A stretch of 61,695 nt of DNA from Herbiconiux sp. Its GTDB lineage: Bacteria; Actinomycetota; Actinomycetes; Actinomycetales; Microbacteriaceae. Shown here one piece after another: positions 1 to 61,695 of this stretch. Below the pieces are notes generated by a model, which had not been told where the DNA came from, did no database searches, and saw nothing but the letters and a program-made list of their open reading frames with translations. Each line of letters opens with the position of its first letter. Position 1 is the first letter of the stretch. The stretch lies in assembly GCF_023264855.1 (NCBI RefSeq), contig NZ_JAHFUW010000021.1, forward strand, positions 1 through 61,695, read 5' to 3'. The position numbers and the translations under genes were made by a program.

Positions 1-294
1 CCCGCGGCCAAGGCGGCGGCGTGGGCTGCGGGGCAGGCGGCGGGTGTGGCGCACATGGGCGCGCACGCCCTCGGTGCGGCGGCCTACGCGGCGAAGGCTG
101 CGGCGCTCGCCGCGCCGGAGGAGGGCGGTGCGGCGGAGATCGCCTGGCAGCTCGAGCGCGTGAGCGATCCGGTGCGAGCGGCCCTGAAGTCGTTGCCGCT
201 GCTCGGCACCGATCCGTCGGGCCCTCTCGGTGCGGGGCTGCTCGCATCCGGAGCGCTCGGTGCGAACATCCGCGCGATCCAGGCCGCCCTGTGA
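1..294 (+). CDS. Imm-5-like putative immunity protein, C-terminal part
   Basis: The reading frame is open from the window edge to a TGA at 292-294, so the start lies upstream and only about 97 residues are visible. The segment is Ala-rich and helical, with the motif AHMGAHALGAAAYAAKAA. I associate this with the Imm-5-like 'putative immunity protein' family of actinobacteria, which sits in polymorphic-toxin contexts. No toxin gene is visible because the upstream region is cut off. The motif is seen directly; the family name is from memory and the immunity role is only a family-level prediction. It converges on the lipoprotein gene that follows with no gap. Confidence 0.55.
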   Translation, partial: PAAKAAAWAAGQAAGVAHMGAHALGAAAYAAKAAALAAPEEGGAAEIAWQLERVSDPVRAALKSLPLLGTDPSGPLGAGLLASGALGANIRAIQAAL

Positions 295-942
295 TCAGCC
301 GCAGTACTCCTTGAGGTTGAGCTCCATGCGGCTGACGTCGATGGTGTTGATGGTCTGGCCGTCGACGCTGGTGAAGTGGATCCAGCTCGTGCCGTCGGTG
401 AGGCGGTACCCGGGCCGGCCGGTGGCATCGTCGAACGCCTCCGCGTCCGGGTAGGCGGCGAGGAGCTCGTCGAAGGTCGAGCCCGCCGCGATGCCGGCGT
501 CGGTGCTGGGCTTCTCGGACAGGTCGAGGTTCTTGCTCGGGCCCGTGGTCGCGACCACGACGAGCGCCGGGTCGGAGCCGCCGCCGACCGCCACCACCCC
601 GCCGTCGAAGAACGAGGCGATCCCCGGCCGGCAGGGCTCTTCGCCCGAGGCGACCTCGTCGAGAACCTCGGCGACGGGGCGGTCGAGCAGAACCGGCCCG
701 ATGCCCGAATAGGTGATGTCCCAGGTCGACATGTCGGCCGGGTCGTAGGCGTCGTCGGCCTCAGGCGTCGGTGTCGGTGTCGGCGTGGCCGTCGCGGTGG
801 CCGGGGTCGTCGGCGTGGAGGTGCGTGTCGGCGTGACGGTGGGGCTGGGGCTCGGCGCGGGCGTCTCCCCGACGCATCCGGATGCCGTCAGGGCGATCGC
901 CGCCGCCATCACGATCGCGGCGACCCGCTTGTGTGCCCCCAT
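295..942 (-). CDS. secreted lipoprotein with Thr/Pro-rich linker, unknown function
   Basis: This is a 215-residue protein. The ATG at 942 was chosen because GGAGGAG lies just upstream and because it gives a clean lipoprotein signal: positive MGAHKR, a hydrophobic stretch, then the lipobox LTASGC near residue 23. The mature protein starts with a low-complexity tether of Thr, Pro and Ser repeats (about residues 28-60). A folded domain of about 150 residues follows, beginning near WDITYSGIGPV and containing two Cys residues and a Gly-rich GGVVAVGGGSD segment. I do not recognise the domain. The layout suggests an envelope-tethered exposed domain. A longer in-frame start upstream lacks a ribosome site. 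Confidence 0.75.
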   Translation of the reverse strand: MGAHKRVAAIVMAAAIALTASGCVGETPAPSPSPTVTPTRTSTPTTPATATATPTPTPTPEADDAYDPADMSTWDITYSGIGPVLLDRPVAEVLDEVASGEEPCRPGIASFFDGGVVAVGGGSDPALVVVATTGPSKNLDLSEKPSTDAGIAAGSTFDELLAAYPDAEAFDDATGRPGYRLTDGTSWIHFTSVDGQTINTIDVSRMELNLKEYCG

Positions 943-1012
943 GACAACTCCTCCGTGCTCGATGAGCCTCACCGTACACGCGGATCTCTTCCGCCCCACC
1001 CGGCCCCCGGGC

Positions 1013-2659
1013 TCAGCGGGCCGTCGTGACGGCCTCGCTGCGGGAGCCGCGGGTGCGGATCTCGTCGCTCCAGGCGAGCGCGATGCCGAGGCGGCCGCTC
1101 AGCAGGCGCTGGAAGTCGGCCAGAAGCGCCGCATCCGCGTGCACCGTCGCCGGTTCGAGCGAGCCGCTGGTGCAGAACGCGGCCAGGGCGCCGGCCGCCT
1201 CCCCGATCGACCACTCCACCGGGTGTAGCCGGTAGGCGCCGTTCGTGATGTGCGTGCTGCCGATGTTCTTGTTCGCGGCGATCAGATTGGGCACATCGCG
1301 CGGGATCAGCGCCCCGAGCGGGATCTGGAACGGGTAGCAGTCGATGTCGACGTACGAGCGCCCGGAGGTCGACGGGTGCAGGTCGATGCGGTAGAAGCCG
1401 ATGCCCACGCTGTCGTCGAACAGCTCGGAGCCTGCTCCCTCGCCCCGCATCTCGCGGCCGATGTGCTCCTCGGTCACGGTGAAGAGGGCACGGATGCGAC
1501 GCGACTCCCGAACGTAGACGGCCTTCGCGAGGCCGTCGGCGGTGCCGAGCACGTCACCCCGCAGCATCAGCTCGGGGTAGCCGGTGCCGCCGTCGCTGCG
1601 GGGCGCCTCCGTCTGGATCCAGTGCACGAACGACAGGGTCAGGGCCCGGGCCTCGTCGAGCGCCTGCCGCCGGGCGAGGGGCGAGATGCCGGGCCCGACG
1701 AGCGGCGAATCCCAGTAGTCGACCTGCGGCCAGTTCACGAGAGTGACGTCGTGGCCCGCCCAGTCGGCGGCCATCATGCGCCGCGACAGGATGCGCCGGT
1801 AGTGCCAGAGATCGAGGTCGTCGTTCTCGACCGCATCCTCGGGCCGGCCGGCGAACATCGGCCGTTCGCGCTGCTCGAGCGTGATCGGCTCGATGTCGGT
1901 CCAGGAGAGCTGCGGCCCCGGCCAGAAGGAGGGCACGGTGTGCCGGAACCGCTCGTAGCCGGCGGGCCGGTCGACGACGTGGTGCTCGCCGGGCCGCAGC
2001 TCGAGCGCAGCGCACCAGGTGACGGCCTGCTGATCGAGCGGGTCGGCGACCTCCGGCGCGTGCAGCTCCCCGGTCTCGGCCGCCGACTCGCTGCCGACGA
2101 CGTGAGCGATGCCGCCGAGCTCGAGCAGGTCGCCGAGTTCGGTGGCATCGGCCACGATCCCGCCGTGCAGCACCACCTCGTCGCCCGTGCGCCGGTCGAC
2201 GAGCACCACCTCGGCGATGCGCCCGTCGCCATGGCGGCGCACGGCCACCGGGTCGTGCTCGGTGAGCACGGTGAGCATCCCGGAGGCCTCCAGCGGCGAG
2301 GTCATCTCGCGCACGGCCAAGTGCGCCACGCGCGGTTCGTGGCACAGGCGCGACACGAAGCCGGCTCCGGGGTTGAGTGCCACGGTCGCCTGCGCGGCCG
2401 ACGACAGGGGGTAGTTGCGGCGATAGTGGTCGCGGATGCGCTCCCGTAGCTCGGTGTAGCTCGGCGAGATCGGCTGGCTGTCGATCCACTCGTGCTCGTC
2501 GGGTGGCACGCCCTGGCTGGTGAGCTGGCCGCCGAGCCAGTCGCTGGATTCGGTGAGCACGGCTTTCACGCCGAGTCGTGCGGCGGTGACGGCGGCGGCG
2601 GTGCCGCCCAGCCCTCCGCCGATGACGACGAAGGGGGCGTGGAGGTGACGGGTGGGCAT
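1013..2659 (-). CDS. FAD-dependent oxidoreductase (FAD_oxidored / PF12831-like)
   Basis: A 548-residue protein with an N-terminal Rossmann FAD site, VVIGGGLGGTAAA (about residues 11-23), followed by an acidic strand end (LTESSDWLGG). The GGQLTSQGV segment and the C-terminal GAYRLHPVEWSIGEAAGALAA region fit the PF12831 family, often labelled FAD-dependent oxidoreductase or xanthan-lyase-like. No signal peptide is seen, so it should be cytoplasmic. It is the last gene of the ABC-importer operon, 49 bp after the permease, so oxidation of the imported sugar or a sugar-derived alcohol is the natural inference. The substrate is unknown. The start is ATG with GAAAGG about 11 nt upstream. Confidence 0.85.
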   Translation of the reverse strand: MPTRHLHAPFVVIGGGLGGTAAAVTAARLGVKAVLTESSDWLGGQLTSQGVPPDEHEWIDSQPISPSYTELRERIRDHYRRNYPLSSAAQATVALNPGAGFVSRLCHEPRVAHLAVREMTSPLEASGMLTVLTEHDPVAVRRHGDGRIAEVVLVDRRTGDEVVLHGGIVADATELGDLLELGGIAHVVGSESAAETGELHAPEVADPLDQQAVTWCAALELRPGEHHVVDRPAGYERFRHTVPSFWPGPQLSWTDIEPITLEQRERPMFAGRPEDAVENDDLDLWHYRRILSRRMMAADWAGHDVTLVNWPQVDYWDSPLVGPGISPLARRQALDEARALTLSFVHWIQTEAPRSDGGTGYPELMLRGDVLGTADGLAKAVYVRESRRIRALFTVTEEHIGREMRGEGAGSELFDDSVGIGFYRIDLHPSTSGRSYVDIDCYPFQIPLGALIPRDVPNLIAANKNIGSTHITNGAYRLHPVEWSIGEAAGALAAFCTSGSLEPATVHADAALLADFQRLLSGRLGIALAWSDEIRTRGSRSEAVTTAR

Positions 2660-2708
2660 GGAGGCATCGGCCTTTCGTGGAGGGGGGCGGAGGACGGGTG
2701 GGGCCGGG

Positions 2709-3635
2709 TCAGCCCTTCACCCCGCCGTCGGAGAGCCCGGAGATGAAGCTGCGCTGATTGAAGAGGAACACGATGAGCACCGGCACCGTCGCGATGACGG
2801 TTCCGGCCATCAGCGGCCCGTACTGCACGTTGCCGCTGCCGAGGAAGCGGGCGAGCGCGAGCTGCACCGTCTGGACCTCCTGCGAACTCGTGACGACCAG
2901 CGGCCACAGGAAGTCGTCCCACACCCCGGTGAAGGAGAAGATGGCGACCACGGCGATGAGCGGCTTGGCCAGCGGCAGATAGACGCTGAAGAAGATGCGC
3001 AGCTCGCCGGCCCCGTCCATCCGGGCCGCCTCGCCCAGCTCGAGCGGCGCCGAGGTGAAGAACTGGCGGGCGAGGAAGATGTTCATCGGCATCACGATGT
3101 AGGGCAGGATGACGCCGCCGAGCGTGTCGAGCAGCCCACTGCCGCCCTGCCCGAGGATGTCGTTTCCGCCCACCAGCGGGATGCCCCGCGCCATCAGGAA
3201 GAGCGGGATCAGGGTGACCGAGATGGGAATCGCGGCCGTGGAGATGAGGGTGTAGAACAGCGCCTTGTTGCCGGGGAACGGCAGCATCGCGAAGGCGTAG
3301 CCCGCGAGCACGGCGAGGATGCAGTTGGTCGCGACGGTGACCAGACCCACCACGGCGGAGTTCAGCAGCGCCCGGCCCAGGTCGGCGTCGAAGATCGCCG
3401 TCGTGTAGTTGTCGAGGGTGGGGTTGGCGGGGAAGAGCGAGACCGATCCGAACGCCTCCGCCTGCGGGGTGAACGACAGCGACACCACCCAGGCGAACGG
3501 CACCAGCACGATCACGGTGACGAGCACGAGCAGGATGACGGATCCCACCCGCCGCTCGCCGGGGGCGTGGCCGCGGCGCATCCGCCGCAGGGCGCTCGCG
3601 CGGCGGGTGTCGGTCGATGCGGTCGACGCGGTCAT
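2709..3635 (-). CDS. carbohydrate ABC transporter permease, MalG-type
   Basis: A 308-residue inner-membrane permease with about six membrane helices. The first follows a basic N-terminus at VGSVILLVLVTVIVLVPFAWVV. The cytoplasmic EAA loop is EAARMDGAGELRIFFSVYLPLA, the contact site for the ATPase, and the family-typical C-terminus ends in NQRSFISGLSDGGVKG. Its ATG overlaps the stop of the upstream permease (ATGA, 4 bp), indicating translational coupling. No ATPase gene is present in this operon, so a shared MsiK-like ATPase elsewhere is expected. The substrate is probably an oligosaccharide released by the beta-helix protein or related enzymes. Confidence 0.93.
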   Translation of the reverse strand: MTASTASTDTRRASALRRMRRGHAPGERRVGSVILLVLVTVIVLVPFAWVVSLSFTPQAEAFGSVSLFPANPTLDNYTTAIFDADLGRALLNSAVVGLVTVATNCILAVLAGYAFAMLPFPGNKALFYTLISTAAIPISVTLIPLFLMARGIPLVGGNDILGQGGSGLLDTLGGVILPYIVMPMNIFLARQFFTSAPLELGEAARMDGAGELRIFFSVYLPLAKPLIAVVAIFSFTGVWDDFLWPLVVTSSQEVQTVQLALARFLGSGNVQYGPLMAGTVIATVPVLIVFLFNQRSFISGLSDGGVKG

Positions 3636-4582
3636 TTCTGCCTCCCCATGACGCCCCGCACCGCGAGCACGGAGAAGCCGATGATGAGAGCGAACAGCAC
3701 GAACGCCATGGCGGATGCGGAGCCCATCTGGTTGTACTGGAACGCCTCGGTGTAGATCTGGTAGTTCACGGTGGTGGTGCTGCCGAGCGGACCGCCCTGG
3801 GTGAGCACGTAGATCTCGGCGAAGCCCTGGGCGAGGTAGATGATGTCCATCGCCACGACGTAGACGAGCATCGGGCGAAGACCGGGCAGGGTCACGTAAC
3901 GGAAGGTCGCCCAGCGCCCGGCGCCGTCGACCCGGGCCGCCTCGTAGAGATCCTTCGGGATGGACTGCAGGCCGGCCAGCAGCAGCACCATGTTGCTGCC
4001 GAGCGCCTTCCAGATGCGCATCGCCGAGACCGCGTTCAGCGCCGAGTCGGAGTCGAGCAGCCAGCTCTGCGCGGGGGCGCCGAAGAAGCCGAGGATCTCG
4101 TTGAACAGGCCGGTCTGCGAGTACATCCAGAGCCACACCATGCTCACCGCGGTGAGCGAGACGATGTGCGGCACGTAGAGGGCGGAGCGGAAGAGGCCGA
4201 CGCCCTTGAACGGGCGGTTGACCAGCAGGGCCAGGCCCAGGGCGAGCACGACGGTGATCGGCAGCACCTGCAGCACATAGCGCCCGGTGACGAGCAGGGC
4301 GTTGCCGAAGTCGGCGTCGCCGAGGAGGTCGGTGTAGTTGTCGACGCCCGTGAACTCGGGGCCGGAGCGGCTGAGCGGACTGTAGGTGGTGAACGACAGG
4401 ATGAGGCCGTACACCACGGGCACGAGCTGGAAGATGAGCACGTAGAGCGCTGCGGGGAGCACGAACACGAGCCCGAAGATGGCGCTGCGGCTCCAGCGCC
4501 GGCGGCGGCGAGGCGGTGGGGGAGGGGTCGCCCCGCCCGGCGCGCTGGTGGCGCCGGGCGGAGCGATGGTGGCGGACGTCAT
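3632..4582 (-). CDS. carbohydrate ABC transporter permease, MalF-type
   Basis: A 316-residue permease. The chosen ATG (MTSATIAPP) follows the binding-protein stop by 14 bp; longer in-frame extensions would run antisense-like through that gene. The N-terminus is Pro/Arg-rich and cytoplasmic, followed by a first helix (IFGLVFVLPAALYVLIFQLV) and about six helices in all. The EAA loop reads EAARVDGAGRWATFRYVTLPGL. It forms the heterodimeric channel with the next permease, whose start overlaps this stop. The family and role are clear. The sugar specificity cannot be read from the sequence. Confidence 0.93.
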   Translation of the reverse strand: MTSATIAPPGATSAPGGATPPPPPRRRRRWSRSAIFGLVFVLPAALYVLIFQLVPVVYGLILSFTTYSPLSRSGPEFTGVDNYTDLLGDADFGNALLVTGRYVLQVLPITVVLALGLALLVNRPFKGVGLFRSALYVPHIVSLTAVSMVWLWMYSQTGLFNEILGFFGAPAQSWLLDSDSALNAVSAMRIWKALGSNMVLLLAGLQSIPKDLYEAARVDGAGRWATFRYVTLPGLRPMLVYVVAMDIIYLAQGFAEIYVLTQGGPLGSTTTVNYQIYTEAFQYNQMGSASAMAFVLFALIIGFSVLAVRGVMGRQK

Positions 4583-4596
4583 CCGGGGTGCCGTCC

Positions 4597-5943
4597 TCAG
4601 CCGTTCGCCGCGAGGATCTTGTCGGCCTCGGCGGCGGCCGCATCGAGGGCTTCCTGCGAGCCCGCCACGCCGTTCAGCGCGCGTTCGAGCTGCTTGTCGA
4701 GCGCATCCCGCACCTGCACCCAGCCCACGACGTTGGGATTGGTCTGCAGGTTCCCCGACTGCTCGAGGAACGTGCTGATGATGGGGCTGTTCTTCGCGTA
4801 GTCGCTGTCGGCGGCCGAGGCGCGCACCGGGATGGTGCCGGTGCCCTGCGTGTACTCGGTGCTGACCTCGGGCGAGAGCATGTACTCGATGAAGCTCCAC
4901 GCCAGATCGGGGGCCTCGGAGTCGGCGTTGATCATGAGGCCGGGGCCGGCACCGCCGAAGGCCGCCGGATCGCCGCCCTCGAGCGAGAGCGCCGGCATCA
5001 CGCGCAGGTCGCGATCGGGCGCGGCGTCGACGATCTGCTGCATCATCGACGGGGCCTGGATGGTCATCGCCGCGGTGCCCTGCACGAGCGGCTGCTGGGC
5101 GGCCGGGGCGTTGAGGTAGTCCTCGCCGAGGTTGGCCGAGACGGCGTCGTCGCCGGTGTAGAGGCTCGTGAAGAAGTCGAGCGCCTCGACGCCCTCGCTC
5201 GAGGCGAAGGTGGCCTTCGTGCCCTCGTCGTTCACCAGCGAGCCGCCGGCGCCGAACAGGAAGGTGGCGAACGACTGCTGCCGGGCGATGGCCTGGCTCG
5301 GGGCGAGGAAGCCCGAGCGGGTGATGGTGCCCGAGCCGTCCCGTTCGGTGAGAGCGTCGGCGTCGGTCTTCAGCTCGCCCCAGGTGGTGGGCGGCGAGTC
5401 GGGGTCGAGGCCGGCCGCGGTGAACGCATCCGCGTCGTACATCACGAGGTAGCCCTGCAGCGAGAGCGGCATGAGGTACTGCACGCCGTCGACCTGCCCG
5501 CCGGGCAGCGCGGCCGCGAGGTCGTCGCGGTCTTCGGCGCTCATCGCGGCCACGCGGTCGTCGAGGTCGAGGATGCGGTCGTTCACCACGAAGTCGGCGG
5601 TGGCGGCCGGCCCGTGCCCGAAGATGTCAGGGGCGGTGCCGGCGGCGAAGGCCGAGTTGAGCTTGGTGGAGATGTCTCCCCAGTCGACGTAGGTCACCTC
5701 GACGGTGGCGCCGGTCTCCTTCTCGAAGGCGGGCACGATGGTGTCGGTGACCAGGTCGATCTCCGCCTGGTTGGTGCCGGGGAGCCAGACGCTGAGGGTC
5801 TTGTCGCCTCCGTCGTCGGCGGCACCGCCACCGGAGGCGCATCCGGTGAGGGCGAGGGCGGCCGCAGCGCTCAGGGCGAGCAGTGAGCCGGCGCGGCGGG
5901 TGAACGGCCTGCGGCCGCGAGGGGGAAGGGAGTGAACGTCCAT
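4597..5943 (-). CDS. extracellular sugar-binding lipoprotein (family 1 SBP)
   Basis: A 448-residue lipoprotein with a Tat-like basic start (FTRRAG), a hydrophobic core and the lipobox LALTGC near residue 34. The mature part has the family 1 solute-binding fold, for example LSVWLPGTNQAEIDLV near the start and WSFIEYMLSPEVSTEYTQGTG near the end. The ATG at 5943 has an excellent AAGGAGA site. It is the first gene of the operon SBP-MalF-MalG-FAD oxidoreductase. A LacI-type operator copy (5953-5966) lies 9 bp upstream of the start, where a bound repressor would block transcription or early elongation. Ligand unknown; an oligosaccharide is likely. Confidence 0.93.
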   Translation of the reverse strand: MDVHSLPPRGRRPFTRRAGSLLALSAAAALALTGCASGGGAADDGGDKTLSVWLPGTNQAEIDLVTDTIVPAFEKETGATVEVTYVDWGDISTKLNSAFAAGTAPDIFGHGPAATADFVVNDRILDLDDRVAAMSAEDRDDLAAALPGGQVDGVQYLMPLSLQGYLVMYDADAFTAAGLDPDSPPTTWGELKTDADALTERDGSGTITRSGFLAPSQAIARQQSFATFLFGAGGSLVNDEGTKATFASSEGVEALDFFTSLYTGDDAVSANLGEDYLNAPAAQQPLVQGTAAMTIQAPSMMQQIVDAAPDRDLRVMPALSLEGGDPAAFGGAGPGLMINADSEAPDLAWSFIEYMLSPEVSTEYTQGTGTIPVRASAADSDYAKNSPIISTFLEQSGNLQTNPNVVGWVQVRDALDKQLERALNGVAGSQEALDAAAAEADKILAANG

Positions 5944-5952
5944 GTTGTCTCC

Positions 5953-5966
5953 TTATTCGTATTAGC
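5953..5966 (-). promoter_or_regulatory. candidate LacI-family operator, copy 1
   Basis: The plus strand reads TTATTCGTATTAGC, one of three copies of TTATWCSTATYAGC found only around this LacI gene. It lies directly in front of the ABC operon. Confidence 0.65.
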
Positions 5967-6038
5967 AGGGTGATGGTGTGCGGTGGTCGGATGGTCGGGG
6001 CGGGGTTTCGGTGGGTGGGGCTCAGCGCGTGCGGGTCA

Positions 6039-7130
6039 TCAAAGCGCGATGGTCAGGGGGGAGGCGGCGGATGCGGCCTGTCGCGCCGGAGCGCCGACGG
6101 TCTCGGAGGTCGGCGGATCGCAGTGCACCGGCTCGGCGAGCGCCCGCACGGATCCGCTGCCGGAGGCGGAGGGATCGCCTTCCCCGTCGATGACCGCGAG
6201 CAGCAGCTCCACGGCGCGACGGCCCATCGCCCGGCGCGGAACCCGCACGTGGCTGAACGGCCCCTCGCCGCGCGGATCCGAGTCGAGGCTGATGACCGAG
6301 ACATCGGCGGGGGCGGTGAATCCCGCCGAATCCAGCGCCAGGCGAAGGGCGCGGGCGAGGTCGAAGGTCTCGGCGACGATGGCGGTCGCTCCGGCCGCGA
6401 GCTGGGCGGTGACCCAGTCGGCGGTCACGTCCGCTGTGTCGCGCACGTCGACCGAGAGCACCTCGAACGCCCCGGTGGCCGCGGTCTCGAACCCCTCGAG
6501 GCGCTCGCGCTGGGCGAAGCCGCGGAGCGGGGCCGCGAGATAGGTGACCCGTCGATGGCCGGCCGAGGCCAGCATCCGTACCACCGGCGTCATGGCTGCG
6601 GCGTAGTCGGCGGTGACGAACGGGATGGCGACGCCGGCGACCTCGCGGTGGCCGATGAACACGAACGGGAAGCCCTCGTCGGCGAGCCGGGCGATCTCGT
6701 CGTCGTTCTTCTCGAAGCCGAGGATAATGGCGCCGTCGGCGAGGCGCATTCGGTTGCTGCCCGAGCCGTAGATGCTGCGGGTGCCGTCGGGCTTCCTGGT
6801 GGAGGCGAAGAGCACGAGGTCGAGGCCGCTCTCCACGGCGCGCTCCTCGATGCCGTTGAGGAACTCGCGGTAGTAGTCGTCGGGCGCCGTCGGGAAGACG
6901 CGCTCGAAGGTGTGCACGCCGATGAGCCCGCTGCGGCCGCCGCGCAGCGACTGCGCGGCGATGTTGGGCACGTAGCCGAGCTCGGCCATGGCTTCGCGGA
7001 TGCGCAGCTGGGTTGTCTCGGGGATGCGGTTCGCGCCCGCCCGGTCGTTGAGCACCATCGACACCGTCGCCTGCGACACACCGGCGAGCCGGGCGATGTC
7101 GCTCTGGCGGGGGATGCGGGGGCGGTTCAC
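6039..7130 (-). CDS. LacI-family transcriptional regulator
   Basis: A 363-residue repressor. The N-terminal LacI helix-turn-helix is textbook (QSDIARLAGVSQATVSMVLN, residues 9-28), followed by the hinge helix region around NIAAQSLRGGRSG. The C-terminal two-thirds is a periplasmic-binding-protein-like sugar sensor (LIGVHTFERVF... to VRVPRRAMGRRAVELLL). The start is GTG at 7130 with AGGAGA a few bases upstream; no good ATG competes. It sits between the divergent beta-helix gene and the ABC operon. Three copies of one near-palindrome lie in front of both transcription units, so it probably represses both and itself. The inducer is expected to be a product of the secreted enzyme. Confidence 0.92.
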   Translation of the reverse strand: MNRPRIPRQSDIARLAGVSQATVSMVLNDRAGANRIPETTQLRIREAMAELGYVPNIAAQSLRGGRSGLIGVHTFERVFPTAPDDYYREFLNGIEERAVESGLDLVLFASTRKPDGTRSIYGSGSNRMRLADGAIILGFEKNDDEIARLADEGFPFVFIGHREVAGVAIPFVTADYAAAMTPVVRMLASAGHRRVTYLAAPLRGFAQRERLEGFETAATGAFEVLSVDVRDTADVTADWVTAQLAAGATAIVAETFDLARALRLALDSAGFTAPADVSVISLDSDPRGEGPFSHVRVPRRAMGRRAVELLLAVIDGEGDPSASGSGSVRALAEPVHCDPPTSETVGAPARQAASAASPLTIAL

Positions 7131-7165
7131 GGTGTCTCCTTCGACTGACTGAGGCGAGCATAAGC

Positions 7166-7179
7166 GCTGATACGTATAA
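7166..7179 (-). promoter_or_regulatory. candidate LacI-family operator, copy 2
   Basis: On the minus strand this reads TTATACGTATCAGC. It is close to a palindrome centred on CG (TGATAC/GTATAA on the plus strand), as LacI-family sites usually are. It lies 36 bp upstream of the LacI start, consistent with autoregulation. Confidence 0.7.
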
Positions 7180-7226
7180 CTCGCAAGCGTGCATCCGAAT
7201 CCGCCGATCTCGGCGCGCGCTTGTGG

Positions 7227-7240
7227 TTATACCTATTAGC
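7227..7240 (+). promoter_or_regulatory. candidate LacI-family operator, copy 3
   Basis: The plus strand reads TTATACCTATTAGC, 46 bp upstream of the beta-helix gene start. It is 61 bp from copy 2, close to six helical turns, which would allow two repressors to sit on one face of the DNA. Confidence 0.7.
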
Positions 7241-7286
7241 GGGTAAGAACGCTCTCGACCCGTCACTGACGTTCAAGGAGGAACTC

Positions 7287-9380
7287 GTGAGATCGAAGAG
7301 GTTCATCGCCGGTGCTGCCGTGGCAGCCCTGGCCCTTCTGGGAGGCCTGCTCGTGGCCGCCCCCGCAGCACCGGCCCAGGCGGTCGGCACCACGTACTAC
7401 GTCGACTCCGCTGCCGGGAACGATGCCAACGGCGGCACCAGTGAGGCGGCACCCTGGAAGACGCTCGCCAAGGTGAACACGCTCACCCCGGGCCCCGGCA
7501 CGCGCATCCTGCTGAAGGCCGGGGCGGTCTTCACGAACCAGTACCTCGACCTGACCGGGTCGGGCACGGCGGCCGACCCGATCAGCATCGGCCGCTACGG
7601 ATCGGGTGCCCGCCCGAAGATCGACTTCGGCAACACGGCGGTCGGCGGCGAAGGCTTCGGCGTGCGGGTCACCAACGGCTCGTACTGGACCATCGCCGAC
7701 CTCGAGATCACGAGCGGGCAGCAGGCCACCTCGATGCGCCGCAACGGCATCCTCATCCTGGGCGCGGGGGCCGGCGGCGGAGCCTTCACGGGCATCCGCA
7801 TCCTCAACAACTCCGTGCACGACGTGTTCGGCCGCGACCGGAGGACGGGCGGCATCAACATCCACGCCCGGCAGGCCGCGGCCACGGATCCCGAGAGCAC
7901 CTGGGACGACGTGCTCATCCAGGGCAACACGGTCGACAACGTGGCCGACACGGGCATCCAGACCATGACGGACGCCTACACGACGGGGTCGAGCTGGACG
8001 CACACGACGGATGCCTTCACGCACCTCGTCATCCGCCGCAACACCGTGACCCGCATCCACCGCGACGGCATCCTCGTGCGCGCGGGCGTCGATCCGCTGG
8101 TCGAGTACAACACCACCGACCGCATCGGGAAGTACACCGATGTCGACACCGCGGTGGTGTCGTACCTGCCCGCGGTCAGTGTGGTCGCGGCCCAGTGGTC
8201 GTACTACACCTCGGGCGCCGTGTTCCAGTACAACGAGGCGTCGCGCACGCGCCGCATCGACGGCGACGGGCAGCCGTGGGACTTCGACACGAAGGTCACG
8301 AACAGCGTGTACCAGTACAACTACAGCCACGACAACGAGGGCGGCACGCTGCTCATGATGGACCAGACCTCGAACAACGTGTTCCGCTACAACATCTCGC
8401 AGAACGACCTCGACCGCTCCAGCGGAGCGTTCAGCATCCCGTTCGGCGGAGGAGCACTGGCCGTTTACAACAACGTGTTCTACCGCTCGCAGGGCCAGAC
8501 CGGGCTGCTCACCACCTCGAACTCCGCCGGGGTCGCCACGTACACGAACAACATCTTCCACAATGCGGCCTCGGGCACCTATGCGATCGGCGGTGGCGCG
8601 GTCTACGCGAACAACACGTTCTTCGGGGCGAACGCCTCGGCCGCACCGCACTCCGGCAAGCTCACGAACGATCCGCAGCTCGCGTCGCCGGGCGGCGCGA
8701 CCTCGATCACGGATGCGGCCGCCGCCTACTCGCTCGCCTCCACGTCGCCGTCACGCGACTCCGGCGCGGTCGTGGCGTCGAACGGCGGGCTCGACTTCGC
8801 CGGGCGAGCGCTCTACCAGGGCACGGCGCCCGACCGCGGGGCGCTCGAGGGCGGTGCGGCGGCGGTGCTCTCGGCCGACACCTTCGAGTCGGGCGGCTTC
8901 GGCGGCTGGGCCGCAGTGAGCGGCTCGTGGGCGGCCGGCGGCGTTCCGGGTGCGTTGCGCCAGAGCGGGCTCACGGGCGAGGCCATCGCCTCGGCGGGTT
9001 CGACCGCGTGGACCGACTACTCCGCCACCGCGCGCCTCGCCGTCTCGACGCCGGGCGGCAACGCGGGGCTGCTCGTGCGGTACACCGACAGCGCGAACTT
9101 CGTGATGCTGCGGCTGAACCTCGGCACGGGTGCGGTCGAGCTCTACACGAAGGTCGCCGGAACCCTCACTCTCGTCGCCTCGCAGCCCGTCGCGGTCGCG
9201 CCCGGGCGTCTGGTCTCGCTCCGGGCCGACGTGCGCGGCAGCACGGTGCAGGGCTGGGTCGACGGCCGCTCGGTGATCAGCTGGACGAACCCGGTCGCCG
9301 GCCAGCTCGCCGCCGGCAAGGTCGGCGTGCGCTCCGCCGCATCCGCCGCCGTCGTCGACGAGGTCGTCGTGCGGGGGTGA
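7287..9380 (+). CDS. secreted right-handed parallel beta-helix protein with C-terminal jelly-roll domain
   Basis: A 697-residue exported protein. GTG at 7287 is preceded by AAGGAGGA and starts a signal peptide (MRSKRFIAG, hydrophobic core, cut after AQA near residue 32). The mature chain opens with YYVDSAAGNDANGG, common in beta-helix lyases. Many short coils of the type NNSVHDV, GNTVDNV, RRNTVTRI, QYNYSHDN and YTNNIFHN follow to about residue 500. The last 170 residues (ADTFESGGFGGW onward) resemble a LamG/DUF1080-type jelly roll that binds carbohydrate. A polysaccharide lyase or hydrolase acting outside the cell is likely, but I cannot name the family or catalytic residues. Operator copy 3 places it under the adjacent LacI protein. 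Confidence 0.85.
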   Translation: MRSKRFIAGAAVAALALLGGLLVAAPAAPAQAVGTTYYVDSAAGNDANGGTSEAAPWKTLAKVNTLTPGPGTRILLKAGAVFTNQYLDLTGSGTAADPISIGRYGSGARPKIDFGNTAVGGEGFGVRVTNGSYWTIADLEITSGQQATSMRRNGILILGAGAGGGAFTGIRILNNSVHDVFGRDRRTGGINIHARQAAATDPESTWDDVLIQGNTVDNVADTGIQTMTDAYTTGSSWTHTTDAFTHLVIRRNTVTRIHRDGILVRAGVDPLVEYNTTDRIGKYTDVDTAVVSYLPAVSVVAAQWSYYTSGAVFQYNEASRTRRIDGDGQPWDFDTKVTNSVYQYNYSHDNEGGTLLMMDQTSNNVFRYNISQNDLDRSSGAFSIPFGGGALAVYNNVFYRSQGQTGLLTTSNSAGVATYTNNIFHNAASGTYAIGGGAVYANNTFFGANASAAPHSGKLTNDPQLASPGGATSITDAAAAYSLASTSPSRDSGAVVASNGGLDFAGRALYQGTAPDRGALEGGAAAVLSADTFESGGFGGWAAVSGSWAAGGVPGALRQSGLTGEAIASAGSTAWTDYSATARLAVSTPGGNAGLLVRYTDSANFVMLRLNLGTGAVELYTKVAGTLTLVASQPVAVAPGRLVSLRADVRGSTVQGWVDGRSVISWTNPVAGQLAAGKVGVRSAASAAVVDEVVVRG

Positions 9381-9413
9381 CGTGAGCGGATGCCGAGAGG
9401 CGGTGCGTGACGT

Positions 9414-9839
9414 CTACGTCGAAGCGGCGCGGAGGCGGATGCCGACCCGCCCGCGCGCGGCGGACGGATCGACGGGCGCACCGCCCTGCATCCACTCGAC
9501 GAGCCCTCGGTCGGCGAGCCGTCGAGCGGCCCGGCGCACCTGCTCGCGATGAGCGGCGGCGTCGGTCCCGCCCGAGGGCACGTCGAGGTCGTCGAGGTCT
9601 GCAGTCGCTCCGCGGGGACGCCGGCGCAGCATTTCGACGATCAGCTGCTCCAGGTCTCGATCACCGGCCGAGACGCCCCGGCGCCGGCACGTCGCGGAGC
9701 AGTACCGCACGTCGTCCCACGACCGGGCCCACTTGGCGCGCCACTCGATGCTCCTCCCGCACGAGGCGCACACCTTCGGCGGAGGCGTCGACCGCTTCCG
9801 GCCGGCCGCCTGCCGCCCCGGCGTGCTCGGTCGTGCCAT
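9414..9839 (-). CDS. DUF2256 plus DUF3253 protein
   Basis: A 141-residue cytoplasmic protein made of two small domains. Residues about 20-50 carry the DUF2256 zinc-ribbon-like pattern: CASCGR, then a Trp/Lys-rich WRAKWARSWDDV, then YCSATCRRR, giving four Cys ligands. Residues about 60-135 match the DUF3253 winged-helix layout (LEQLIVEMLRRRPRG ... REQVRRAARRLADRGLVEW). ATG at 9839 (MARPSTPGRQ) was chosen because it begins immediately before the basic leader; an upstream in-frame Met lacks conservation features. The function is unknown. A nucleic-acid-binding role fits the fold but is not shown. It is divergent from the membrane protein gene at 9926. Confidence 0.8.
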   Translation of the reverse strand: MARPSTPGRQAAGRKRSTPPPKVCASCGRSIEWRAKWARSWDDVRYCSATCRRRGVSAGDRDLEQLIVEMLRRRPRGATADLDDLDVPSGGTDAAAHREQVRRAARRLADRGLVEWMQGGAPVDPSAARGRVGIRLRAAST

Positions 9840-9913
9840 CTTCCCAACCAAGACCGTTGCGCCGTCATCCGCAAGCCGGGCCGGCCGTCCGGGCTGTTCC
9901 GGGCCGGACTCGG

Positions 9914-9919
9914 TACGGT
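9914..9919 (+). promoter_or_regulatory. -10 box for a leaderless transcript
   Basis: TACGGT lies 6 nt before the GTG at 9926, the spacing expected if transcription starts at the first base of the start codon. Confidence 0.5.
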
Positions 9920-9925
9920 GGAACG

Positions 9926-11071
9926 GTGGATGCACGATGGCTCACCGCCCCTCGCGCCCGGGTCGCCGAAGCGATGGCGACCCAGCGGCGCACCGCCCGG
10001 CCGGCGTGGGTGCCCACCTGGCGGCAGGTGCTGGTGCACGTCACCTGGAGCCTCATGCTCTGGTACTGCTTCATCGTGTTCATGGTCATCGGCATCCGGG
10101 TGGACGGCTACGGCGACAACCGCACCGGCCCCGACGACTACCGGGACCTGGCGATCGCGCTGGTCGTTCTGGGGGTCTGGATCGCCGGGGGAGTGCTGCT
10201 GCAGCGCTGGTCGAAGCGGCCGCCGTCGCCCCGGGCGCGGCTCGCCGAATGGCGCGAGATCCTCACCGCCCAGGCGAACGGATTCGAGCCGCAGCCGCTT
10301 GCGAGCGCGACCCTGCCCGCGCTGATCGCCCAGCCGGCGGGCCGGCCATCCGCGTACCCGCGTTTCATCGCGCGCGGTGACGACCGGATCGAGTTCGGCA
10401 ACCTCGTCTTCCGCACGGGCCTGCAGGGCAAGCCGGTGACGCGCGGCTACCTCGCCGTCACGCTTCCCGCCGCGCTGCCGCACCTCTACCTCGACTCGCT
10501 CGCGAACGGCCGCTCGCCCGGGGACCTGCCCTCGAGCGTCGACGCGCAGCAGCGCCTCTCGCTCGAGGGGGACTTCGACCGGCATTTCGCAGCCTACGCG
10601 CCGACCACGTACGGCGCCGATGCGCTCTACGCCCTGACCCCGGATGTGATGGCTGCGCTCATCGACGACGCCTCCACCTTCGACGTCGAGATCATCGACG
10701 ACCGCGTGATCTTCTCCACACCCACCGCGGCCGACTACGCCGACCCGGCCGCCTGGCAGCGCATCGAGGGCATCCTGGACGGTGTCGCCCTCCGCCTCGC
10801 CAGACGCGCCGCCGCTTACCGCGACGAGCGCGTCCCTGTCTCGCGCACCGGTGCCGGTCCCGGTGCCGGCGGCAGCTCCGGCTCGGCGCCGTATGCCCGC
10901 CCGGCCCGCCTCATCGGCCCCGACGGCCGCCGCCTCCTGAACGCCTACCGCAGCCGCGGCCCCTGGCCCGTGCTCGCGCGCACGGGCTGGATCCTCGCCC
11001 TGATCCTGCTCTACGCCGTCCCCGCGATCTTCGCCTTCGCCGGCTTCATGTCCGTCATCGACGACAAGTGA
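9926..11071 (+). CDS. membrane protein with large cytosolic/extracytosolic domain, unknown
   Basis: A 381-residue protein. It has two N-terminal membrane helices (about residues 38-58 WSLMLWYCFIVFMVIGIRV and 72-92 LAIALVVLGVWIAGGVLL), a soluble domain of about 240 residues rich in Tyr/Asp/Leu strands, and a final helix (GWILALILLYAVPAIFAFAG) near the C-terminus. I recognise no domain. GTG at 9926 was chosen because a -10 box TACGGT precedes it by 6 nt with no Shine-Dalgarno, fitting a leaderless mRNA. An ATG at 9974 is the alternative. It stands alone between two unrelated units. Confidence 0.75.
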   Translation: MDARWLTAPRARVAEAMATQRRTARPAWVPTWRQVLVHVTWSLMLWYCFIVFMVIGIRVDGYGDNRTGPDDYRDLAIALVVLGVWIAGGVLLQRWSKRPPSPRARLAEWREILTAQANGFEPQPLASATLPALIAQPAGRPSAYPRFIARGDDRIEFGNLVFRTGLQGKPVTRGYLAVTLPAALPHLYLDSLANGRSPGDLPSSVDAQQRLSLEGDFDRHFAAYAPTTYGADALYALTPDVMAALIDDASTFDVEIIDDRVIFSTPTAADYADPAAWQRIEGILDGVALRLARRAAAYRDERVPVSRTGAGPGAGGSSGSAPYARPARLIGPDGRRLLNAYRSRGPWPVLARTGWILALILLYAVPAIFAFAGFMSVIDDK

Positions 11072-11177
11072 CTCCGCAGGATGCCCCGGCCGCTGAGCCG
11101 AGGGGTGGATTCGCAAGTCGTGGATGGCCCGGCCCGGACGCGGTAGAAACGAAGCCTGAGCCGTCGGGAAGGACGTC

Positions 11178-12017
11178 GTGATCGATCGTGAGGGCCTCGC
11201 CGTATTCCTGCGGCACCGGCGTGAGACGCTGCAGCCCGAGGACGTCGGGTTGCACCGGGGTCGGCGCCGGCGAACGGATGGGCTGCGCCGCGAAGAGGTG
11301 GCCGCGCTGTGCCACATGTCGACCGACTATTACGCACGCCTGGAGCGGGCCACCGGGCCGCACCCCTCCGAGCAGATGATCGCCTCCATCGCTCAGGGCC
11401 TGCATCTCACGCTAGACGAACGCGACCACGTCTTCCGCCTGGCCGGGCATCGGCCGCCGCTGCGGGGCGCGACCAGCGAGCATGTCGGCCCCGGACTGCT
11501 CCGCATCCTGGATCGCCTCGACGACACGCCCGCCGAGATCATCACCGAGCTCGGTGAGACCCTGCGCCAGAGTCCGCTCGGGGTCGCCCTGCTCGGAGAC
11601 GCTTCCCTGCGCACGGGCCCCGACCGCAGCATCGGCTACCGATGGTTCACCGATCCGGCGGCCCGGCAGGCGTACCCGGCCGACGAACAACGGATGCTCT
11701 CCCGGGTCTACGCCTCGGGGCTGCGGGAACTCGTCGGTCAGCGCGGTCCGGCCTCGCGGGCCGCGCAGCTGGTCGAGCTGCTCCGCGACAACGACGACTT
11801 CCGCAGCGTCTGGGAGGCCCAGGAGGTGGGCATCCGGCCGCCCGAGGTCAAGCGGTTCGCGCATCCGTCGGTCGGGCGGCTCGAGCTGAGCTGCCAGACC
11901 CTGCTCGATCCCGAGCAGTCGCACCGGCTGCTGGTGTACACGGCCGCGCCCGGAAGCGAGAGCGCCGAGAAGCTGCGCCTTCTCGGCGTCATCGGCGTGC
12001 AGCCGATCGCGCCCTGA
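11178..12017 (+). CDS. XRE/MmyB-type helix-turn-helix regulator
   Basis: A 279-residue regulator. Residues about 5-75 form a Cro/C1-type helix-turn-helix (FLRHRRETLQPEDVGL ... GLRREEVAALCHMSTDYYARLERATG), followed by the MmyB-like ligand-binding domain (VGPGLLRILDRL onward). This class commonly controls a neighbouring short-chain dehydrogenase; here an SDR gene lies 105 bp downstream on the same strand, consistent with that habit. GTG at 11178 is preceded by GGAAGG. A -10-like TAGAAA lies about 35 nt upstream. The ligand is unknown. Confidence 0.9.
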   Translation: MIDREGLAVFLRHRRETLQPEDVGLHRGRRRRTDGLRREEVAALCHMSTDYYARLERATGPHPSEQMIASIAQGLHLTLDERDHVFRLAGHRPPLRGATSEHVGPGLLRILDRLDDTPAEIITELGETLRQSPLGVALLGDASLRTGPDRSIGYRWFTDPAARQAYPADEQRMLSRVYASGLRELVGQRGPASRAAQLVELLRDNDDFRSVWEAQEVGIRPPEVKRFAHPSVGRLELSCQTLLDPEQSHRLLVYTAAPGSESAEKLRLLGVIGVQPIAP

Positions 12018-12122
12018 GCGGTCGCGGTCTGCGGATCCGTGGATCGGCGGGTCCTGGATGATGCCGCCACCGCGTTCGAGGATGGACGCATCCGCTCCCA
12101 CCGATCTCGACGAAGGAACCCC

Positions 12123-13049
12123 ATGCCCCGGGACCACGACCTCAGCATCCCCGACCAGAGCGGAAAGCTCGCCGTCGTCACCGGCGCGAGCGACGGCATC
12201 GGCGCCGTCATCGCCACCCGCCTCGCCCAGGCCGGGGCCGAGGTGATCATGCCGGTGCGCTCGCCGGCCAAGGGGGAGGCGGCAGCGCAGCGCATCCGTG
12301 CCGCCGCCCCCGGGGCAACGGTCAGCACTCGGGTGCTCGACCTGTCATCGCTCGATTCGGTGGCCGGCCTCACCGCCGGGTTGGCGGCGGAGGGGCGCCC
12401 GATCGACATCCTGATCACCAATGCGGGTGTCATGCAGCCGCCGCAGCGTCAGGTCACCGCCGACGGCTTCGAGCTGCAGTGGGGTACCAACCACCTCGGT
12501 CACTTCGCACTGACGCTCGGACTGCTTCCGCTCCTGCGGGCGGGCCGGGCCCGGGTCACCCACCAGACCAGCGTCGCGGCCCGCAGCGGCGCTCTGAACT
12601 GGGACGACCTGAACTCCGACCGCAGTTACGCCGTCATGAAGGCGTACTCGGCGTCGAAGCTCGCGGTCGGCCTCTTCGCCCGGGAGCTGGACGCGCGTAG
12701 CCGCGCCGAGGGCTGGGGCATCAGCAGCAACCTCGCACATCCCGGGATCTCGCCCACCAATCTGCTGGCCGCGCAGCCGGGGATGGGGCGCGACCGGCCA
12801 TCATCCGGTCGACGGCTGGTCGGTCTCCTGTCTCGGGTCGGCGTCGCCGGGACCGTGCATAGCGCGGCGCTGCCCGCGCTCTTGGCCGCGACGGGCACCG
12901 ATTCCCTCGGCGACCAGTTCTTCGGCCCCAAGCGCACGGCCGGAGGCCCGCCCGCTCGGCTGGAGTTCTGGCCGCCGTTGCAGAACCTGCACGACGCGAA
13001 GCGGCTCTGGGAGGTCTCGGAGACCCTCGTCGGGCTGCGAGCGCAGTAG
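12123..13049 (+). CDS. short-chain dehydrogenase/reductase
   Basis: A 308-residue NAD(P)-dependent oxidoreductase. The cofactor motif TGASDGIG is at about residues 20-27, the NAG motif (ITNAGVM) near 100, and the catalytic Ser-Tyr-Lys site includes YSASK near residue 178. Length and layout fit the SDR subgroup related to retinol dehydrogenase-like and WWOX-like enzymes. ATG at 12123 (MPRDHDLS) has GAAGGA upstream. It follows the MmyB-type regulator and is likely its target. The substrate cannot be told from sequence. Confidence 0.9.
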
Positions 13050-13087
13050 CGGTCGAGCGCCTACGTGATGAAGCCCGGCCAGTGGAG

Positions 13088-13093
13088 TACCAT
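13088..13093 (+). promoter_or_regulatory. -10 box for a leaderless transcript
   Basis: TACCAT is followed by 6 nt and the ATG at 13100, with no ribosome site between. Confidence 0.5.
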
Positions 13094-13099
13094 CCCCGT

Positions 13100-13288
13100 A
13101 TGACCACACCACAAGCACTCGTCCGTCCAGACGACCGTGTTCGGGAAGTCATCGGCACTGACGGTTTGACTGATGAAGAGCGAGCCGAGTTCGAGGCCGC
13201 CTATCACGTGGGGGTCGGTCGTAAGACACTGAGTGCAGGCGAGAAGAGCGCCTTCGCACTCTGGCTTTCGCGGCGTGCAGCATCCTGA
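13100..13288 (+). CDS. small conserved-looking protein of 62 residues
   Basis: The ATG at 13100 starts a 62-residue acidic protein with a predicted helical middle (LTDEERAEFEAAYHVGVG) and a C-terminal helix with WLSRR. It has no recognised domain. A -10 box 6 nt before the start suggests a leaderless mRNA. The gene ends inside the beginning of the downstream acetyltransferase frame (GTG at 13275), so the two would be translationally coupled. That arrangement, and codon use similar to the surrounding genes, make it a real gene in my reading; its job is unknown. Confidence 0.6.
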   Translation: MTTPQALVRPDDRVREVIGTDGLTDEERAEFEAAYHVGVGRKTLSAGEKSAFALWLSRRAAS

Positions 13289-13793
13289 GAGTCTCGACTG
13301 GATAGTCGGCGCGCGCGAACATGCTGCGGCGCTGCAGCGATTCACTTGTGCAGAGCCAGCGCGAGCTGCCTACTCGACGTAACGCGGACGATTTCACCCG
13401 TGTCCCTGGGAACTCGAGGTGCAGGCCGGCATCCGAAGTCTGAAACCGCCCCTCCCGCCGAGCGAGGGGTTGCTGCTGGGGATGGACGTCGACGGCGAGA
13501 TCGCCGCGGTCGCGCGGATGTCGTTCGACCTTGACGGCCAGCAACTGCTCATACTCGCGGTCGCAACGCAGGCCGATCGCCGCAATCGAGGGTATGGGCG
13601 CGAAGCCCTCCGCAGGTCGTTGGCAGTTCTCGCCGCGACGAAGGCCGAATATGAAATGGACTGCGCCGTGTGGGCTCGCATCCACCGGGAGAATCGACCC
13701 AGTCAGCGCATCTTCGGTGCGGCGGGGTTCGAGAACCTGGGTGCCGTCGACGCCGGCGACCTGGAGGTCTGGGTTCAGATGTTCAGCGCGTGA
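13275..13793 (+). pseudogene. GNAT acetyltransferase gene interrupted by an in-frame TAA
   Basis: One frame runs from GTG 13275 (MQHPESLDWIVGAREHAAAL) to a stop at 13793, with a single TAA at 13380-13382. Sequence on both sides of the stop looks like one acetyltransferase. Before it comes an N-terminal helix with LQRFTC. After it come PWELEVQAGIRSL, the acetyl-CoA loop RRNRGYGREAL, and the C-terminal IHRENRPSQRIFGAAGFENLG. Without the stop it would be about 172 residues, normal for GNAT. The part after the stop (from GTG 13419, 124 residues) lacks the N-terminal strand and helix. A nonsense mutation, readthrough, or a base error are all possible. The start overlaps the 62-residue gene by 14 bp. 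Confidence 0.7.
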
Positions 13794-13822
13794 GTTGCGA
13801 TCGAGCCGCGAGTGGCTCGTCG

Positions 13823-13877
13823 GTTACTCATAAAGTCGATGACTCCAAATTATGAGTAACTCAGTTACTCATAATTT
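13823..13877. repeat. AT-rich inverted repeats around GTTACTCATAA
   Basis: Three copies of GTTACTCATAA lie here, at 13823-13833, 13850-13860 (inverted) and 13864-13874. The last two form a perfect palindrome with 14-bp arms (13847-13860 and 13864-13877) around TCA. It follows the interrupted acetyltransferase gene and is far more AT-rich than its surroundings. It may be an operator, a weak terminator hairpin or a mobile-element scar. Confidence 0.75.
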
Positions 13878-13913
13878 CTGGTCACCTATCTTGATTTCTG
13901 GTCACCTATCTTG
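13874..13913. repeat. tandem duplication of a 20-bp unit
   Basis: ATTTCTGGTCACCTATCTTG occurs twice back to back (13874-13893 and 13894-13913), abutting the palindrome. No coding frame explains it. Confidence 0.85.
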
Positions 13914-13929
13914 CGAGTAGCTCGGGCGC

Positions 13930-14157
13930 TCAGGGGCGGACGCGGGCCGTGCGGCCGTCGAAGGCGACGACGTCGCCGAGCTGCAGCTGGCGGCCGCGGC
14001 GGCGGTCGACCTCGCCGTTCACGGTGACGTAGCCATCGATGATGGCCTCTTTGCCGAGGCCCCCGCTGTCGAGGAGGCCGGCGAACTTCACGAACTGACC
14101 GAGGCGGATGCTCTCCCCGCCGATCGAGACGTCGTCGATGGGGTCTGGCTTCGTCAT
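13930..14157 (-). CDS. S4-domain RNA-binding protein, YbcJ-like
   Basis: A 75-residue protein that consists almost entirely of one S4 RNA-binding fold: IRLGQFVKFAGLLDSGGLGKEAIIDG followed by VTVNGEVDRRRGRQLQLGD. The G-x-V-x-V-N-G-E and R-R-G-R-x-L pattern is typical of the YbcJ/YaaA-like S4 proteins, which bind structured RNA. Its ATG overlaps the stop of the upstream HxlR gene (ATGA), so both should be made from one mRNA. Length is normal for the family. Confidence 0.88.
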   Translation of the reverse strand: MTKPDPIDDVSIGGESIRLGQFVKFAGLLDSGGLGKEAIIDGYVTVNGEVDRRRGRQLQLGDVVAFDGRTARVRP

Positions 14158-14585
14158 GCCGGAATTGTACGCGCGTCGAACCGGTCCTGATGTGCGGCGA
14201 CGTCGTCGCGGTGCGCCTCCGACCAGAGCTTGAGCTGCCGCACGGTGCCGTGCAGGGAGAGCCCGAGGTCGGTGAGCTCGTACGAGACCGTCACGGGCAC
14301 CGTGGCGACGACGGTCCGGGTGACCAGGCCGTCGCGTTCGAGCGACTTGAGGGTCTGCGACAGCATCTTGGGGCTCACCCCGGCGAGCACGCGCGCGAGC
14401 TCGGAGTAGCGCATGGGCCGAGGCTCACCGGTGCAGTCGGGGCCGCTGCCCAGCGCGGACATCACGAGGGTCACCCACTTGCCCGAGACGCGGGCCAGCA
14501 CCTGCTGGCTCGGGCAGGCGGCCAGGAATGCGTTGTACTGCGTCTTCGCCTCGGCCTTCTTCTCGGCCGCCGTCATCGTCGCCAT
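14154..14585 (-). CDS. HxlR-family winged-helix regulator
   Basis: A 143-residue regulator. The HxlR signature is present: CPSQQVLARVSGKWVTLVMSAL (a Cys near residue 24 and the GKW helix), then MRYSELARVLAGVSPKMLSQTLKSLERDGLV as the DNA-recognition part, and YELTDLGLSL in the wing region. ATG at 14585 (MATMTAAEKK) has AGGAGA upstream; a longer frame would run into the divergent promoter. It is divergent from an aldo/keto reductase gene, with 106 bp between starts, and probably controls it, as HxlR proteins often govern adjacent redox enzymes. The spacer contains TATCTGTTCGGTAG, a plausible site. Confidence 0.9.
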   Translation of the reverse strand: MATMTAAEKKAEAKTQYNAFLAACPSQQVLARVSGKWVTLVMSALGSGPDCTGEPRPMRYSELARVLAGVSPKMLSQTLKSLERDGLVTRTVVATVPVTVSYELTDLGLSLHGTVRQLKLWSEAHRDDVAAHQDRFDARTIPA

Positions 14586-14691
14586 GGTTCTCCTCGCGGT
14601 ATCAACGCACTTGCGGGTAACTACTACCGAACAGATAGTACGTCGTCGAGAGTGGAAGGCGACCACCTGAACAACGCCCCGAAAGGCACAC

Positions 14692-15564
14692 ATGACCACC
14701 GCAGCATCCGATCTCCCCGGCGGCACCTGGACCCTCGGCGACACCACCGTCACCCGCTTCGGCTACGGCGCGATGCAACTCGCCGGCCCGTGGGTGCTCG
14801 GCCCGCCGAAGGATCACGACGGCGCGCTCGCCGTGCTGCGCGAGGCCGTCTCGCGCGGCATCTCTCATATCGACACCGCCGAGACGTACGGTCCGCGGGT
14901 GGTGAACGAGCTGATCCGCGAGGCACTGCACCCGTACGGCGAGAACCTCTTCATCGCGACCAAGGCCGGCGGCCGTCGCGACGCCGAGGGCGGCTGGCCG
15001 AGCGCCCGCACGCCCGACGAGCTCCGTCGGCAGATCGACGACAACCTCGAGACGCTCGGTGTCGACGCGCTCGATCTGGTGCACCTACGCCTCGGCGACG
15101 CGAGCGGGCCCGTGCCCGAGCGCATCGCCGAGGCCTTCGAGACCCTCGTCGACCTGCAGCGGCAGGGTGGGATCCGGCACCTCGGCGTCAGCAACGCCAC
15201 GGCGGAGCAGGTGGAGGAGGCGCAGTCGATCGCTCCGATCGTGTCGGTGCAGAACGGCTACAACCTCGCTCGGCGCCACGACGACGCCCTGATCGACCGG
15301 CTCGCCGCCGACGGCGTGGCCTACATCCCGTTCTTCCCGCTCGGGGGCTTCACACCGCTGCAGTCGGAGGCGCTCTCCGCGGTCGCGGCCCGGCTCGGCT
15401 CGACACCCCTGTCGGTCGCGCTGGCCTGGTTGCTTCAGCGCTCGCCGAACATCCTGCTCATCGCCGGCACGTCATCCGTCGCCCACCTGCGGGAGAACAT
15501 CGCCGGAGCCGGCCTCGCGCTCTCCGAGCAGGATGTCGCCGTGCTCGACGCCATCGCGGGCTGA
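14692..15564 (+). CDS. aldo/keto reductase
   Basis: A 290-residue NADPH-dependent oxidoreductase of the AKR barrel fold. The catalytic Asp-Tyr pair is in HIDTAETYG (about residues 60-68), the Lys in FIATKAGG, and the His in LVHLRLGD. The cofactor-binding C-terminal stretch is ILLIAGTSSVAHLRENIAGAG. ATG at 14692 has GAAAGG upstream. It is divergent from the HxlR regulator and closed by a strong hairpin at 15582-15615. The substrate is unknown; small aldehydes or quinone-type compounds are common for HxlR-linked members. Confidence 0.92.
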   Translation: MTTAASDLPGGTWTLGDTTVTRFGYGAMQLAGPWVLGPPKDHDGALAVLREAVSRGISHIDTAETYGPRVVNELIREALHPYGENLFIATKAGGRRDAEGGWPSARTPDELRRQIDDNLETLGVDALDLVHLRLGDASGPVPERIAEAFETLVDLQRQGGIRHLGVSNATAEQVEEAQSIAPIVSVQNGYNLARRHDDALIDRLAADGVAYIPFFPLGGFTPLQSEALSAVAARLGSTPLSVALAWLLQRSPNILLIAGTSSVAHLRENIAGAGLALSEQDVAVLDAIAG

Positions 15565-15581
15565 CGCGGCGAAGGAGCGAC

Positions 15582-15615
15582 GAAGGCGCACCCAGGAGAT
15601 CCCGGGTGCGCCTTC
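15582..15615. terminator. bidirectional terminator hairpin
   Basis: GAAGGCGCACCC and GGGTGCGCCTTC form a perfect 12-bp stem with a 10-nt loop, between the convergent reductase and hydrolase genes. Confidence 0.85.
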
Positions 15616-15632
15616 ATTCGTGCCGGTGAGGC

Positions 15633-16469
15633 CTACTGCTGGATGAATGCCAGCAGGTCGGGGTTGATGACGTCGGCATGCGTCGTCAGCATCCCGTGGG
15701 GGTAGCCCTCGTAGATCTTGAGGGTGGAGTTGCTCAGCAGCTCGTGCTGCTTCAGCGCGGCATCCTTGTAGGGAACGACCTGGTCGTCATCGCCCTGCGT
15801 GACCAGAACCGGAACGGTGATCGCCTTGAGGTCGTCGGTCTGGTCGGTCTCGGAGAACGCCTTGATGCCCTCGTAGTGCGCCAGCGCGCTGCCCGTCATG
15901 CCCTGGCGCCACCAGTTGGCGATCACGGGTTCGGAGGGTGTCACGCCCTCGCGGTTGAACCCGTAGAAGGGCCCGGATGCCACGGCCTGGAAGAATTCGG
16001 CGCGGTTGCCCGCCAGAGCGCTGCGGAAGCCGTCGAAGACGGAGAGGGGAGTGCCCTCGGGGTTCGCGTCGGTCTGCACCATCAGCGGGGGGACGGCCGA
16101 CACGAGGACGGCCTTCGCGACGCGCCCCTGGGGCTCGCCGTACCGGGCGACGTAACGCGCGACCTGGCCACCACCGGTGGAGTGACCGATGTGCACGGCG
16201 TTCCGCAGGTCGAGGTGCTCGACCACCGCGTTCACGTCGCTGGCGTAGTGGTCCATGTCGTGGCCGGTGCCGATCTGCGACGAGCGCCCGTGGCCGCGCC
16301 GGTCGCTCGCGACGACCCGGTAGCCGTGGCCCAGGAAGAAGAGCATCTGGGCGTCCCAGTCATCCGACGACAGCGGCCAACCGTGATGGAAGACGATGGG
16401 TTGGGCGTCGGCGTCGCCCCAGTCTTTGTAATAGATCTCTGCGCCATCGTCCGTGGTCACAAACGGCAT
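15633..16469 (-). CDS. alpha/beta hydrolase, non-heme chloroperoxidase/esterase-like
   Basis: A 278-residue cytoplasmic hydrolase. The oxyanion region is FHHGWPLSSDDW, the nucleophile elbow GHSTGGG (Ser near residue 95), the acid is in VTQGDDDQVVPY and the catalytic His in GYPHGMLTTH. The closest family is the cofactor-free haloperoxidase/arylesterase group. The ATG at 16469 has GGAGG six nt upstream; an in-frame TTG six bases earlier falls inside that spacing and was rejected. It is monocistronic, ending at the terminator shared with the aldo/keto reductase. Confidence 0.92.
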   Translation of the reverse strand: MPFVTTDDGAEIYYKDWGDADAQPIVFHHGWPLSSDDWDAQMLFFLGHGYRVVASDRRGHGRSSQIGTGHDMDHYASDVNAVVEHLDLRNAVHIGHSTGGGQVARYVARYGEPQGRVAKAVLVSAVPPLMVQTDANPEGTPLSVFDGFRSALAGNRAEFFQAVASGPFYGFNREGVTPSEPVIANWWRQGMTGSALAHYEGIKAFSETDQTDDLKAITVPVLVTQGDDDQVVPYKDAALKQHELLSNSTLKIYEGYPHGMLTTHADVINPDLLAFIQQ

Positions 16470-16690
16470 GATCAACCTCCGTGTTCAGGTCTGCCTCGAG
16501 CTGCGCACGGGGCGACGATCGGGTGGAACCTCTCCCCGCGTCAGCGACGAGTGCCTCAAATCTATGCTCGAAGGCGCCGCCACGCTCCGGTGCCGCCGCG
16601 ATCTCGCACGAATGTGCAGACGCTGTTCACCCACCGTCTCGCGGAGGCGGCCGCATTCCCGGCTCCGCGAGCCCGCGAGCGGTCGCGGTG

Positions 16691-17074
16691 TCAGGCGGCG
16701 CGCGCGGTTTCAGAGAGGTACTGCATGGCACGCACGGCGCGCGTCACGTTGCTCGGCGACATCGTGTCGTGCCCGTACCCCGCGCGCGTCTTGAGCGAGA
16801 GGAGTGTCGACAGATGCCTCGCCGACGCGGCGTCGGCGCGCCGCAGATGCTCGATGGCTTCGTGATGGTTTCCGCTCTGCCAGTAGTAGCCGAGACGGCG
16901 CAGACAGATCACATCCGAAGCGGCGATGCCCGCGTGCACCGCGAGGGTCACGACGGCGTCGCGCAACTCGTCGTCGTCGGCGAGGGCGAGGATGATCTCT
17001 GCCGCCTCGACGAACTGCACCATCTTCGTGGTGCGCCCGTAGAGCGCGCCGGGATCGCGATCAACGCGCGGCAT
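16691..17074 (-). CDS. HEPN-like partner protein of the MNT gene
   Basis: A 127-residue all-helical protein (AEIILALADDDELRDAVVTLAVHAGIAASDVICLRRLGYYW ... ARHLSTLLSLKTRAGYG). Helix order, the HAGIAASD segment and the final K-x-x-x-x-Y helix match HEPN proteins found beside minimal nucleotidyltransferases. Its start lies inside the MNT gene (14-bp overlap), so expression is coupled. The RNase motif RX4-6H of HEPN toxins is not present: the nearest arrangement is Arg60-X9-His70. It may therefore be non-nucleolytic, or use a variant site around Tyr63, Tyr64 and His70. The toxin role is inferred from the pairing only. Confidence 0.75.
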   Translation of the reverse strand: MPRVDRDPGALYGRTTKMVQFVEAAEIILALADDDELRDAVVTLAVHAGIAASDVICLRRLGYYWQSGNHHEAIEHLRRADAASARHLSTLLSLKTRAGYGHDTMSPSNVTRAVRAMQYLSETARAA

Positions 17075-17708
17075 GGCCGGTCTTCGCCCGGGAGCCGCGA
17101 CGCAGACGGCTTCGGAAGCCCGCAGCGTCTCCCGCCACCGTGACGCCGTCTCGGGCGATGTCGGCGAGTACGCGTTGATCGGCCATCGTGCCCGACACTT
17201 CTTCTTCGCCGTAGACGAGTGGTCGGACGTCGTTGCCCGTGAGACGCGACACCTGCCAGGCGAGCGAATCCGCATCGACATCGAATCGATCATGGTCGGC
17301 CCGCTTCGGCCGCTCGAGGAAGATGTCGATGTCGCTGTCGTCGCGCATCGTGCCGGTCGCGGCGGAGCCGAACACCGCTGCGTAGATCGGCGGATCGGCG
17401 AATGTCTCCGTGATCAGCGTCGTGACTCGTTCCCACAGTCTGCCCTTGGCGCCGACGACTTCCCGGATGGCCGGAGCGAGGATGTGCTCGCCGTTGAAGG
17501 AGTAGAGCGTGAGCTTGCCCGCCGGGCTCGCTCGCACCGTGCCCTGCGCACTCAGCCGTAGGACGCAGCTGCGCACGCCTGCATAGGAGTTCTCGGTCGA
17601 CCGCGCGATCTCCGCGATACTCATCGGCCCGTGTGCCCGCACCAGTGCGTCGAGAACGGCGCCGTCGAGCGAACGCGTGATCGCCAGAAACGGAGACTGG
17701 AGCTGCAT
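17061..17708 (-). CDS. minimal nucleotidyltransferase with N-terminal winged helix
   Basis: A 215-residue protein. Residues about 10-72 form a winged helix-turn-helix (LDALVRAHGPMSIAEIARST ... CVLRLSAQGTVRA). Residues about 95-180 are a minimal nucleotidyltransferase with intact GSX10DXD (Gly114-Ser115 to Asp126 and Asp128) and a further acidic strand. It overlaps the HEPN-like gene. In MntA-HepT pairs the transferase adds AMP to the HEPN toxin and so neutralises it; that would be the predicted role. The fused winged helix means the antitoxin can also bind DNA, and a large inverted repeat lies just upstream of its ATG, suggesting autoregulation. Confidence 0.82.
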   Translation of the reverse strand: MQLQSPFLAITRSLDGAVLDALVRAHGPMSIAEIARSTENSYAGVRSCVLRLSAQGTVRASPAGKLTLYSFNGEHILAPAIREVVGAKGRLWERVTTLITETFADPPIYAAVFGSAATGTMRDDSDIDIFLERPKRADHDRFDVDADSLAWQVSRLTGNDVRPLVYGEEEVSGTMADQRVLADIARDGVTVAGDAAGFRSRLRRGSRAKTGHAAR

Positions 17709-17720
17709 GTCAACCTCACA

Positions 17721-17766
17721 CTATTTCATCAGATGTGATGATTTTCCGATACATCTAGTGAAATAG
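17721..17766. promoter_or_regulatory. inverted-repeat operator upstream of the MNT-HEPN pair
   Basis: CTATTTCATCAGATGT (17721-17736) and ACATCTAGTGAAATAG (17751-17766) are inverted copies matching at 14 of 16 positions, separated by 14 bp. The left arm begins 12 bp upstream of the MNT start. It is strikingly AT-rich for this window. Confidence 0.8.
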
Positions 17767-17806
17767 CAACACAATGTGTCTTCCCGTGTGAGCGCTCTCC
17801 GCTACC

Positions 17807-17840
17807 AGGCCCTCTTGCGGTCATGTCCGCAAGAGGGCCT
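17807..17840. other. perfect 14-bp hairpin in the divergent spacer
   Basis: AGGCCCTCTTGCGG and CCGCAAGAGGGCCT form an uninterrupted stem with a six-nt loop. No T-run follows on either strand and no gene ends here, so it is not a normal terminator. It sits just upstream of the -10 box of the Tat-protein gene. Confidence 0.8.
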
Positions 17841-17861
17841 CCGGGCACCGTCCGCGGCCCC

Positions 17862-17867
17862 TAACCT
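17862..17867 (+). promoter_or_regulatory. -10 box for a leaderless transcript
   Basis: TAACCT is followed by 6 nt and the GTG at 17874; there is no ribosome site. Confidence 0.5.
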
Positions 17868-17873
17868 GGCACT

Positions 17874-18611
17874 GTGACCGAGCGATCCGCCGCGCAGCCC
17901 GCGCCGTCTTCCCCGCCCGCCGGAGCATCCGCGGGGCTGCCCCGGCGCACCGTGCTGCACGCGGCCTGGGCCGCTCCGGTGGTGGTCGCGGCCGTCGCTG
18001 CCCCCTCTGCTGCGGCGTCGCCCGGGTCGACCACGGTCACGCTCACGATCTCGAACGTCTACGAGTCCGACTTCACGGTGTTCGGCTCCGTGACGTCTCC
18101 GGAGGGCGTCGGCATCGAGACCGACTACGACCTCCAGGTGCGCGACAAGACGACCCTGGTCTGGTCGTCGTACTCCACCGGCACGACGGATGCCGACGGC
18201 AACGTCTACGTCTCGATCCCGTACTCGCTCGGGGACGCGAACGACCTCCTGCGTCTGCAGGCGGGAGTGGCACCCGATCTGACACTGAGCCCGACCCTCG
18301 CCATCCTGGTTCCGGGACCGTCGAGTGTCTCCCTCTCGCTCTCCCTCGTCGCCGAGGGACGGTTCGTGATCGCCGCGACCAACGTCGTCACCTGGCTCGG
18401 CATGCCCATCGGGTGTCCGGTCTCCTACCAGGCGCACTCCCCGGTCGGCGACACGTGGACCCAGGTGGCCACCGCCACCACCAACGCGCAGAGCGGCACG
18501 GCCGCCCCAGCGATCGACAAAGCCGCTCTCGCCGGCTACGACGTGCTGCGGGCCGTCGCCGATCTGGGCGGCGGCAGCACGGCGACGAGCGGCCAGCAGC
18601 TCATCCCGTAG
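17874..18611 (+). CDS. Tat-exported protein with Ig-like beta domains, unknown
   Basis: A 245-residue protein. Residues 1-25 are Pro/Ala-rich, followed by the twin-arginine motif LPRRTVLHAAW, a mild hydrophobic core and AxA-type sites near residue 48 (PSAAAS). The mature part is Thr/Val/Ser-rich, repeating strand patterns such as TTVTLTISNVYESDFTVFGSV and PSSVSLSLSLVAEGRF, consistent with two immunoglobulin-like beta sandwiches. It has only one Cys. The GTG start fits a leaderless mRNA. The last 11 bp overlap the end of the convergent mannitol-dehydrogenase gene. It has no recognised family; a surface or secreted binding role is a guess. Confidence 0.75.
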   Translation: MTERSAAQPAPSSPPAGASAGLPRRTVLHAAWAAPVVVAAVAAPSAAASPGSTTVTLTISNVYESDFTVFGSVTSPEGVGIETDYDLQVRDKTTLVWSSYSTGTTDADGNVYVSIPYSLGDANDLLRLQAGVAPDLTLSPTLAILVPGPSSVSLSLSLVAEGRFVIAATNVVTWLGMPIGCPVSYQAHSPVGDTWTQVATATTNAQSGTAAPAIDKAALAGYDVLRAVADLGGGSTATSGQQLIP

Positions 18612-20061
18612 GCCGGAGCCGCTGGTACGTGGCGCGGGCGCCGTGCGTCCAGATGGTCTCGAGAGCGGCGTGGAAGGCGGCGACGAACTCGGCGTTCGAG
18701 CCGAGTGGGCCGAACAATCGCTGATCCTGAACGAATGCGCCTGGCCGAGCGCGTTCCTCGGCGGCGGCGAGACGGCGTTCCTCGGCCTGCGCGTCGGCGA
18801 TCGCGATCGGCGTGCCGGTCTCGTCGATTCCGGCGGCGTATCGCGCCCAGCTCGCGCAGACCGCGGTGGCGAATCGCGCGCTGCGGCCGGCCGCGAGATT
18901 GTCGATGATCGACGGCACGACGAACTTCGGGATGCGATTGCTCGAGTCGGCACACAGTCGTGCGAGAGTGTCCCGGATGGCCGGGTTCGAGAACCGCTGC
19001 AGCAGATCGGCCTGGTACCGGCGGAGGTCGATCCCGGGCACCGGCGGCACGGTGGGCAAGACCTCCGCCATGAATCCCTCCAGGAACTTCACGAGATCGG
19101 GGTCGGCCATCGCCTCCTCCACGAACTCGTAGCCGGCCAGAGCGCCGAAGTACGCGAGCGCCTGGTGCGATCCGTTCAGCAGGCGCAGCTTCATCAGCTC
19201 ATAGGGCGCGACATCGTCGACCAGCTGCACGGCGGCGTTCTCGAACGGAGGGCGCCCGTCGGTGAACGCGTCTTCGAGCACCCACTGGAAGAACGGCTCG
19301 CACGCCACCGGCCAGGCATCCGCGATCGACAGCTCGCCCCGCACGTAGGCGCGGTCGGCGTCGGTGGTGGCGGGCGTGATCCGGTCGACCATCGAGTTGG
19401 GGAACGCGACCCGCTCGGCGATCCATGCCCCGAGCTCCGGATCGCGCGCGGCCGCGAACGAGACGACCGCGTTGCGGGTGACGTCTCCGTTCATCGGCAG
19501 GTTGTCGCACGACATCACCGTGAAGGGGACCTGCCCGGCGTCTCGGCGCCGGCGCAGGGCTTCGACGATGAGACCGAACACCGTCGTCGGCCGGGTGGGA
19601 TCGTTCAGGTCGTTCCGGATGCCGGCGTTCGCCACGTCGAACTCGCCCGTCGTGAAGTCGGTGTTGTAGCCGCCCTCGGTGATCGTGAGCGAGACGATCC
19701 GGGTGGCCGGGCCGGCCATCCTCTCGACGACGACGGCGGGGTCGTCGGGCAGGTACAGGTAGTCGATGAGGGCGCCGATGACCCGCTGTTCGCGCCGGCC
19801 GTCGGGGTGACGGAGCTCCAGCAGGTAGAGGCCGTCCTGCTCCCGCAGGGTGTCCCGCATCGCGCGGTCGCCGGGCAGGATGCCGACGCCGCAGATCGCG
19901 AAATCGCGGGCCTGCCCGTGCTCGAGCAGCTCGTCGATGACGGCGGCCTGGTGGGCGCGGTGGAAGTTGCCGACGCCGACGTGCATGATGCCCGCGACCA
20001 GACCCGACCGGTCGTAGGAGGAGAACGGGATGGGGGTGTTCGTCGTCTCACGCGTCGGCAT
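18601..20061 (-). CDS. mannitol dehydrogenase family oxidoreductase
   Basis: A 486-residue NAD-dependent polyol/uronate dehydrogenase. The N-terminal half has the Rossmann cofactor region (GIMHVGVGNFHRAHQA, about residues 23-38). The C-terminal half holds the catalytic helix KLRLLNGSHQ (Lys-x5-Asn-x2-His). The length matches mannitol 2-dehydrogenase and fructuronate reductase, which interconvert a polyol or uronate with its ketose. It is the last gene of the DeoR-controlled operon; its start overlaps the esterase by 14 bp. The exact substrate (mannitol, altronate, sorbitol or similar) cannot be fixed from sequence. Confidence 0.92.
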   Translation of the reverse strand: MPTRETTNTPIPFSSYDRSGLVAGIMHVGVGNFHRAHQAAVIDELLEHGQARDFAICGVGILPGDRAMRDTLREQDGLYLLELRHPDGRREQRVIGALIDYLYLPDDPAVVVERMAGPATRIVSLTITEGGYNTDFTTGEFDVANAGIRNDLNDPTRPTTVFGLIVEALRRRRDAGQVPFTVMSCDNLPMNGDVTRNAVVSFAAARDPELGAWIAERVAFPNSMVDRITPATTDADRAYVRGELSIADAWPVACEPFFQWVLEDAFTDGRPPFENAAVQLVDDVAPYELMKLRLLNGSHQALAYFGALAGYEFVEEAMADPDLVKFLEGFMAEVLPTVPPVPGIDLRRYQADLLQRFSNPAIRDTLARLCADSSNRIPKFVVPSIIDNLAAGRSARFATAVCASWARYAAGIDETGTPIAIADAQAEERRLAAAEERARPGAFVQDQRLFGPLGSNAEFVAAFHAALETIWTHGARATYQRLRPTG

Positions 20062-21013
20062 GGAATCCCTCGTTCGTGTGGAGTGCGGAGCCGTGCCGGT
20101 GGCGCGTCTGATCGAAGGCCGCCGCGGCGTGCCGGAGTGCCTCGGCCGCGGCCGGCACGAGGTCGATCTGGTCGGCCCAGCCGTGGATGAGGGACGGTGC
20201 GGGGAGGAAGGTCGTGGGCACCCCGCTCTCGACCAGTCGGGCGGCGAATCGTGCCCCTTCGTCGCGGAGCGGATCGTAACCGGCTGTTGTGATCACCGTA
20301 GGAGGCATCCGTTCCAGCGACTCGGCTCGGTACGGGGTCAGCGAATCGCGCGCAACGGCTGGATCGCCCCGATAAGAGGCCCAATAGAACTCCATTGCTT
20401 CGCGGGTGAGCAGATACCCGTCGGCGAACTCGGTGTACGAATCGGTACCCATCGTCGGATCGAGCGCGGGGTAGAGCAGCAGCTGTGCGTCCACGGTGAA
20501 ACCGTTCGCCGGAGCGGCCAGGGCCACCGCCGAAGCGAGGTTGCCGCCGGCGCTGTCTCCCGCCACGCCGAGCCATCCGGGGTTCGAGGCCGCGATCGAC
20601 CGCGTGACCGCCAGGCAGTCGTCGTAGGCGGCGGGGTACGGATGCTCGGGGGCCAGACGATAGTCGACCGACACGATCCGCACGGCCATCGCCGTCGCCA
20701 GTGCAGACACGGCCGGTTCGGCCGAATCGAGGCCGCCCAGCACCCACCCGCCTCCGTGGAAGAAGACCACCACGTCGTCGCCGGTCGAACCGGCCGGGTC
20801 GTAGACACGGATGGTGACGGGCCCCGAACCGGTCTCGACGACGTCGTCCCGGATGGTGCCCGGGAAGCCGGCCGGTGCATCCGGATGCAGGAGGGCCATG
20901 AGGTTCCCGAACCCGGCGCGGAGCATCTCGGGAGTCGCGTTCTCCGGCGCGGGCACGGTCTGATCGAGAGCGCCGAGCAGGGTCGCGACGTGGGGATCGA
21001 GCGGCCGGTTCAT
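20048..21013 (-). CDS. alpha/beta hydrolase of the hormone-sensitive-lipase family
   Basis: A 321-residue esterase. The HSL-type oxyanion motif HGGGW (about residue 86), the nucleophile elbow GDSAGG (about 152-157), the acid in TAGYDPLRDEG and the catalytic His in LIHGW are all present. There is no signal peptide. The start overlaps the permease stop by 4 bp (ATGA), and the end overlaps the dehydrogenase start. Its place between an importer and a polyol dehydrogenase suggests it removes an acyl group from an imported sugar or polyol ester. That is an inference from operon position. Confidence 0.92.
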   Translation of the reverse strand: MNRPLDPHVATLLGALDQTVPAPENATPEMLRAGFGNLMALLHPDAPAGFPGTIRDDVVETGSGPVTIRVYDPAGSTGDDVVVFFHGGGWVLGGLDSAEPAVSALATAMAVRIVSVDYRLAPEHPYPAAYDDCLAVTRSIAASNPGWLGVAGDSAGGNLASAVALAAPANGFTVDAQLLLYPALDPTMGTDSYTEFADGYLLTREAMEFYWASYRGDPAVARDSLTPYRAESLERMPPTVITTAGYDPLRDEGARFAARLVESGVPTTFLPAPSLIHGWADQIDLVPAAAEALRHAAAAFDQTRHRHGSALHTNEGFHADA

Positions 21014-22026
21014 CGCGGCTTGTACAGCTGCTTGCGCCGCAGGTGGTCGACGGCGACGGCGCCGACGAGGATCGCTCCGACGACGACGTTGTTGTACTGC
21101 GGGGGGATCTGCGCGACGATCAGGGCGTTGTCGATGACGGAGAGCAAGACCGCTCCGACCGCGACACCGGTGATCGAGCCGAGGCCTCCGAGAAGGCTGA
21201 CTCCGCCGATCAGAACGCCGGTGACGACCACCAGCGTGACGGACGATCCGCCGGCTTCGACCTGCCCGGCACCCACGCGGGCCGAGTAGATCATCCCCGC
21301 GATGGCGGCGGTGACGCCGGCGACGATGTAGAGCACCAGGTCGATCCGCACCACGCGGAGCCCGTTGCCGATGGCGGCCTGCCGGTTGCCGCCGACGGCC
21401 CGCACGTTGACCCCGAAGCGGGTCTTCTCGAGCACGAAGTACGAGAGGGCCCCCACGATGAGGCCGTACCAGATGACGTTCGGTATGAACGCGACGGAGC
21501 CCTGTCCGAGCTTCATGAACTCCGCCGGCAGCGGCACGACGTCGTTGCCGCCGGTGATGAGGGCGCTGAGTCCGAGGGCCATGAAGAAGGTGCCGAGGGT
21601 GGCGATGATCGGCGGCACGTGCCAGTAGGTGACGATGAGGTGGTTGACCACGCCGGCGAGAGCGCCGACCGCCAGAGCGGCGAGGATGCCGACCACGATG
21701 GGAACGCCCTGGCTGATGAGGCTCGTCCCCACCAGGGCGCTGAGCGTGAAGATCGCCCCCACCGAGAAGTCGAGCCCTCCACCGATCACAAGCAGCGCTG
21801 CCCCGCAGCCCATGATGAAGTAGATGACGCTGCCCCGAAGGATCTCGACGAGATTGTCCGGGTTCATGAAGTTCGGGTTGCGGATGGAGGCGATGACGGC
21901 GATCAGCACCACGACGGCCAGCAGCCAGGTCTCCTGCCGCAGCAGGATCGTGCGCAGGATCGAGGTGCGTGCCGCGACGGGCTGCTCGACCTCGACCGCG
22001 CGGTCGGCGGTGACGGCGGTGTTCAT
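21010..22026 (-). CDS. ABC transporter permease, RbsC/BPD_transp_2 type
   Basis: A 338-residue permease with about eight to ten membrane helices. Family marks are GGGLDFSVGAIFTLSALVG in the N-terminal half, GGNRQAAIGNGLRV in the cytoplasmic loop, and GVLIGGVSLLGGLGSITG near the C-terminus. ATG at 22026 has GGAGG upstream and overlaps the ATPase stop. Together with the single-domain ATPase and the binding protein it forms a ribose/fructose-type importer of the CUT2 class. Confidence 0.93.
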   Translation of the reverse strand: MNTAVTADRAVEVEQPVAARTSILRTILLRQETWLLAVVVLIAVIASIRNPNFMNPDNLVEILRGSVIYFIMGCGAALLVIGGGLDFSVGAIFTLSALVGTSLISQGVPIVVGILAALAVGALAGVVNHLIVTYWHVPPIIATLGTFFMALGLSALITGGNDVVPLPAEFMKLGQGSVAFIPNVIWYGLIVGALSYFVLEKTRFGVNVRAVGGNRQAAIGNGLRVVRIDLVLYIVAGVTAAIAGMIYSARVGAGQVEAGGSSVTLVVVTGVLIGGVSLLGGLGSITGVAVGAVLLSVIDNALIVAQIPPQYNNVVVGAILVGAVAVDHLRRKQLYKPR

Positions 22027-22793
22027 GATGCCTCCTGGAGGGTGTCGGCGGCGGCCGCGCCGGTGATCATGGCGATGATCTCGTCTCGGCTCACGTCTGC
22101 TGTTGTACGGGTGCCCACCGTTCTGCCGAGGCGGAGCACGGTGATGCGGTCGGAGTGCTCGAACACGAACTCCAGGCCGTGGCTGACGCAGATGACGGCC
22201 TTCCCGTCGGCGCGCAGCCGGTCGAGGGTGCGGCCGACGTAGGCCGACTCCTGAACGCCGAGCGCGGCGGTCGGCTCGTCGAGCAGGATGATGGGCTTGT
22301 TCATCCGCACGGCGCGGGCGATGGCGACCACCTGGCGCTGTCCCCCCGAGAGCAGTCCGACCGGCGTGCGCACATCGCCGACGCGCGCATTCAGGTCTTT
22401 GAGCGCCGCCGCCGCCTCCGCATCCATTCGCTTGCGATCCAGGAACACGCCCCAGCGGTACGGGAGGTTGCCCAGGGCCATGTTGGTGCTGATGTCGAGA
22501 CACTCCACCAGGGCGAGGTCTTGGTAGACGACGGCGATTCCGCGGTCTTGGGACTGGGAGGCGTCGTGGCGCAGATCCATCGCGTCGCCGTCGACGAGGA
22601 TCGTGCCGCCGTCGCCCCGGTGGATGCCGGTGACGATCTTGATCATCGTGGACTTGCCGGCGCCGTTGTCGCCGACGATGGCGTGCACCTCGCCGGGGTA
22701 GGCGGCGAAGTCGACGTGCGAGAGGGCGTTGACGGGTCCGAAGGACTTGCGCACGCCGCGCAGCTCGAGAGCGGGGAGGGAGAGATGTGACAT
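22023..22793 (-). CDS. ABC transporter ATPase, single-domain CUT2 type
   Basis: A 256-residue ATPase. Walker A is GDNGAGKST, the Q-loop lies in VVYQDLALVECLDI, the signature is LLSGGQRQ, Walker B is ILLDEPTAALG and the H-loop is CVSHGLEF. Most CUT2 ATPases (RbsA, XylG) have two fused domains. This one has a single domain, as in FrcA-type fructose importers, so it should act as a homodimer. ATG at 22793 was chosen; a hairpin in the preceding spacer separates it from the binding-protein gene. Confidence 0.92.
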   Translation of the reverse strand: MSHLSLPALELRGVRKSFGPVNALSHVDFAAYPGEVHAIVGDNGAGKSTMIKIVTGIHRGDGGTILVDGDAMDLRHDASQSQDRGIAVVYQDLALVECLDISTNMALGNLPYRWGVFLDRKRMDAEAAAALKDLNARVGDVRTPVGLLSGGQRQVVAIARAVRMNKPIILLDEPTAALGVQESAYVGRTLDRLRADGKAVICVSHGLEFVFEHSDRITVLRLGRTVGTRTTADVSRDEIIAMITGAAAADTLQEAS

Positions 22794-22834
22794 CGCAGGC
22801 CTTCGTTCCGGTGTTCGGGTGGGGGATGAGGTGT

Positions 22835-22859
22835 GGGGCCCCGGCACTGCCGGAGCCCC
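22835..22859 (-). other. intercistronic hairpin after the binding-protein gene
   Basis: On the minus-strand transcript, GGGGCTCCGG pairs with CCGGGGCCCC (one G-U pair), giving a 10-bp stem between the binding-protein stop and the ATPase start. Such hairpins often protect the upstream mRNA, so more binding protein than ATPase is made. Confidence 0.65.
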
Positions 22860-22874
22860 GTCGTGGTGGGGGGA

Positions 22875-23864
22875 CTAGCCCCAGTTCTTGGCGACCAGGT
22901 CGTCGTAGTCGTCGGTACCGGCCATGATGAAGCCCATGGCGATCTGCTGGGTCTCGCCGCCGGCGTCGCCGCTCTTCAGGGCCTCGACGGTGGCGTCGAG
23001 GGACTTCTTCGCGGCGCTGCAGAGGTCTTGCATGAGGATGCGGTACTCCGTTCCCGCCAGAAGTGCTTCCTTGCCGCCGTTGTCGGGTCCGTTGCCGAGG
23101 AACTGCACCTGACCGGTCAGGCCCTTCGCCTCCAGCGCGGAGAGGGTGCCGGCCGTGGCGGTTCCGAGGTTGGTGGTGATGACGTTCACCTCGGGGTGTG
23201 CCGTCAGCAGCGCGTTGGCCTGGCTCAGCGCCTTCGAGGAGTCGTCCCCGGTGTACACCTCGCCCACGATCTCGAAGTCGTCGAGGCCCTCGGCGGCCGC
23301 CTTGACGCCGTCCATCCACGACTTGCCGATGCCGGTGTCGGCGGAGGTCATGAGGCCGACCTTCTTCTCGCCGGGCAGCGTCTCGATCGCTTCGACGTAG
23401 AGCTTGCCGAGTTCGGTCCAGTCGACGCCCACGTTGATGTCGGCGCCGCTGTCCGCCGCGCCGTCGCCGTAGAAGGTCGTCGTCACGATCCCGGCATCCT
23501 GGGCCTGCTTCAGGATCGGCCCGAACGCATCGCTGGCGGGGAGGGTCATGATGGCCCCCTTCTTGTTAGCGATGGCGCTCTGGATCTGGGTGATCATCGT
23601 GGTGGGGTCCATGGCGGAGCCGGTCGGGCCGCTCTCGGTGAAGTCCACACCCTGGCTCTCCGCCTCCTCGGCGAGGCAGTCGCCGATGGTGCGCCAGGAC
23701 GGGTAGTTCGGCAGCGGGTTCACGAACTGGATCGACAGCTCACCGCCGGCAGCGTCGCTGCTGCCGGAGCTCGCCTCGATGTCGGAGGTACAACCGGCCA
23801 GGGCGAGACCGGCGGTGAGCACGATCGCGCTGCTCAGGGCGAGGCTTCGGATTTTTCGGGACAC
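22875..23864 (-). CDS. sugar-binding lipoprotein, CUT2/RbsB type
   Basis: A 329-residue lipoprotein with signal MSRKIRSLALSSAIVLTAGLALAGC (lipobox LALAGC, Cys at residue 25). The mature part has the periplasmic-binding type-1 fold: ELSIQFVNPLPNYPSWRTIG, MITQIQSAIANKKGAIMTLP, and a hinge region around VITTNLGTATAGTLSAL. It captures the ligand for the adjacent permease and ATPase. It is the first structural gene after the DeoR regulator; a hairpin before it (23910-23937) and one after it (22835-22859) suggest separate tuning of its level. Confidence 0.92.
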   Translation of the reverse strand: MSRKIRSLALSSAIVLTAGLALAGCTSDIEASSGSSDAAGGELSIQFVNPLPNYPSWRTIGDCLAEEAESQGVDFTESGPTGSAMDPTTMITQIQSAIANKKGAIMTLPASDAFGPILKQAQDAGIVTTTFYGDGAADSGADINVGVDWTELGKLYVEAIETLPGEKKVGLMTSADTGIGKSWMDGVKAAAEGLDDFEIVGEVYTGDDSSKALSQANALLTAHPEVNVITTNLGTATAGTLSALEAKGLTGQVQFLGNGPDNGGKEALLAGTEYRILMQDLCSAAKKSLDATVEALKSGDAGGETQQIAMGFIMAGTDDYDDLVAKNWG

Positions 23865-23909
23865 GGGTAGGGCCTTTCGTTCGGGCAGCCTGCGGCTGCT
23901 CTGGGAGGG

Positions 23910-23937
23910 CTGGGCCGCACCTCGTTGCGAGGCCCAG
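23910..23937 (-). terminator. hairpin between DeoR and binding-protein genes
   Basis: CTGGGCC (23910-23916) and GGCCCAG (23931-23937) pair, and the stem can be extended by GCA/TGC past a bulge. It is a possible partial terminator of the regulator message. Confidence 0.55.
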
Positions 23938-23963
23938 GGAGGAGAGATCCGGTGCAGTGGGTC

Positions 23964-24734
23964 TCAGACGCGAAGCACGTGGGGGCCGAGGGCGGCGAAA
24001 CGCTGGGCTTCCCGTTGGGGGAGGGCTTCCTCGGTGATGATGAGTTCGAGGTCTCGCACGTCGGCGAACGTGCAGAAGCTCGTGACTCCGAACTTCGTGG
24101 CGATGCCCACGAAGATGCGACGGGTCGACACCTTCACGGCCATGCCTTTGACGGCCGCGACCGCGGGATCGGGTGTGCCGAGCCCTTTGTCGGGGGTGAT
24201 GCCGTTCGCTCCGAGGATCGCGACGTCGATGTTCAGCACGGAGAGCATGTCGGTGGCGAAGTGGTCGACGGTCGCCAGGGTGCGATCGCGCACCCGGCCG
24301 CCGAGGAGCAGCGTCGTGTGCTGCGGGCTGGAGGCCAGGGCCATCGCATTCGCCAGCGAGGCGGTGACGATCGTCAGGTGATCCCGGAGCTGGGCGATCT
24401 CTTCGGCGATCAGCAGCGGGGTGTATCCCTCGTCGAGGAAGATCGTCTGCGCTCCGCCGAGGGACTGCACGGCCGCCGACGCGATCCGGCGCTTCTCCGG
24501 AACGCGGGTGACCGACCGGTAGTCGAGCGTCGACTCGTAGCTCCCGCTCTCCAGCGGAAGGGCTCCGCCGTGGGTGCGCTTGATGAGCCGGCGGTCTTCG
24601 AGGTCTTGCAGATCTCGCCGGATGGTCTCCGCGGCCACCTTGAGGTCACCCGCAAGCCGGCTGACCGTGACCTCGCCCTCGTCGCGGACGATCGCGACGA
24701 TGTGCTGGCGACGATCTTCGCTCACCTGGCCCAT
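23964..24734 (-). CDS. DeoR-family transcriptional regulator
   Basis: A 256-residue repressor. The N-terminal DeoR winged helix is clear (SEDRRQHIVAIVRDEGEVTVSRLA, then TIRRDLQDLEDRRLIKRTHGGA), followed by the DeoRC sugar-phosphate sensor domain (RIASAAVQSLGGAQTIFLDEG, LLLGGRVRDRTLATVDHFA). ATG at 24734 has GGAGG five nt upstream; a GTG two codons earlier would overlap that site. It heads the operon DeoR-binding protein-ATPase-permease-esterase-dehydrogenase and probably represses it until a phosphorylated sugar appears. Four TGCCCGA repeats upstream are candidate binding sites. Confidence 0.92.
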   Translation of the reverse strand: MGQVSEDRRQHIVAIVRDEGEVTVSRLAGDLKVAAETIRRDLQDLEDRRLIKRTHGGALPLESGSYESTLDYRSVTRVPEKRRIASAAVQSLGGAQTIFLDEGYTPLLIAEEIAQLRDHLTIVTASLANAMALASSPQHTTLLLGGRVRDRTLATVDHFATDMLSVLNIDVAILGANGITPDKGLGTPDPAVAAVKGMAVKVSTRRIFVGIATKFGVTSFCTFADVRDLELIITEEALPQREAQRFAALGPHVLRV

Positions 24735-24740
24735 TTCCAC

Positions 24741-25065
24741 CTCCTCGTGGTCTTCGGGATTGTGCCCTTGAGCATTTGTACCGTCGGCCGCGAACTGTTT
24801 GACCGGTCATTTCCCAAGAATCCGTGCCCGATATATGCCCGAACAAACACGCTTCTTCGCGTGGTTCCCTGCAATCTAGGTGGTCGATCGGCGTGTGTCA
24901 GCCCCCGTGATGCCCGAATGGTGAAAAAACCTGCCCGAATCCACCACCGCCGGCGGCCCGGCGACGCCGGGAATCGCACGTCGACGTGGCCACCGCCGCC
25001 CACTACGCTGAACGACCACAGGTTCGTTCGTCGACCTCCACGAGGGTGAGCTGCAGTGAACGCAG
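24741..25065. promoter_or_regulatory. divergent regulatory region with four TGCCCGA repeats
   Basis: This non-coding stretch separates DeoR from the LOV gene. TGCCCGA(A/T) occurs at 24825, 24836, 24911 and 24932, all in the same direction. The steps are 11, 75 and 21 bp, close to 1, 7 and 2 helical turns. DeoR-family repressors often bind direct repeats, so these may be its sites and might also affect the divergent light-sensor gene. A run of A residues lies between the third and fourth copies. Confidence 0.6.
25004..25009 (+). promoter_or_regulatory. possible -10 box of the LOV gene
   Basis: TACGCT, about 57 nt upstream of the ATG. No convincing -35 is seen. Confidence 0.35.
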
Positions 25066-27303
25066 ATGACGGGTAGCACCGGCGGGACCGCGGTGTCGAG
25101 TGAGCTCCTCGCGAGGGCTCTCGCCCTGAATTCCGAAGGCGTCATCGTGACGGATGCGGATCAACGCATCCTGTATGCCAACCAGGCCGTCCAAGACCTC
25201 CTCGGCTATTCCGAAGCGGAGCTGCTCGGGCGCAATTGCAATTTCCTTCAGGGCGAGGGCACCGACCCGGAGGCCGTCCGGGCCATTCGCGCGGCTCTTG
25301 CGGCGGGGGAGACGTTCCGCGGGCCGATCGTGAACTACCGCAGGAACGGGCAGGAGTTCTGGAACGGCCTGACCATCACTCCCATCCGCGGGAGCGGAGG
25401 CGACATCACCCATTTCGCCAGCGTGCAGCGCGACATCTCAGAGCTCATCGCCCTGAGGGAGAGCCTTCGAACGCAGATCCGGCGGGAGAAGCGCGAAGCG
25501 GAGACGGCGCGCCTCCTGCTGATGGTGGCCCGGCTGCTGGGCGACTACTCGAGCGTGCCCGATCTGGCGAATTCCATCGCGGAGGGCATCAATGTGGTCT
25601 GCGCATCGGATCGCTCGACCGTGGAGCTCTGGGATGTGCCCTCGGGCCGGCTCCGACCGGGCGCCCGCTCGGGGTGGCCTGCCCACCTCACCGACGCCGT
25701 GAGTCGTTTCTCCGTCTCGTCCGAATCCCCCGAGCTGGCCGCACTGGTGGCCACCGGGCACCCGTTCCTGATCGGACCGGATCCGTCCGACGGGATGCAA
25801 CGCCTGCTGGACGAGTTGGAGGTCACCGCCTTCGCGGCCATGCCGATCACGTCTCGCGGTGAGGTGCGCGGAATCCTGTTGGCCTATTGGGCCGATTCCC
25901 CACCCCCGACCGCGATCAGCGAGTTCCTCCGCGAACGTCTGGAAGGTCTCGGAACCATGGCGGCCGTGGCCTTCGAGAACGCCTGGCTTCTCGAGCGGGC
26001 CGTCTGGGCCAGCATGCACGACTCGTTGACGGGTCTCCCGGCCCGGGGGCTCTTCGAGCAATCTCTCCATCGGGAACTGGCGGCCACGTCGCCCGCAGTC
26101 GCCGGGCTCAGCATCCTGTACCTCGACATCGACGACTTCAAACGCACGAACGACACGCTCGGACACCACGCCGGCGATGTCGTGATGCGTCATGTGGCCT
26201 CGGTTCTTCTGGAGGTCGCCGGAGAATCGGATGTCGTCGCCCGATTCGGGGGAGACGAATTCGTCGTCCTCCTCACCCATCAGCAGGGCGGGACGCAGGC
26301 ACAGGATGTCGCCGCCCGCATCCGTCAGAAGCTCGCAGAGCCGCTGCGGCTGAGTGGTCGGGACATCTTCGTCTCCGCCTCCATCGGGATCGCCGTGAGC
26401 GCCGACATCGACCCTGCGCTGCCGGCCGAACTGAAGGCGCAGAGCCTCATCACCGCGGCCGACACGGCGATGTACCGGGAGAAGGCCGCCCGGCGGGGAG
26501 CTCCTGAGCGATTCATGCATCCGCGCGAACTGAGCATCGACACGGCGCTGCACGGAGCCGTGGGCCGAGGAGAGATCGCCACCCATTTCCAACCGCAGCT
26601 CGACGTTCGGAGCAACACCGTCACCGACGTCGAGGCGTTGGCCCGCTGGTGGAATCCTGAGCTGGGTGACATCTCCCCGGCGGAGTTCATCCCGATCGCG
26701 GAGAAGAACGGCGTGATCCACGAGATCGGGCTGGAGGTGTTCCGGCAGTCGTTCGCCCTGGTACGCGACTCGCTCGCATCAGGCCACCCCGTGGCCGTGT
26801 CGATCAACGTACCGGTGATCCAGCTGATGGAGCAGGGTTTCGTCGACACGATCACCGCCTTGGTGGCCGCGCACGGCATCCCCGCGAATCTGGTGAAGAT
26901 CGAACTGACGGAGTCACAGCATCTGACGGATGTTCCGCAGGTCATCGCGCGGCTGCAGGCCATCCGGGACCTCGGTATCGGGGTGTCGCTGGACGACTTC
27001 GGCACTGGCAACACCTCCCTCATCGAGCTGTACGACCTTCCGCTGACGGAGCTGAAGATCGACCGGGCCTTCATCCAGAAGGACGGCCCGGTCGGGGAAG
27101 CCCTGATCGGCGGCCTCGTCGGAATGGCCCATCAGATCGACATCGCCGTCGTGACGGAGGGCATCGAGACACCGCAGCAGTTCGAGGTCGTGAGTCGCCT
27201 CGGCTCGGACCGCCTGCAGGGCCATCACATCGCCCGCCCGATGGGTCGCGACGATCTCCTCGCCTGGCTGAAGCGCTTCGAGGACCCGTCCTCTCGCGCG
27301 TGA
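25066..27303 (+). CDS. LOV-GAF-GGDEF-EAL blue-light c-di-GMP protein
   Basis: A 745-residue cytoplasmic sensor. Residues about 15-128 are a PAS domain of the LOV class: GRNCNFLQG (55-63) includes the flavin-adduct Cys58, and YRRNGQEFWNGLTITPI is the typical LOV core. A GAF-like domain follows (about 148-310), then GGDEF (about 315-485) with FGGDEF at 394-399 and DIDDFK near 354; the inhibitory RxxD site is missing. The EAL domain (about 490-740) has EAL at 523, Asn581, Glu613, Asp643-Asp644, Lys664 and Glu698, so both active sites look intact. It should make or degrade cyclic di-GMP in response to blue light. The ribosome site is weak. Confidence 0.93.
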   Translation: MTGSTGGTAVSSELLARALALNSEGVIVTDADQRILYANQAVQDLLGYSEAELLGRNCNFLQGEGTDPEAVRAIRAALAAGETFRGPIVNYRRNGQEFWNGLTITPIRGSGGDITHFASVQRDISELIALRESLRTQIRREKREAETARLLLMVARLLGDYSSVPDLANSIAEGINVVCASDRSTVELWDVPSGRLRPGARSGWPAHLTDAVSRFSVSSESPELAALVATGHPFLIGPDPSDGMQRLLDELEVTAFAAMPITSRGEVRGILLAYWADSPPPTAISEFLRERLEGLGTMAAVAFENAWLLERAVWASMHDSLTGLPARGLFEQSLHRELAATSPAVAGLSILYLDIDDFKRTNDTLGHHAGDVVMRHVASVLLEVAGESDVVARFGGDEFVVLLTHQQGGTQAQDVAARIRQKLAEPLRLSGRDIFVSASIGIAVSADIDPALPAELKAQSLITAADTAMYREKAARRGAPERFMHPRELSIDTALHGAVGRGEIATHFQPQLDVRSNTVTDVEALARWWNPELGDISPAEFIPIAEKNGVIHEIGLEVFRQSFALVRDSLASGHPVAVSINVPVIQLMEQGFVDTITALVAAHGIPANLVKIELTESQHLTDVPQVIARLQAIRDLGIGVSLDDFGTGNTSLIELYDLPLTELKIDRAFIQKDGPVGEALIGGLVGMAHQIDIAVVTEGIETPQQFEVVSRLGSDRLQGHHIARPMGRDDLLAWLKRFEDPSSRA

Positions 27304-27343
27304 ATGTAGATCCAGGTCGATGTCGGAGCCCCTTGCGGCTTGG

Positions 27344-27349
27344 TACCGT
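27344..27349 (+). promoter_or_regulatory. -10 box for a leaderless transcript
   Basis: TACCGT is followed by 6 nt and the ATG at 27356. Confidence 0.5.
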
Positions 27350-27355
27350 GACGGC

Positions 27356-28648
27356 ATGAATCGCAGCGGAGACAGGCGAGGCCGGCACGCGGCCGGTGCG
27401 GCCGTCCTGCTCGCCGCGGCGCTCACGGTGACGGGATGCACGGCCGGGGGCTCGGGATCCACCGCCACGACCCCCGCGACCCCGTCGTCGACCGGGGCGC
27501 CCACGGCATCCGAGGCCGGGGCATCCGCCGACGAAGCGCTCGCCGCCGGCATCCGCGAGACGGTCACCGACCGCATGGACGAGTGGGGCCTGCGAGCGGT
27601 GATCGTCCGCGCCGTGAGAGGCGAGCAGCCGATCCTCACAGAGGCATTCGGCGAGTCGATGACGGGTGTTCCCGCGACGACGGACATGCACTTCCGCAAC
27701 GGCGCGGTCGCCATCTCGTACGTCGCGACCGCTCTGCTCCAGCTCGTCGACGAGGGAACGGTGACGCTCGACGACACGCTGGGCAGGTGGCTCCCCGACG
27801 TGCCGAATGCCGATCGGGTGACCCTCGGGCAGCTCGGGCAGATGACGTCGGGCTACGCCGACTATGTGCAGGATGCCGGGTTCCTGGCGCAGCTGGAGGC
27901 CGATCCGTTCCGCCAGTGGGCGCCGGAGGAGCTCGCCGCCTTCGGCACGGCCCAGCCGCTGATCTACGAGCCCGGCACGAACTGGAACTACTCGCATACG
28001 AACTACGTGCTCCTGGGGCTCGCGCTGGAGAAGATCACGGGGGAGCCGATGGAGCTGCTGCTGCAGGAGCGGGTGCTCGATCCACTCGGCCTCGAGAACA
28101 CGAGGGCCTCGAGCACTCCCGCCATCGAGGAGCCGGTGCTGCACGCCTTCACCGCGGAACGGCGCCAGTCGCTCGGCATCCCCGCCGGCACATCCTTTCT
28201 CGAGGAATCGACCTACTGGAACCCGTCGTGGACCATCACCCGCGGAGCCATCCAGTACACCGACATCGTCGACCTGACCCGCACCGCCCGCGCCATCGGC
28301 ACCGGCGAGCTCCTTTCGCCGGCATCGCACGACGAGCAGCTGAATCTCGACACCCGAGGCCGCTCGTCGACGATCGACGGATGCTCGACCTGCTTCCCGC
28401 ACTCCGCCATCTACACATACGGCATCGGCGTGGTGATGATGGGCGACTGGATCCTGCAGAACCCGATGTTCAGCGGCACCGCCGCCGTCGAGGCCTACCT
28501 CCCCGATGAAGACATCTCGCTCGCGGTCGCGGTGACCTTCGAGGAGACCGCGTTCGACGAGGACGGCGGGGTGCCGAACCGCGCCACCGACCTCTTCCGC
28601 GCCCTCGCCGGCGTCGTCGCTCCCGGCTCCGCGCCGCCCACCCGCTGA
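27356..28648 (+). CDS. beta-lactamase-fold lipoprotein lacking the SxxK catalytic pair
   Basis: A 430-residue lipoprotein (lipobox LTVTGC, Cys28). The body follows the class C beta-lactamase/esterase fold closely: LLQLVDEGTVTLDDTLGRWLPD, LGQMTSGY and YSHTNYVLLGLALEKITG. Yet the place of the SxxK motif reads FRNGAVAISY, giving Ala117-Val-Ala-Ile120 instead of Ser-x-x-Lys. The second motif is Tyr212-Ser-His214 instead of YxN, and no H/K-T/S-G box is evident. It is therefore probably not a serine hydrolase and may be a binding or regulatory protein. From memory some actinobacterial relatives keep the Ser but lack the Lys. The start fits a leaderless mRNA. Confidence 0.85.
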   Translation: MNRSGDRRGRHAAGAAVLLAAALTVTGCTAGGSGSTATTPATPSSTGAPTASEAGASADEALAAGIRETVTDRMDEWGLRAVIVRAVRGEQPILTEAFGESMTGVPATTDMHFRNGAVAISYVATALLQLVDEGTVTLDDTLGRWLPDVPNADRVTLGQLGQMTSGYADYVQDAGFLAQLEADPFRQWAPEELAAFGTAQPLIYEPGTNWNYSHTNYVLLGLALEKITGEPMELLLQERVLDPLGLENTRASSTPAIEEPVLHAFTAERRQSLGIPAGTSFLEESTYWNPSWTITRGAIQYTDIVDLTRTARAIGTGELLSPASHDEQLNLDTRGRSSTIDGCSTCFPHSAIYTYGIGVVMMGDWILQNPMFSGTAAVEAYLPDEDISLAVAVTFEETAFDEDGGVPNRATDLFRALAGVVAPGSAPPTR

Positions 28649-28727
28649 CCCGTCCGGCCTGGTGCCCCCGACCCGCCGACCCGCACGGCCCGGCGTCCTC
28701 GGCCCGGCGCCCCCGGCCCGCGCCGGA

Positions 28728-30590
28728 CTAGCCGCGCACGGCTGCGCGGATGCGGTCGACCGGGAACTTCGGAGAACGGTCGGCGTAGAGCAGACCGTTC
28801 GTCTCCTGGCCGGTGTCGGTGAGCTGCGTGTAGCAGAAGCCGGCGAGCGGTTCGGCCGATCCGACGGCGAGGAGGATGGCGCTCACCTGCGTCTCGAACG
28901 ACGCCGCATCGTGGGCGCTCGAGTAGCCCCAGTCGCCGGAGGTGCCCGTGTCGAGACTCACACCGCCGAACTCGGTCAGCATGATCGGGCGCGCGGCGCG
29001 CGGCTCCGCGGGTTCGGCCGACAGGCGCCTGCCCGCCGGGCCGAAGCCGCGAATCATCCTCTGCAGGCCCACGGTGCTGCCGTAGCGGTCGGCGAGCGTG
29101 GCGGGGTCGGCCTCGTAGTCGTGGATGGTCATGATGTCGGAGTCGGTGTGCTCCCATCCGTCGTTGGAGATCACCGGTCGGGTGCCGTCGAGTGCCCGGG
29201 TCAGGTCGGCGACCGCCCGGCTGAAGGCGCGCTGGCGGGGATCGTGCGAGATGTGCTGCACCCCCCAGCTCTCGTTCAACGGCACCCAGGCGATGATCGA
29301 GGGGTGCGAGCAATCGCGTTCCAGCACGGCGGTCCACTCCGAGACCAGGGCGCCGATCGCCTTCGAGTCGAAGGCGTAGGCGCTGGCCGTCTCGCCCCAG
29401 AGCATCAGTCCGAGCCGATCGGCCCAGTAGAGGAAGCGCGGGTCTTCGACCTTCTGGTGAACGCGGGCGGCGTTGAAGCCGAGTTCGAGGATCAGCTCGA
29501 CCTCGCGCTGCAGCATCGCCGCCGTTGCGGCGAGGTGGGTCTCGGGCCAGTAGTTCTGCGCCAGCACCGACCGCAGGTAGAGGGGGCGATCGTTCAGCAA
29601 CAGGGATTCATCCGACGTCGCGACGCTGCGGAGACCGAGATAGCTCGACACGGCGTCGGATGGCGCACCGTCGCGCTCGTGCGGCTGCACCGAGATCCGG
29701 GCCCCGATCAGGGTCGGATCGTCGGGGCTCCAGAGGAGTTCCTCGTATTGCTGACCGTTGAGCTGCCGGGGGATGACCAGCCGGATCGAGACCAGGCATT
29801 CGCCCATCGTCTGCACGGTCGTGGAGGCGATGGGCTCGCCGTCATGGGTGAGGGTGACGTTCACCGAGTCGCTGGGCGCGACGGGCCCGCTCAACCGGAT
29901 GTCGGCTTCCACTGTGGATGTCGTCAGATCGGATCGCCAGCTGACCGATTCGATCGACACCGAGGGCACCCACTCGAGCCAGACGGGCTGCCAGATGCCG
30001 GTCGTGCGGTGGTACCAGATGGTGTGGGGTTCTTCACGCCAATCCTGCTTCCCCCTCAGCGTCGAGACATCGCCCGGCACGTCCACGGCGCGGACGATGA
30101 GCGTGACCTCGCCGTCCTGAGCGCGCACGAGGCGGGTGATGTCGGCCGAGAACGGTGTCTGTCCGCCCGTGTGCGTCGCCACGAGCTGCCCGTTCACCCA
30201 CACGTCGGCGGCGTGGTCGACGGCGCCGAAGTGCAACAGCACCCGTCCTGGGGCGGAACCCGCCTCCGCGGGGGCGCCCGCCGCCTGCAGCTCGCTCGCG
30301 CCGAAGGTGCGCCGGTACCACGCTCCCGGGTGGAACCCGGTCTCGTGGATGCCCGACGCAGGTGATTCGGGGGGAAACGGCACTTCGATCCGCCGGGAGA
30401 ACGGCACGTCGTCGTGCTCGTACTCCAGCTCGTCGTCCCACGCGAAATCCCAGGTTCCGGTGAGGTCGTGCCAGTGGGAGCGCATCAGCTGCGGCCTCGG
30501 GTAGGTGCCATCCTGCGTCGTCGCGTCGGGGAGTGCCGGGAGTGCTGGAGGGGCGGACGCCGGGGTGGTGGATGGCGGGGTCGTGGTCAT
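28728..30590 (-). CDS. glycoside hydrolase family 2 enzyme (beta-galactosidase/glucuronidase-like)
   Basis: A 620-residue cytoplasmic glycosidase. An N-terminal sugar-binding jelly roll comes first (residues about 40-205, with LTGTWDFAWDD and HPGAWYRRTF), then an Ig-like domain (about 210-320), then the catalytic barrel. The acid/base Glu440 is in WVPLNESWG and the nucleophile Glu540 in MLTEFGG. It lacks a signal peptide, so it cleaves imported oligosaccharides. Its ATG overlaps the LacI stop (ATGA), making a LacI-GH2 operon divergent from the importer genes. The sugar at the non-reducing end is not determined. Confidence 0.92.
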   Translation of the reverse strand: MTTTPPSTTPASAPPALPALPDATTQDGTYPRPQLMRSHWHDLTGTWDFAWDDELEYEHDDVPFSRRIEVPFPPESPASGIHETGFHPGAWYRRTFGASELQAAGAPAEAGSAPGRVLLHFGAVDHAADVWVNGQLVATHTGGQTPFSADITRLVRAQDGEVTLIVRAVDVPGDVSTLRGKQDWREEPHTIWYHRTTGIWQPVWLEWVPSVSIESVSWRSDLTTSTVEADIRLSGPVAPSDSVNVTLTHDGEPIASTTVQTMGECLVSIRLVIPRQLNGQQYEELLWSPDDPTLIGARISVQPHERDGAPSDAVSSYLGLRSVATSDESLLLNDRPLYLRSVLAQNYWPETHLAATAAMLQREVELILELGFNAARVHQKVEDPRFLYWADRLGLMLWGETASAYAFDSKAIGALVSEWTAVLERDCSHPSIIAWVPLNESWGVQHISHDPRQRAFSRAVADLTRALDGTRPVISNDGWEHTDSDIMTIHDYEADPATLADRYGSTVGLQRMIRGFGPAGRRLSAEPAEPRAARPIMLTEFGGVSLDTGTSGDWGYSSAHDAASFETQVSAILLAVGSAEPLAGFCYTQLTDTGQETNGLLYADRSPKFPVDRIRAAVRG

Positions 30591-31591
30591 TGCGCAGGTC
30601 CTTTCGTGCTGGCCCGATGGGCGATCGTGAAGCCGACGGTGTGCATCCCCGGTTCGGGGGGCTGCGCGAACAGCAGATCGATCGCCCTCGCGACGAGCTC
30701 GCCGGTGTTCGGCGAGACGGAGCTCAGTGTCGGTGTGCTGTAGCGCCCTTCCTCGATGTCGTCGAAGCCGATCACGGCGACGTCGTCGGGCACCCGCACA
30801 TTCGCGGTGGCCAGAACGTGCATCGCACCGAGGGCGAGCAGATCGTTGAAGGCGAAGATCGCGTCGGGTTGCAGGCCCTCGCTCAGGATCCTCCGGGCGG
30901 CTCGGGCGCCGTCTTCGCGGTGAAAGGCGTCCACCGGGAGGATCAACGACTCGTCGACGGGGATTCCCGCTTCCTCCAGCGCGGCTCGGTAGCCGGCGAG
31001 CCGCAGCAGTGCCGTCTCGTTCGGACCCTCGTCCTGGGCTCCGATCGCGGCGATCCGCCGGCATCCGATCGACAGCAGGTGCTGGGTGGCCGCCTTCGCC
31101 GCGGCCGTGTTATCGACGGTGACGTGCGGGAAGGTGCTGGTGCCGATGTGCTCGCCCAGCAGCACGAGCGGGGTGCTGTCGCGACGCCCTTCGAGGTCGC
31201 TCGCCCCGAGCGCGAGGGGGCTCAGGATGATGCCGTCGACCGCCGTGGCGCCGATGCCCTCGCTGATCTTGCGCTCGACCTCGGCGAGCCCGTCGGTCTG
31301 GTTCACCAGCACGGTGATCAGGCGCCCCTGGGCCTCCCGCACCAGCGAGGCGGCGAGCTCGGCGAAGTACGGCTGGCTGAGCTCGGGAACGGCGAGGGCG
31401 ATCATGCCGCTCCGGCCGCTGCGCAGCTGCCGGGCGGCGGCGTTCGGCCGGTAGCCGACCTCGACGAGCGCCACCTGCACGCGCTCGCGCAGTTCGGCCG
31501 TCACCCAGCCGGTTCCGTTCACCACGTTCGACACCGTCTTGGCCGAGACTCCGACGCGATCGGCGACGTCTTTCAGTGTGGGCCGCGCCAT
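30587..31591 (-). CDS. LacI-family transcriptional regulator
   Basis: A 334-residue repressor. The N-terminus is the classic LacI DNA-binding helix set (TLKDVADRVGVSAKTVSNVVN, residues 5-25) with a hinge at PNAAARQLRSGRSG. The sensor domain (MIALAVPELSQPYFAEL onward, AIFAFNDLLALGAMHVL, VIGFDDIEEGRY) is standard. The start ATG at 31591 has GGAGG within AAAGGAGGTCGGCA. It is co-transcribed with the GH2 gene and faces the SBP-permease-permease-GH1 operon. A perfect 18-bp palindrome in the spacer is its likely operator. Confidence 0.93.
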   Translation of the reverse strand: MARPTLKDVADRVGVSAKTVSNVVNGTGWVTAELRERVQVALVEVGYRPNAAARQLRSGRSGMIALAVPELSQPYFAELAASLVREAQGRLITVLVNQTDGLAEVERKISEGIGATAVDGIILSPLALGASDLEGRRDSTPLVLLGEHIGTSTFPHVTVDNTAAAKAATQHLLSIGCRRIAAIGAQDEGPNETALLRLAGYRAALEEAGIPVDESLILPVDAFHREDGARAARRILSEGLQPDAIFAFNDLLALGAMHVLATANVRVPDDVAVIGFDDIEEGRYSTPTLSSVSPNTGELVARAIDLLFAQPPEPGMHTVGFTIAHRASTKGPAQ

Positions 31592-31647
31592 TGCCGACCT
31601 CCTTTCCGCATCGATCCCAAGGAGAAATTACTGTCACGATAATGCCT

Positions 31648-31706
31648 TGTTCAACGATTACCGTTCATGTATAACGGTATTTGTCCTCTCGTTCAACGTT
31701 GAACGA
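31648..31706. promoter_or_regulatory. LacI-type operators in the divergent spacer
   Basis: TCGTTCAACGTTGAACGA at 31689-31706 is a perfect 18-bp palindrome centred on CG, 19 bp before the binding-protein ATG. A second, imperfect copy with the same left half (TTGTTCAACGATTACCGT) lies at 31648-31665, 41 bp away, about four helical turns. A further inverted repeat TACCGTT/AACGGTA spans 31659-31679. Confidence 0.8.
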
Positions 31707-31725
31707 CACACGAAGGAGAAAGTCG

Positions 31726-33069
31726 ATGAAGACACAGCACCGACGCCGTTCACGGGAACGGCGTTCATTCCACCGCGTTCGACCGCTCGCCGTGGTGGCC
31801 GCTCTGGCCATCTCGGGCCTCGCGCTCGCCGGCTGCACCGGCCAGGGCTCGGGCGGCGGCAGCAGCGATCAGACGGATGCCTCCGGCAAGATCACCCTCG
31901 ACTTCTGGAACGGGTTCACCGGCCCCGACGGCCCCGCACTGCAGAAGGTCATCGACGACTTCAACGCCTCGCAGGACGGCGTGGAGGTCAAGGCCAACAT
32001 CATGCCGTGGGACACCCTCTACCAGAAGGTGCTCACTTCGGTCGCCGGCAACGACGGCCCCGACATCATCGCCATGTCGGCCTCGCGCATGCCGCAGTTC
32101 GCCAGCGAGGGCCTGTTCGAACCGCTCGACGACTACTACACCGACGCCGGCAACGACACCGAGGCCCTCGCCACGGCGGCGGTCGACGCCTCCGTGTTCG
32201 ACGGCGTCAACTACGGGGTGCCGGTGAACTTCACGCCCATGATGATGTACTACAACAAAGACCTCTTCACGGCCGCCGGCCTCGACCCCGAGGCTCCGCC
32301 CACCACGTGGGACGAGCTGGCCGCCATGGTGCCCAAGCTCACCGTCGACGAGAACGGCGACGGCAAGCCCGAGCAGTTCGCCATGGCCCTCGGCGACCAC
32401 GAGACGGTCCCCGTCTTCGCCTCGCTGCTGTGGGGCACGGGCGGCGGCATCGCCAACGCCGACGGCACGAAGTCGACCCTCGGCGACCCCGCCTCGATCA
32501 AAGCGCTCGACTTCTGGGTGTCGCTCATCCGCGACCAGAAGGCCACGCAGATCGGCATGACGGGTGCGGATGCCGACAAGCTGTTCCAGACCCAGAAGGC
32601 CGCGATCGAGATCGTGGGCCCGTGGATGACGACCGGGTTCGACGAGGCCGGTCTCAACTACGGTCTCGCCAAGCCCCCGGCGGGCCCGAGCGACGAGGCG
32701 GTGCTCGCCGACGTCGTGTCGATGGGTCTGCCCGCCGGCACGAGCGACGCCCAGAAGGAGGCGGCCTACGAGTTCTTCGCCTACTGGAACTCGGCCGAGG
32801 GCCAGACCACCTGGGCCGACGGATCCGGCTTCCCGCCGAACCGGGCCGACGTCGCCGACAAGGTGACGGCGAGCCCCTACCCGGCCATCTTCGGAGCGGC
32901 CGACGTCACGGATGTCTCCAAGACCCTGCTGCCCGGCGTCGCCAGCGGCGGGCCGATCATGGAGACCATCTTCAACCCCTCGGTGCAGAAGGCGCTCAAC
33001 GGCGAAGGCTCGGTCGAAGACATCTTCGCCGCGGCATCCGCCCAGGTGCAGGCCGAACTCGACAAGTGA
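31726..33069 (+). CDS. extracellular sugar-binding lipoprotein (family 1 SBP)
   Basis: A 447-residue lipoprotein with basic N-terminus, hydrophobic core and lipobox LALAGC near residue 37. The mature fold is family 1 solute-binding: ITLDFWNGFTGPDGPALQKV, WDTLYQKVLTSVAGNDGPDI, and the conserved MMMYYNKDLF segment. ATG at 31726 follows GAAGGAG. It is the first gene of SBP-permease-permease-GH1 and sits directly downstream of the perfect LacI palindrome. A strong hairpin follows its stop. The ligand is probably a beta-linked oligosaccharide, given the GH1 and GH2 enzymes. Confidence 0.94.
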   Translation: MKTQHRRRSRERRSFHRVRPLAVVAALAISGLALAGCTGQGSGGGSSDQTDASGKITLDFWNGFTGPDGPALQKVIDDFNASQDGVEVKANIMPWDTLYQKVLTSVAGNDGPDIIAMSASRMPQFASEGLFEPLDDYYTDAGNDTEALATAAVDASVFDGVNYGVPVNFTPMMMYYNKDLFTAAGLDPEAPPTTWDELAAMVPKLTVDENGDGKPEQFAMALGDHETVPVFASLLWGTGGGIANADGTKSTLGDPASIKALDFWVSLIRDQKATQIGMTGADADKLFQTQKAAIEIVGPWMTTGFDEAGLNYGLAKPPAGPSDEAVLADVVSMGLPAGTSDAQKEAAYEFFAYWNSAEGQTTWADGSGFPPNRADVADKVTASPYPAIFGAADVTDVSKTLLPGVASGGPIMETIFNPSVQKALNGEGSVEDIFAAASAQVQAELDK

Positions 33070-33075
33070 TCCACT

Positions 33076-33108
33076 CGGAGGGCGGGTGCTTCCGGCGCCC
33101 GCCCTCCG
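33076..33108 (+). other. intercistronic hairpin after the binding-protein gene
   Basis: CGGAGGGCGGGTGC pairs with GCGCCCGCCCTCCG (14 bp, one G-U pair) around a TTCCG loop, 6 nt after the stop and 13 nt before the next start. It is probably an mRNA-stabilising element or partial terminator. Confidence 0.75.
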
Positions 33109-33121
33109 CGAAAGGCACCCC

Positions 33122-34066
33122 ATGACGACCACCGCAGAGCGCCCCGCCGTTCAGCTCCCGCCGCCGCCCAAGCGCCGCCGGCCCCTGTTGCGGGTGAGCG
33201 GCCGCCGCTCGCTCACCGCCTGGCTCTTCCTCACGCCGACCCTGCTCATCCTGATCGCCTTCACGGTCTACCCGATGGTGCAGGCGCTGTACCTGTCGTT
33301 CACCGACTACAACCTCATCCGTGCGGCCCAGTGGGTGGGCCTGGACAACTACATCGAGCTGCTCTCCGACGACGCGTTCTGGAACGCGTTCGGCAACACG
33401 GTGCTGTACGCCGCCGTGGTCACCCCGGTCACGGTCGTGCTGGCGCTCGCCTTCGCGCTGATGCTCAACCAGGCGTTCGTCGGCCGGGCTTTCGCCCGCA
33501 CCGCGATCTTCCTGCCGTTCATCGTGTCGCTCGGCATCATCGCGATCGCCTGGGCGTTTCTGCTCGACCCGAACATCGGCCTGCTCTCGCACTGGCTGAG
33601 CCTCGTGGGGATCGTTCCCGAGCAGGGCTGGCTGAGCGACCCGCGCTACGCGATGGCCGCGGTGATGGCCGTGGGCGTGTGGAAGAACGTCGGCTTCTAC
33701 ATGGTGATCTTCCTCGCCGGGCTGCAGTCGATCCCGGTCGACATGTACGAGGCGGCGCGGCTCGACGGCGCCGGGGTGTGGCAGCGCTTCCGCAACGTCA
33801 CGCTTCCGCTGCTGTCGAACCAGACGCTGCTCGTGTCGGTCCTGGCCCTCATCGCGACGCTGCAGGCCTTCGACCAGATCTACGTGATGACCCGGGGCGG
33901 GCCCTTCTTCCGCACCGAGACGCTCGTGATGCTGGTCTACCGCGAGGGATTCCAGGAGCTGCGCTTCGGCTACGCCTCGGCGATCTCGTTCGTGCTCGTG
34001 ATCTTCGTGTTCATCCTCTCGATGGTGCAGTTCGGCTATCTCCGACGCAAGCAGGTGACCTACTGA
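33122..34066 (+). CDS. carbohydrate ABC transporter permease, MalF-type
   Basis: A 314-residue permease with a Pro/Arg-rich cytoplasmic start, a first helix at AWLFLTPTLLILIAFTVYPM, and about six helices. The EAA loop is EAARLDGAGVWQRFRNVTLPLL. ATG at 33122 follows a GAAAGG site. Its stop overlaps the start of the next permease by one base. No ATPase gene lies in the operon, so it would use a shared MsiK-type ATPase encoded elsewhere, as family 1 sugar importers in actinobacteria commonly do. Confidence 0.94.
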   Translation: MTTTAERPAVQLPPPPKRRRPLLRVSGRRSLTAWLFLTPTLLILIAFTVYPMVQALYLSFTDYNLIRAAQWVGLDNYIELLSDDAFWNAFGNTVLYAAVVTPVTVVLALAFALMLNQAFVGRAFARTAIFLPFIVSLGIIAIAWAFLLDPNIGLLSHWLSLVGIVPEQGWLSDPRYAMAAVMAVGVWKNVGFYMVIFLAGLQSIPVDMYEAARLDGAGVWQRFRNVTLPLLSNQTLLVSVLALIATLQAFDQIYVMTRGGPFFRTETLVMLVYREGFQELRFGYASAISFVLVIFVFILSMVQFGYLRRKQVTY

Positions 34067-34977
34067 TGGCGATCACGGCTACGAGGCCGACCGGTGCCGG
34101 CAAGCCCGCCGGGCCCGGCACGACGACCACCGCATCCGCTCGCCGCCGGCGCCCGGTGAACACCCGCCGCGCTGCGAAATGGCTGCTCGCCATCACCTCC
34201 ATCGCCATCGGTCTGCTGATGCTGCTGCCGATCATCTGGATGGTGTTCACCGCCTTCAAGCCCGAGAGCGACATCGTGAGCGCCCCGCCGACCCTGTGGC
34301 CGCGCGAGCTCACCCTCGAGCACTTCGCCGAGGTGTGGGAGCGCATCCCGTTCGCCCGTCTCTACGTGAACACCATCGTCTTCGCCGGCAGCGTCACGCT
34401 CATCTCGCTGCTGTTCGACTCGATGGCGGCGTACGCGCTTGCCCGTCTGCCGTTCAAGGGGCGGGCGGTGGTGATGGTGCTCATCCTGCTGTTGCTCATG
34501 CTGCCGTTCCAGGTGACGCTCATCCCGCTCTACGACATGCTGAACGGGATGGGGCTCACGAACACGCTCCCGGGCCTGATCATCCCGAGGATGACGAACG
34601 CGTTCGGCATCTTCTTCCTCACCCAGTTCTTCTTGTCCCTCCCGAAAGACCTGGAGGAGGCGGCACGGATGGACGGGGCATCCGAGTGGCGCATCTACTG
34701 GGGCATCATCCTGCCCCTGTCCCGCCCGGCCCTGCTGACCCTCGGGCTCTTCCACTTCCAGTACAACTGGAACGACCTGCTCTGGCCGCTCGTGATGTCG
34801 TCGTCGGTGGAGACCTCCACGTTGCCGGCCGGACTCGCGCTGTTCATGGGGCAGCACGTGGTGGAGTACGGGCTTCTGATGGCCGGGTCGCTCTTGGCGA
34901 TGCTCCCCGTCATCCTGTTCTTCCTCCTCATCCAGCGCAGCTTCGTGGCGGGCATCGCCACCACGGGCCTCAAATGA
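34066..34977 (+). CDS. carbohydrate ABC transporter permease, MalG-type
   Basis: A 303-residue permease with about six helices (first at WLLAITSIAIGLLMLLPIIW). The EAA loop is EAARMDGASEWRIYWGIILPLS, and the MalG-type C-terminus is QRSFVAGIATTGLK. Start and upstream stop share one base (TGATG), so translation is coupled to the MalF-type partner. It forms the membrane channel of the importer that feeds the GH1 enzyme encoded immediately downstream. Confidence 0.94.
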   Translation: MAITATRPTGAGKPAGPGTTTTASARRRRPVNTRRAAKWLLAITSIAIGLLMLLPIIWMVFTAFKPESDIVSAPPTLWPRELTLEHFAEVWERIPFARLYVNTIVFAGSVTLISLLFDSMAAYALARLPFKGRAVVMVLILLLLMLPFQVTLIPLYDMLNGMGLTNTLPGLIIPRMTNAFGIFFLTQFFLSLPKDLEEAARMDGASEWRIYWGIILPLSRPALLTLGLFHFQYNWNDLLWPLVMSSSVETSTLPAGLALFMGQHVVEYGLLMAGSLLAMLPVILFFLLIQRSFVAGIATTGLK

Positions 34978-34991
34978 CGAAAGGATGCCGC

Positions 34992-36218
34992 GTGAGCGAC
35001 ACCCCCTGGTACCTCGAAGACCGCCTGCACTACGGCGTGGGCATCGAAGACACCTTCATTCCGCAGGAGGCCGTCGGCCACCGCAAGCTCGACGAGTACG
35101 AGCTCACCCAGCACTACGCCCGCTGGCGCGACGACCTCGACCTGGTGGCCGAGAGCGGGGCCGAGTTCGTGCGCTGGGGCATCCCCTGGTACCTCGTGGA
35201 ACCGCGGCCGGGGGAGTTCGACTGGTCGTGGCTCGACCAGGTCGCCGAGCGGATGCGCGAGCTGAAGCTGCGCTGCATCGTCGACCTCATGCATTACGGC
35301 ACCCCGCTGTGGCTCGACAACTCGTTCATCAACGCCTCCTACCCCGAGCGGGTGGCGTCGTACGGGCGCGCGGTCGCCGAGCGCTACCGTGACGTCTTCA
35401 CCGACTTCACGCCTCTCAACGAACCGGTGGTCAATGCCGAGTGGTGCGGCGAGAACGCCAAGTGGCCGCCGTATCTCTCGGGCCACGACGGCTTCATCAA
35501 GGTCACGATGCAGCTGGCGCGCGGCATGGTGCTCACGCAGCAGCAGATCGCCGCGGTGCATTCGGAGGCCACCTTCGTGCACGTCGACGCCGGCTTTCTG
35601 TATAGAGGCGCGGGGGAGTCGCCGCTGCTCTCCCGCGAGCTGCTCGAGGAGCGCCGCTTCATCGCCCTCGACCTCATCACCGGCCGGTTCGACGCCGACG
35701 CTCCGCTGCATCCGTGGCTGACGTCGCACGGGGTCACGGAGGCGGAGCTGCAGTGGTTCCGCGACAACGCGGTCACGCCCGACGTGATCGGCGTGAACTA
35801 CTACCCCCACTTCACCACGGGCGAGTTCATCGACGGCAGGCTCACTCCGGTGCGCAACGACGGCGGTGGTCTCCGCACCCTCATCTCGCTGTACTCCGAC
35901 CGCTACGGCATCCCGATCGCCGTCACCGAGACGTCGCTGGTGGGCACTCCCGCCGAGAAGATCGAGTGGATGCGCGAGTCGGGAGAGGTGCTCGCCACGC
36001 TGCGGGCGGAGGGGCACCCGATCATCGGATTCACCTGGTTCCCGTTCTTCTCGATGGTCGACTGGCTCTACCGCTTCGACCAACTGAAGCCCGACGACTG
36101 GATGCTCGAGTTCGGCATCGTCGACCTGGTGCGCGGGGCCGACCTCGGCCTCGTGCGCGTGCGCAACGAGGCCTTCGACGTGTTCAGGCGGGCCGCCCTC
36201 GCCGCGCGCCAGACCTGA
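34992..36218 (+). CDS. family 1 glycoside hydrolase-like enzyme
   Basis: A 408-residue cytoplasmic TIM-barrel glycosidase. The acid/base site is FTPLNEPVV (Glu144), and the nucleophile is in AVTETSL (Glu313), where classical GH1 enzymes read I-T-E-N-G. Other marks are RWGIPWYLVEPRPGEFDWSW near the N-terminus and GVNYYP before the nucleophile. GTG at 34992 is favoured by AAAGGA six nt upstream; an ATG at 34974 overlapping the permease stop has no ribosome site. It is shorter than typical beta-glucosidases (about 450), so it is a divergent GH1 member. It probably hydrolyses the imported oligosaccharide with the GH2 enzyme. Confidence 0.88.
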   Translation: MSDTPWYLEDRLHYGVGIEDTFIPQEAVGHRKLDEYELTQHYARWRDDLDLVAESGAEFVRWGIPWYLVEPRPGEFDWSWLDQVAERMRELKLRCIVDLMHYGTPLWLDNSFINASYPERVASYGRAVAERYRDVFTDFTPLNEPVVNAEWCGENAKWPPYLSGHDGFIKVTMQLARGMVLTQQQIAAVHSEATFVHVDAGFLYRGAGESPLLSRELLEERRFIALDLITGRFDADAPLHPWLTSHGVTEAELQWFRDNAVTPDVIGVNYYPHFTTGEFIDGRLTPVRNDGGGLRTLISLYSDRYGIPIAVTETSLVGTPAEKIEWMRESGEVLATLRAEGHPIIGFTWFPFFSMVDWLYRFDQLKPDDWMLEFGIVDLVRGADLGLVRVRNEAFDVFRRAALAARQT

Positions 36219-36253
36219 CGGCGCGACGCCGCGACTCGCGATCCGGGGAGCGC

Positions 36254-36259
36254 TAGGGT
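36254..36259 (+). promoter_or_regulatory. -10 box for a leaderless transcript
   Basis: TAGGGT is followed by 7 nt and the ATG at 36267. Confidence 0.5.
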
Positions 36260-36266
36260 GCTGGTC

Positions 36267-37472
36267 ATGGGGGATGAGCAGTCCGGCACGCCGGCGGATG
36301 CTTCGGCGGAGCGGGCGGCCGCCGTCGCCGCGACACTGGCGGAGATCATCGCGATGGTTCGCGAGTACGAGCTTCCGAGCTGGGAGAGGGCTCTCGAGCA
36401 CGACCGTCGCCGCGTGATCGCCGGTGAGGTCGAGGTGTACGCCGTGCTGCGCTACCGCCTCGACGGGCGGTACGGCCTCTCGGAGGTGCGGATGGGCTTC
36501 GGCGATCGCGCGCTGAACGCGCGGCTGGACGGGTTGCGCATCCGCCTCCGGAACCTTCTCGCCGAAGCTGAGGCTGAGGCTGAGCCGATGCCGGTCGCCG
36601 AGGAGCCTGTGGATCCGGGTCCCGCGCAGTACGGCGTGAGGGTTGAGCGGGAACCCGCGCCGCGCTTCGTGCGCACGCTCATGGCCGCCGACTACCCCGT
36701 GGGAACGATCCGGCGGGGTGAGGACGGTCGTCTCGTGCGGTCGACCTTCTCCGTGCTGGACCACGACGGGGGCGGACGCCTGAGGCTGTGGGTGCGGATC
36801 TGGAGCCCCGTGGAGCCGGTGAGTATCGAGGAGTACCGGTCGCTGAGGGCTGCGTGCATCGGATGGTGGATCACTCTGGCGGCGGTGCCCGCCGTGGTCG
36901 TCGGTGCGGGCGTGGCCGGCCTGCGATCGGATGTCTGGCTCGCTGTGCTTTTCGCCGCCGCGATCCTCATGCCGGCGGCCGCCGTGATGGCGGGGGTGAC
37001 CGAGCGCCGACGCTCGGCGGTGGTCGCCCTGTACAGCGAGAAGACGCGAACGTGGGTCAGCCCCAGGAGTCGCGGCTCCCGGCTGCACCGCGTCGCCCCC
37101 CATTCCACCGCCGCCGCCCGGGCCGCACACGCGGCAGCCGACGAGGCCGCGATCGACGAGCGGATGCTTCGGCGACTCACCAGGCGCGGCGGCACGGGTG
37201 CGCCGGGCGCCGGTGCGTCCGGAACGTGGGAGGTGTTCCTGTCGTGCGCCGACGAGCCTGGAGCCCGGATACTGGCCCTCGCCGCCGTGCAGGACTCCTG
37301 GGAGCTGCGATTCGTGGGCCCCGACGATTCGGGATCGCGCTGGATGATCATCCTCGAGCGTGACGTAGTGGGTCTCGGCGCGCTCGAGGTGAGCGCAGCG
37401 CGCACGCGCTTCACATCGCTCACCGCGACCGTCCGCCAGGGATCCTATGACGGCTGGCAGCTCGAGAACTGA
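36267..37472 (+). CDS. membrane protein of unknown function
   Basis: A 401-residue protein. An N-terminal soluble helical part (residues about 1-110, with an Ala/Glu run AEAEAEAEP) is followed by a beta-rich segment, two membrane helices (about 195-215 and 221-240: ITLAAVPAVVVGAGVAGL and LAVLFAAAILMPAAAVMAG), and a C-terminal soluble domain ending in QGSYDGWQLEN. No family is recognised. ATG at 36267 is chosen because a -10 box lies 7 nt upstream, as in a leaderless mRNA. The in-frame GTG at 36258 overlaps that -10 box but has GGGGAG at a good distance, so it stays possible. Confidence 0.7.
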   Translation: MGDEQSGTPADASAERAAAVAATLAEIIAMVREYELPSWERALEHDRRRVIAGEVEVYAVLRYRLDGRYGLSEVRMGFGDRALNARLDGLRIRLRNLLAEAEAEAEPMPVAEEPVDPGPAQYGVRVEREPAPRFVRTLMAADYPVGTIRRGEDGRLVRSTFSVLDHDGGGRLRLWVRIWSPVEPVSIEEYRSLRAACIGWWITLAAVPAVVVGAGVAGLRSDVWLAVLFAAAILMPAAAVMAGVTERRRSAVVALYSEKTRTWVSPRSRGSRLHRVAPHSTAAARAAHAAADEAAIDERMLRRLTRRGGTGAPGAGASGTWEVFLSCADEPGARILALAAVQDSWELRFVGPDDSGSRWMIILERDVVGLGALEVSAARTRFTSLTATVRQGSYDGWQLEN

Positions 37473-37479
37473 TCACCGC

Positions 37480-37497
37480 CACGGGCATCAGCCCGTG
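37480..37497. terminator. short terminator-like hairpin
   Basis: CACGGGC and GCCCGTG flank a four-base loop, directly after the membrane-protein stop and before the end of the convergent gene. Confidence 0.55.
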
Positions 37498-37521
37498 CCT
37501 TGCCGTCGGGCCCTCGGGTCG

Positions 37522-37914
37522 TCAGCGGCGGAAGTAGGCGTTCGCGCTGCGGGTGTAGAGCAGGATGATGCCGAGCAGGGCGAGGAGCCCGTTGAGCAGA
37601 CCCTGCCAGACGCTCGTCGGCACGGCGATGAGGAGGTAGACGGCGCTCGCCAGGTTGAGGGCCAGCACGATCGTGGTCAGCACCCGGGCGATCTGGCTGC
37701 CCCGCAGGAGAGCGGCGCCGACCACGATCGTGATCACGCCGAGCACGATCGCCACGATGGCGGTGGCCGTGAGTGTTCCGACCGAAGCGGGCACGCCGTT
37801 CACCTCGGCCGTCGTCGAGGCGGTGATCAGGCCGATGACGCCGCCGATCACCTGCAGCGCGCCGGAGATCCAGACGATCACCGCCACCAGGGTGACTCCA
37901 CCAGGTCGTTTCAC
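37522..37914 (-). CDS. small integral membrane protein, four helices
   Basis: A 130-residue protein made almost wholly of four membrane helices: VTLVAVIVWISGALQVIGGVIGLI, LTATAIVAIVLGVITIVVGAALL, ARVLTTIVLALNLASAVYLLI and LLNGLLALLGIILLYT. It has a short basic start (MKRPGG) and a C-terminal NAYFRR. It resembles the widespread actinobacterial DUF7144-type membrane proteins, but I hold that only loosely. ATG at 37914 has GGAGG upstream. Function unknown. Confidence 0.8.
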   Translation of the reverse strand: MKRPGGVTLVAVIVWISGALQVIGGVIGLITASTTAEVNGVPASVGTLTATAIVAIVLGVITIVVGAALLRGSQIARVLTTIVLALNLASAVYLLIAVPTSVWQGLLNGLLALLGIILLYTRSANAYFRR

Positions 37915-38046
37915 GGCTGCCCTCCTTCTCGAGCCGGCGCGGTCCGGCCCGTGTCGAGCATCACCCTACTGGTGTTGAACGGCGAACGCTCGGCCGGGCC
38001 GCGGCGTCGTCCATCCGGCGGTGTCCGCTCGAACCGCAGGCCGTCG

Positions 38047-38904
38047 TCAGTGCACCGGTCCGGCTTCCAGCGCGGCTCGCACCGACCGCGGCTCGCGACC
38101 GAGGAGCGTGCCGAGCAGCGGGTCGACGCCGGCGAAGAAGCCCTCGCGCGCGGCCCGGTACATACCGAGCGTGAAGCGGGCCATCATCTCCGGGCGCCCG
38201 GCGGCGACCTGGCTCGCGACCCATTCCTCGTCGTCGACGACGACCCGTGCGATCGAGCGGCCGGCGATCTCCGACGCCATCACGGCGACGTCGTCGAGCG
38301 TGGGGGCGGATGCGGCGGTGAGCGTGACCGGGCCGTCGTAGGCGCCGTCCGAGGCGATGACGATCGCGGCGGCCTCCGCCTCATCGCCGCGCGAGGTCCA
38401 CGACACGGGCCCGTCGGCGGGCACCGCCATGACGGCGGACTCGCGCCACGGGCCGGTGAGCCAGCTCAGGCTGTGGGCGTAGAAGCCGTTGCGCAACGAC
38501 GTCCACGCGACGCCCGAGTCGGCGAGCAGCTGCTCGGTCGCGGCGTGGTCGCGGCCGGGCCCGAACGGGGTGTCGAGCGCGGCGCCCTGATGGCTCGTGT
38601 ACAGGATGCGGCCTGCGCCGACGGTGACCGCGGCGTCGATGGCGGTGCGATGGAGGGTGACCGCATCCGCAGCCGGATCGCTCGAGGACACCAGCAGCAG
38701 TTGCTCGGCGCCGTCGAAGGCGGCGGGCAGCGAGGCGGCATCCGCATAGTCGCCGTAGCGAACCTCGACGCCCCGGTCGGCGAAGCGCTGAGCCTTGGCG
38801 ACGTCGCGGGCGACGACCGCGATCTCGCTGGCGGCGATCCGCTCGAGCAGGTGGTCGACGGTTGCTCCGTTGAGGGCGCCCGTGGCGCCGGTGACGATGA
38901 TCAT
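38047..38904 (-). CDS. NmrA-like NAD(P)-binding protein, quinone-oxidoreductase QorB type
   Basis: A 285-residue protein with an N-terminal Rossmann motif IIVTGATGALNG (residues 2-13; Gly-x-x-Gly-x-x-Gly type) and an atypical-SDR body (ILYTSHQGA, VAWTSLRNGFYAHSL). It lacks the classical Tyr-x-x-x-Lys, as NmrA/QorB proteins usually do. The family includes NAD(P)H-quinone reductases and redox sensors. It is divergent from a TetR regulator with 86 bp between starts, which is the usual arrangement for a TetR-controlled member of this family. Confidence 0.9.
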   Translation of the reverse strand: MIIVTGATGALNGATVDHLLERIAASEIAVVARDVAKAQRFADRGVEVRYGDYADAASLPAAFDGAEQLLLVSSSDPAADAVTLHRTAIDAAVTVGAGRILYTSHQGAALDTPFGPGRDHAATEQLLADSGVAWTSLRNGFYAHSLSWLTGPWRESAVMAVPADGPVSWTSRGDEAEAAAIVIASDGAYDGPVTLTAASAPTLDDVAVMASEIAGRSIARVVVDDEEWVASQVAAGRPEMMARFTLGMYRAAREGFFAGVDPLLGTLLGREPRSVRAALEAGPVH

Positions 38905-38961
38905 GGTTGCTCTCTTCGTGTTATCGATGGAATCATCACGACAGTATCACTGGAATCACAC

Positions 38962-38982
38962 TGTTACCAACCGAGTGTTACC
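38962..38982. promoter_or_regulatory. direct TGTTACC repeats in the TetR/NmrA spacer
   Basis: TGTTACC occurs at 38962-38968 and 38976-38982, close to the TetR start. The related TGTTATC lies near the NmrA-like start. These are candidate TetR contacts, though the symmetry is weak. Confidence 0.35.
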
Positions 38983-38990
38983 GTTGATAC

Positions 38991-39707
38991 ATGGATGACG
39001 CCCTCGACACCCGCCGGAGCAGTCGAGCGCGCATCATCGAGGCCGCTGCGCAGTTGCTCAAGGAGCAGGGGCCGACGGCGGTCACCACGCGTGCGGTCGC
39101 CATCGGTGCGGGGGTGCAGCCGCCCGCCATCTACCGCCTCTTCGGTGACAAGGACGGCCTGCTCGAAGCGGTAGCCGAACACGTGATGACCACCTACGTG
39201 GAGGCGAAGGCGGGCATCGTCGACGCGGCCGCCGCCGACGGCATCGACCCGCTCGACGACCTGCGAGCCGGCTGGCAGACGCAGCGGGAGTTCGGCCTGG
39301 CGAACCCCGACATCTTCCGCCTGCTGAGCGAGCCCGGCCGCGTGCTGACCTCGCCCTCGGCGGCTGCGGGTCGGCGCGTGCTGGAGAAGCGGATCCGCCG
39401 CGTCGCCGAGTCCGGCCGCCTCCGGGTCAGCGAGCAGCGCGCCATGGGCCTCGTGCAGGCGGGCGGCGTCGGCACCATCCAGACACTCCTCGCGACCCCG
39501 CCCGAGCAGCGCGACCCCGGCCTGGGGGAGGCCATGTTCGAGGCCGTGCTGGCGCAGATCCTCACCGACCCACCCGCGCGCGATCCCGACGACACGCTCG
39601 CGGCGACGGTCGCCTTCCGGGCGATCGCACCCTCGCTCACGGCGCTCAGCGCCTCGGAGCGCCACCTCCTGACGGAATGGCTCGACCGGGCTCTCGCCGC
39701 CGAGTAG
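38991..39707 (+). CDS. TetR-family regulator
   Basis: A 238-residue regulator. The N-terminal TetR helix-turn-helix is intact (RARIIEAAAQLLKEQGPTAVTTRAVAIGAGVQPPAIYRLFGDKDGLLEAV, about residues 12-60), and the remainder is a helical ligand pocket. The pattern PPAIYRLFGDKDGL is typical. It is divergent from the NmrA-like gene and likely represses it and itself. The inducer is unknown. A GTTGATAC sequence just upstream of the ATG may be part of its promoter. Confidence 0.92.
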   Translation: MDDALDTRRSSRARIIEAAAQLLKEQGPTAVTTRAVAIGAGVQPPAIYRLFGDKDGLLEAVAEHVMTTYVEAKAGIVDAAAADGIDPLDDLRAGWQTQREFGLANPDIFRLLSEPGRVLTSPSAAAGRRVLEKRIRRVAESGRLRVSEQRAMGLVQAGGVGTIQTLLATPPEQRDPGLGEAMFEAVLAQILTDPPARDPDDTLAATVAFRAIAPSLTALSASERHLLTEWLDRALAAE

Positions 39708-39784
39708 CGCAGGGTCGCCGATTCCGATCAGGAGTCGACCAGTGTTCCGCGGTGGGCGCGCAGCGCGCCCCGAGACGATCTACT

Positions 39785-39815
<31 letters not shown>

Positions 39816-39946
39816 GAGCTCGAGCATCGCGATGCGCGTCTCAGGGTGGATGTTCGCCCGATCCTGTTTTACAATCGTGGCAGCGTCGCGTGCCGGTGGC
39901 AGTCCGTGTCAGGCATGGAGGCGCCGAACCGAAGGATCACTGATGC

Positions 39947-40441
39947 GTGCGTCACTCCCTTCGTCGTCGCGTGACTGAGTGCGACACGACCAGGCTCATC
40001 GCCTGGAGCGACGAACTCCGCGCGGTGCACACGCGCATCCGCGAGGCTCTGCGGATCACTCGCGACGCCTTGGGCGATGGCGGGTCTCCGGCGCAGGCCG
40101 GACGCGATCTGCTCATCTACTGCCACGGCTTCTGCGCGGCTCTGGATGGCCACCACCGGGGCGAAGACCGCGCCCTGTTCCCGGCTATCGAAGAGGCTCG
40201 TCCCGATTTGGCGCCCGTGCTGAGGGCGCTCGAAAGGGACCACTCGATGATCGGCCACCTGCTCGGCGGTCTGCGCGATGCCGTCGAGCGGATGGCGTCG
40301 CCGGCCGAGCTCAGCCGTCATGTGGAGGGCGTGGCGGCGATCATGGAGAACCACTTCCGCTACGAAGAGCGGCAACTCCTCGAGATCTTGGAGGGCCTGG
40401 AGCTGCACGTCGCGGTCGAGGACGCGCTCGGTCCGCTCTGA
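39947..40441 (+). CDS. hemerythrin-domain protein
   Basis: A 164-residue four-helix protein with the di-iron ligand set of hemerythrins: His in RAVHTRI, HHRGEDRALFP (HxxxE), ERDHSMI, and MENHFRYEERQL (HxxxE). Such proteins bind oxygen or sense redox and iron in the cytoplasm. The start is uncertain: GTG at 39947 (GAAGGA ten nt upstream) or GTG at 39971 (MTECDTT), the latter nearer to the usual family length. No obvious partner is adjacent. Confidence 0.85.
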   Translation: MRHSLRRRVTECDTTRLIAWSDELRAVHTRIREALRITRDALGDGGSPAQAGRDLLIYCHGFCAALDGHHRGEDRALFPAIEEARPDLAPVLRALERDHSMIGHLLGGLRDAVERMASPAELSRHVEGVAAIMENHFRYEERQLLEILEGLELHVAVEDALGPL

Positions 40442-40475
40442 GCTCGATCGCCATCGATGCCACCTCCTGGGATGC

Positions 40476-41270
40476 TCACTCGGGTGCGCGACTCCGCCCG
40501 TGCGAGTGCCCGATCTCGAGCGGGCCGGCCTCCGGGCGGAGGATGACCTTCGACAGGTACAGCGGCCGCGAGCCCAGGTGGATCGTCTGCGTCACGATCA
40601 GAACGGGCGACGACGGCCGGATCTGCAGCAGCTTGGCGCGCACGACCCCTGGGGTGCCGACGGTGACTTCCGACCGTCCGCCGCCGACGGCCGCACCGAG
40701 TTCTGCCGTCAGGCTGCCGAGAAGCGTTCGCCCGGGGTCGGCGCTCTCCACCAGTCTCTGCGCCTGGGTTCCGAAGGACTGGAGACTCCGGCCGGCCGGC
40801 AGATGCTCCTGCACCAGGGCGAGGGGCTCACCGTCGCCGGACGGCGACAGCACCGACTCGATGAACCAGCTCGACGACTGCGGCGTGATCCCGAGTCCTT
40901 CCGCGATGAATGACGCCGACTCCTGCTGCAGCGTCACCTCGGTGCGGTGAACGGCGAGGTCGGGAAATCGGATGCCCAGAATCGACTCCATCGAACGCAG
41001 GCGCTCGAAGCCCACGGCAGGGAGGTCGCCGGAGACCACGCGGCCGATTCCCCGGCGTGACCGCAGCAGGCCGTCCTCTTCCAGCAGCAGCAGCGCCTCG
41101 CGCACCACAGTGCGACTGACCTCCATCGCGTCACCCACTTCGCTCTCGCTCGGCAGGAGCGATTCCGGCGGCAGCGCGCCGGACCGGATGGCGCCGGCGA
41201 TCCGGTCGTAGACCTCCACCCGCAACGGAACTCCGGGACGTGCGGTGATGGACCCCTGCAGAACGGACAC
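40476..41270 (-). CDS. GntR-family regulator with UTRA domain
   Basis: A 264-residue regulator. The GntR winged helix covers about residues 15-82 (YDRIAGAIRSGALPPESLLPSESEV, VSRTVVREALLLLEEDGLLRSRRGIG). The UTRA/HutC-type ligand domain covers about 100-250 (SASFIAEGLGI, LALVQEHLPAG, VLIVTQTIHLGSRPLYLSKVILRP). The start is GTG without a strong ribosome site. It is divergent from an MFS gene by only 39 bp, so one promoter region serves both and it probably represses the exporter. Confidence 0.92.
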   Translation of the reverse strand: MSVLQGSITARPGVPLRVEVYDRIAGAIRSGALPPESLLPSESEVGDAMEVSRTVVREALLLLEEDGLLRSRRGIGRVVSGDLPAVGFERLRSMESILGIRFPDLAVHRTEVTLQQESASFIAEGLGITPQSSSWFIESVLSPSGDGEPLALVQEHLPAGRSLQSFGTQAQRLVESADPGRTLLGSLTAELGAAVGGGRSEVTVGTPGVVRAKLLQIRPSSPVLIVTQTIHLGSRPLYLSKVILRPEAGPLEIGHSHGRSRAPE

Positions 41271-41282
41271 GGGACAATCAAA

Positions 41283-41294
41283 ACATATGAATGT
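41283..41294. promoter_or_regulatory. inverted repeat ACAT-N4-ATGT between GntR and MFS starts
   Basis: ACATATGAATGT lies in the middle of the 39-bp divergent spacer; GntR-type sites are short palindromes of this size. Evidence is position and symmetry only. Confidence 0.45.
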
Positions 41295-41309
41295 GTCAGA
41301 CTAGCCTGT

Positions 41310-42533
41310 ATGACAAGCTCGTCTTACCCAGTGGTCGCGGTTCTGCGCACCAGGCACACCGGGTACCTCCTGTCCACCTCGCTGCTGGGTCGTCTTCCCG
41401 GTGCGATGGCTGCGCTCGCGCTCGTGCAGCTCGTGCGCTCCACGAGCGGCGACTTCGGCTTCGCCGGGCTCATCACCGCGGTCTACGTGGTCGCCGGCGC
41501 GGTGGGGCAGCCGCTTCTCGGCCGGCTCATCGACCGCGTCGGGCAGGTCGCCGTTCTGGCCGTCAGCGGCATCCTGAGCTTTCTCGCCTTCACCGGCATG
41601 GCGCTGACGCTCGAACCGCTGCCGGGACTGGCGGTGGCGCTCGCCGCGGCCGCCGGGATGTTCACGCCGCCGCTCGAGCCGGCCCTCCGGGCCCTGTGGC
41701 CGCGACTCGTGGCCCCTGGCCCGCAGCTGAAGGCGGCGTTCAGTCTGGATGCCGGCGCCCAGGAGATCATCTTCATCCTCGGACCGCTGCTCACCGTCGT
41801 GGGCATCGCGGTCTTCGGTCCGGTGGGTAACCTGCTGTTCGCGGGTGGGCTCGGCCTGGTCGGCGCGCTCGCCTTCATCCTCAACCCTGCGCCGCGCGCG
41901 GCCTCGGCCCAGCGCCGCAGTGGAGGTGCCGCCCACCCCGGCGTCCGCTCGCCCATCCTCATTCCGGCTGTCGCGCGGGTCGCCGTGTTCACGTTCGGCA
42001 TCGGCGTGCCCGTCGGTGCGCTGACCATCGTCGCCACCGCCTCCGAGGCGGCTCGCATGAGCGAGGGACTCGCCGGGTGGATCCTCGCCGTGAACGCGGT
42101 CGGCGCCCTCGTCGGCGCCACCGTCGTCGGCATCCGTCCCCTCGGGTCCACACCGGCCCGCCTCCTCACCGTGTGCGGCGCGCTTCTCGCCCTCGGCTAC
42201 CTCCCGCTCGCCGCGACCGCGCTTCCCATGTGGGCGTACGTCGCCGCCGCCGGCATCTCCGGCCTGATGCTCCCGCCGACCCTGGGCCAGGTCTTCGAGC
42301 GGATCTCGCAACTCAGCCCCGCCGCCGCCCTCACCGAGGCGAACGGCTGGGTCGTCAGCGCCATGACCCTCGGAGTCGGTGCGGGCACCCTCGCGGCGGG
42401 CGCGGTCGTCGGTGCCGCCGGCACCTCCGCGGTGGCGTGGATCGTGCTCGGCGCCTCGGCCCTCACGGCACTCCTCTCCTTGATCGCGCTGCCGACCCGA
42501 ACTGCCGTCGTCGCGCCGACGCTCTCGGCGTAG
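41310..42533 (+). CDS. MFS transporter
   Basis: A 407-residue membrane protein with about twelve helices. The loop between helices 2 and 3 carries the MFS signature in the form GQPLLGRLIDRVGQ (residues about 69-82). The halves are joined by a basic loop (PRAASAQRRSGG). The substrate is unknown; members controlled by an adjacent GntR are often drug or metabolite exporters. ATG at 41310 follows directly on TAGCCT, with little or no leader. Confidence 0.9.
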   Translation: MTSSSYPVVAVLRTRHTGYLLSTSLLGRLPGAMAALALVQLVRSTSGDFGFAGLITAVYVVAGAVGQPLLGRLIDRVGQVAVLAVSGILSFLAFTGMALTLEPLPGLAVALAAAAGMFTPPLEPALRALWPRLVAPGPQLKAAFSLDAGAQEIIFILGPLLTVVGIAVFGPVGNLLFAGGLGLVGALAFILNPAPRAASAQRRSGGAAHPGVRSPILIPAVARVAVFTFGIGVPVGALTIVATASEAARMSEGLAGWILAVNAVGALVGATVVGIRPLGSTPARLLTVCGALLALGYLPLAATALPMWAYVAAAGISGLMLPPTLGQVFERISQLSPAAALTEANGWVVSAMTLGVGAGTLAAGAVVGAAGTSAVAWIVLGASALTALLSLIALPTRTAVVAPTLSA

Positions 42534-42587
42534 CCCTCGGGGAGTGAAGTCTCTGTCTTGCTTTGAGTCGCGCTGAGCTCCGGAGAC

Positions 42588-43435
42588 TCAGCCATCGGCG
42601 AGCTGATCTCCGATCCGCTCAACAGCCGAGTGGTGTTCCACCGCAACCGCTCTGCCATGCGCGGTGGCGATCCGCGCGGCGGCTCGATCGACCCCAGTGC
42701 GGCGTCCAGCGATGTGAGCGTTTCCGCCACGATGGCGGATGCTCGGGATCGCGAGAGCACGCTCCACGAGGCGACTTCGGCCAGCAGCCGCTCCACCGAT
42801 ATCCGGCGATGATCGAAGATCCCATCGATCGCCAAGGCGAGGTTCCAGTTGATGAGCCCGTCCCGAAACAGGTCGGGCATCGCGTCGTACACCAGGGAGA
42901 CCTCGGTTCCCGATGGGCCGATCGAGGCCGAGGGCCCGCACCAGGTCCTCCTGATGGTGGAGGAGGACGCGTTCCCCGTCGAGCTCACGGTCGAGTCGCT
43001 CGATGGCGAGGTGCGTGGTACGGCCGGCAGTGCGAATCCGGCTGTCCTAACGCGAAAGGTCGATTTCGCGGGCGAGGAGATGGCTGTGGCCGGGAATGTT
43101 GAACGGCTATCGTCGGGGATGCCTTGATCGCTGTCACCCTGGGCCTGCTTCAGCCGGGCGGAGAGCTGTGCGTCAGTGAGGGTCTCGTAGCGGTGAGAGG
43201 CCTTGGTGTCCTCGTCTGACGGGCGCAGAGTCACGGCGCCGGCGATCGATCCGCCGAATTCGCTCAGGAGCGCGAACTGATCGTCCTTGTCGATGCGGGG
43301 CGTGGCCGCCATCTGCTCTCGGTGACTGCCCTCGGGCACGTAGCCACCGAGAAAGTTGGAGACCCGATCGGATGCAGGTCGCCGCCCGGGCAGGGCCGTG
43401 AACGGTTCACTCAGCAGGACGTGCTGACGGTACCC
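42588..43435 (-). pseudogene. hipA-like kinase toxin remnant
   Basis: Pieces of a HipA protein are readable on the minus strand in more than one frame. N-terminal part: VSNFLGGYVPEG and LSEFGGSIAGAVTLRP (about 43190-43360), then GIPDDSR; here the frame shifts to FNIPGHSHLLAREIDLSR and stops. C-terminal part: LVYDAMPDLFRDGLINWNLA and FDHRRISVERLLAEVASW (about 42720-42915), ending after a second shift near 42588 (GDQLADG). The kinase core with ATP and Mg sites is missing between them. The gene is therefore decayed by deletion and frameshifts. Confidence 0.75.
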
Positions 43436-43439
43436 GCGA

Positions 43440-43589
43440 TGCATGTTCACCGTGAAACGGGTGCAACACCGTGTAATCACGCAAGGCGAGCCACTCGGCC
43501 AGGTCGGCCTGGGGCGGCCCGGCGTCTTCCCGGGCGGCTCGGATGACGGCGGCGACATCACATGGTTTCCTCGCAATCAGCGATGGCAC
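43440..43589 (-). pseudogene. hipB-like antitoxin remnant
   Basis: From 43589 the minus strand reads a short helix-turn-helix start: DVAAVIRAAREDAGPPQADLAEWLALRDYTVL. This fits the beginning of a HipB/XRE antitoxin, which is then lost. It lies immediately upstream of the hipA remnant in the normal hipBA order. Confidence 0.6.
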
Positions 43590-43683
43590 ACGAGTCTCTC
43601 GGAATGGGCGTTTCTCGCCGGTGGGGCGCTCGGCGTCGCTGCAGGCCGATCGGGCAGCACGACGGAGAGCTGCTGCGAGAAGG

Positions 43684-44718
43684 TCAGTCCTGCTGCGAGA
43701 ACGCGGAGTCGAATGACGCTTGCGGGGCTCTCCAGATCAGAGAGCGGACGAACTCGAGTGCCTCGGGAGCGCCATGCAGGCGGTCCATGCCGGCGTCCTC
43801 CCACTCGATCGAGATGGGGCCGGCGTAGCCGACGGAGCGCAGCGCGCGGAACGCGTCTTCCCAGGGCACATCGCCGCGGCCGGTCGAGACGAAGTCCCAG
43901 CCGCGCCGCGGGTCGCCCCAGGCGAGATGCGAGCCGAGCACGCCGGACCGGCCGTTGGCAGGCCGCAACCGCGTGTCCTTGCAGTCCACGTGGTAGACGC
44001 GGTCGCGGAAGTCGGAGATGAAGCCGACGCTGTCGATGCCCTGCCACATCATGTGCGAGGGGTCCCAGTTGAAGCCGAAGGCCGCGCGGTGGCCGATCGC
44101 CTCGAGCGTACGCACGCTCGTCCAGTAGTCGTAGGCGATCTCCGAGGGGTGCACCTCGTGCGCGAACCGTACGCCCTCGTCGTCGAAGACATCGAGGATC
44201 GGGTTCCAGCGGTCGGCGAAGTCCTCGTAGCCCTCGTCGATGACCGAGGCGGGGACGGGCGGGAACTGCGCCACGTACGGCCAGATCTTCGACCCGGTGA
44301 AGCCGACGACCGTGTCCGCCCCGAGTCGGCGGGCCACCCGCGCCGCCCGCTTCATGTCCTCCGCCGCCCGCTGCCTCACACCCTCCGCATCGCCGTCACC
44401 CCAGGTGTAGGGGCGCAAGATCGACTTGTGCCGGAAGTCGATCGGGTCGTCACAGACGGCCTGACCGGTGAGGTGGTTCGAGATCGCCCAGACCCTCAGC
44501 CCATGGTGCTCGAGCACGTCCAGGCGGCTCTGCAGGTAGGCGGGGTCTTCATCCGCACGCTTCAGATCCAGATGGTCTCCGGATGCCGCGATCTCCAGAC
44601 CGTCGTAGCCCCAGTCCGCGGCCAGCCGAGCAACCTCGTCGAAGGGGAGATCGGCCCACTGACCAGTGAACAGGGTGACCGGGGTCGAGTCGCCGTCGCT
44701 GCCGGATGTCGTCGTCAT
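43684..44718 (-). CDS. sugar phosphate isomerase/epimerase (xylose-isomerase-like barrel)
   Basis: A 344-residue TIM-barrel enzyme of the AP-endonuclease-2/xylose-isomerase-like class. Metal-ligand patterns are present: [10 protein letters not shown] early, [13 protein letters not shown] (Glu, His) in the middle, [12 protein letters not shown] (Asp, His), HVDCKDT, and [10 protein letters not shown] at the end. Such enzymes isomerise, epimerise or dehydrate sugars and often work with Gfo/Idh/MocA dehydrogenases that create a 3-keto sugar. It is the tenth and last gene of the operon, 9 bp after the preceding dehydrogenase. The C-terminus ends just before the decayed hipBA locus. Confidence 0.92.
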
Positions 44719-44727
44719 AGTTGCTCC

Positions 44728-45861
44728 TCAGGGAATGTGTGCGAACCCGGCCGGGCTCGGGGCGGTGTCGGGTGATGGGACGGTGACCCACTTCTCCGTC
44801 ACAGACGATTGGATCACGGCGTCGGTGAGTGAGGCGGCGCGGTAGCCGTCGGCGAAGGTCGGCAGGCCACTGGGCGAGGCGCCCTGCGCCGCGTCGTAGG
44901 CATCCGACATGAAGGCGTTGAACGCATCCTGATAGCCCTGTGGATGGCCGGCGGGAAGCAGGGACAGGCGCTGGCTGTCGGCGCTCCGCATTCCCGTGTT
45001 CCCGCTGATGATCGTGCTGTTCCGGTCGAGACCGCCGATCCAGAAGGAGTTCGGGTCTTCTTGGTTGAACTCGTAGGAGCCCTCCGTGCCGTCGAACGAG
45101 AACCACAGGCGGTTCTTGCGGCCGTGGGAGATCTGACTGAGCGTCAACGATCCTGCGGCGCCTCGATCGGTCTCGAACATCACCAGCGATGCGTCCTCGT
45201 TGCCGACGGGGCGATCCGATCCGCCCCGTCGGCTGTACGAGGTGATGAGGCGGGCGCTGACGCGCGTGATCCGGTGCCCGGTCACGAACTCCATGAGGTC
45301 GCACCAGTGCACGCCGATGTCGGCGAATGCCCGCGACGGGCCGCCGTCCTGCGAGCTGACCCGCCAGTTGGTGGCGGTGCGAGCGGCCAGCCAGTCCTGC
45401 AGGTACGAGCCGTGGATCAGGAGGAGCTCACCGGCGTCGCCCGCCGTGATCCGCTCACGAATCTCGTGGATCGCCGGGTAGTACCGGTAGACGAAGGGCA
45501 CCGCGGTCGTGACCTGGGCCCGATCCGCCGCGTCGTACAGGGAGCGCGCATCCGCCGCCGTCGTGGCGAGCGGCTTTTCGCAGACGACCGCCTTGGCCGC
45601 CTCGATGACGGCGCCGGCCTGCGCGAGGTGGAGGTTGTTCGGGGTGCAGATGTGCACGACGTCGACCTGGTCGGACTCGATCAACTCGCCGGGGGAGGCG
45701 AACCGGATCGGAATTCGCAGCCGTTCCGCGGCGCGGTCGGTGCTGGCAGCGGAGGAACTCACGATGCCGCGCACCTCGTGACCGGCGGCGCGCACCGCGC
45801 GGGCATGGACCTCGGCCATGAAGCCGCCACCGACGATGCCGGCTCTCAAGGGGGTGCTCAC
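44728..45861 (-). CDS. Gfo/Idh/MocA family oxidoreductase
   Basis: A 377-residue NAD(P)-dependent sugar dehydrogenase. The N-terminal Rossmann motif is AGIVGGGFMAEVHARAV (residues 6-22). The active-site Lys is in CEKPLATT (about residue 97), and the substrate-domain motif is FADIGVHWCDLMEF (the usual D-x-G-x-H-x-x-D). GTG at 45861 is chosen because the Rossmann fold begins directly after it and AAGG is upstream. It is paralogous to the next gene upstream. A 12-bp-stem hairpin separates the two. Confidence 0.93.
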   Translation of the reverse strand: MSTPLRAGIVGGGFMAEVHARAVRAAGHEVRGIVSSSAASTDRAAERLRIPIRFASPGELIESDQVDVVHICTPNNLHLAQAGAVIEAAKAVVCEKPLATTAADARSLYDAADRAQVTTAVPFVYRYYPAIHEIRERITAGDAGELLLIHGSYLQDWLAARTATNWRVSSQDGGPSRAFADIGVHWCDLMEFVTGHRITRVSARLITSYSRRGGSDRPVGNEDASLVMFETDRGAAGSLTLSQISHGRKNRLWFSFDGTEGSYEFNQEDPNSFWIGGLDRNSTIISGNTGMRSADSQRLSLLPAGHPQGYQDAFNAFMSDAYDAAQGASPSGLPTFADGYRAASLTDAVIQSSVTEKWVTVPSPDTAPSPAGFAHIP

Positions 45862-45893
45862 GTGTTGCTGCCTTCTCTTCGAGGGATGGGGGG

Positions 45894-45924
45894 CCGGGGT
45901 TCCCGCGTCGGGCGGGAACCCCGG
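45894..45924 (-). other. intercistronic hairpin between the two Gfo/Idh/MocA genes
   Basis: CCGGGGTTCCCG and CGGGAACCCCGG form a perfect 12-bp stem around a 7-nt loop. It has no T-run, so it could be an attenuator or an mRNA processing/stability element. Confidence 0.75.
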
Positions 45925-45943
45925 GAGGGCGCCGTCAGGTCGG

Positions 45944-47140
45944 TTACTCGCCCTGGAGGGTGCCGCTGGCCCGGTCGAGCTGCGGCACCGGCGTCCAGGC
46001 ACCGGTCTCGGCGCTGCGCAGGATGGCGTCTTCCACGAGCGCGACCTGGTAGCCGTCGCCGAAGTCGGGCCGCACGGAGCCGCCCTCCGCGATGGCGGTG
46101 AAGAAGTCGTGCGCCTCGATGATCTTCGTCTCGCCGTACCCGATACCGAGGGCCGGGATGGGCCACAATGCCGAACCGTTGGGGTGGTTCGGCCCGGTGT
46201 AGACCGTGCGGAACCCGCGCCGGTCGTCGCCGTCGGAGCGGAAGCACACCTGCAGCTCGTCGCGGTTCTCGTAGTTGAAGTAGATCGAGCCCTCGGTGCC
46301 GTGGATCTCGAGCGTGATGAAGTTGTTGCGGCCCCACGCGTTGCGGGTCGCCTCGAGAGACCCGACCGCGCCGTTGGCGAACTTGACCATGGTGAGCACC
46401 TCGTCGTCGACGTCGACGGCCTCCTTGGCCGCCCCGGCGTTCCGCGACGCGCCGAGCGAATCCGATCCGCCCGACTGCGCCGGCCGCTCGGCGATATAGG
46501 TCTTCGTCAATGCCGTCACATCGCTGATCGAGCCCACGAGGTAGTGGGCCAGATCGATGACGTGGCTCAGGATGTCGCCCACGGCGCCCGAGCCGGCGAC
46601 CGACTTCTTGAACCGCCAGGAGAGCGGGGAGTCGGGGTCGGCCGACCAGTCCTGCAGGTAGGTGCCGCGCAGGTTCAGGATCTCGCCGATCGCGCCCTCC
46701 TCGATGTACTTCTTGGCCAGCGCCACCGCCGGCGTGCGCCGGTAGTTGAAGGCCACCATGTTCACCGAGCCGGATTCGCGCGAGGCCGCATACATCCGTG
46801 CCGCGTCGTCGAGCGTGTGGGCGAGCGGCTTCTCGCAGATGACGTGCTTCCCGGCCGCGAGGGCCGCGATCGCCATCTCGGGGTGGAGGTTGTTCGGCGT
46901 CGCGATGTCGACGACGTCGATCTCCGGGTCGTCGACGATCGAGCGCCAGTCGCTCGTCGATCCGGTGAAACCGAACCGGGTGGCGGCATCCGCGGCGAGC
47001 TCGGGCGTGGCCTCGGCGATGGTGCGCTTCACGGGCAGGAACTCGGAGGGCCAGAAGAACATCGGGACGCCGGAGTAGGCCAGCGAGTGCGCCTTGCCCA
47101 TGAAGCCGCCTCCGATGAGGCCGACAGTGATTTCTTTCAT
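45944..47140 (-). CDS. Gfo/Idh/MocA family oxidoreductase
   Basis: A 398-residue NAD(P)-dependent dehydrogenase. The Rossmann motif is VGLIGGGFMGKAHSLAY (residues 6-22), the catalytic Lys is in VICEKPLAHT, and the substrate domain has GAVGDILSHVIDLAHYLVG with the D-x-x-x-H-x-x-D arrangement. The shared segment TYLQDWSADPDSPLSWR resembles the paralog's SYLQDWLAARTATNWR, pointing to an old duplication. ATG at 47140 follows AGAAAGAG. Both are expected to act on related intermediates, for example oxidation at one end of the pathway and reduction at the other. Confidence 0.93.
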   Translation of the reverse strand: MKEITVGLIGGGFMGKAHSLAYSGVPMFFWPSEFLPVKRTIAEATPELAADAATRFGFTGSTSDWRSIVDDPEIDVVDIATPNNLHPEMAIAALAAGKHVICEKPLAHTLDDAARMYAASRESGSVNMVAFNYRRTPAVALAKKYIEEGAIGEILNLRGTYLQDWSADPDSPLSWRFKKSVAGSGAVGDILSHVIDLAHYLVGSISDVTALTKTYIAERPAQSGGSDSLGASRNAGAAKEAVDVDDEVLTMVKFANGAVGSLEATRNAWGRNNFITLEIHGTEGSIYFNYENRDELQVCFRSDGDDRRGFRTVYTGPNHPNGSALWPIPALGIGYGETKIIEAHDFFTAIAEGGSVRPDFGDGYQVALVEDAILRSAETGAWTPVPQLDRASGTLQGE

Positions 47141-47157
47141 GATGATGCTCTTTCTGT

Positions 47158-48288
47158 TCAGCGTTCGGTGACGGTCGCCTGGGCGGCCTCGTTGGCCTCG
47201 CGGATGCGGTCGGTCATGTCGGTGTAGAACTCGTCCTGGGGGTCCTTGATACCCCAGCCGCGGCCGAGGTTCTCGATGTAGCCGCACCAGTGCCAGCCGA
47301 TGATCCACGGCTCGGCCATCACGGTGGCGAGGCCGTTCTTGTAGTCCTCGCCGCGCTCCGCCTGCGTCTGCATGTCGCTCGTGCGGTGCGGGTTCAGCTC
47401 GGTGGGAACCCAGTTGCCGATGTCGGCGATCACGACGGGCTTGCCCGTGAGCTCGTGCCAGCCGCGCAGGTCGGAGATCATCGTGGCGTACTCGGCGTCG
47501 GTCTTGCCGGTGAAGTACTGCACCGACAGCACGTCGACGAACGGCACCATCGCACGCAGCACCGCCTCGGGGATGCCCTTGTTGCCGTTGTAGCGGTCGC
47601 CCAGGATGAGGTGGTTCGGGTCGTAGCGGCGGATCGCCTCGGTGACGGTCTTGTAGTACTGCGTGGCCACCTCGAACAGCTTCGCGTCGTGCTCCTCCGG
47701 GGAGAGGCCCTCGAAGCCGGGCCAGAACCGGCCGGCGGCGTGCGGGAGCCAGGCGGGGATGTCGACCAGGAAGTACCCGATCAGGTTCTGGCTGTTCTTG
47801 TGGTCGGAGACCATCCGGCGGGCGACCCAGTCGGCGTACTTCTGGAAGTCCTCGCCGTACACGTCGCGGAACGCGGGGTGCCCGTTCCAGTCCTCGATCT
47901 CCTGCACCCGCAGCTGCACCACGTAGGGGAGGCCGGCGTCGAGCAGGTGTTCATCGGGCCAGGGGGAGGAGTGGCCCAGGTCGACCGGGTCGCCGAACCA
48001 GTCCAGCGCCTCGCCCCAGCCGCCGCTGATGTACTGACAGGTCCAGCCGATGGTGTTGAAGTCGAGGTCTTCGAGGTCGCGCACGACGCCCTCGGTCCAT
48101 CGCTTGCGGGAGCCGTACTTCTTCTCGAAGACCTCCGCGTTGTGCGGGTAGCGCAGGTCGCTGTCGTCGAGGTGGTTGAGGGCCAGCGACACGAAGGGCT
48201 CGCCCTGCGGGTCGACGAAGCTCCAGGCGCCGGACTCGTTCTGCCGGACGGTGAAGAAGGCGGTGGTGCCGGGTTCGGGGGTGCTCAT
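47158..48288 (-). CDS. agarase-like TIM-barrel glycoside hydrolase homolog
   Basis: A 376-residue protein without a signal peptide. The start FVDPQGEPFVSLALNHLDD and the later NLIGYFLVDIPAWLPHAAG and KPVVIADIGNW fit the loosely defined agarase/GH50-like barrel group. At the place where hydrolases of this clan carry an N-E pair it reads V-D-I-P, and no clear second Glu is seen, so classical retaining hydrolysis is doubtful. ATG at 48288 has GGAGAGA upstream. It sits in the operon between the permease and the dehydrogenases, so it acts inside the cell on imported sugar. Confidence 0.75.
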   Translation of the reverse strand: MSTPEPGTTAFFTVRQNESGAWSFVDPQGEPFVSLALNHLDDSDLRYPHNAEVFEKKYGSRKRWTEGVVRDLEDLDFNTIGWTCQYISGGWGEALDWFGDPVDLGHSSPWPDEHLLDAGLPYVVQLRVQEIEDWNGHPAFRDVYGEDFQKYADWVARRMVSDHKNSQNLIGYFLVDIPAWLPHAAGRFWPGFEGLSPEEHDAKLFEVATQYYKTVTEAIRRYDPNHLILGDRYNGNKGIPEAVLRAMVPFVDVLSVQYFTGKTDAEYATMISDLRGWHELTGKPVVIADIGNWVPTELNPHRTSDMQTQAERGEDYKNGLATVMAEPWIIGWHWCGYIENLGRGWGIKDPQDEFYTDMTDRIREANEAAQATVTER

Positions 48289-48314
48289 GGTGTTCTCTCC
48301 TTTGAAGACGGGGG

Positions 48315-49283
48315 TCACTTCTTGCTCAGCGAGACGGCGCCGATGATGATGATGCCCTTGATGATCTGCTGCACCGACGAGCTGACGCCCATCAGCACGA
48401 GTCCGTTGTTCATGATGCCGATGATCAACGATCCCGCCAGGGCGCCGATGACGGTACCCCGGCCGCCGAAGAGGCTGACTCCACCGAGGATCACGGCCGC
48501 GATGACGTCGAGCTCGAGGCCGCTGCCGATGTCGGGTCGGGCCGCGTGGGCGATGCCGGTGAACAGCAGCGATGCGAGTCCGACGAGGGCGCCGGTGATG
48601 ACGAAGCCGATGATGACCGTCTTCTTCGTCTTGACGCCGGTGAACCGGGCCGCCTGGGGGTTGCCGCCGGTCGCGAAGGTGCGCATCCCGAACACGCTCT
48701 TGTGCAGCACCAGGACGCCGAGGACGACGATGGCGATCGTCCAGACCACGGCGATCGGGATGCCCAGGATGCGGCTCTCGCCGAACACCTGGAAGTAGGT
48801 GGGGTTCGAGATGAGCACCGGACGGGTGTCGGTGATCAGCAGCGCGATCCCGCGGGCCACGCCGAGCATTCCCAAGGTGACCAGGAAGCTCGGTACCCCC
48901 AGTTTCGCCGTGATGAAGCCGTTCACGAAGCCGAAGACGATGCCGACCGCGACGGCCGCCAGCGCTCCCAGCAGCCAGAAGTTCGACACGTACTGCATCA
49001 CCATAGCGGCCGCCATCCCGCAGAGAGCGAAGACGCTGCCCACCGAGAGGTCGATCTGGCCGGTGATGATGACGAAGGTCATGCCCACGGCGACGATCGA
49101 CACGGTGGCGGTCTGCCGGCCGATGTTGGCGAAGTTGTCGGGCGTCAGGAAGTACGGCGAGGCGATCGAGAAGAAGACGATCAACGCGACGAGCGCGATG
49201 TAGACGAAGTACTCCCGGATGAAGTCGCCGGCCGAGCGGCCGCGCCACCTGGGCCGGCTGACACTACTGGTTGTCGCGCTCAT
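48315..49283 (-). CDS. ABC transporter permease, RbsC/BPD_transp_2 type
   Basis: A 322-residue permease of the CUT2 class with eight to ten helices. Typical segments are GQIDLSVGSVFALCGMAAA, KLGVPSFLVTLGMLGVARG, ATGGNPQAARFTGVKT and VILGGVSLFGGRGTVIGAL. ATG at 49283 overlaps the ATPase gene end by 20 bp and has GGGTGG upstream; an in-frame TTG earlier falls within the ribosome site. It works with the two-domain ATPase. It is the only permease in an operon with two binding proteins. Confidence 0.93.
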   Translation of the reverse strand: MSATTSSVSRPRWRGRSAGDFIREYFVYIALVALIVFFSIASPYFLTPDNFANIGRQTATVSIVAVGMTFVIITGQIDLSVGSVFALCGMAAAMVMQYVSNFWLLGALAAVAVGIVFGFVNGFITAKLGVPSFLVTLGMLGVARGIALLITDTRPVLISNPTYFQVFGESRILGIPIAVVWTIAIVVLGVLVLHKSVFGMRTFATGGNPQAARFTGVKTKKTVIIGFVITGALVGLASLLFTGIAHAARPDIGSGLELDVIAAVILGGVSLFGGRGTVIGALAGSLIIGIMNNGLVLMGVSSSVQQIIKGIIIIGAVSLSKK

Positions 49284-50832
49284 GGCTCGCAACCACCCTT
49301 TCGTTGAGTTTGGAATAGATGTATTGATCGGTGACGCTCTCGGTCACCGGTTCCGGTTCGCTCATCCCGGTCGAGGTCATGAACGAGATCTCGTCGCACA
49401 GCTCGTGCAGCTCGACGAAGTCGGAGGAGACCACGACGATGGCCGAGCCCTCCTCGGCGAAGCGGCGGATGACCCGGTAGATCTCCTGCCTGGCCCGCAC
49501 GTCGACCCCCTGCGTGGGCTCGTCGAGCAGCAGCACCTGCATGCCCGGCTGCAGCCATTTCGCGAAGACGACCTTCTGCTGGTTGCCTCCCGACAGCGAC
49601 TGCACCGGACTCGTGATCGACGCCGTCTTGATCTGCAGCGTGTCGACCAGCCCCTTCACGAGCGCGACCGCCGACCGGTTGTCGACGAACCCGCCCTTGC
49701 TCACGGCCTTGTAGTGCGCCAGCGAGAGGTTGCGCTGGATCGACTGCTGCAGCACGACCCCCGAGCGGTGCCGGTCTTCGGGCACCAGGGCCACGCCGGC
49801 CGCCAGGGCCTGCCACGGATGCGAGAACCGCACCACCTTGCCGTCGAGCGTGATGCGGCCGGCGGTGCTCCTGCGCACTCCGGCGATCGTCTCGAGCAGC
49901 TCGGTGCGGCCCGATCCGATCAGCCCCGCGATCCCGACGATGCGTCCGGCGCCGGCCGAGATGCTGATGTCGGAGAACCGGTCGCCGGTGAGGCCGGTGA
50001 CCTCGAGCTTCGGCCCGGAGCGGTCGGTGACGACCGTCTCCGGATGGGCGAACTCGTCGAAGCGCCTCTTCGAGGGCTCCGGCACGTCGTCGTCGGCGCC
50101 GGTGATCTCACGCACCAGGGTCGACATCTCCATGCCGGCCACGTCGGAGGTGAGCACACGCTGGCCGTCGCGGATGATCGTGACCCGGTCCGCCAGCTCG
50201 AACACCTCGGTGAGGCGGTGCGTGACGTAGATGATGCCCACGCCCGACTTCTGGATGTCCCGGATGCTCTCGAACAGCAACAGCTGATCGCCCTTGGTGA
50301 GGGTCGAGGTCGGTTCGTCCAGCACCAGCACCCGCGCATCCCGGTGCACGGCCTTCGCGATCTCCACCAGCTGGCGGGAGGCGACCGAGAGGTTCTCCAC
50401 GCTCTCCTCCGGCGAGAGGTGCAGGCCGAGCCGCTCGATCAGCTCGGAGGCGATCCGGTTCTGCTCCTTGGTCTTCACCAGGCCGAGCGCATTTCGCAGC
50501 TCGTTGCCCAGGAAGATGTTCTTCGCCACGGAGAGGCCGGGGATGAGGCTCAGTTCCTGGAACACTGTGGCGATGTCAGAAGAACGTCGCTCGCGACCGT
50601 CGACCTGCACCGAGCCCTCGTCCTGCGGTTGCACGCCGTCGAGGATCTTGATGAGTGTCGACTTGCCGGCGCCGTTCGGGCCCAGCAGCGCGTGCACCTC
50701 GCCGGCGCGCAGGTCGAAGTCCACATCCTTCAGGGCGTAGACCCCGTTGAAGGCCTTGCTGACCCCTCGGGCGACGAGGAGCGGTTCCTCCGGTGATGCC
50801 GGCGGGGGTGCCGACTGGGTGTCCGTGGTCAC
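49264..50832 (-). CDS. ABC transporter ATPase, two-domain CUT2 type (RbsA/XylG-like)
   Basis: A 522-residue protein of two fused ATPase domains. Domain 1 (about residues 18-250) has Walker A GPNGAGKST, signature ENLSVASRQ and Walker B VLVLDEPTST. Domain 2 (about 270-510) has a degenerate Walker A (GLIGSGRTE), signature SLSGGNQQ and Walker B LLLDEPTQGVD, which is the normal asymmetry for this family. The start is GTG. It powers the CUT2 importer with the following permease. Confidence 0.94.
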   Translation of the reverse strand: MTTDTQSAPPPASPEEPLLVARGVSKAFNGVYALKDVDFDLRAGEVHALLGPNGAGKSTLIKILDGVQPQDEGSVQVDGRERRSSDIATVFQELSLIPGLSVAKNIFLGNELRNALGLVKTKEQNRIASELIERLGLHLSPEESVENLSVASRQLVEIAKAVHRDARVLVLDEPTSTLTKGDQLLLFESIRDIQKSGVGIIYVTHRLTEVFELADRVTIIRDGQRVLTSDVAGMEMSTLVREITGADDDVPEPSKRRFDEFAHPETVVTDRSGPKLEVTGLTGDRFSDISISAGAGRIVGIAGLIGSGRTELLETIAGVRRSTAGRITLDGKVVRFSHPWQALAAGVALVPEDRHRSGVVLQQSIQRNLSLAHYKAVSKGGFVDNRSAVALVKGLVDTLQIKTASITSPVQSLSGGNQQKVVFAKWLQPGMQVLLLDEPTQGVDVRARQEIYRVIRRFAEEGSAIVVVSSDFVELHELCDEISFMTSTGMSEPEPVTESVTDQYIYSKLNERVVASHERDNQ

Positions 50833-50892
50833 GTCTTCCTCTCCTTTCTCGGTGTGCGGGTGTTCGTCTCGATGAGCGGATGCCGGCGCACG

Positions 50893-52053
50893 CTAGCCGC
50901 AGAGCTTCGAGGCGTCGCAGGCGGCGACAACCTCGGCCGGGGCATCCGTGTGGAAGATCGACTGGTAGCTCTCGAGCAGGTTCGACGGGGTGACCGCCAC
51001 GGAGGGCAGGGCCACCCAGGCGGGCGTCTCGGCCCCGATCAGCGCCTTGGACGCGGCCAGCGCCTCGGCGACTCCCTGGCTGTAGGGCTCCTGGGCGCCG
51101 ACGGCCTTGATGTAGCCACCGCTGGCCATGTCGACGGCCACCTCGGTGCCGAGGTCGATCGTGGTGATCGGAACGGTGACTCCGGCGTTGCGGAGCGATG
51201 CCACCGACTGCATGGCCGGAGAGTCCCAGATCACGAAGAGTCCGTCGACGTCCGGGTTGGCCGTCATGAAGTTCGCGGTCACGGAGCCGACGCCGTTGGT
51301 GTCGGTGAACCCCACGTCTTTGATGGTCACGTCGGGGCGGTTCTCGGCGAACCACTGCTTCACCCGCAGCGTGCGCTGGTTGGTGGTGTAGAAGTCCACC
51401 GCGTAGTCGACGATGCCGGCCACGCCGTCCTGCGGGATGTACTCCGAGAGTGCCGCGGCGGCGATCTGCCCGTTGCCCTGGTTGTCGGGCGCGATCACGG
51501 CCTGGTAGTCGGTGGGGTAGACCAGGCCGTTGGCCGGCATGTGGATGAAGATCAGCTTGATCCCGGCGGCGGCGACCTTCTTGTAGGTCTCGGCCGTCGC
51601 CACGTCGTCGGTGGGGATGCTGATGATCGCGTCGGGGCGCTGGGTGATGAGGTTCTCCAGGTCGGAGATCTGCTGCTGCACGTCGAACTTGGCGTCGGTC
51701 ACGCCGATGACGTTCACGCCGAGGTCGTCGAGGGTGTCCTGGATGCCCTCCACCGTGAGTCGCGACCAGTCGATGTCCATCGTGTTCATCGAGATGCCCA
51801 CGGAGAAGTCGCCTGCGGCGACTTTGGCCTTCTCATCGTCGGTGAGCTGGAGGTCGTCGACCGTCACCGGCACCTCGCCGTTCTTGCCCTGGCCGACGAT
51901 CTCGGCGGGGGTGATCGCCGCCGCATCGACGACGACCGCCTCGCCACCGGCGCCCGTGGAGGCGGGGGAGTCCGACGTGCAGCCGGTGACGAGGAGGGTG
52001 AGGGAGGCGGCCAGGGCCGTCGTGGCCAGCAGGCCTTTCATGCTGCGTTTCAT
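50893..52053 (-). CDS. sugar-binding lipoprotein, CUT2 type (copy 2)
   Basis: A 386-residue lipoprotein (signal MKRSMKGLLATTALAASLTLL, lipobox LVTGC). The mature part is a type-1 periplasmic-binding fold: FSVGISMNTMDIDWSRLT, FDVQQQISDLENLITQRPDA and IAPDNQGNG. It is clearly paralogous to the binding protein at 53938-55098 along its whole length, including a matching pair of Cys residues at the C-terminus (ACDASKLCG). It lies just ahead of the ATPase gene. The two copies may bind different sugars, or the alpha and beta forms of one. Confidence 0.92.
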   Translation of the reverse strand: MKRSMKGLLATTALAASLTLLVTGCTSDSPASTGAGGEAVVVDAAAITPAEIVGQGKNGEVPVTVDDLQLTDDEKAKVAAGDFSVGISMNTMDIDWSRLTVEGIQDTLDDLGVNVIGVTDAKFDVQQQISDLENLITQRPDAIISIPTDDVATAETYKKVAAAGIKLIFIHMPANGLVYPTDYQAVIAPDNQGNGQIAAAALSEYIPQDGVAGIVDYAVDFYTTNQRTLRVKQWFAENRPDVTIKDVGFTDTNGVGSVTANFMTANPDVDGLFVIWDSPAMQSVASLRNAGVTVPITTIDLGTEVAVDMASGGYIKAVGAQEPYSQGVAEALAASKALIGAETPAWVALPSVAVTPSNLLESYQSIFHTDAPAEVVAACDASKLCG

Positions 52054-52117
52054 CGGGTTCAGCTTTCTGTGGTGAGGAGGTGCAGAGGGGGAGGAAAGGA
52101 GGAGATGGCGCTCGGGG

Positions 52118-52936
52118 TCAGCCCAGGAGCGTCGTGAGGTAGTCCAGGCTGATGCGCGCGGCATCCTTCGGGTCGCCGTCGTAGTAGTCGAGCTCGACCA
52201 TCAGCCAGCTGTCGTAGCCGGCATCGCGGATGGCCCGGAGGATCTCGGGGAAGTCGAGGTCGCCCTCACCGAGCGGCAGGAACCGCAGGGTCTTCCGGTC
52301 GAGGTCTTTGAGGTGCACGTGGGCGAGGCGGTCGGCGTAGCGATCGATGATCGCCGCCGGGTCGCCGCCGCCCGCGGCCAGGTGCGCCGTGTCGGGGCAG
52401 AACGCGATGGTGGAGATCTCCATCAGCTCGGCCAGCGCATCCGGACCCTCGACGAGCGTGCCGAGGTGCGGGTGGTAGCTGGCCTCCAGGCCGTGATCGG
52501 CCGCCACCCGGGCGCCCCGGTCGAGGCCCTCGGCGAGCCGCTTGATGTCGTCGGGGTGGGCGCCGCCGGCGCGCTGCGCTCCGCCACCGAACACGAGCCG
52601 CTTCGCGCCGAACTTCTGCGCGAGCTCGGCCGAGCGCTCGATCTTGCTGAACTCGTCCTCCAGGATGTCGGGGAAGACGAAGTTCGCACCGGTGTAGACG
52701 CTCACCAGCTCGAGCCCCGAGGTACGCAGGAGGGAATGGAACTCCTGCGGGTTCTCCTCGAAGTCGAGCAGGTTGCCGTCGAACACCTCGGTGCCGGTGT
52801 AGCCGACCTCGGCGATGTCGCGGAACGCCGCCGCGGTGTCGCCGTTGGTGCGGTAGAACAGGTCCTTGACGCTCGTGACACCGCCGGGGGTGCCGGTGAC
52901 GCCGCCCCAGGTGATGGTCGGGTATCCCAGTTTCAT
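52118..52936 (-). CDS. sugar phosphate isomerase/epimerase (IolE/xylose-isomerase-like)
   Basis: A 272-residue TIM barrel of the xylose-isomerase-like clan. Metal and active-site patterns are YTGTEVFDGNLLDF, ASYHPHLGTLVEG (His), AFCPDTAHLAAGGG (Asp, His), AHVHLKDLDR and LMVELDYYDG (Glu, Asp). ATG at 52936 has AGGAGAG at good spacing; an ATG 24 nt upstream lacks one. It is the third gene of the ROK-associated operon. IolE-like members dehydrate 2-keto-myo-inositol, and others epimerise 3-keto sugars; the exact reaction is open. Confidence 0.9.
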   Translation of the reverse strand: MKLGYPTITWGGVTGTPGGVTSVKDLFYRTNGDTAAAFRDIAEVGYTGTEVFDGNLLDFEENPQEFHSLLRTSGLELVSVYTGANFVFPDILEDEFSKIERSAELAQKFGAKRLVFGGGAQRAGGAHPDDIKRLAEGLDRGARVAADHGLEASYHPHLGTLVEGPDALAELMEISTIAFCPDTAHLAAGGGDPAAIIDRYADRLAHVHLKDLDRKTLRFLPLGEGDLDFPEILRAIRDAGYDSWLMVELDYYDGDPKDAARISLDYLTTLLG

Positions 52937-52985
52937 GGTCGTGCTCTCCTGTGCAGTCATTCGTCGTGTGCGGTCATTCGTCGGA

Positions 52986-53873
52986 TCATTCCCCGCGGCC
53001 GAGGAAGTCGAGGTAGGCGGCCGCCAGCGCTTCGGGATCCTCCTCGGCCAGTTGGTGGCCCCAGGGGAGGATCACGGCGCGCACGTCTTCGGCGACCTCG
53101 CGCATCTGGCGCTCGTTGTCGTCGCCGATGAAGTACTCGCTGCCGACGGCCAGCACCGGCATCGTCAGCTTCGTCTTGGCCGACTCCTTGTTCTGATCGG
53201 CGTCGTCGAGGGTGGCGCGGTAGATCTCGAACATGCTCCGCAGGCCGCCCGGCGAGGAGTAGCAGCGCACGTACTCGTCCAGCGCATCCGGTGTGATCGC
53301 CTGCGGGTTGTGCGTCTCGTGCTTCATGAAGTAGTTGAAGTACTCCTTCTCCCGGCCTGTGATCAGCAGTTCGGGGAAGTCGGGCACGCTGTAGAAGTTG
53401 ATGTGCCAGAGCCACACGTAGGTGCTCACGTTCTCGCGGGTGAGGAAGGAGTAGTCCTCGAGGCCGAAGCCGGGCAGGATCATCTCCTGGTAGATCAGCT
53501 TCTTGACGCGCTCGGGGTACTGGGCCGCCACCTGGTAGGCGGTCGAGGCCCCCCAGTCCTCGCCGGCGAGGTAGAACTGCTCGTAGCCGAGGTGGGTGGC
53601 CAGCTGGGCGATATCTTCTGCCATGTTCTTCATGTCGAAGCCGCCCGCCGGGTGCTCGGAGTCGCCGAGACCGCGCAGGTCGGGAGCGATGACGGTGTAG
53701 TACGGCGTGAGGAGGGGGATGACCCGGCGCCAGTGGTACGAGGTCTTCGGCACACCGTGCAGCAGGAAGAGGGGCTCGCCCTCGCCCGCGACGGAGTAGT
53801 GGAGTCGGACTCCGTTGACGAGTGCGCGTCCGTGCTTGGCGGGCACTCCGTTGTGGTCGGCGATGATGTCCAC
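52986..53873 (-). CDS. alpha/beta hydrolase, epoxide hydrolase/haloalkane dehalogenase-like
   Basis: A 295-residue hydrolase in which the nucleophile position is Asp: AGEDWGAST (Asp near residue 107), the mark of epoxide hydrolases and dehalogenases rather than esterases. The oxyanion segment HGVPKTSYHW and the late His in LPWGHQLAEEDPE complete the set. GTG at 53873 has AAAGGAG eight nt upstream. It lies between a binding protein and an isomerase gene in a sugar operon, an unusual company for this family. It may open an anhydro- or epoxy-type sugar derivative; that is speculation from context. Confidence 0.88.
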   Translation of the reverse strand: MDIIADHNGVPAKHGRALVNGVRLHYSVAGEGEPLFLLHGVPKTSYHWRRVIPLLTPYYTVIAPDLRGLGDSEHPAGGFDMKNMAEDIAQLATHLGYEQFYLAGEDWGASTAYQVAAQYPERVKKLIYQEMILPGFGLEDYSFLTRENVSTYVWLWHINFYSVPDFPELLITGREKEYFNYFMKHETHNPQAITPDALDEYVRCYSSPGGLRSMFEIYRATLDDADQNKESAKTKLTMPVLAVGSEYFIGDDNERQMREVAEDVRAVILPWGHQLAEEDPEALAAAYLDFLGRGE

Positions 53874-53937
53874 GTCGGTTTCTCCTTTGATCTCAGTGGG
53901 TGTCGGTGGTTGTCGAGCTGTCGGGGATGTCGGTCGG

Positions 53938-55098
53938 TCAGTTGCAGCCGTCGGTGGCGTCGCAGATGTCGACGAGCTGCTGCGGGGCGTCCTGGTGGTA
54001 GACCTGCTGCCAGGCCTCCAGCACGTTGTTCTGCAGCACCGGAACGGCGGGGAAGGCGAGCCAGTTGGGCACGGAGCCGCCGAGCAGCACCTTGACGGCC
54101 ATGTCGGCCTCGGCCAGACCCTGGTCGTAGGGCACCTGGGCGCTGAGGGCCTTGATGTTGCCGCCGCCGGCCAGGTCGGCCGCCACATCGGAGGCGATGT
54201 TCACGGCGGTGATCGGGATGTCCTTGCCCTGCGACCGCAGTGCCTGGTCGATCGCGACCGCGGGAACCTCCCACTCGGTGAACATGCCCTGGATGTCGGG
54301 GTTGGCCGTGAGGAAGTCGGTGGCGTCCTGTCCCGACTTGCCCGCGTCGAGGAACTCGGCGGTCTTGATCGTGATGTCGGGCCGGTTGGCCTCCATCCAG
54401 TCGACGAAGCCCTTCATCCGCTCCTTGGTGACGAAGAAGTCCACGCCGAAGTCGAGCACACCCACCGTGCCTCCGTCGGGGATGTACTCGGCCAGCGCCT
54501 CGGCACAGACCGCGCCGTTGCCCTGATTGTCGGAGGACACCATGCCCTGGTAGTCGGCGGGGTACTGCAGGCCCTTCGGGACGTTGTCCATCATGATCAG
54601 CTTGATCCCGGCGGCGCCGATCTTGCGGTACGCCTCCGCGGTCGCGGTGTCGTCGACGGGGATGCTGATGATGGCATCCGGCTTCAGCTGGATCATGTTC
54701 TCGATGCCCGAGATCTGGGTCTGCACGTCGAACGCCGGGTCGACCACGCCGATGACCTCGGCGTCGTACTCGGCCAGGCGGTCGGTGATGGCCCGCACCT
54801 GCTCGGTCGACCACTCGATGTCCATGGTCTGCATGACGATGCCGACGCGGTACTTCTCCTGCTTGGCCTGGGCGACCTCGGCGTCGGTGAGGTCGATCTC
54901 GTCGAGGCTGCCGGACTTCACGCCGTCCGGGCCCAGACCGACGATTGCTGGCGGAACCAGGTCGGCGGCCGTCATGCTCGCGAGCGGGTTGCCCGTCGAG
55001 CCGGCGGAGTCGGACGGCGCGGAGTCGGACGTGCATCCGGCTAGCGCCAGGGCAGTGGTGATCAGGGCGGCCAGGCTGATGGCGGCGGAGCGTTTCAT
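53938..55098 (-). CDS. sugar-binding lipoprotein, CUT2 type (copy 1)
   Basis: A 386-residue lipoprotein (signal MKRSAAISLAALITTALALAGC, lipobox LALAGC). The type-1 binding fold shows YRVGIVMQTMDIEWSTEQV, FDVQTQISGIENMIQLKPDA and VSSDNQGNG. It is the same length as, and aligns end to end with, the copy at 50893-52053. The C-terminal ICDATDGCN carries the same two Cys, probably a disulfide outside the membrane. It is the first gene of the ten-gene operon, transcribed from an AT-rich region shared with the ROK regulator gene. Confidence 0.92.
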   Translation of the reverse strand: MKRSAAISLAALITTALALAGCTSDSAPSDSAGSTGNPLASMTAADLVPPAIVGLGPDGVKSGSLDEIDLTDAEVAQAKQEKYRVGIVMQTMDIEWSTEQVRAITDRLAEYDAEVIGVVDPAFDVQTQISGIENMIQLKPDAIISIPVDDTATAEAYRKIGAAGIKLIMMDNVPKGLQYPADYQGMVSSDNQGNGAVCAEALAEYIPDGGTVGVLDFGVDFFVTKERMKGFVDWMEANRPDITIKTAEFLDAGKSGQDATDFLTANPDIQGMFTEWEVPAVAIDQALRSQGKDIPITAVNIASDVAADLAGGGNIKALSAQVPYDQGLAEADMAVKVLLGGSVPNWLAFPAVPVLQNNVLEAWQQVYHQDAPQQLVDICDATDGCN

Positions 55099-55323
55099 GG
55101 TGGTGCACCTCTCGGGAAGTCGTCATTGACCGGATGCGAGCGATCTCGAACCGCTGCTCTGTCGGTACCGCGGTGGCGGGATCGGGCTCGAGAAGAAGCA
55201 TCAGCCAGTTCAGAACTTTTGTCAAGTCAAATCATAAAAGCTCTAAAAAGTCATATATAGTTATGGCGTTGGCTTGCAAAGGTCAGTTGTGACTACGATG
55301 TCGCGGAGCGAAGGGAGGGCCGG
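55099..55323. promoter_or_regulatory. divergent promoter region with candidate ROK operator
   Basis: An unusually AT-rich block (about 55205-55265) separates the catabolic operon from the ROK gene. It contains the near-palindrome TTTGTCAAGTCAAA (55218-55231), which on the minus strand supplies a TTGACT/TTGACA -35-like box facing the operon. TATAGT at 55256-55261 is a good -10 for the ROK gene. A repressor on the near-palindrome could close both directions. Confidence 0.6.
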
Positions 55324-56541
55324 ATGGGTGGGTGGAAGGCCTCGGCCGTGTACGACGCGGGAGATTTCTTCCAGATCTTCCGCGACGGCGTTCCGCGAAC
55401 GCGCAACGAACTCGCGTCGATGACGGGTCTCTCCCGGCCGACCGTGATCTCGCGGATCGACGACCTGATGGGCCTCGACCTCGTCGCCGCGGTCTCGGAC
55501 GCCGTCTCGACCGGGGGCCGGCCGTCGGCGCGGATCGCGTTCAACCCCTCGGGTCGTCTGGTGGTGTCGGCGGATGTCGGCGCCACACACATCCACGTCG
55601 GGATCTGCGATCTCTCCGGGAGCGTCTTGGCCGACGACTCCGTCGCGATGCTGGTCAGCCAAGGGCCGCGCCCCGTGCTCCAGGTGGTCGTCGAGCTCGC
55701 GACGTCACTGCTCGAATCGCTGCGGCGGGACTCCGCCGAGGTCGTCGCCATGGGTGTCGGCCTGCCGGGCCCGGTCGACCACGCGACCGGTCGCCCCACG
55801 AGCCCGCCGATCATGCCCGGCTGGGACGGCTTCGACGTGCCGGCCCACCTGCGGCAGAGCTTCGACGTACCGGTTCTGGTCGACAACGACGTGAACATCA
55901 TGGCCCTCGGCGAGCGTGCGCTCAGCTGGCCGGATGCCGACGACCTCATCTTCGTGAAGGCCGCCACCGGTATCGGCGCCGGCATCATCTCCGACGGCAC
56001 GCTCCGCCGGGGCGCGAAGGGTGGGGCCGGAGACGTCGGCCACGTCTTCGTGCAGCGCGCTGCGGGGCTGGCCTGCCGATGCGGCAAGACCGGGTGCCTC
56101 GAGGCGCTCGCGGGCACCCCGGCCATCGTGCGCGCCCTGCGCGACGACGGTCTCGAGCTCGAGACCGGAGCCGAGGTGGTCGACCTCGTGCGGCAGGGAA
56201 ACCTCGACGCCGCCCGCCACGTGCGGGAGTCGGGACGGGCCATCGGCGAGATGCTGAACGCCTGCGTCAGCATCCTGAACCCCTCGATCATCGTCGTCGG
56301 CGGCCAGCTCGCCCAATCGGGTGAGAGCCTGCTCGCCGGTATCCGCGAGGAGGTCTACTCGCACTCCAGCCCGCTCGCCACGCGGGATCTCCAGATCGCC
56401 CAGTCGCGGTCGGGATCGAACGCGGGCATCCTCGGCGCGGGGATCCTCGCGATCGAGCACGTGCTGTCGGCCGCGGAGATCAACGCCGTCGTGCAGGACC
56501 GCCAGAGCAGTCGTGCGGAGGGGTCCGCCGCCCTGCAGTGA
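55324..56541 (+). CDS. ROK-family transcriptional regulator
   Basis: A 405-residue repressor. The N-terminal winged helix is at about residues 18-70 (RTRNELASMTGLSRPTVISRIDDL). The rest is an ROK sugar-kinase-like fold with VVSADVGATHIHVGICDLSG as the phosphate-binding region, GVGLPGPVDHATG, and the zinc motif CRCGKTGCLEAL (residues about 257-268). ATG at 55324 follows GGGAGG. It is divergent from the ten-gene operon, which it most likely represses in the absence of its sugar. Confidence 0.93.
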   Translation: MGGWKASAVYDAGDFFQIFRDGVPRTRNELASMTGLSRPTVISRIDDLMGLDLVAAVSDAVSTGGRPSARIAFNPSGRLVVSADVGATHIHVGICDLSGSVLADDSVAMLVSQGPRPVLQVVVELATSLLESLRRDSAEVVAMGVGLPGPVDHATGRPTSPPIMPGWDGFDVPAHLRQSFDVPVLVDNDVNIMALGERALSWPDADDLIFVKAATGIGAGIISDGTLRRGAKGGAGDVGHVFVQRAAGLACRCGKTGCLEALAGTPAIVRALRDDGLELETGAEVVDLVRQGNLDAARHVRESGRAIGEMLNACVSILNPSIIVVGGQLAQSGESLLAGIREEVYSHSSPLATRDLQIAQSRSGSNAGILGAGILAIEHVLSAAEINAVVQDRQSSRAEGSAALQ

Positions 56542-56550
56542 CGTTCGGCG

Positions 56551-58023
56551 TCACGGGTTCGCCGGCGCGTGGCGGTCGAGGAACTCGTAGATCTCGGTGG
56601 TGTCGACCCCGGTGAAGCCCGAGGTGGGCATCGCCGCGTGCAGCGAGGAGTTGAGGCGGGCCGACGGATGCGCCTGGCCGCTCCAGCGGGCCGAGAGGGC
56701 GGCGGGCGGCTGCCGACAGCACGACTCGTCGGGGCAGGTCGATGTGAACCGGTTGGCGGTGTCCCGCCCCCGGAACCACTTCGCGTGCGCGAACGCCGTG
56801 CCCACCGACACCGAGAACTGCCCGCGCGCCGAGGGCTGGATGCGCGAGGTGCACCAGTAGGTGCCCGTCGGCTTGTCGGTGTACTGGTGGTACGGGCTGA
56901 AGCGGTCTTCCACGTCGAACACCCTCCGAGCGCTCCAGTTGCGGCACACCGTCTGCCCCTCGACCGAGCCCAGCGCATCCGTCGGGAAAGCCACGCTGTC
57001 GTTCTCGTAGGCCTTCGACAGCGTGCCGGACTCGTGCACCTTCAAGAAGTGAACCGGAATGCCGAGGTGCTCGGTGGCCAGATTCGTGAAGCGGTGCGCG
57101 GCCGTCTCGTAGCTCACGCCGAACGCGTCGCGCAGGTCTTCGACCGACAGCTCACGAGCATCCTTCGCCTGGGTCAGGATGCCGACCGCCCCCGCCTCGG
57201 GAATCAGCAGCGCTGCAGCGAGGTAGTTGGTCTCCACCCGCTGCTGCAGGAACTCGGCGTAGTCGCGCGGTTCGGCATGACGCAGCACGTGCGACGACAG
57301 GGCCTGCAGCACGACCGACCGCGGGTCGGCATCCGGAGACTGGCCCAGCGGCACGTAGATGCGGCCGTTCTTCAGATCGGTGACGGATCGCGTGGAACCG
57401 GGGAGGTCGCCCACGTAGTGCAGCGTGAATCCCAGATGGCTGGCCAGGTCGGAGGCGACGCGCTGCGAGAGCGGGCCGCCGCTGTGGCCGACGGCCTGAT
57501 GCAACGAGGCCGCCGTCTGCTCGAGCTCGGCGAAGTAGTTGTGGCGCTGGCGCATCGAGCGGCGCAGCTCGGTGTTGGCACGGCGGGCCTCCTCGGGGGT
57601 GGCGGCGCGCTCGCCGTGGATGCGTTCGAGTTCGCGGTGCAGGCCCAGGATCGTCTCGATCGCATCGTCGCTGAGTGACTTGCGCACCGGCAGGGCGGGC
57701 AGGTTCAGCGAAGCGAACAGTGGGCCGCGCTGCGCCCGCTCGAGCGCGATCTCCAGGGCGGCCCGGCGGGTGGGCGGTTCGGAGGAGAGCAGCTGGTCGA
57801 TCGTCACGTCGAAGATGCTGGCGAACCGCTGCAGCTCGCCGAGCTTGAGCTCGCGCTTGCCGTTCTCGATCACCGACACCTGGGAAGGGGCCCGGCCGAT
57901 CGCGGCGCCGAGGTCGTCGAGGGTGAAGCCGCGTTCGTTGCGCAGCTGACGGATGCGGCGGCCGATGGTGAGGGAATCGAGCATCTCCTCATCATCGAGG
58001 GGCCCGGGGCGCTGTGGGGGCAT
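56551..58023 (-). CDS. RamB/ScfR-type short-chain fatty acyl regulator
   Basis: A 490-residue regulator. An N-terminal XRE helix-turn-helix is at about residues 18-75 (IGRRIRQLRNERGFTLDDLGAAIGRAPSQVSVIENGKREL). The middle corresponds to the IrrE/ImmA-like (DUF955) region, but the metalloprotease HExxH is absent, the segment reading VLQALSSHVLRHAEP. The C-terminal DUF2083-like part holds CRNWSARRVFD and the Cys cluster CPDESCCRQPP. Members such as RamB and PrpR control acetate, propionate and glyoxylate-cycle genes in response to short-chain acyl-CoA. It is divergent from a DinB-like gene; the inverted repeat TCAGAAA/TTTCTGA (58050-58081) in the spacer may be its site. Confidence 0.9.
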   Translation of the reverse strand: MPPQRPGPLDDEEMLDSLTIGRRIRQLRNERGFTLDDLGAAIGRAPSQVSVIENGKRELKLGELQRFASIFDVTIDQLLSSEPPTRRAALEIALERAQRGPLFASLNLPALPVRKSLSDDAIETILGLHRELERIHGERAATPEEARRANTELRRSMRQRHNYFAELEQTAASLHQAVGHSGGPLSQRVASDLASHLGFTLHYVGDLPGSTRSVTDLKNGRIYVPLGQSPDADPRSVVLQALSSHVLRHAEPRDYAEFLQQRVETNYLAAALLIPEAGAVGILTQAKDARELSVEDLRDAFGVSYETAAHRFTNLATEHLGIPVHFLKVHESGTLSKAYENDSVAFPTDALGSVEGQTVCRNWSARRVFDVEDRFSPYHQYTDKPTGTYWCTSRIQPSARGQFSVSVGTAFAHAKWFRGRDTANRFTSTCPDESCCRQPPAALSARWSGQAHPSARLNSSLHAAMPTSGFTGVDTTEIYEFLDRHAPANP

Positions 58024-58170
58024 GGAGACAGCTTGTCACCCCCGGATCTTCAGAAAAACAGAAGAACAAGAGAATTTCTGATCGGTTTCGCCACGGTCGC
58101 CTCCGAAATGGAGCCTTCGCTCATGATCCACCGAATTCCACCGGACCTTCAGTCTCCGGTCGTTGCAGCC

Positions 58171-58176
58171 TAGGCT
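58171..58176 (+). promoter_or_regulatory. -10 box for a leaderless transcript
   Basis: TAGGCT is followed by 7 nt and the ATG at 58184. Confidence 0.5.
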
Positions 58177-58183
58177 CGTCGCC

Positions 58184-58804
58184 ATGACCATCGATCCTCG
58201 CCTCGCTCCCTTGCTCGAGCAGTACGACTGGGCGACGGAGCGCCTTCTCACTCGCCTCGCCGGCCCCACCAGCAATTCGGGCGACGGTCGCGATGTCGAT
58301 GTGCCGGTGCTGACGGATGCCGAGTACCTCTGGGAGCCGGTCGACGCGTGCTGGTCGGTGCGGAAGCGAAGCGACGGGCCGGGGCCGGGCGCCGTGAAGC
58401 TCATCGGCGCGGGGGAGTGGGGGCGGGACGGCGCACCCGAGAGCCCGTGGCCGCCGCCGTTCACGACGATCGCCTGGCGGCTCGATCACGTCTCCGAGAC
58501 GCTGCTGGGCCGGGCCAGCCACCTCGGAGGCGACCGCGCGTTCGATCGGGCGACGTACGAGTCGCGATCGGATGCGGCCGGTGCCATCGAGCGGTTCCGC
58601 GAGGCCTCAGCCGAGTGGCGGCGAGTGCTGCTCGGCGTCGATCCCTCCGACTACGACCGCACCGGGCTCAGCAGCTACCCGTACGGCAGCGACGCCGAGG
58701 AGACGTTCCCGACGATCGTGTGGTGGGAGAACCAGGAGATCCTGCACCACGGTGCCGAGATCGCGCTCCTCCGCGACCTCTACGCAAGCCGCGCGATCCT
58801 CTGA
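58184..58804 (+). CDS. DinB-like four-helix protein
   Basis: A 206-residue protein of the DinB/YfiT-like fold. A first helix (LAPLLEQYDWATERLLTRLAG) leads into the motif EPVDACWSVRKR, then TTIAWRLDHVSETLLGRASH, and a late WWENQEILHHGAEIALLRDLY with His residues placed to bind a metal (H-x-x-E/H-H pattern). Members act as metal-dependent thiol transferases or remain uncharacterised. A -10 box 7 nt before the ATG suggests a leaderless mRNA. It is divergent from the RamB/ScfR-type gene. Confidence 0.88.
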   Translation: MTIDPRLAPLLEQYDWATERLLTRLAGPTSNSGDGRDVDVPVLTDAEYLWEPVDACWSVRKRSDGPGPGAVKLIGAGEWGRDGAPESPWPPPFTTIAWRLDHVSETLLGRASHLGGDRAFDRATYESRSDAAGAIERFREASAEWRRVLLGVDPSDYDRTGLSSYPYGSDAEETFPTIVWWENQEILHHGAEIALLRDLYASRAIL

Positions 58805-58825
58805 TCTCGCGAGACTTCCGCGGAT

Positions 58826-59401
58826 CTAGACTCCCGAGGCCGGGGTGCGCAGGCCGTGGTCGATGAAGCCGATCATCCAGGCGAAGCTCTCGTCGACGTC
58901 GGTGTCGATCTGGAAGCCGTCGGCCGCGTCGAGGGTGGCGAATCCGTGCAGGATGCTCCGCAGCATCCGCAGGGCATGGATCGTGTCGGCGGGGTCGATT
59001 TCGTAGCCGCTCAGGACGGCTCCCAGAGAGGTGAGGGTGCGTTCGACTGCGGGGACGAGCGGGTCGTCGGGGCCGATCGGGCGGGCGCCGGTGGTGGCGG
59101 CGTAGCGGCCCGGGTGCTCTTTGACGTAGCGGCGGAGCGTCTGCGCGGCGGCCGTGAGGGCAGCGCGGCCGGAGACCCCTTGCAGGGCGTCGCGGAGTTC
59201 GTCGCCCACCTCGGTGGCACCGAGGATCGCGATGCGGTGGGTGAGGGTGGCGAGGCTGTCGACGTGCTTGTAGAGCGAGGGCGGCTTCACCCCGAGCCGT
59301 TCGGCCACGACGCTCATGCTGAGGCGGTCGAGCCCGATCTCGTCGGCCAGCGCGGCGCCGGCCTCGGTGACCGTCGCCGCATCCAGTCCCGCCCTAGGCA
59401 C
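58826..59401 (-). CDS. TetR-family regulator
   Basis: A 191-residue regulator with an N-terminal helix-turn-helix (DAATVTEAGAALADEIGLDRLSMSVVAERLGVKPPSLYKHVDS, about residues 7-50) and a TetR C-terminal ligand domain of the WHG type (TIHALRMLRSILHGFATLD). The start is GTG at 59401, overlapping the upstream hydrolase stop by 8 bp, so the two form an operon. Two inverted repeats upstream of the hydrolase are probable binding sites, giving a self-regulated hydrolase-TetR unit. Confidence 0.92.
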   Translation of the reverse strand: MPRAGLDAATVTEAGAALADEIGLDRLSMSVVAERLGVKPPSLYKHVDSLATLTHRIAILGATEVGDELRDALQGVSGRAALTAAAQTLRRYVKEHPGRYAATTGARPIGPDDPLVPAVERTLTSLGAVLSGYEIDPADTIHALRMLRSILHGFATLDAADGFQIDTDVDESFAWMIGFIDHGLRTPASGV

Positions 59402-60248
59402 GGTCGCCGCCCGTGGCGCGCGCGAGCGTCGTGGTGAGGAACGGGAGGATCAGCTCGACGAGTTCGCCGGGCGTCTCGGTGTGCGGGTAGTGTCCGGCGC
59501 TCTCGATGACGGCGAGCTCACCGAGCCCTGCGGGGAGGTCGGCGAGGATGCGCTCGCCCTCGGCCTTCGGATCGGCCCAGTCGGGGTCGTTGCCGCCTTC
59601 TACCACGAGCACCGGGCACTGCACGTTCGGCAGGTACGCGCCGGCTTCGGCGGGGCTCGTCTTCGTCATCGACCGCAGCACCTGCATCCGTTCGGGACGG
59701 CTCAGGATCGTCTCGATGCGGGCGCGCTCGTCGCTCCAGTCGGCGGGCTTCGCGGGGATCGCCAGGTCGAGGTAGGAGAGCCACCCCTTCAGGCTGCCGC
59801 TCAGCATGACCTTCGCCAGCTGCACGGTGCCCTTGCGGTGCGCGCTGTTGCGGAGCAGCCCGGCCAGGTCGACCGATTGCGCGCGGGTGAACGGCGCCAG
59901 CTCGACCAGGCCGACCACGAGCTCGGGGGCCGTGGCCGCCGCGATCGTCGCGGCTCCGCCGCTGATCGACTGGCCGACGATCACGGCCGGGCCGCCGAGA
60001 TGGCGCACGAGGGCGACGAGGTCTCCGGCGATGTCGATGCGGCTGTAGCCGCTCCATCCGGTGCTCGAGTCGCCGCAGCCGCGCAGGTCGACGTTCGCGA
60101 CCCGGTAGCCGGCAGCCACGAGCGCCGGAACCACGAAGCGGTAGGAGTGGCGACTGTCGCCCATGCCGTGCGCGAGCACGACCAGCTGGCCCTCGCCCAC
60201 GAGGTCGTAGGCGATGGTTCCCTCGTCGAGGGTCAGGTGCTCGGTCAT
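59394..60248 (-). CDS. alpha/beta hydrolase
   Basis: A 284-residue hydrolase. The oxyanion loop is AHGMGDSRHSY (about residues 27-37), the nucleophile elbow GQSISGG (Ser near 94), the acid lies in VVEGGNDPDWADP, and the catalytic His in ESAGHYPHTE. ATG at 60248 has AAAAGGAG eight nt upstream. It is the first gene of the operon with the TetR regulator that follows. The substrate is unknown, but its TetR control suggests response to a small xenobiotic or ester. Confidence 0.92.
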   Translation of the reverse strand: MTEHLTLDEGTIAYDLVGEGQLVVLAHGMGDSRHSYRFVVPALVAAGYRVANVDLRGCGDSSTGWSGYSRIDIAGDLVALVRHLGGPAVIVGQSISGGAATIAAATAPELVVGLVELAPFTRAQSVDLAGLLRNSAHRKGTVQLAKVMLSGSLKGWLSYLDLAIPAKPADWSDERARIETILSRPERMQVLRSMTKTSPAEAGAYLPNVQCPVLVVEGGNDPDWADPKAEGERILADLPAGLGELAVIESAGHYPHTETPGELVELILPFLTTTLARATGGDRA

Positions 60249-60262
60249 GACGGTCTCCTTTT

Positions 60263-60299
60263 GGCTAATGCTCATAGCCTAAAGCTAATGCCATTAGCC
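60263..60299. promoter_or_regulatory. twin TetR-type operators GCTAATG-N-CATTAGC
   Basis: GCTAATGCCATTAGC at 60284-60298 is a perfect palindrome with 7-bp arms. GGCTAATGCTCATAGCC at 60263-60279 is a weaker second copy, its centre offset by about two helical turns. Both lie just upstream of the hydrolase-TetR operon. Confidence 0.8.
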
Positions 60300-60461
60300 T
60301 GGGTGTGTCAAGAGGCTTTTGCTGGCCCCGCCAATTTTCATCGTTCATCGTGCTCCGATCGTCTCGGCGAGGTGCTGTGCGGGGCGCCGCGGTGCGCGTG
60401 CGGAGGAGGGGCCGTAGGGTTTTCCCAGGGCTATCCAGAGCGGCTCAGAACGGGGAGAGCT

Positions 60462-61307
60462 GTGACCGATCATTCGTCGACGTCGGGGTGGAAGCGGTTC
60501 TGGGAGCGCGGCGGATGGTGGAAGGCGCTGATCCTCGCGGCCGTCTACTACGGCGTGTACCAGCTGGTGGGGCTGCTCGTCGACGCGGTGATCCCCGACG
60601 ACACCGCGGTGCGCGGTGCCGAGGGCAGCGCGACGGACGTCTTCTTCGACGTCGCTCTGCCGATCGTGCTCACGAGCATCCTGCTGGTGCTGTTCGCCCT
60701 GTCGATCGGATGGCTGCGGGAGCTGTTCGCGCCGCAGACCGTTCGCGGGCGGGGATGGATGTGGGTCGGCATCGCCGTGGTGCTCGCCATCAACGTGTCG
60801 AGCTTGTTGAGCCTGGATTACGCGAAGGCGGGCGCGGCCGTGGTGTTGTCGTGGCTGTTCACCGGGCTGTTCGTCGGCTTCGCCGAGGAGATCGTCACGC
60901 GCGGGTTCGTCGTGAACCTGATGCGCAAGGCCGGTCACCCCGAGTACGCGGTCGGGCTCGTCTCCGCCGGAGTGTTCGCGGCATTGCATTTCGGGAACGT
61001 GTTCACGAGCGATCAGGGCCTGGGTGTCACGCTGCTGCAGGTGGTGTACACCTTCTTCTTCGGGCTCATCATGTACCTCGCCCTGCGCGTGACGGGGAAC
61101 CTCATCTGGCCGATCCTGCTGCACGCCTCCACCGACCCGAGCATCTTCCTGCACGGCGAGTTCCCGACGTCGAACCCGCTGTCGCTGGTCACCGCCTTCA
61201 GCAGTTACCTCGTCATCGGGACCGGGATCGTGCTGCTGATCGTCTTCCTCGTGAGCGAGCGCCGGCGGGCGCGGGCGTCGGGGCTGGGTCGGCCGGTTCT
61301 CGCCTGA
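60462..61307 (+). CDS. CPBP (CAAX-like) intramembrane glutamic protease
   Basis: A 281-residue integral membrane protein with about seven helices. The CPBP motifs are present: GFAEEIVTRGFVVNLM (EExxxR), AALHFGNVF (FxxxH-type His), and WPILLHASTD (second His). GTG at 60462 follows GGGGAGAG. A -10-like TAGGGT lies 43 nt upstream. Bacterial members act in bacteriocin self-immunity or maturation or in membrane-protein cleavage; no partner peptide gene is seen nearby. Confidence 0.9.
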   Translation: MTDHSSTSGWKRFWERGGWWKALILAAVYYGVYQLVGLLVDAVIPDDTAVRGAEGSATDVFFDVALPIVLTSILLVLFALSIGWLRELFAPQTVRGRGWMWVGIAVVLAINVSSLLSLDYAKAGAAVVLSWLFTGLFVGFAEEIVTRGFVVNLMRKAGHPEYAVGLVSAGVFAALHFGNVFTSDQGLGVTLLQVVYTFFFGLIMYLALRVTGNLIWPILLHASTDPSIFLHGEFPTSNPLSLVTAFSSYLVIGTGIVLLIVFLVSERRRARASGLGRPVLA

Positions 61308-61346
61308 TCGAGCCAGTCGTGCATGCTCTCCCGGGGTGGGGCCTCC

Positions 61347-61395
61347 GCGGCGCCGAGGGTGCACCCTGATCCTCAGGATGCACACTCGGCGCCGC
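61347..61395. terminator. long convergent terminator hairpin
   Basis: GCGGCGCCGAG (61347-61357) and CTCGGCGCCGC (61385-61395) pair perfectly. The stem continues inward with GTGCA/TGCAC, about 18 bp with two mismatches, between the CPBP gene and the convergent surface-protein gene. Confidence 0.85.
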
Positions 61396-61401
61396 GCGCC
61401 G

Positions 61402-61695
61402 TCACTGCGTTCTGCGGCGGATCTTGAGGAGCAGGATGGCGCCCCCGAGGAGGAGTGCCGCGACGGCGCCGGCGATGATTCCCACCGGGGCCGGGCCTTG
61501 GCCCGTCGAGGCGAGGCTGCCGGACGGCTGCCCGCCGCCTCCGCCCCGGTTACCGGGGACCGGCGGTACCGGTGTAGGCGACGCGGTCGTGGTGGTCGGC
61601 GGGCTCGTCACCGGAGGGCTGGTGGCGGGTGGGTTGGTGGCGGGTGGGTTGGTGACGGGCGGGTTGGTGACGGGTGGGTTGGTGACCGGCGGGTT
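61402..61695 (-). CDS. LAxTG cell-wall anchored protein, C-terminal part
   Basis: The frame is open to the window end; 97 residues are visible and the N-terminus lies beyond 61695. The visible part begins with five NPP(V/A)T pentapeptides encoded by a 15-bp tandem repeat. A Pro/Thr-rich wall-spanning stretch, a Gly run and the sorting signal follow: LASTG, a hydrophobic helix (VGIIAGAVAALLLGGAILLL) and the basic tail KIRRRTQ. LAxTG is the motif of class E sortases in high-GC actinobacteria, so the protein should be covalently attached to peptidoglycan. The function of the missing part is unknown. Confidence 0.88.
   Translation of the reverse strand, partial: NPPVTNPPVTNPPVTNPPATNPPATSPPVTSPPTTTTASPTPVPPVPGNRGGGGGQPSGSLASTGQGPAPVGIIAGAVAALLLGGAILLLKIRRRTQ

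Follow-up and report, generated by a model that had tools for sequence, protein, structure and literature searches.

A very likely levoglucosan operon from Herbiconiux with two binding proteins, one permease and two putative feeder pairs

Levoglucosan is a sugar formed when wood burns, and ten genes in a stretch of 61,695 nucleotides from Herbiconiux sp. (the window, meaning the whole of the DNA analyzed) very likely form an operon that lets this bacterium consume it via the known four-enzyme route. We read the unusual surroundings of these enzymes as putative cassettes that would feed in anhydrosugars other than levoglucosan, or derivatives of sugars. The account that on balance we prefer is that a levoglucosan core (LgdA, LgdB1, LgdB3, LgdC and a ROK regulator) is combined with an importer of another lineage and with two feeder pairs, one consisting of a sugar-binding protein (SBP1) and an epoxide-hydrolase-like protein (ABH), the other of a second binding protein (SBP2) and an agarase-like protein (AGA). 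The sequence itself supports the gene identities, the gene order and a co-variation, with exceptions, of binding proteins and accessory enzymes.

All ten genes lie on the minus strand, from position 55098 down to 43684, with intergenic gaps of -20 to 82 bases, so the operon proposed in a preliminary description is real. In this direction they encode a binding protein, an alpha/beta hydrolase, a TIM barrel, a second binding protein, a sugar ATPase, a permease, the agarase-like protein, two Gfo/Idh/MocA proteins and another TIM barrel. Pfam assigns nine of the ten, including the two Gfo/Idh/MocA proteins and the two barrels; AGA gave no match in profile searches against Pfam or NCBIfam. A divergent gene for a ROK-family regulator (55324..56541, plus strand; Pfam PF00480, E 2.6e-53) is found 225 bases upstream; many lgd clusters are likewise flanked by a divergent ROK gene. 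When conserved gene order was searched, as the preliminary description had advised, eight of the ten genes were found again, identically arranged, in a second genome from this family (L060), and thus the order is not due to chance. That description had also proposed oxidation to a keto sugar, rearrangement and reduction, in a pathway it did not recognize. The keto-sugar route fits, but the core is not novel, as it corresponds to the published levoglucosan pathway; what does stand as unrecognized is ABH, AGA and the presence of two binding proteins, for which we found no description in the literature searched.

Within the core, LgdA (levoglucosan 3-dehydrogenase; 45944..47140, minus strand) can be assigned firmly: it scores 697.1 bits against the curated levoglucosan dehydrogenase equivalog NF052479 of NCBIfam (cut-off 650) and matches the solved levoglucosan dehydrogenase 6a3f with E 1.9e-192 (642.8 bits). 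The genome has a single copy of it, followed among the matches by the LgdC candidate at 35% identity and another protein at 37%; across the family, LgdA is present in 26 of 396 genomes. The other three assignments are probable. The LgdC candidate, a putative 3-keto-glucose reductase (glucose 3-dehydrogenase) with a GTG start (44728..45861, minus strand), has the Gfo/Idh/MocA fold. Glu103 and His193 of LgdA are kept in at least 49 of 50 aligned rows and Glu95 and His185 of LgdC in at least 25 of 26, and these are the residues proposed for the two enzymes (PMC10066097). The LgdB1 candidate (52118..52960, minus strand; PF01261), a predicted 3-keto-levoglucosan beta-eliminase, is an IolE-like TIM barrel found near LgdA, and its 280 residues compare with a published length of ~275 (PMC10066097). 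An LgdB1-type gene is present at 49 of 53 LgdA loci, window included; these loci are among the matches listed, are not independent of one another (L005 and L092 have identical binding proteins), and include two cut by contig ends (L089 and L109). Locus counts depend on the identity and coverage limits that we chose, and L031 (30%) and L032 (25%) were dropped before counting. The LgdB3 candidate (43684..44718, minus strand; PF01261), a proposed 2-hydroxy-3-keto-glucal hydratase, has copies 67-85% identical in 19 of 52 other lgd loci (the L101 row of its tree is a spurious weak match); its TIM-barrel fold, its position and its actinobacterial range among the loci seen fit LgdB3, compared by description with the published cluster (PMC10066097). 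On another contig of this genome (C89), an 82% identical LgdB3 copy lies next to an LgdC-like gene (46%); their neighbors include a gene of rhamnosidase type and further glycan genes, but not LgdA.

If these proteins act as the published biochemistry of their homologues suggests, LgdA would oxidize levoglucosan at C3, a beta-elimination by LgdB1 would open the 1,6-anhydro bridge, LgdB3 would hydrate the product and LgdC would reduce 3-keto-glucose to glucose. An inositol pathway as the core was rejected, as the IolG, IolE and IolO models score far under their cut-offs. The same holds for C-glycoside cleavage: DgpA (7xr9) matches LgdA with only E 1e-23, far below 6a3f, and the DgpB-type partner is smaller than any gene here, the smallest encoding 280 residues.

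The importer departs from the type usual in levoglucosan clusters in its binding proteins, permease and ATPase. SBP1 (53938..55098, minus strand; Peripla_BP_4, E 4.5e-35) and SBP2 (50893..52053, minus strand; Peripla_BP_4, E 7.9e-32), each with a lipobox recognized by eye, are 48% identical across 381 residues and are indeed, as first described, paralogs with a single permease (48315..49283, minus strand; BPD_transp_2, E 1e-44) and a single ATPase (49264..50832, minus strand; GTG start; two ABC_tran stretches, hence two ATPase domains). In a tree of 60 binding proteins, seven SBP1/SBP2-type proteins form a clade (support 96/87) that falls outside the 50-row group (87/94) containing the usual ones. 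Quick trees, which have SH-aLRT support only and in which L119, L120 and L041 sit on very long branches, place the permease in the SBP2/agarase-like lineage and nest the LgdA proteins of three feeder clusters (L059, L088 and L094) among those of usual clusters, so a special LgdA in feeder clusters is unsupported.

Among the matches listed, SBP1-type genes occur at four of the 53 LgdA loci, all four with ABH, and SBP2-type genes at three, all three with AGA. Two gene orders show a swap of slots: LgdB1-SBP2-ATPase-permease-AGA-LgdA-LgdC-LgdB3 in L059 and LgdB1-SBP1-ATPase-permease-ABH-LgdA-LgdC-LgdB3 in L094. Between L093 and L094, importer lineage and accessory enzyme change together around an LgdA that is 97% identical (LgdB1 93%, LgdB3 94%, ROK 94%, LgdC 83%); the importers of these two loci are only distantly alike (binding protein 41%, ATPase 42%, permease 46%), and the hydrolase is in L094 only. 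Across the family, all five genomes with a strong AGA and all seven with ABH carry LgdA; chance values for this co-occurrence were computed over 396 genomes (398 drawn), leaving out weak AGA matches (G652, G144 and G209) and ignoring relatedness. One genome (G623) also has an lgd cluster of the usual type, separate from the other. The pairing is based on few independent clusters and has exceptions: in the LgdA locus table, no SBP1-type gene is seen at four of eight ABH loci and no SBP2-type gene at three of six AGA loci, and three Cryobacterium-type clusters (L011, L110 and L111) have both enzymes beside the usual importer. A whole-genome search at E 1e-40 found no SBP1-type gene in G336, G722 or G670; it returned only a usual binding protein (38-39%) in the first two, and for G670 the absence applies within a draft of 89% completeness. 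Strict pairing of binding protein and enzyme is weakened by these three clusters and by G670.

Three points we infer: that the pairs act as feeders, that one permease serves both binding proteins, and what the substrates are. SBP1 and SBP2 would capture different small sugar derivatives and would use a common permease and ATPase because an operon containing SBP2 and AGA would have acquired the pair of SBP1 and ABH; in the cell, ABH and AGA would each turn their own compound into levoglucosan or another product acceptable to LgdA.

The first of these enzymes, ABH (52986..53873, minus strand; GTG start), was rightly called epoxide-hydrolase-like. It matches 7jqz (E 8.7e-58) and the soluble epoxide hydrolase 7ac0 (E 4.6e-54), and D106, E130, H157, Y218 and H273 are invariant in all 15 aligned relatives. 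D106 aligns with the nucleophile position, occupied by D in 7jqx and by S in its variant 7jqy, and we take H157 and Y218 to be the ring-opening His/Tyr pair of Cif-type epoxide hydrolases. A fluoroacetate dehalogenase was also considered and rejected; that family has Arg after the nucleophile, and the residue there is Trp in the window. ABH is 94% identical to the L060 copy, yet 61% of four-fold sites differ; we rejected recent transfer because silent sites have diverged as much as those of the neighbors. It is the most conserved protein among the five intact hydrolase clusters compared; the hydrolase of G336, ~82% identical, has an internal TAG. As substrate we favor an anhydrosugar epoxide, for example 2,3-anhydro-mannosan, the opening of which would be expected to give levoglucosan; 2,3-anhydro-D-mannosan is among the listed pyrolysis products.

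AGA (47158..48288, minus strand) has a single domain with a GH50-type barrel fold. The catalytic glutamates of Aga50D are Glu534 and Glu695 (PMC11079163). When AGA is aligned to a Catenovulum agarase-type enzyme, the acid/base Glu is replaced by I177 and the nucleophile Glu by D289, and Glu is found at neither position in any of nine AGA relatives, a count that takes in near-identical Cryobacterium-type rows; the initial impression of an agarase-like protein lacking an obvious catalytic Glu thus held. At the acid/base position these proteins have I, A, V or L, and D176 and D289 are invariant in the nine and kept in three more from Streptomyces and haloarchaea, hence in 12 of 12. No agarase CBM domain was found in AGA and no secretion signal was seen by eye. 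Around the distant relatives of AGA found in L042 and L043 we recognized no sugar operon, and AGA is a weaker operon marker for it.

Relatives of ABH and AGA also occur without LgdA, in C. arcticum, on Halalkalicoccus and Salinigranum plasmids and, within the stretch examined, on a Streptomyces plasmid; 8 of 16 plasmid records with ABH relatives and 4 of 6 with AGA matches were examined. No lgd genes lie near ABH in the stretches examined of G068, G384, G123 and G330, all outside the family. Plasmid ABH relatives of Hymenobacter and Priestia have unrelated neighbors, and one of Agrobacterium has sugar ABC genes ~5 kb away. Haloarchaeal islands combine AGA-like genes with two related binding proteins and a Zn-dehydrogenase; in L128 the latter best matches L-threonine 3-dehydrogenase, then IolM, and a TIM barrel best matches IolO, all below cut-off. 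A bolder proposal, doubtful as a whole, is that ABH, the altered GH50-fold protein and the SBP1/SBP2 clade make up a mobile module, spread across domains, that would feed in anhydrosugars other than levoglucosan or bicyclic sugars related to them. ABH would open a sugar epoxide (for example, 2,3-anhydro-mannosan) to levoglucosan, AGA would represent a glutamate-less GH50-fold family with new chemistry on two aspartates, and on haloarchaeal plasmids this module, its one permease served by two binding proteins, would feed other dehydrogenase-plus-TIM-barrel routes.

A plainer possibility, unlikely but deserving serious weight, is an ordinary levoglucosan operon in which levoglucosan is the ligand of both binding proteins, whose affinities may differ, and in which ABH and AGA are passengers or perform minor repair or detoxification of reactive pyrolysis products. 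The completeness of the core, the Cryobacterium-type clusters with both enzymes beside the usual importer and the broken hydrolase copy agree with this, as does the free variation of published LgdA neighborhoods: 126 of 265 have LgdB1 as the only one of the three barrels, and 151 have LgdC (PMC10066097). A passenger would not, however, be expected to be the most conserved protein of its clusters, nor would the importer lineage be expected to switch with the accessory enzyme around a 97% identical LgdA.

Less compatible with the data is a cyclitol, either plain or bearing a methyl or glycosyl group, as the cassettes' substrate, with LgdA and the barrels acting as in inositol catabolism. The haloarchaeal AGA islands, with their Zn-dehydrogenase and the below-cut-off IolO-like barrel of L128, the IolE-like LgdB1 candidate and a match of LgdA to a solved scyllo-inositol dehydrogenase (E 2e-73) point that way; but LgdA here and in L059, L060, L094 and L111 exceeds the levoglucosan equivalog cut-off, whereas inositol dehydrogenase models are far below theirs, and we regard this as improbable. 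We give least credence to AGA as a true glycosidase that splits a cellobiosan-like disaccharide into glucose and levoglucosan with an aspartate pair replacing the two glutamates. Its fold, its invariant aspartates and the suitability of a levoglucosan-yielding feeder for this operon would fit, but the residue at the acid/base position does not, and importers of this binding-protein type mostly carry monosaccharides.

Levoglucosan is one among several smoke and pyrolysis-oil sugars. If the cassettes are feeders, they would point to genes for the use of other anhydrosugars, useful for post-fire carbon turnover and bio-oil upgrading, and a GH50-fold enzyme using a conserved aspartate pair for glutamates would, if true, be a new activity in a well-studied clan. 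With the near-identical L093 and L094 operons, which are unlike in importer and hydrolase, the question of substrates can be put to a direct test.

Among known systems, the 3-keto-glycoside routes of the BT_2158 and BT_2159 families share Gfo/Idh/MocA enzymes with NCBIfam glycoside/disaccharide 3-dehydrogenase names, but the operon's dehydrogenases match these weakly, far below cut-off. The lgdA-lgdB1-lgdB2-lgdC cluster of Bacillus smithii S-2701M, as its figure legend lists it, resembles the operon in the expected order of chemistry, LgdA, LgdB1-type and LgdC-type enzymes, an ABC importer and a regulator, and has neither a hydrolase nor a GH50-fold gene (PMC7676230); the Herbiconiux operon differs in its two binding proteins and in an LgdB3-type barrel where LgdB2 is expected, this barrel sharing 27-28% identity with the second barrels found at four lgd loci of Bacillaceae. 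The LgdA-LgdB1-LgdB3-LgdC clusters of Paenarthrobacter and other Actinobacteria share the gene set with LgdB3 and have ROK-type regulators among their neighbors, and the words epoxide and agarase are absent from the main text that describes them (PMC10066097); in the binding-protein and permease trees, the Herbiconiux importer belongs to another lineage than the importers of the Arthrobacter and Paenarthrobacter loci included. Unlike the GH50 beta-agarases Aga50D and BpGH50, AGA is without both glutamates, a CBM and a visible secretion signal, and its gene is located in a monosaccharide-type operon. Finally, ABH shares the aspartate nucleophile and the His and Tyr positions with Cif-type epoxide hydrolases (7jqz, 7jqx and 3kd2), but it has a Glu before the nucleophile (GED) in all 15 aligned relatives and is linked to sugar importers and lgd genes.

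The ten genes lie between 55098 and 43684 and run in one direction on the minus strand with intergenic spacings of -20 to 82 bases, and a ROK regulator gene (55324-56541) diverges from them. In transcription order, the first three encode a sugar binding protein (SBP1), a Cif-type, epoxide-hydrolase-like alpha/beta hydrolase (ABH) and a 280-residue TIM barrel. A second binding protein (SBP2) follows, with a sugar ATPase of two domains and a permease, and the last four genes encode an agarase-like protein (AGA), a pair of Gfo/Idh/MocA proteins and a 344-residue TIM barrel. With ten co-directional genes and binding proteins that are 48% identical, the ten-gene sugar operon with two paralogous binding proteins of the preliminary description is borne out.

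We are confident that the core of this operon encodes the levoglucosan pathway. Against the NCBIfam levoglucosan dehydrogenase equivalog (cut-off 650), the first of the Gfo/Idh/MocA proteins reaches 697.1 bits, and it matches the enzyme of crystal structure 6a3f with E 1.9e-192. It also has both residues proposed as catalytic in levoglucosan 3-dehydrogenase, LgdA (PMC10066097), a Glu at position 103 and a His at position 193. In the second protein, Glu and His occupy positions 95 and 185, the same numbers as proposed for LgdC (PMC10066097); it is the candidate LgdC, a 3-keto-glucose reductase. Purified LgdA, LgdB1, LgdB2 and LgdC jointly convert levoglucosan to glucose through C3 oxidation, beta-elimination, hydration and reduction (PMC7676230). 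Out of 265 LgdA genes, 71 are reported to lie near an LgdB3 barrel, which occurs there in Actinobacteria and Proteobacteria, and 57 near LgdB2, the two never together (PMC10066097). Barrels resembling LgdB1 and LgdB3 occupy the expected places in the window; the LgdB3 candidate is assigned by position, fold and range, not by comparison to a reference sequence. Elsewhere in the same genome (contig C89, 11097-13245 of its locus), a second LgdB3-like barrel (82%) adjoins an LgdC-like gene (46%) in a cluster that also holds a rhamnosidase-type gene and a gene that looks IclR-like by eye; this pair of hydratase and reductase may function in further 3-keto-glycoside routes.

To place the operon among its relatives, 53 LgdA loci were compared: 26 from named genomes (28 among the matches listed, minus two weak ones) and 27 clusters (counting the window) from 26 of the 396 genomes searched in its family. 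With some loci cut by contig ends, LgdB1-type genes occur in 49 of the 53, LgdB3-type genes at 60% or more in 20, and LgdC-type genes at 44% or more in 27. SBP1-type genes (at least 50%) are found in just four loci, all with ABH, and SBP2-type genes in three, all with AGA. These seven proteins form one clade (support 96/87), to which two binding proteins from rhizobial loci attach at 95/80; the usual levoglucosan binding proteins fall in a 50-row group (87/94). In a quick tree the permeases likewise form distinct lineages: those of the window, L060 and L059; those of L088 and L094; and the usual ones.

Gene order in two of these loci shows a slot swap: L059 reads LgdB1, SBP2, ATPase, permease, AGA, LgdA, LgdC, LgdB3, and L094 reads LgdB1, SBP1, ATPase, permease, ABH, LgdA, LgdC, LgdB3. 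The window is the L059 arrangement preceded by SBP1-ABH. So is L060, except that its genome carries LgdC and LgdB3 not here but in a second lgd cluster, L102. SBP1 may thus have arrived without a permease and ATPase of its own, which would account for one importer being served by two binding proteins.

Loci L093 and L094, from two genomes, provide a natural experiment. Their LgdA (97%), LgdB1 (93%), LgdB3 (94%), ROK (94%) and LgdC (83%) proteins are closely similar, whereas their binding proteins (41%), ATPases (42%) and permeases (46%) are not, and ABH is present in L094 only. Importer and ABH have changed jointly while the levoglucosan enzymes stayed. Because, in addition, the LgdA proteins of L059, L060, L094 and L111 all exceed the levoglucosan cut-off, the sugar handled by the core is very likely unchanged; the new parts would act ahead of the core.

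The closest solved relatives of ABH are Cif-type and soluble epoxide hydrolases. Its D106 aligns to a position that is D in the Cif-type structure 7jqx and S in the variant 7jqy, and all 15 relatives aligned keep D106, E130, H157, Y218 and H273. ABH is the most conserved protein across five intact clusters: the window and L060 copies are 94% identical, although 61% of four-fold sites differ, much as in neighbouring genes. At E 1e-60 or better, ABH occurs in 7 of the 396 family genomes, all of which have LgdA (itself in 26), a co-occurrence with a chance of about 2e-9 when kinship between genomes is ignored. Hydrolysis of 2,3-anhydro-D-mannosan would yield levoglucosan, a putative reaction for ABH. 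This epoxide of an anhydrosugar appears in pyrolysate tables (PMC8960302, PMC5895764). In L121 (384-17378) and L127 (741-10862), ABH relatives (50-52%) have genes for glycerol-3-phosphate dehydrogenase and FGGY kinase close by, joined in L127 by one for an aquaporin; this hints at a small polyol, or something resembling glycidol, as the substrate of that subgroup.

That SBP1 with ABH, and SBP2 with AGA, bring related compounds into the levoglucosan route is a reading we put at slightly better than even, and any specific substrate for either pair lower. The pairing is a tendency, not a rule, because four of eight ABH-bearing loci show no SBP1-type gene and three of six AGA-bearing loci no SBP2-type gene. 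In three Cryobacterium-type loci (L011, L110, L111), ABH and AGA follow LgdB3, next to the usual importer. Whole-genome searches at E 1e-40 found just the usual binding protein (38-39%) in G336 (L110) and G722 (L111), and none in G670 (L089), a draft of 89% completeness in 270 contigs; this absence of an SBP1-type gene lowers our estimate slightly. The G336 ABH copy (L110, 16260-17138) has an internal TAG stop. In L011 (18352-18483) and L111 (17718-17849) a short LgdB3-like stretch (12% of the gene, 73-75%) follows AGA, as if recombination had inserted the ABH-AGA pair; a weaker such stretch occurs without the pair in C. aureum (L012, 16309-16488).

The module of binding protein, ABH and AGA also reaches wider than the levoglucosan operon, which makes it less certain that its substrate has to be derived from levoglucosan. 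Among 394 genomes of the class, strong AGA matches occur in five, ABH (E 1e-80) in six and both in three (chance about 2e-5). Of these three, G068 lies outside the family and has the two genes on different contigs; its AGA neighbours a binding protein, ATPase, permease, LgdC-like protein (57%), Zn-dehydrogenase and TIM barrel, with LgdA absent from the fetched stretch. On a Streptomyces plasmid, AGA (48%) lies with binding protein, ATPase, permease and SDR genes. A mobilizable Cryobacterium arcticum plasmid (L119, 6481-16728) holds a relative of the operon without LgdA: ROK, LgdC-like, ABH (57%), binding protein, ATPase, permease, Zn-dehydrogenase and two TIM barrels, one LgdB3-like (76%). Haloarchaeal plasmid islands combine two related binding proteins with one permease, one ATPase and an AGA-like protein: Halalkalicoccus jeotgali plasmid 2 (L128, 11986-24078; AGA-like, 31% over 43% of the query) adds ABH (54%), and a Salinigranum plasmid (L129, 4598-11668; AGA-like, 27%) has parts of another ABC system and no ABH on its record. 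The four archaeal binding proteins are sister to the window's clade (quick tree, SH-aLRT 98).

Other genomes of the window's genus gave no match to AGA (ten listed) or, at the limit used, to LgdA (nine listed), and G+C is 67.4% in the operon against 69.3% in the remainder of the window; together these suggest, short of proof, that the operon was acquired from outside the genus. Just downstream (42200-43576, minus strand), an open frame with a HipA N-terminal match (E 7.7e-8) resembles a worn hipA-type gene.

Among the papers listed, none joined levoglucosan with epoxide hydrolase and agarase, or Cryobacterium with lgdA, and the ABH/AGA arrangement did not appear among the lgd papers listed, judged by title and opening of abstract. 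PMC10066097 does not contain the word Cryobacterium, and its main text mentions neither epoxide nor agarase. The pathway is already known; the arrangement around its core is a new variation on it.
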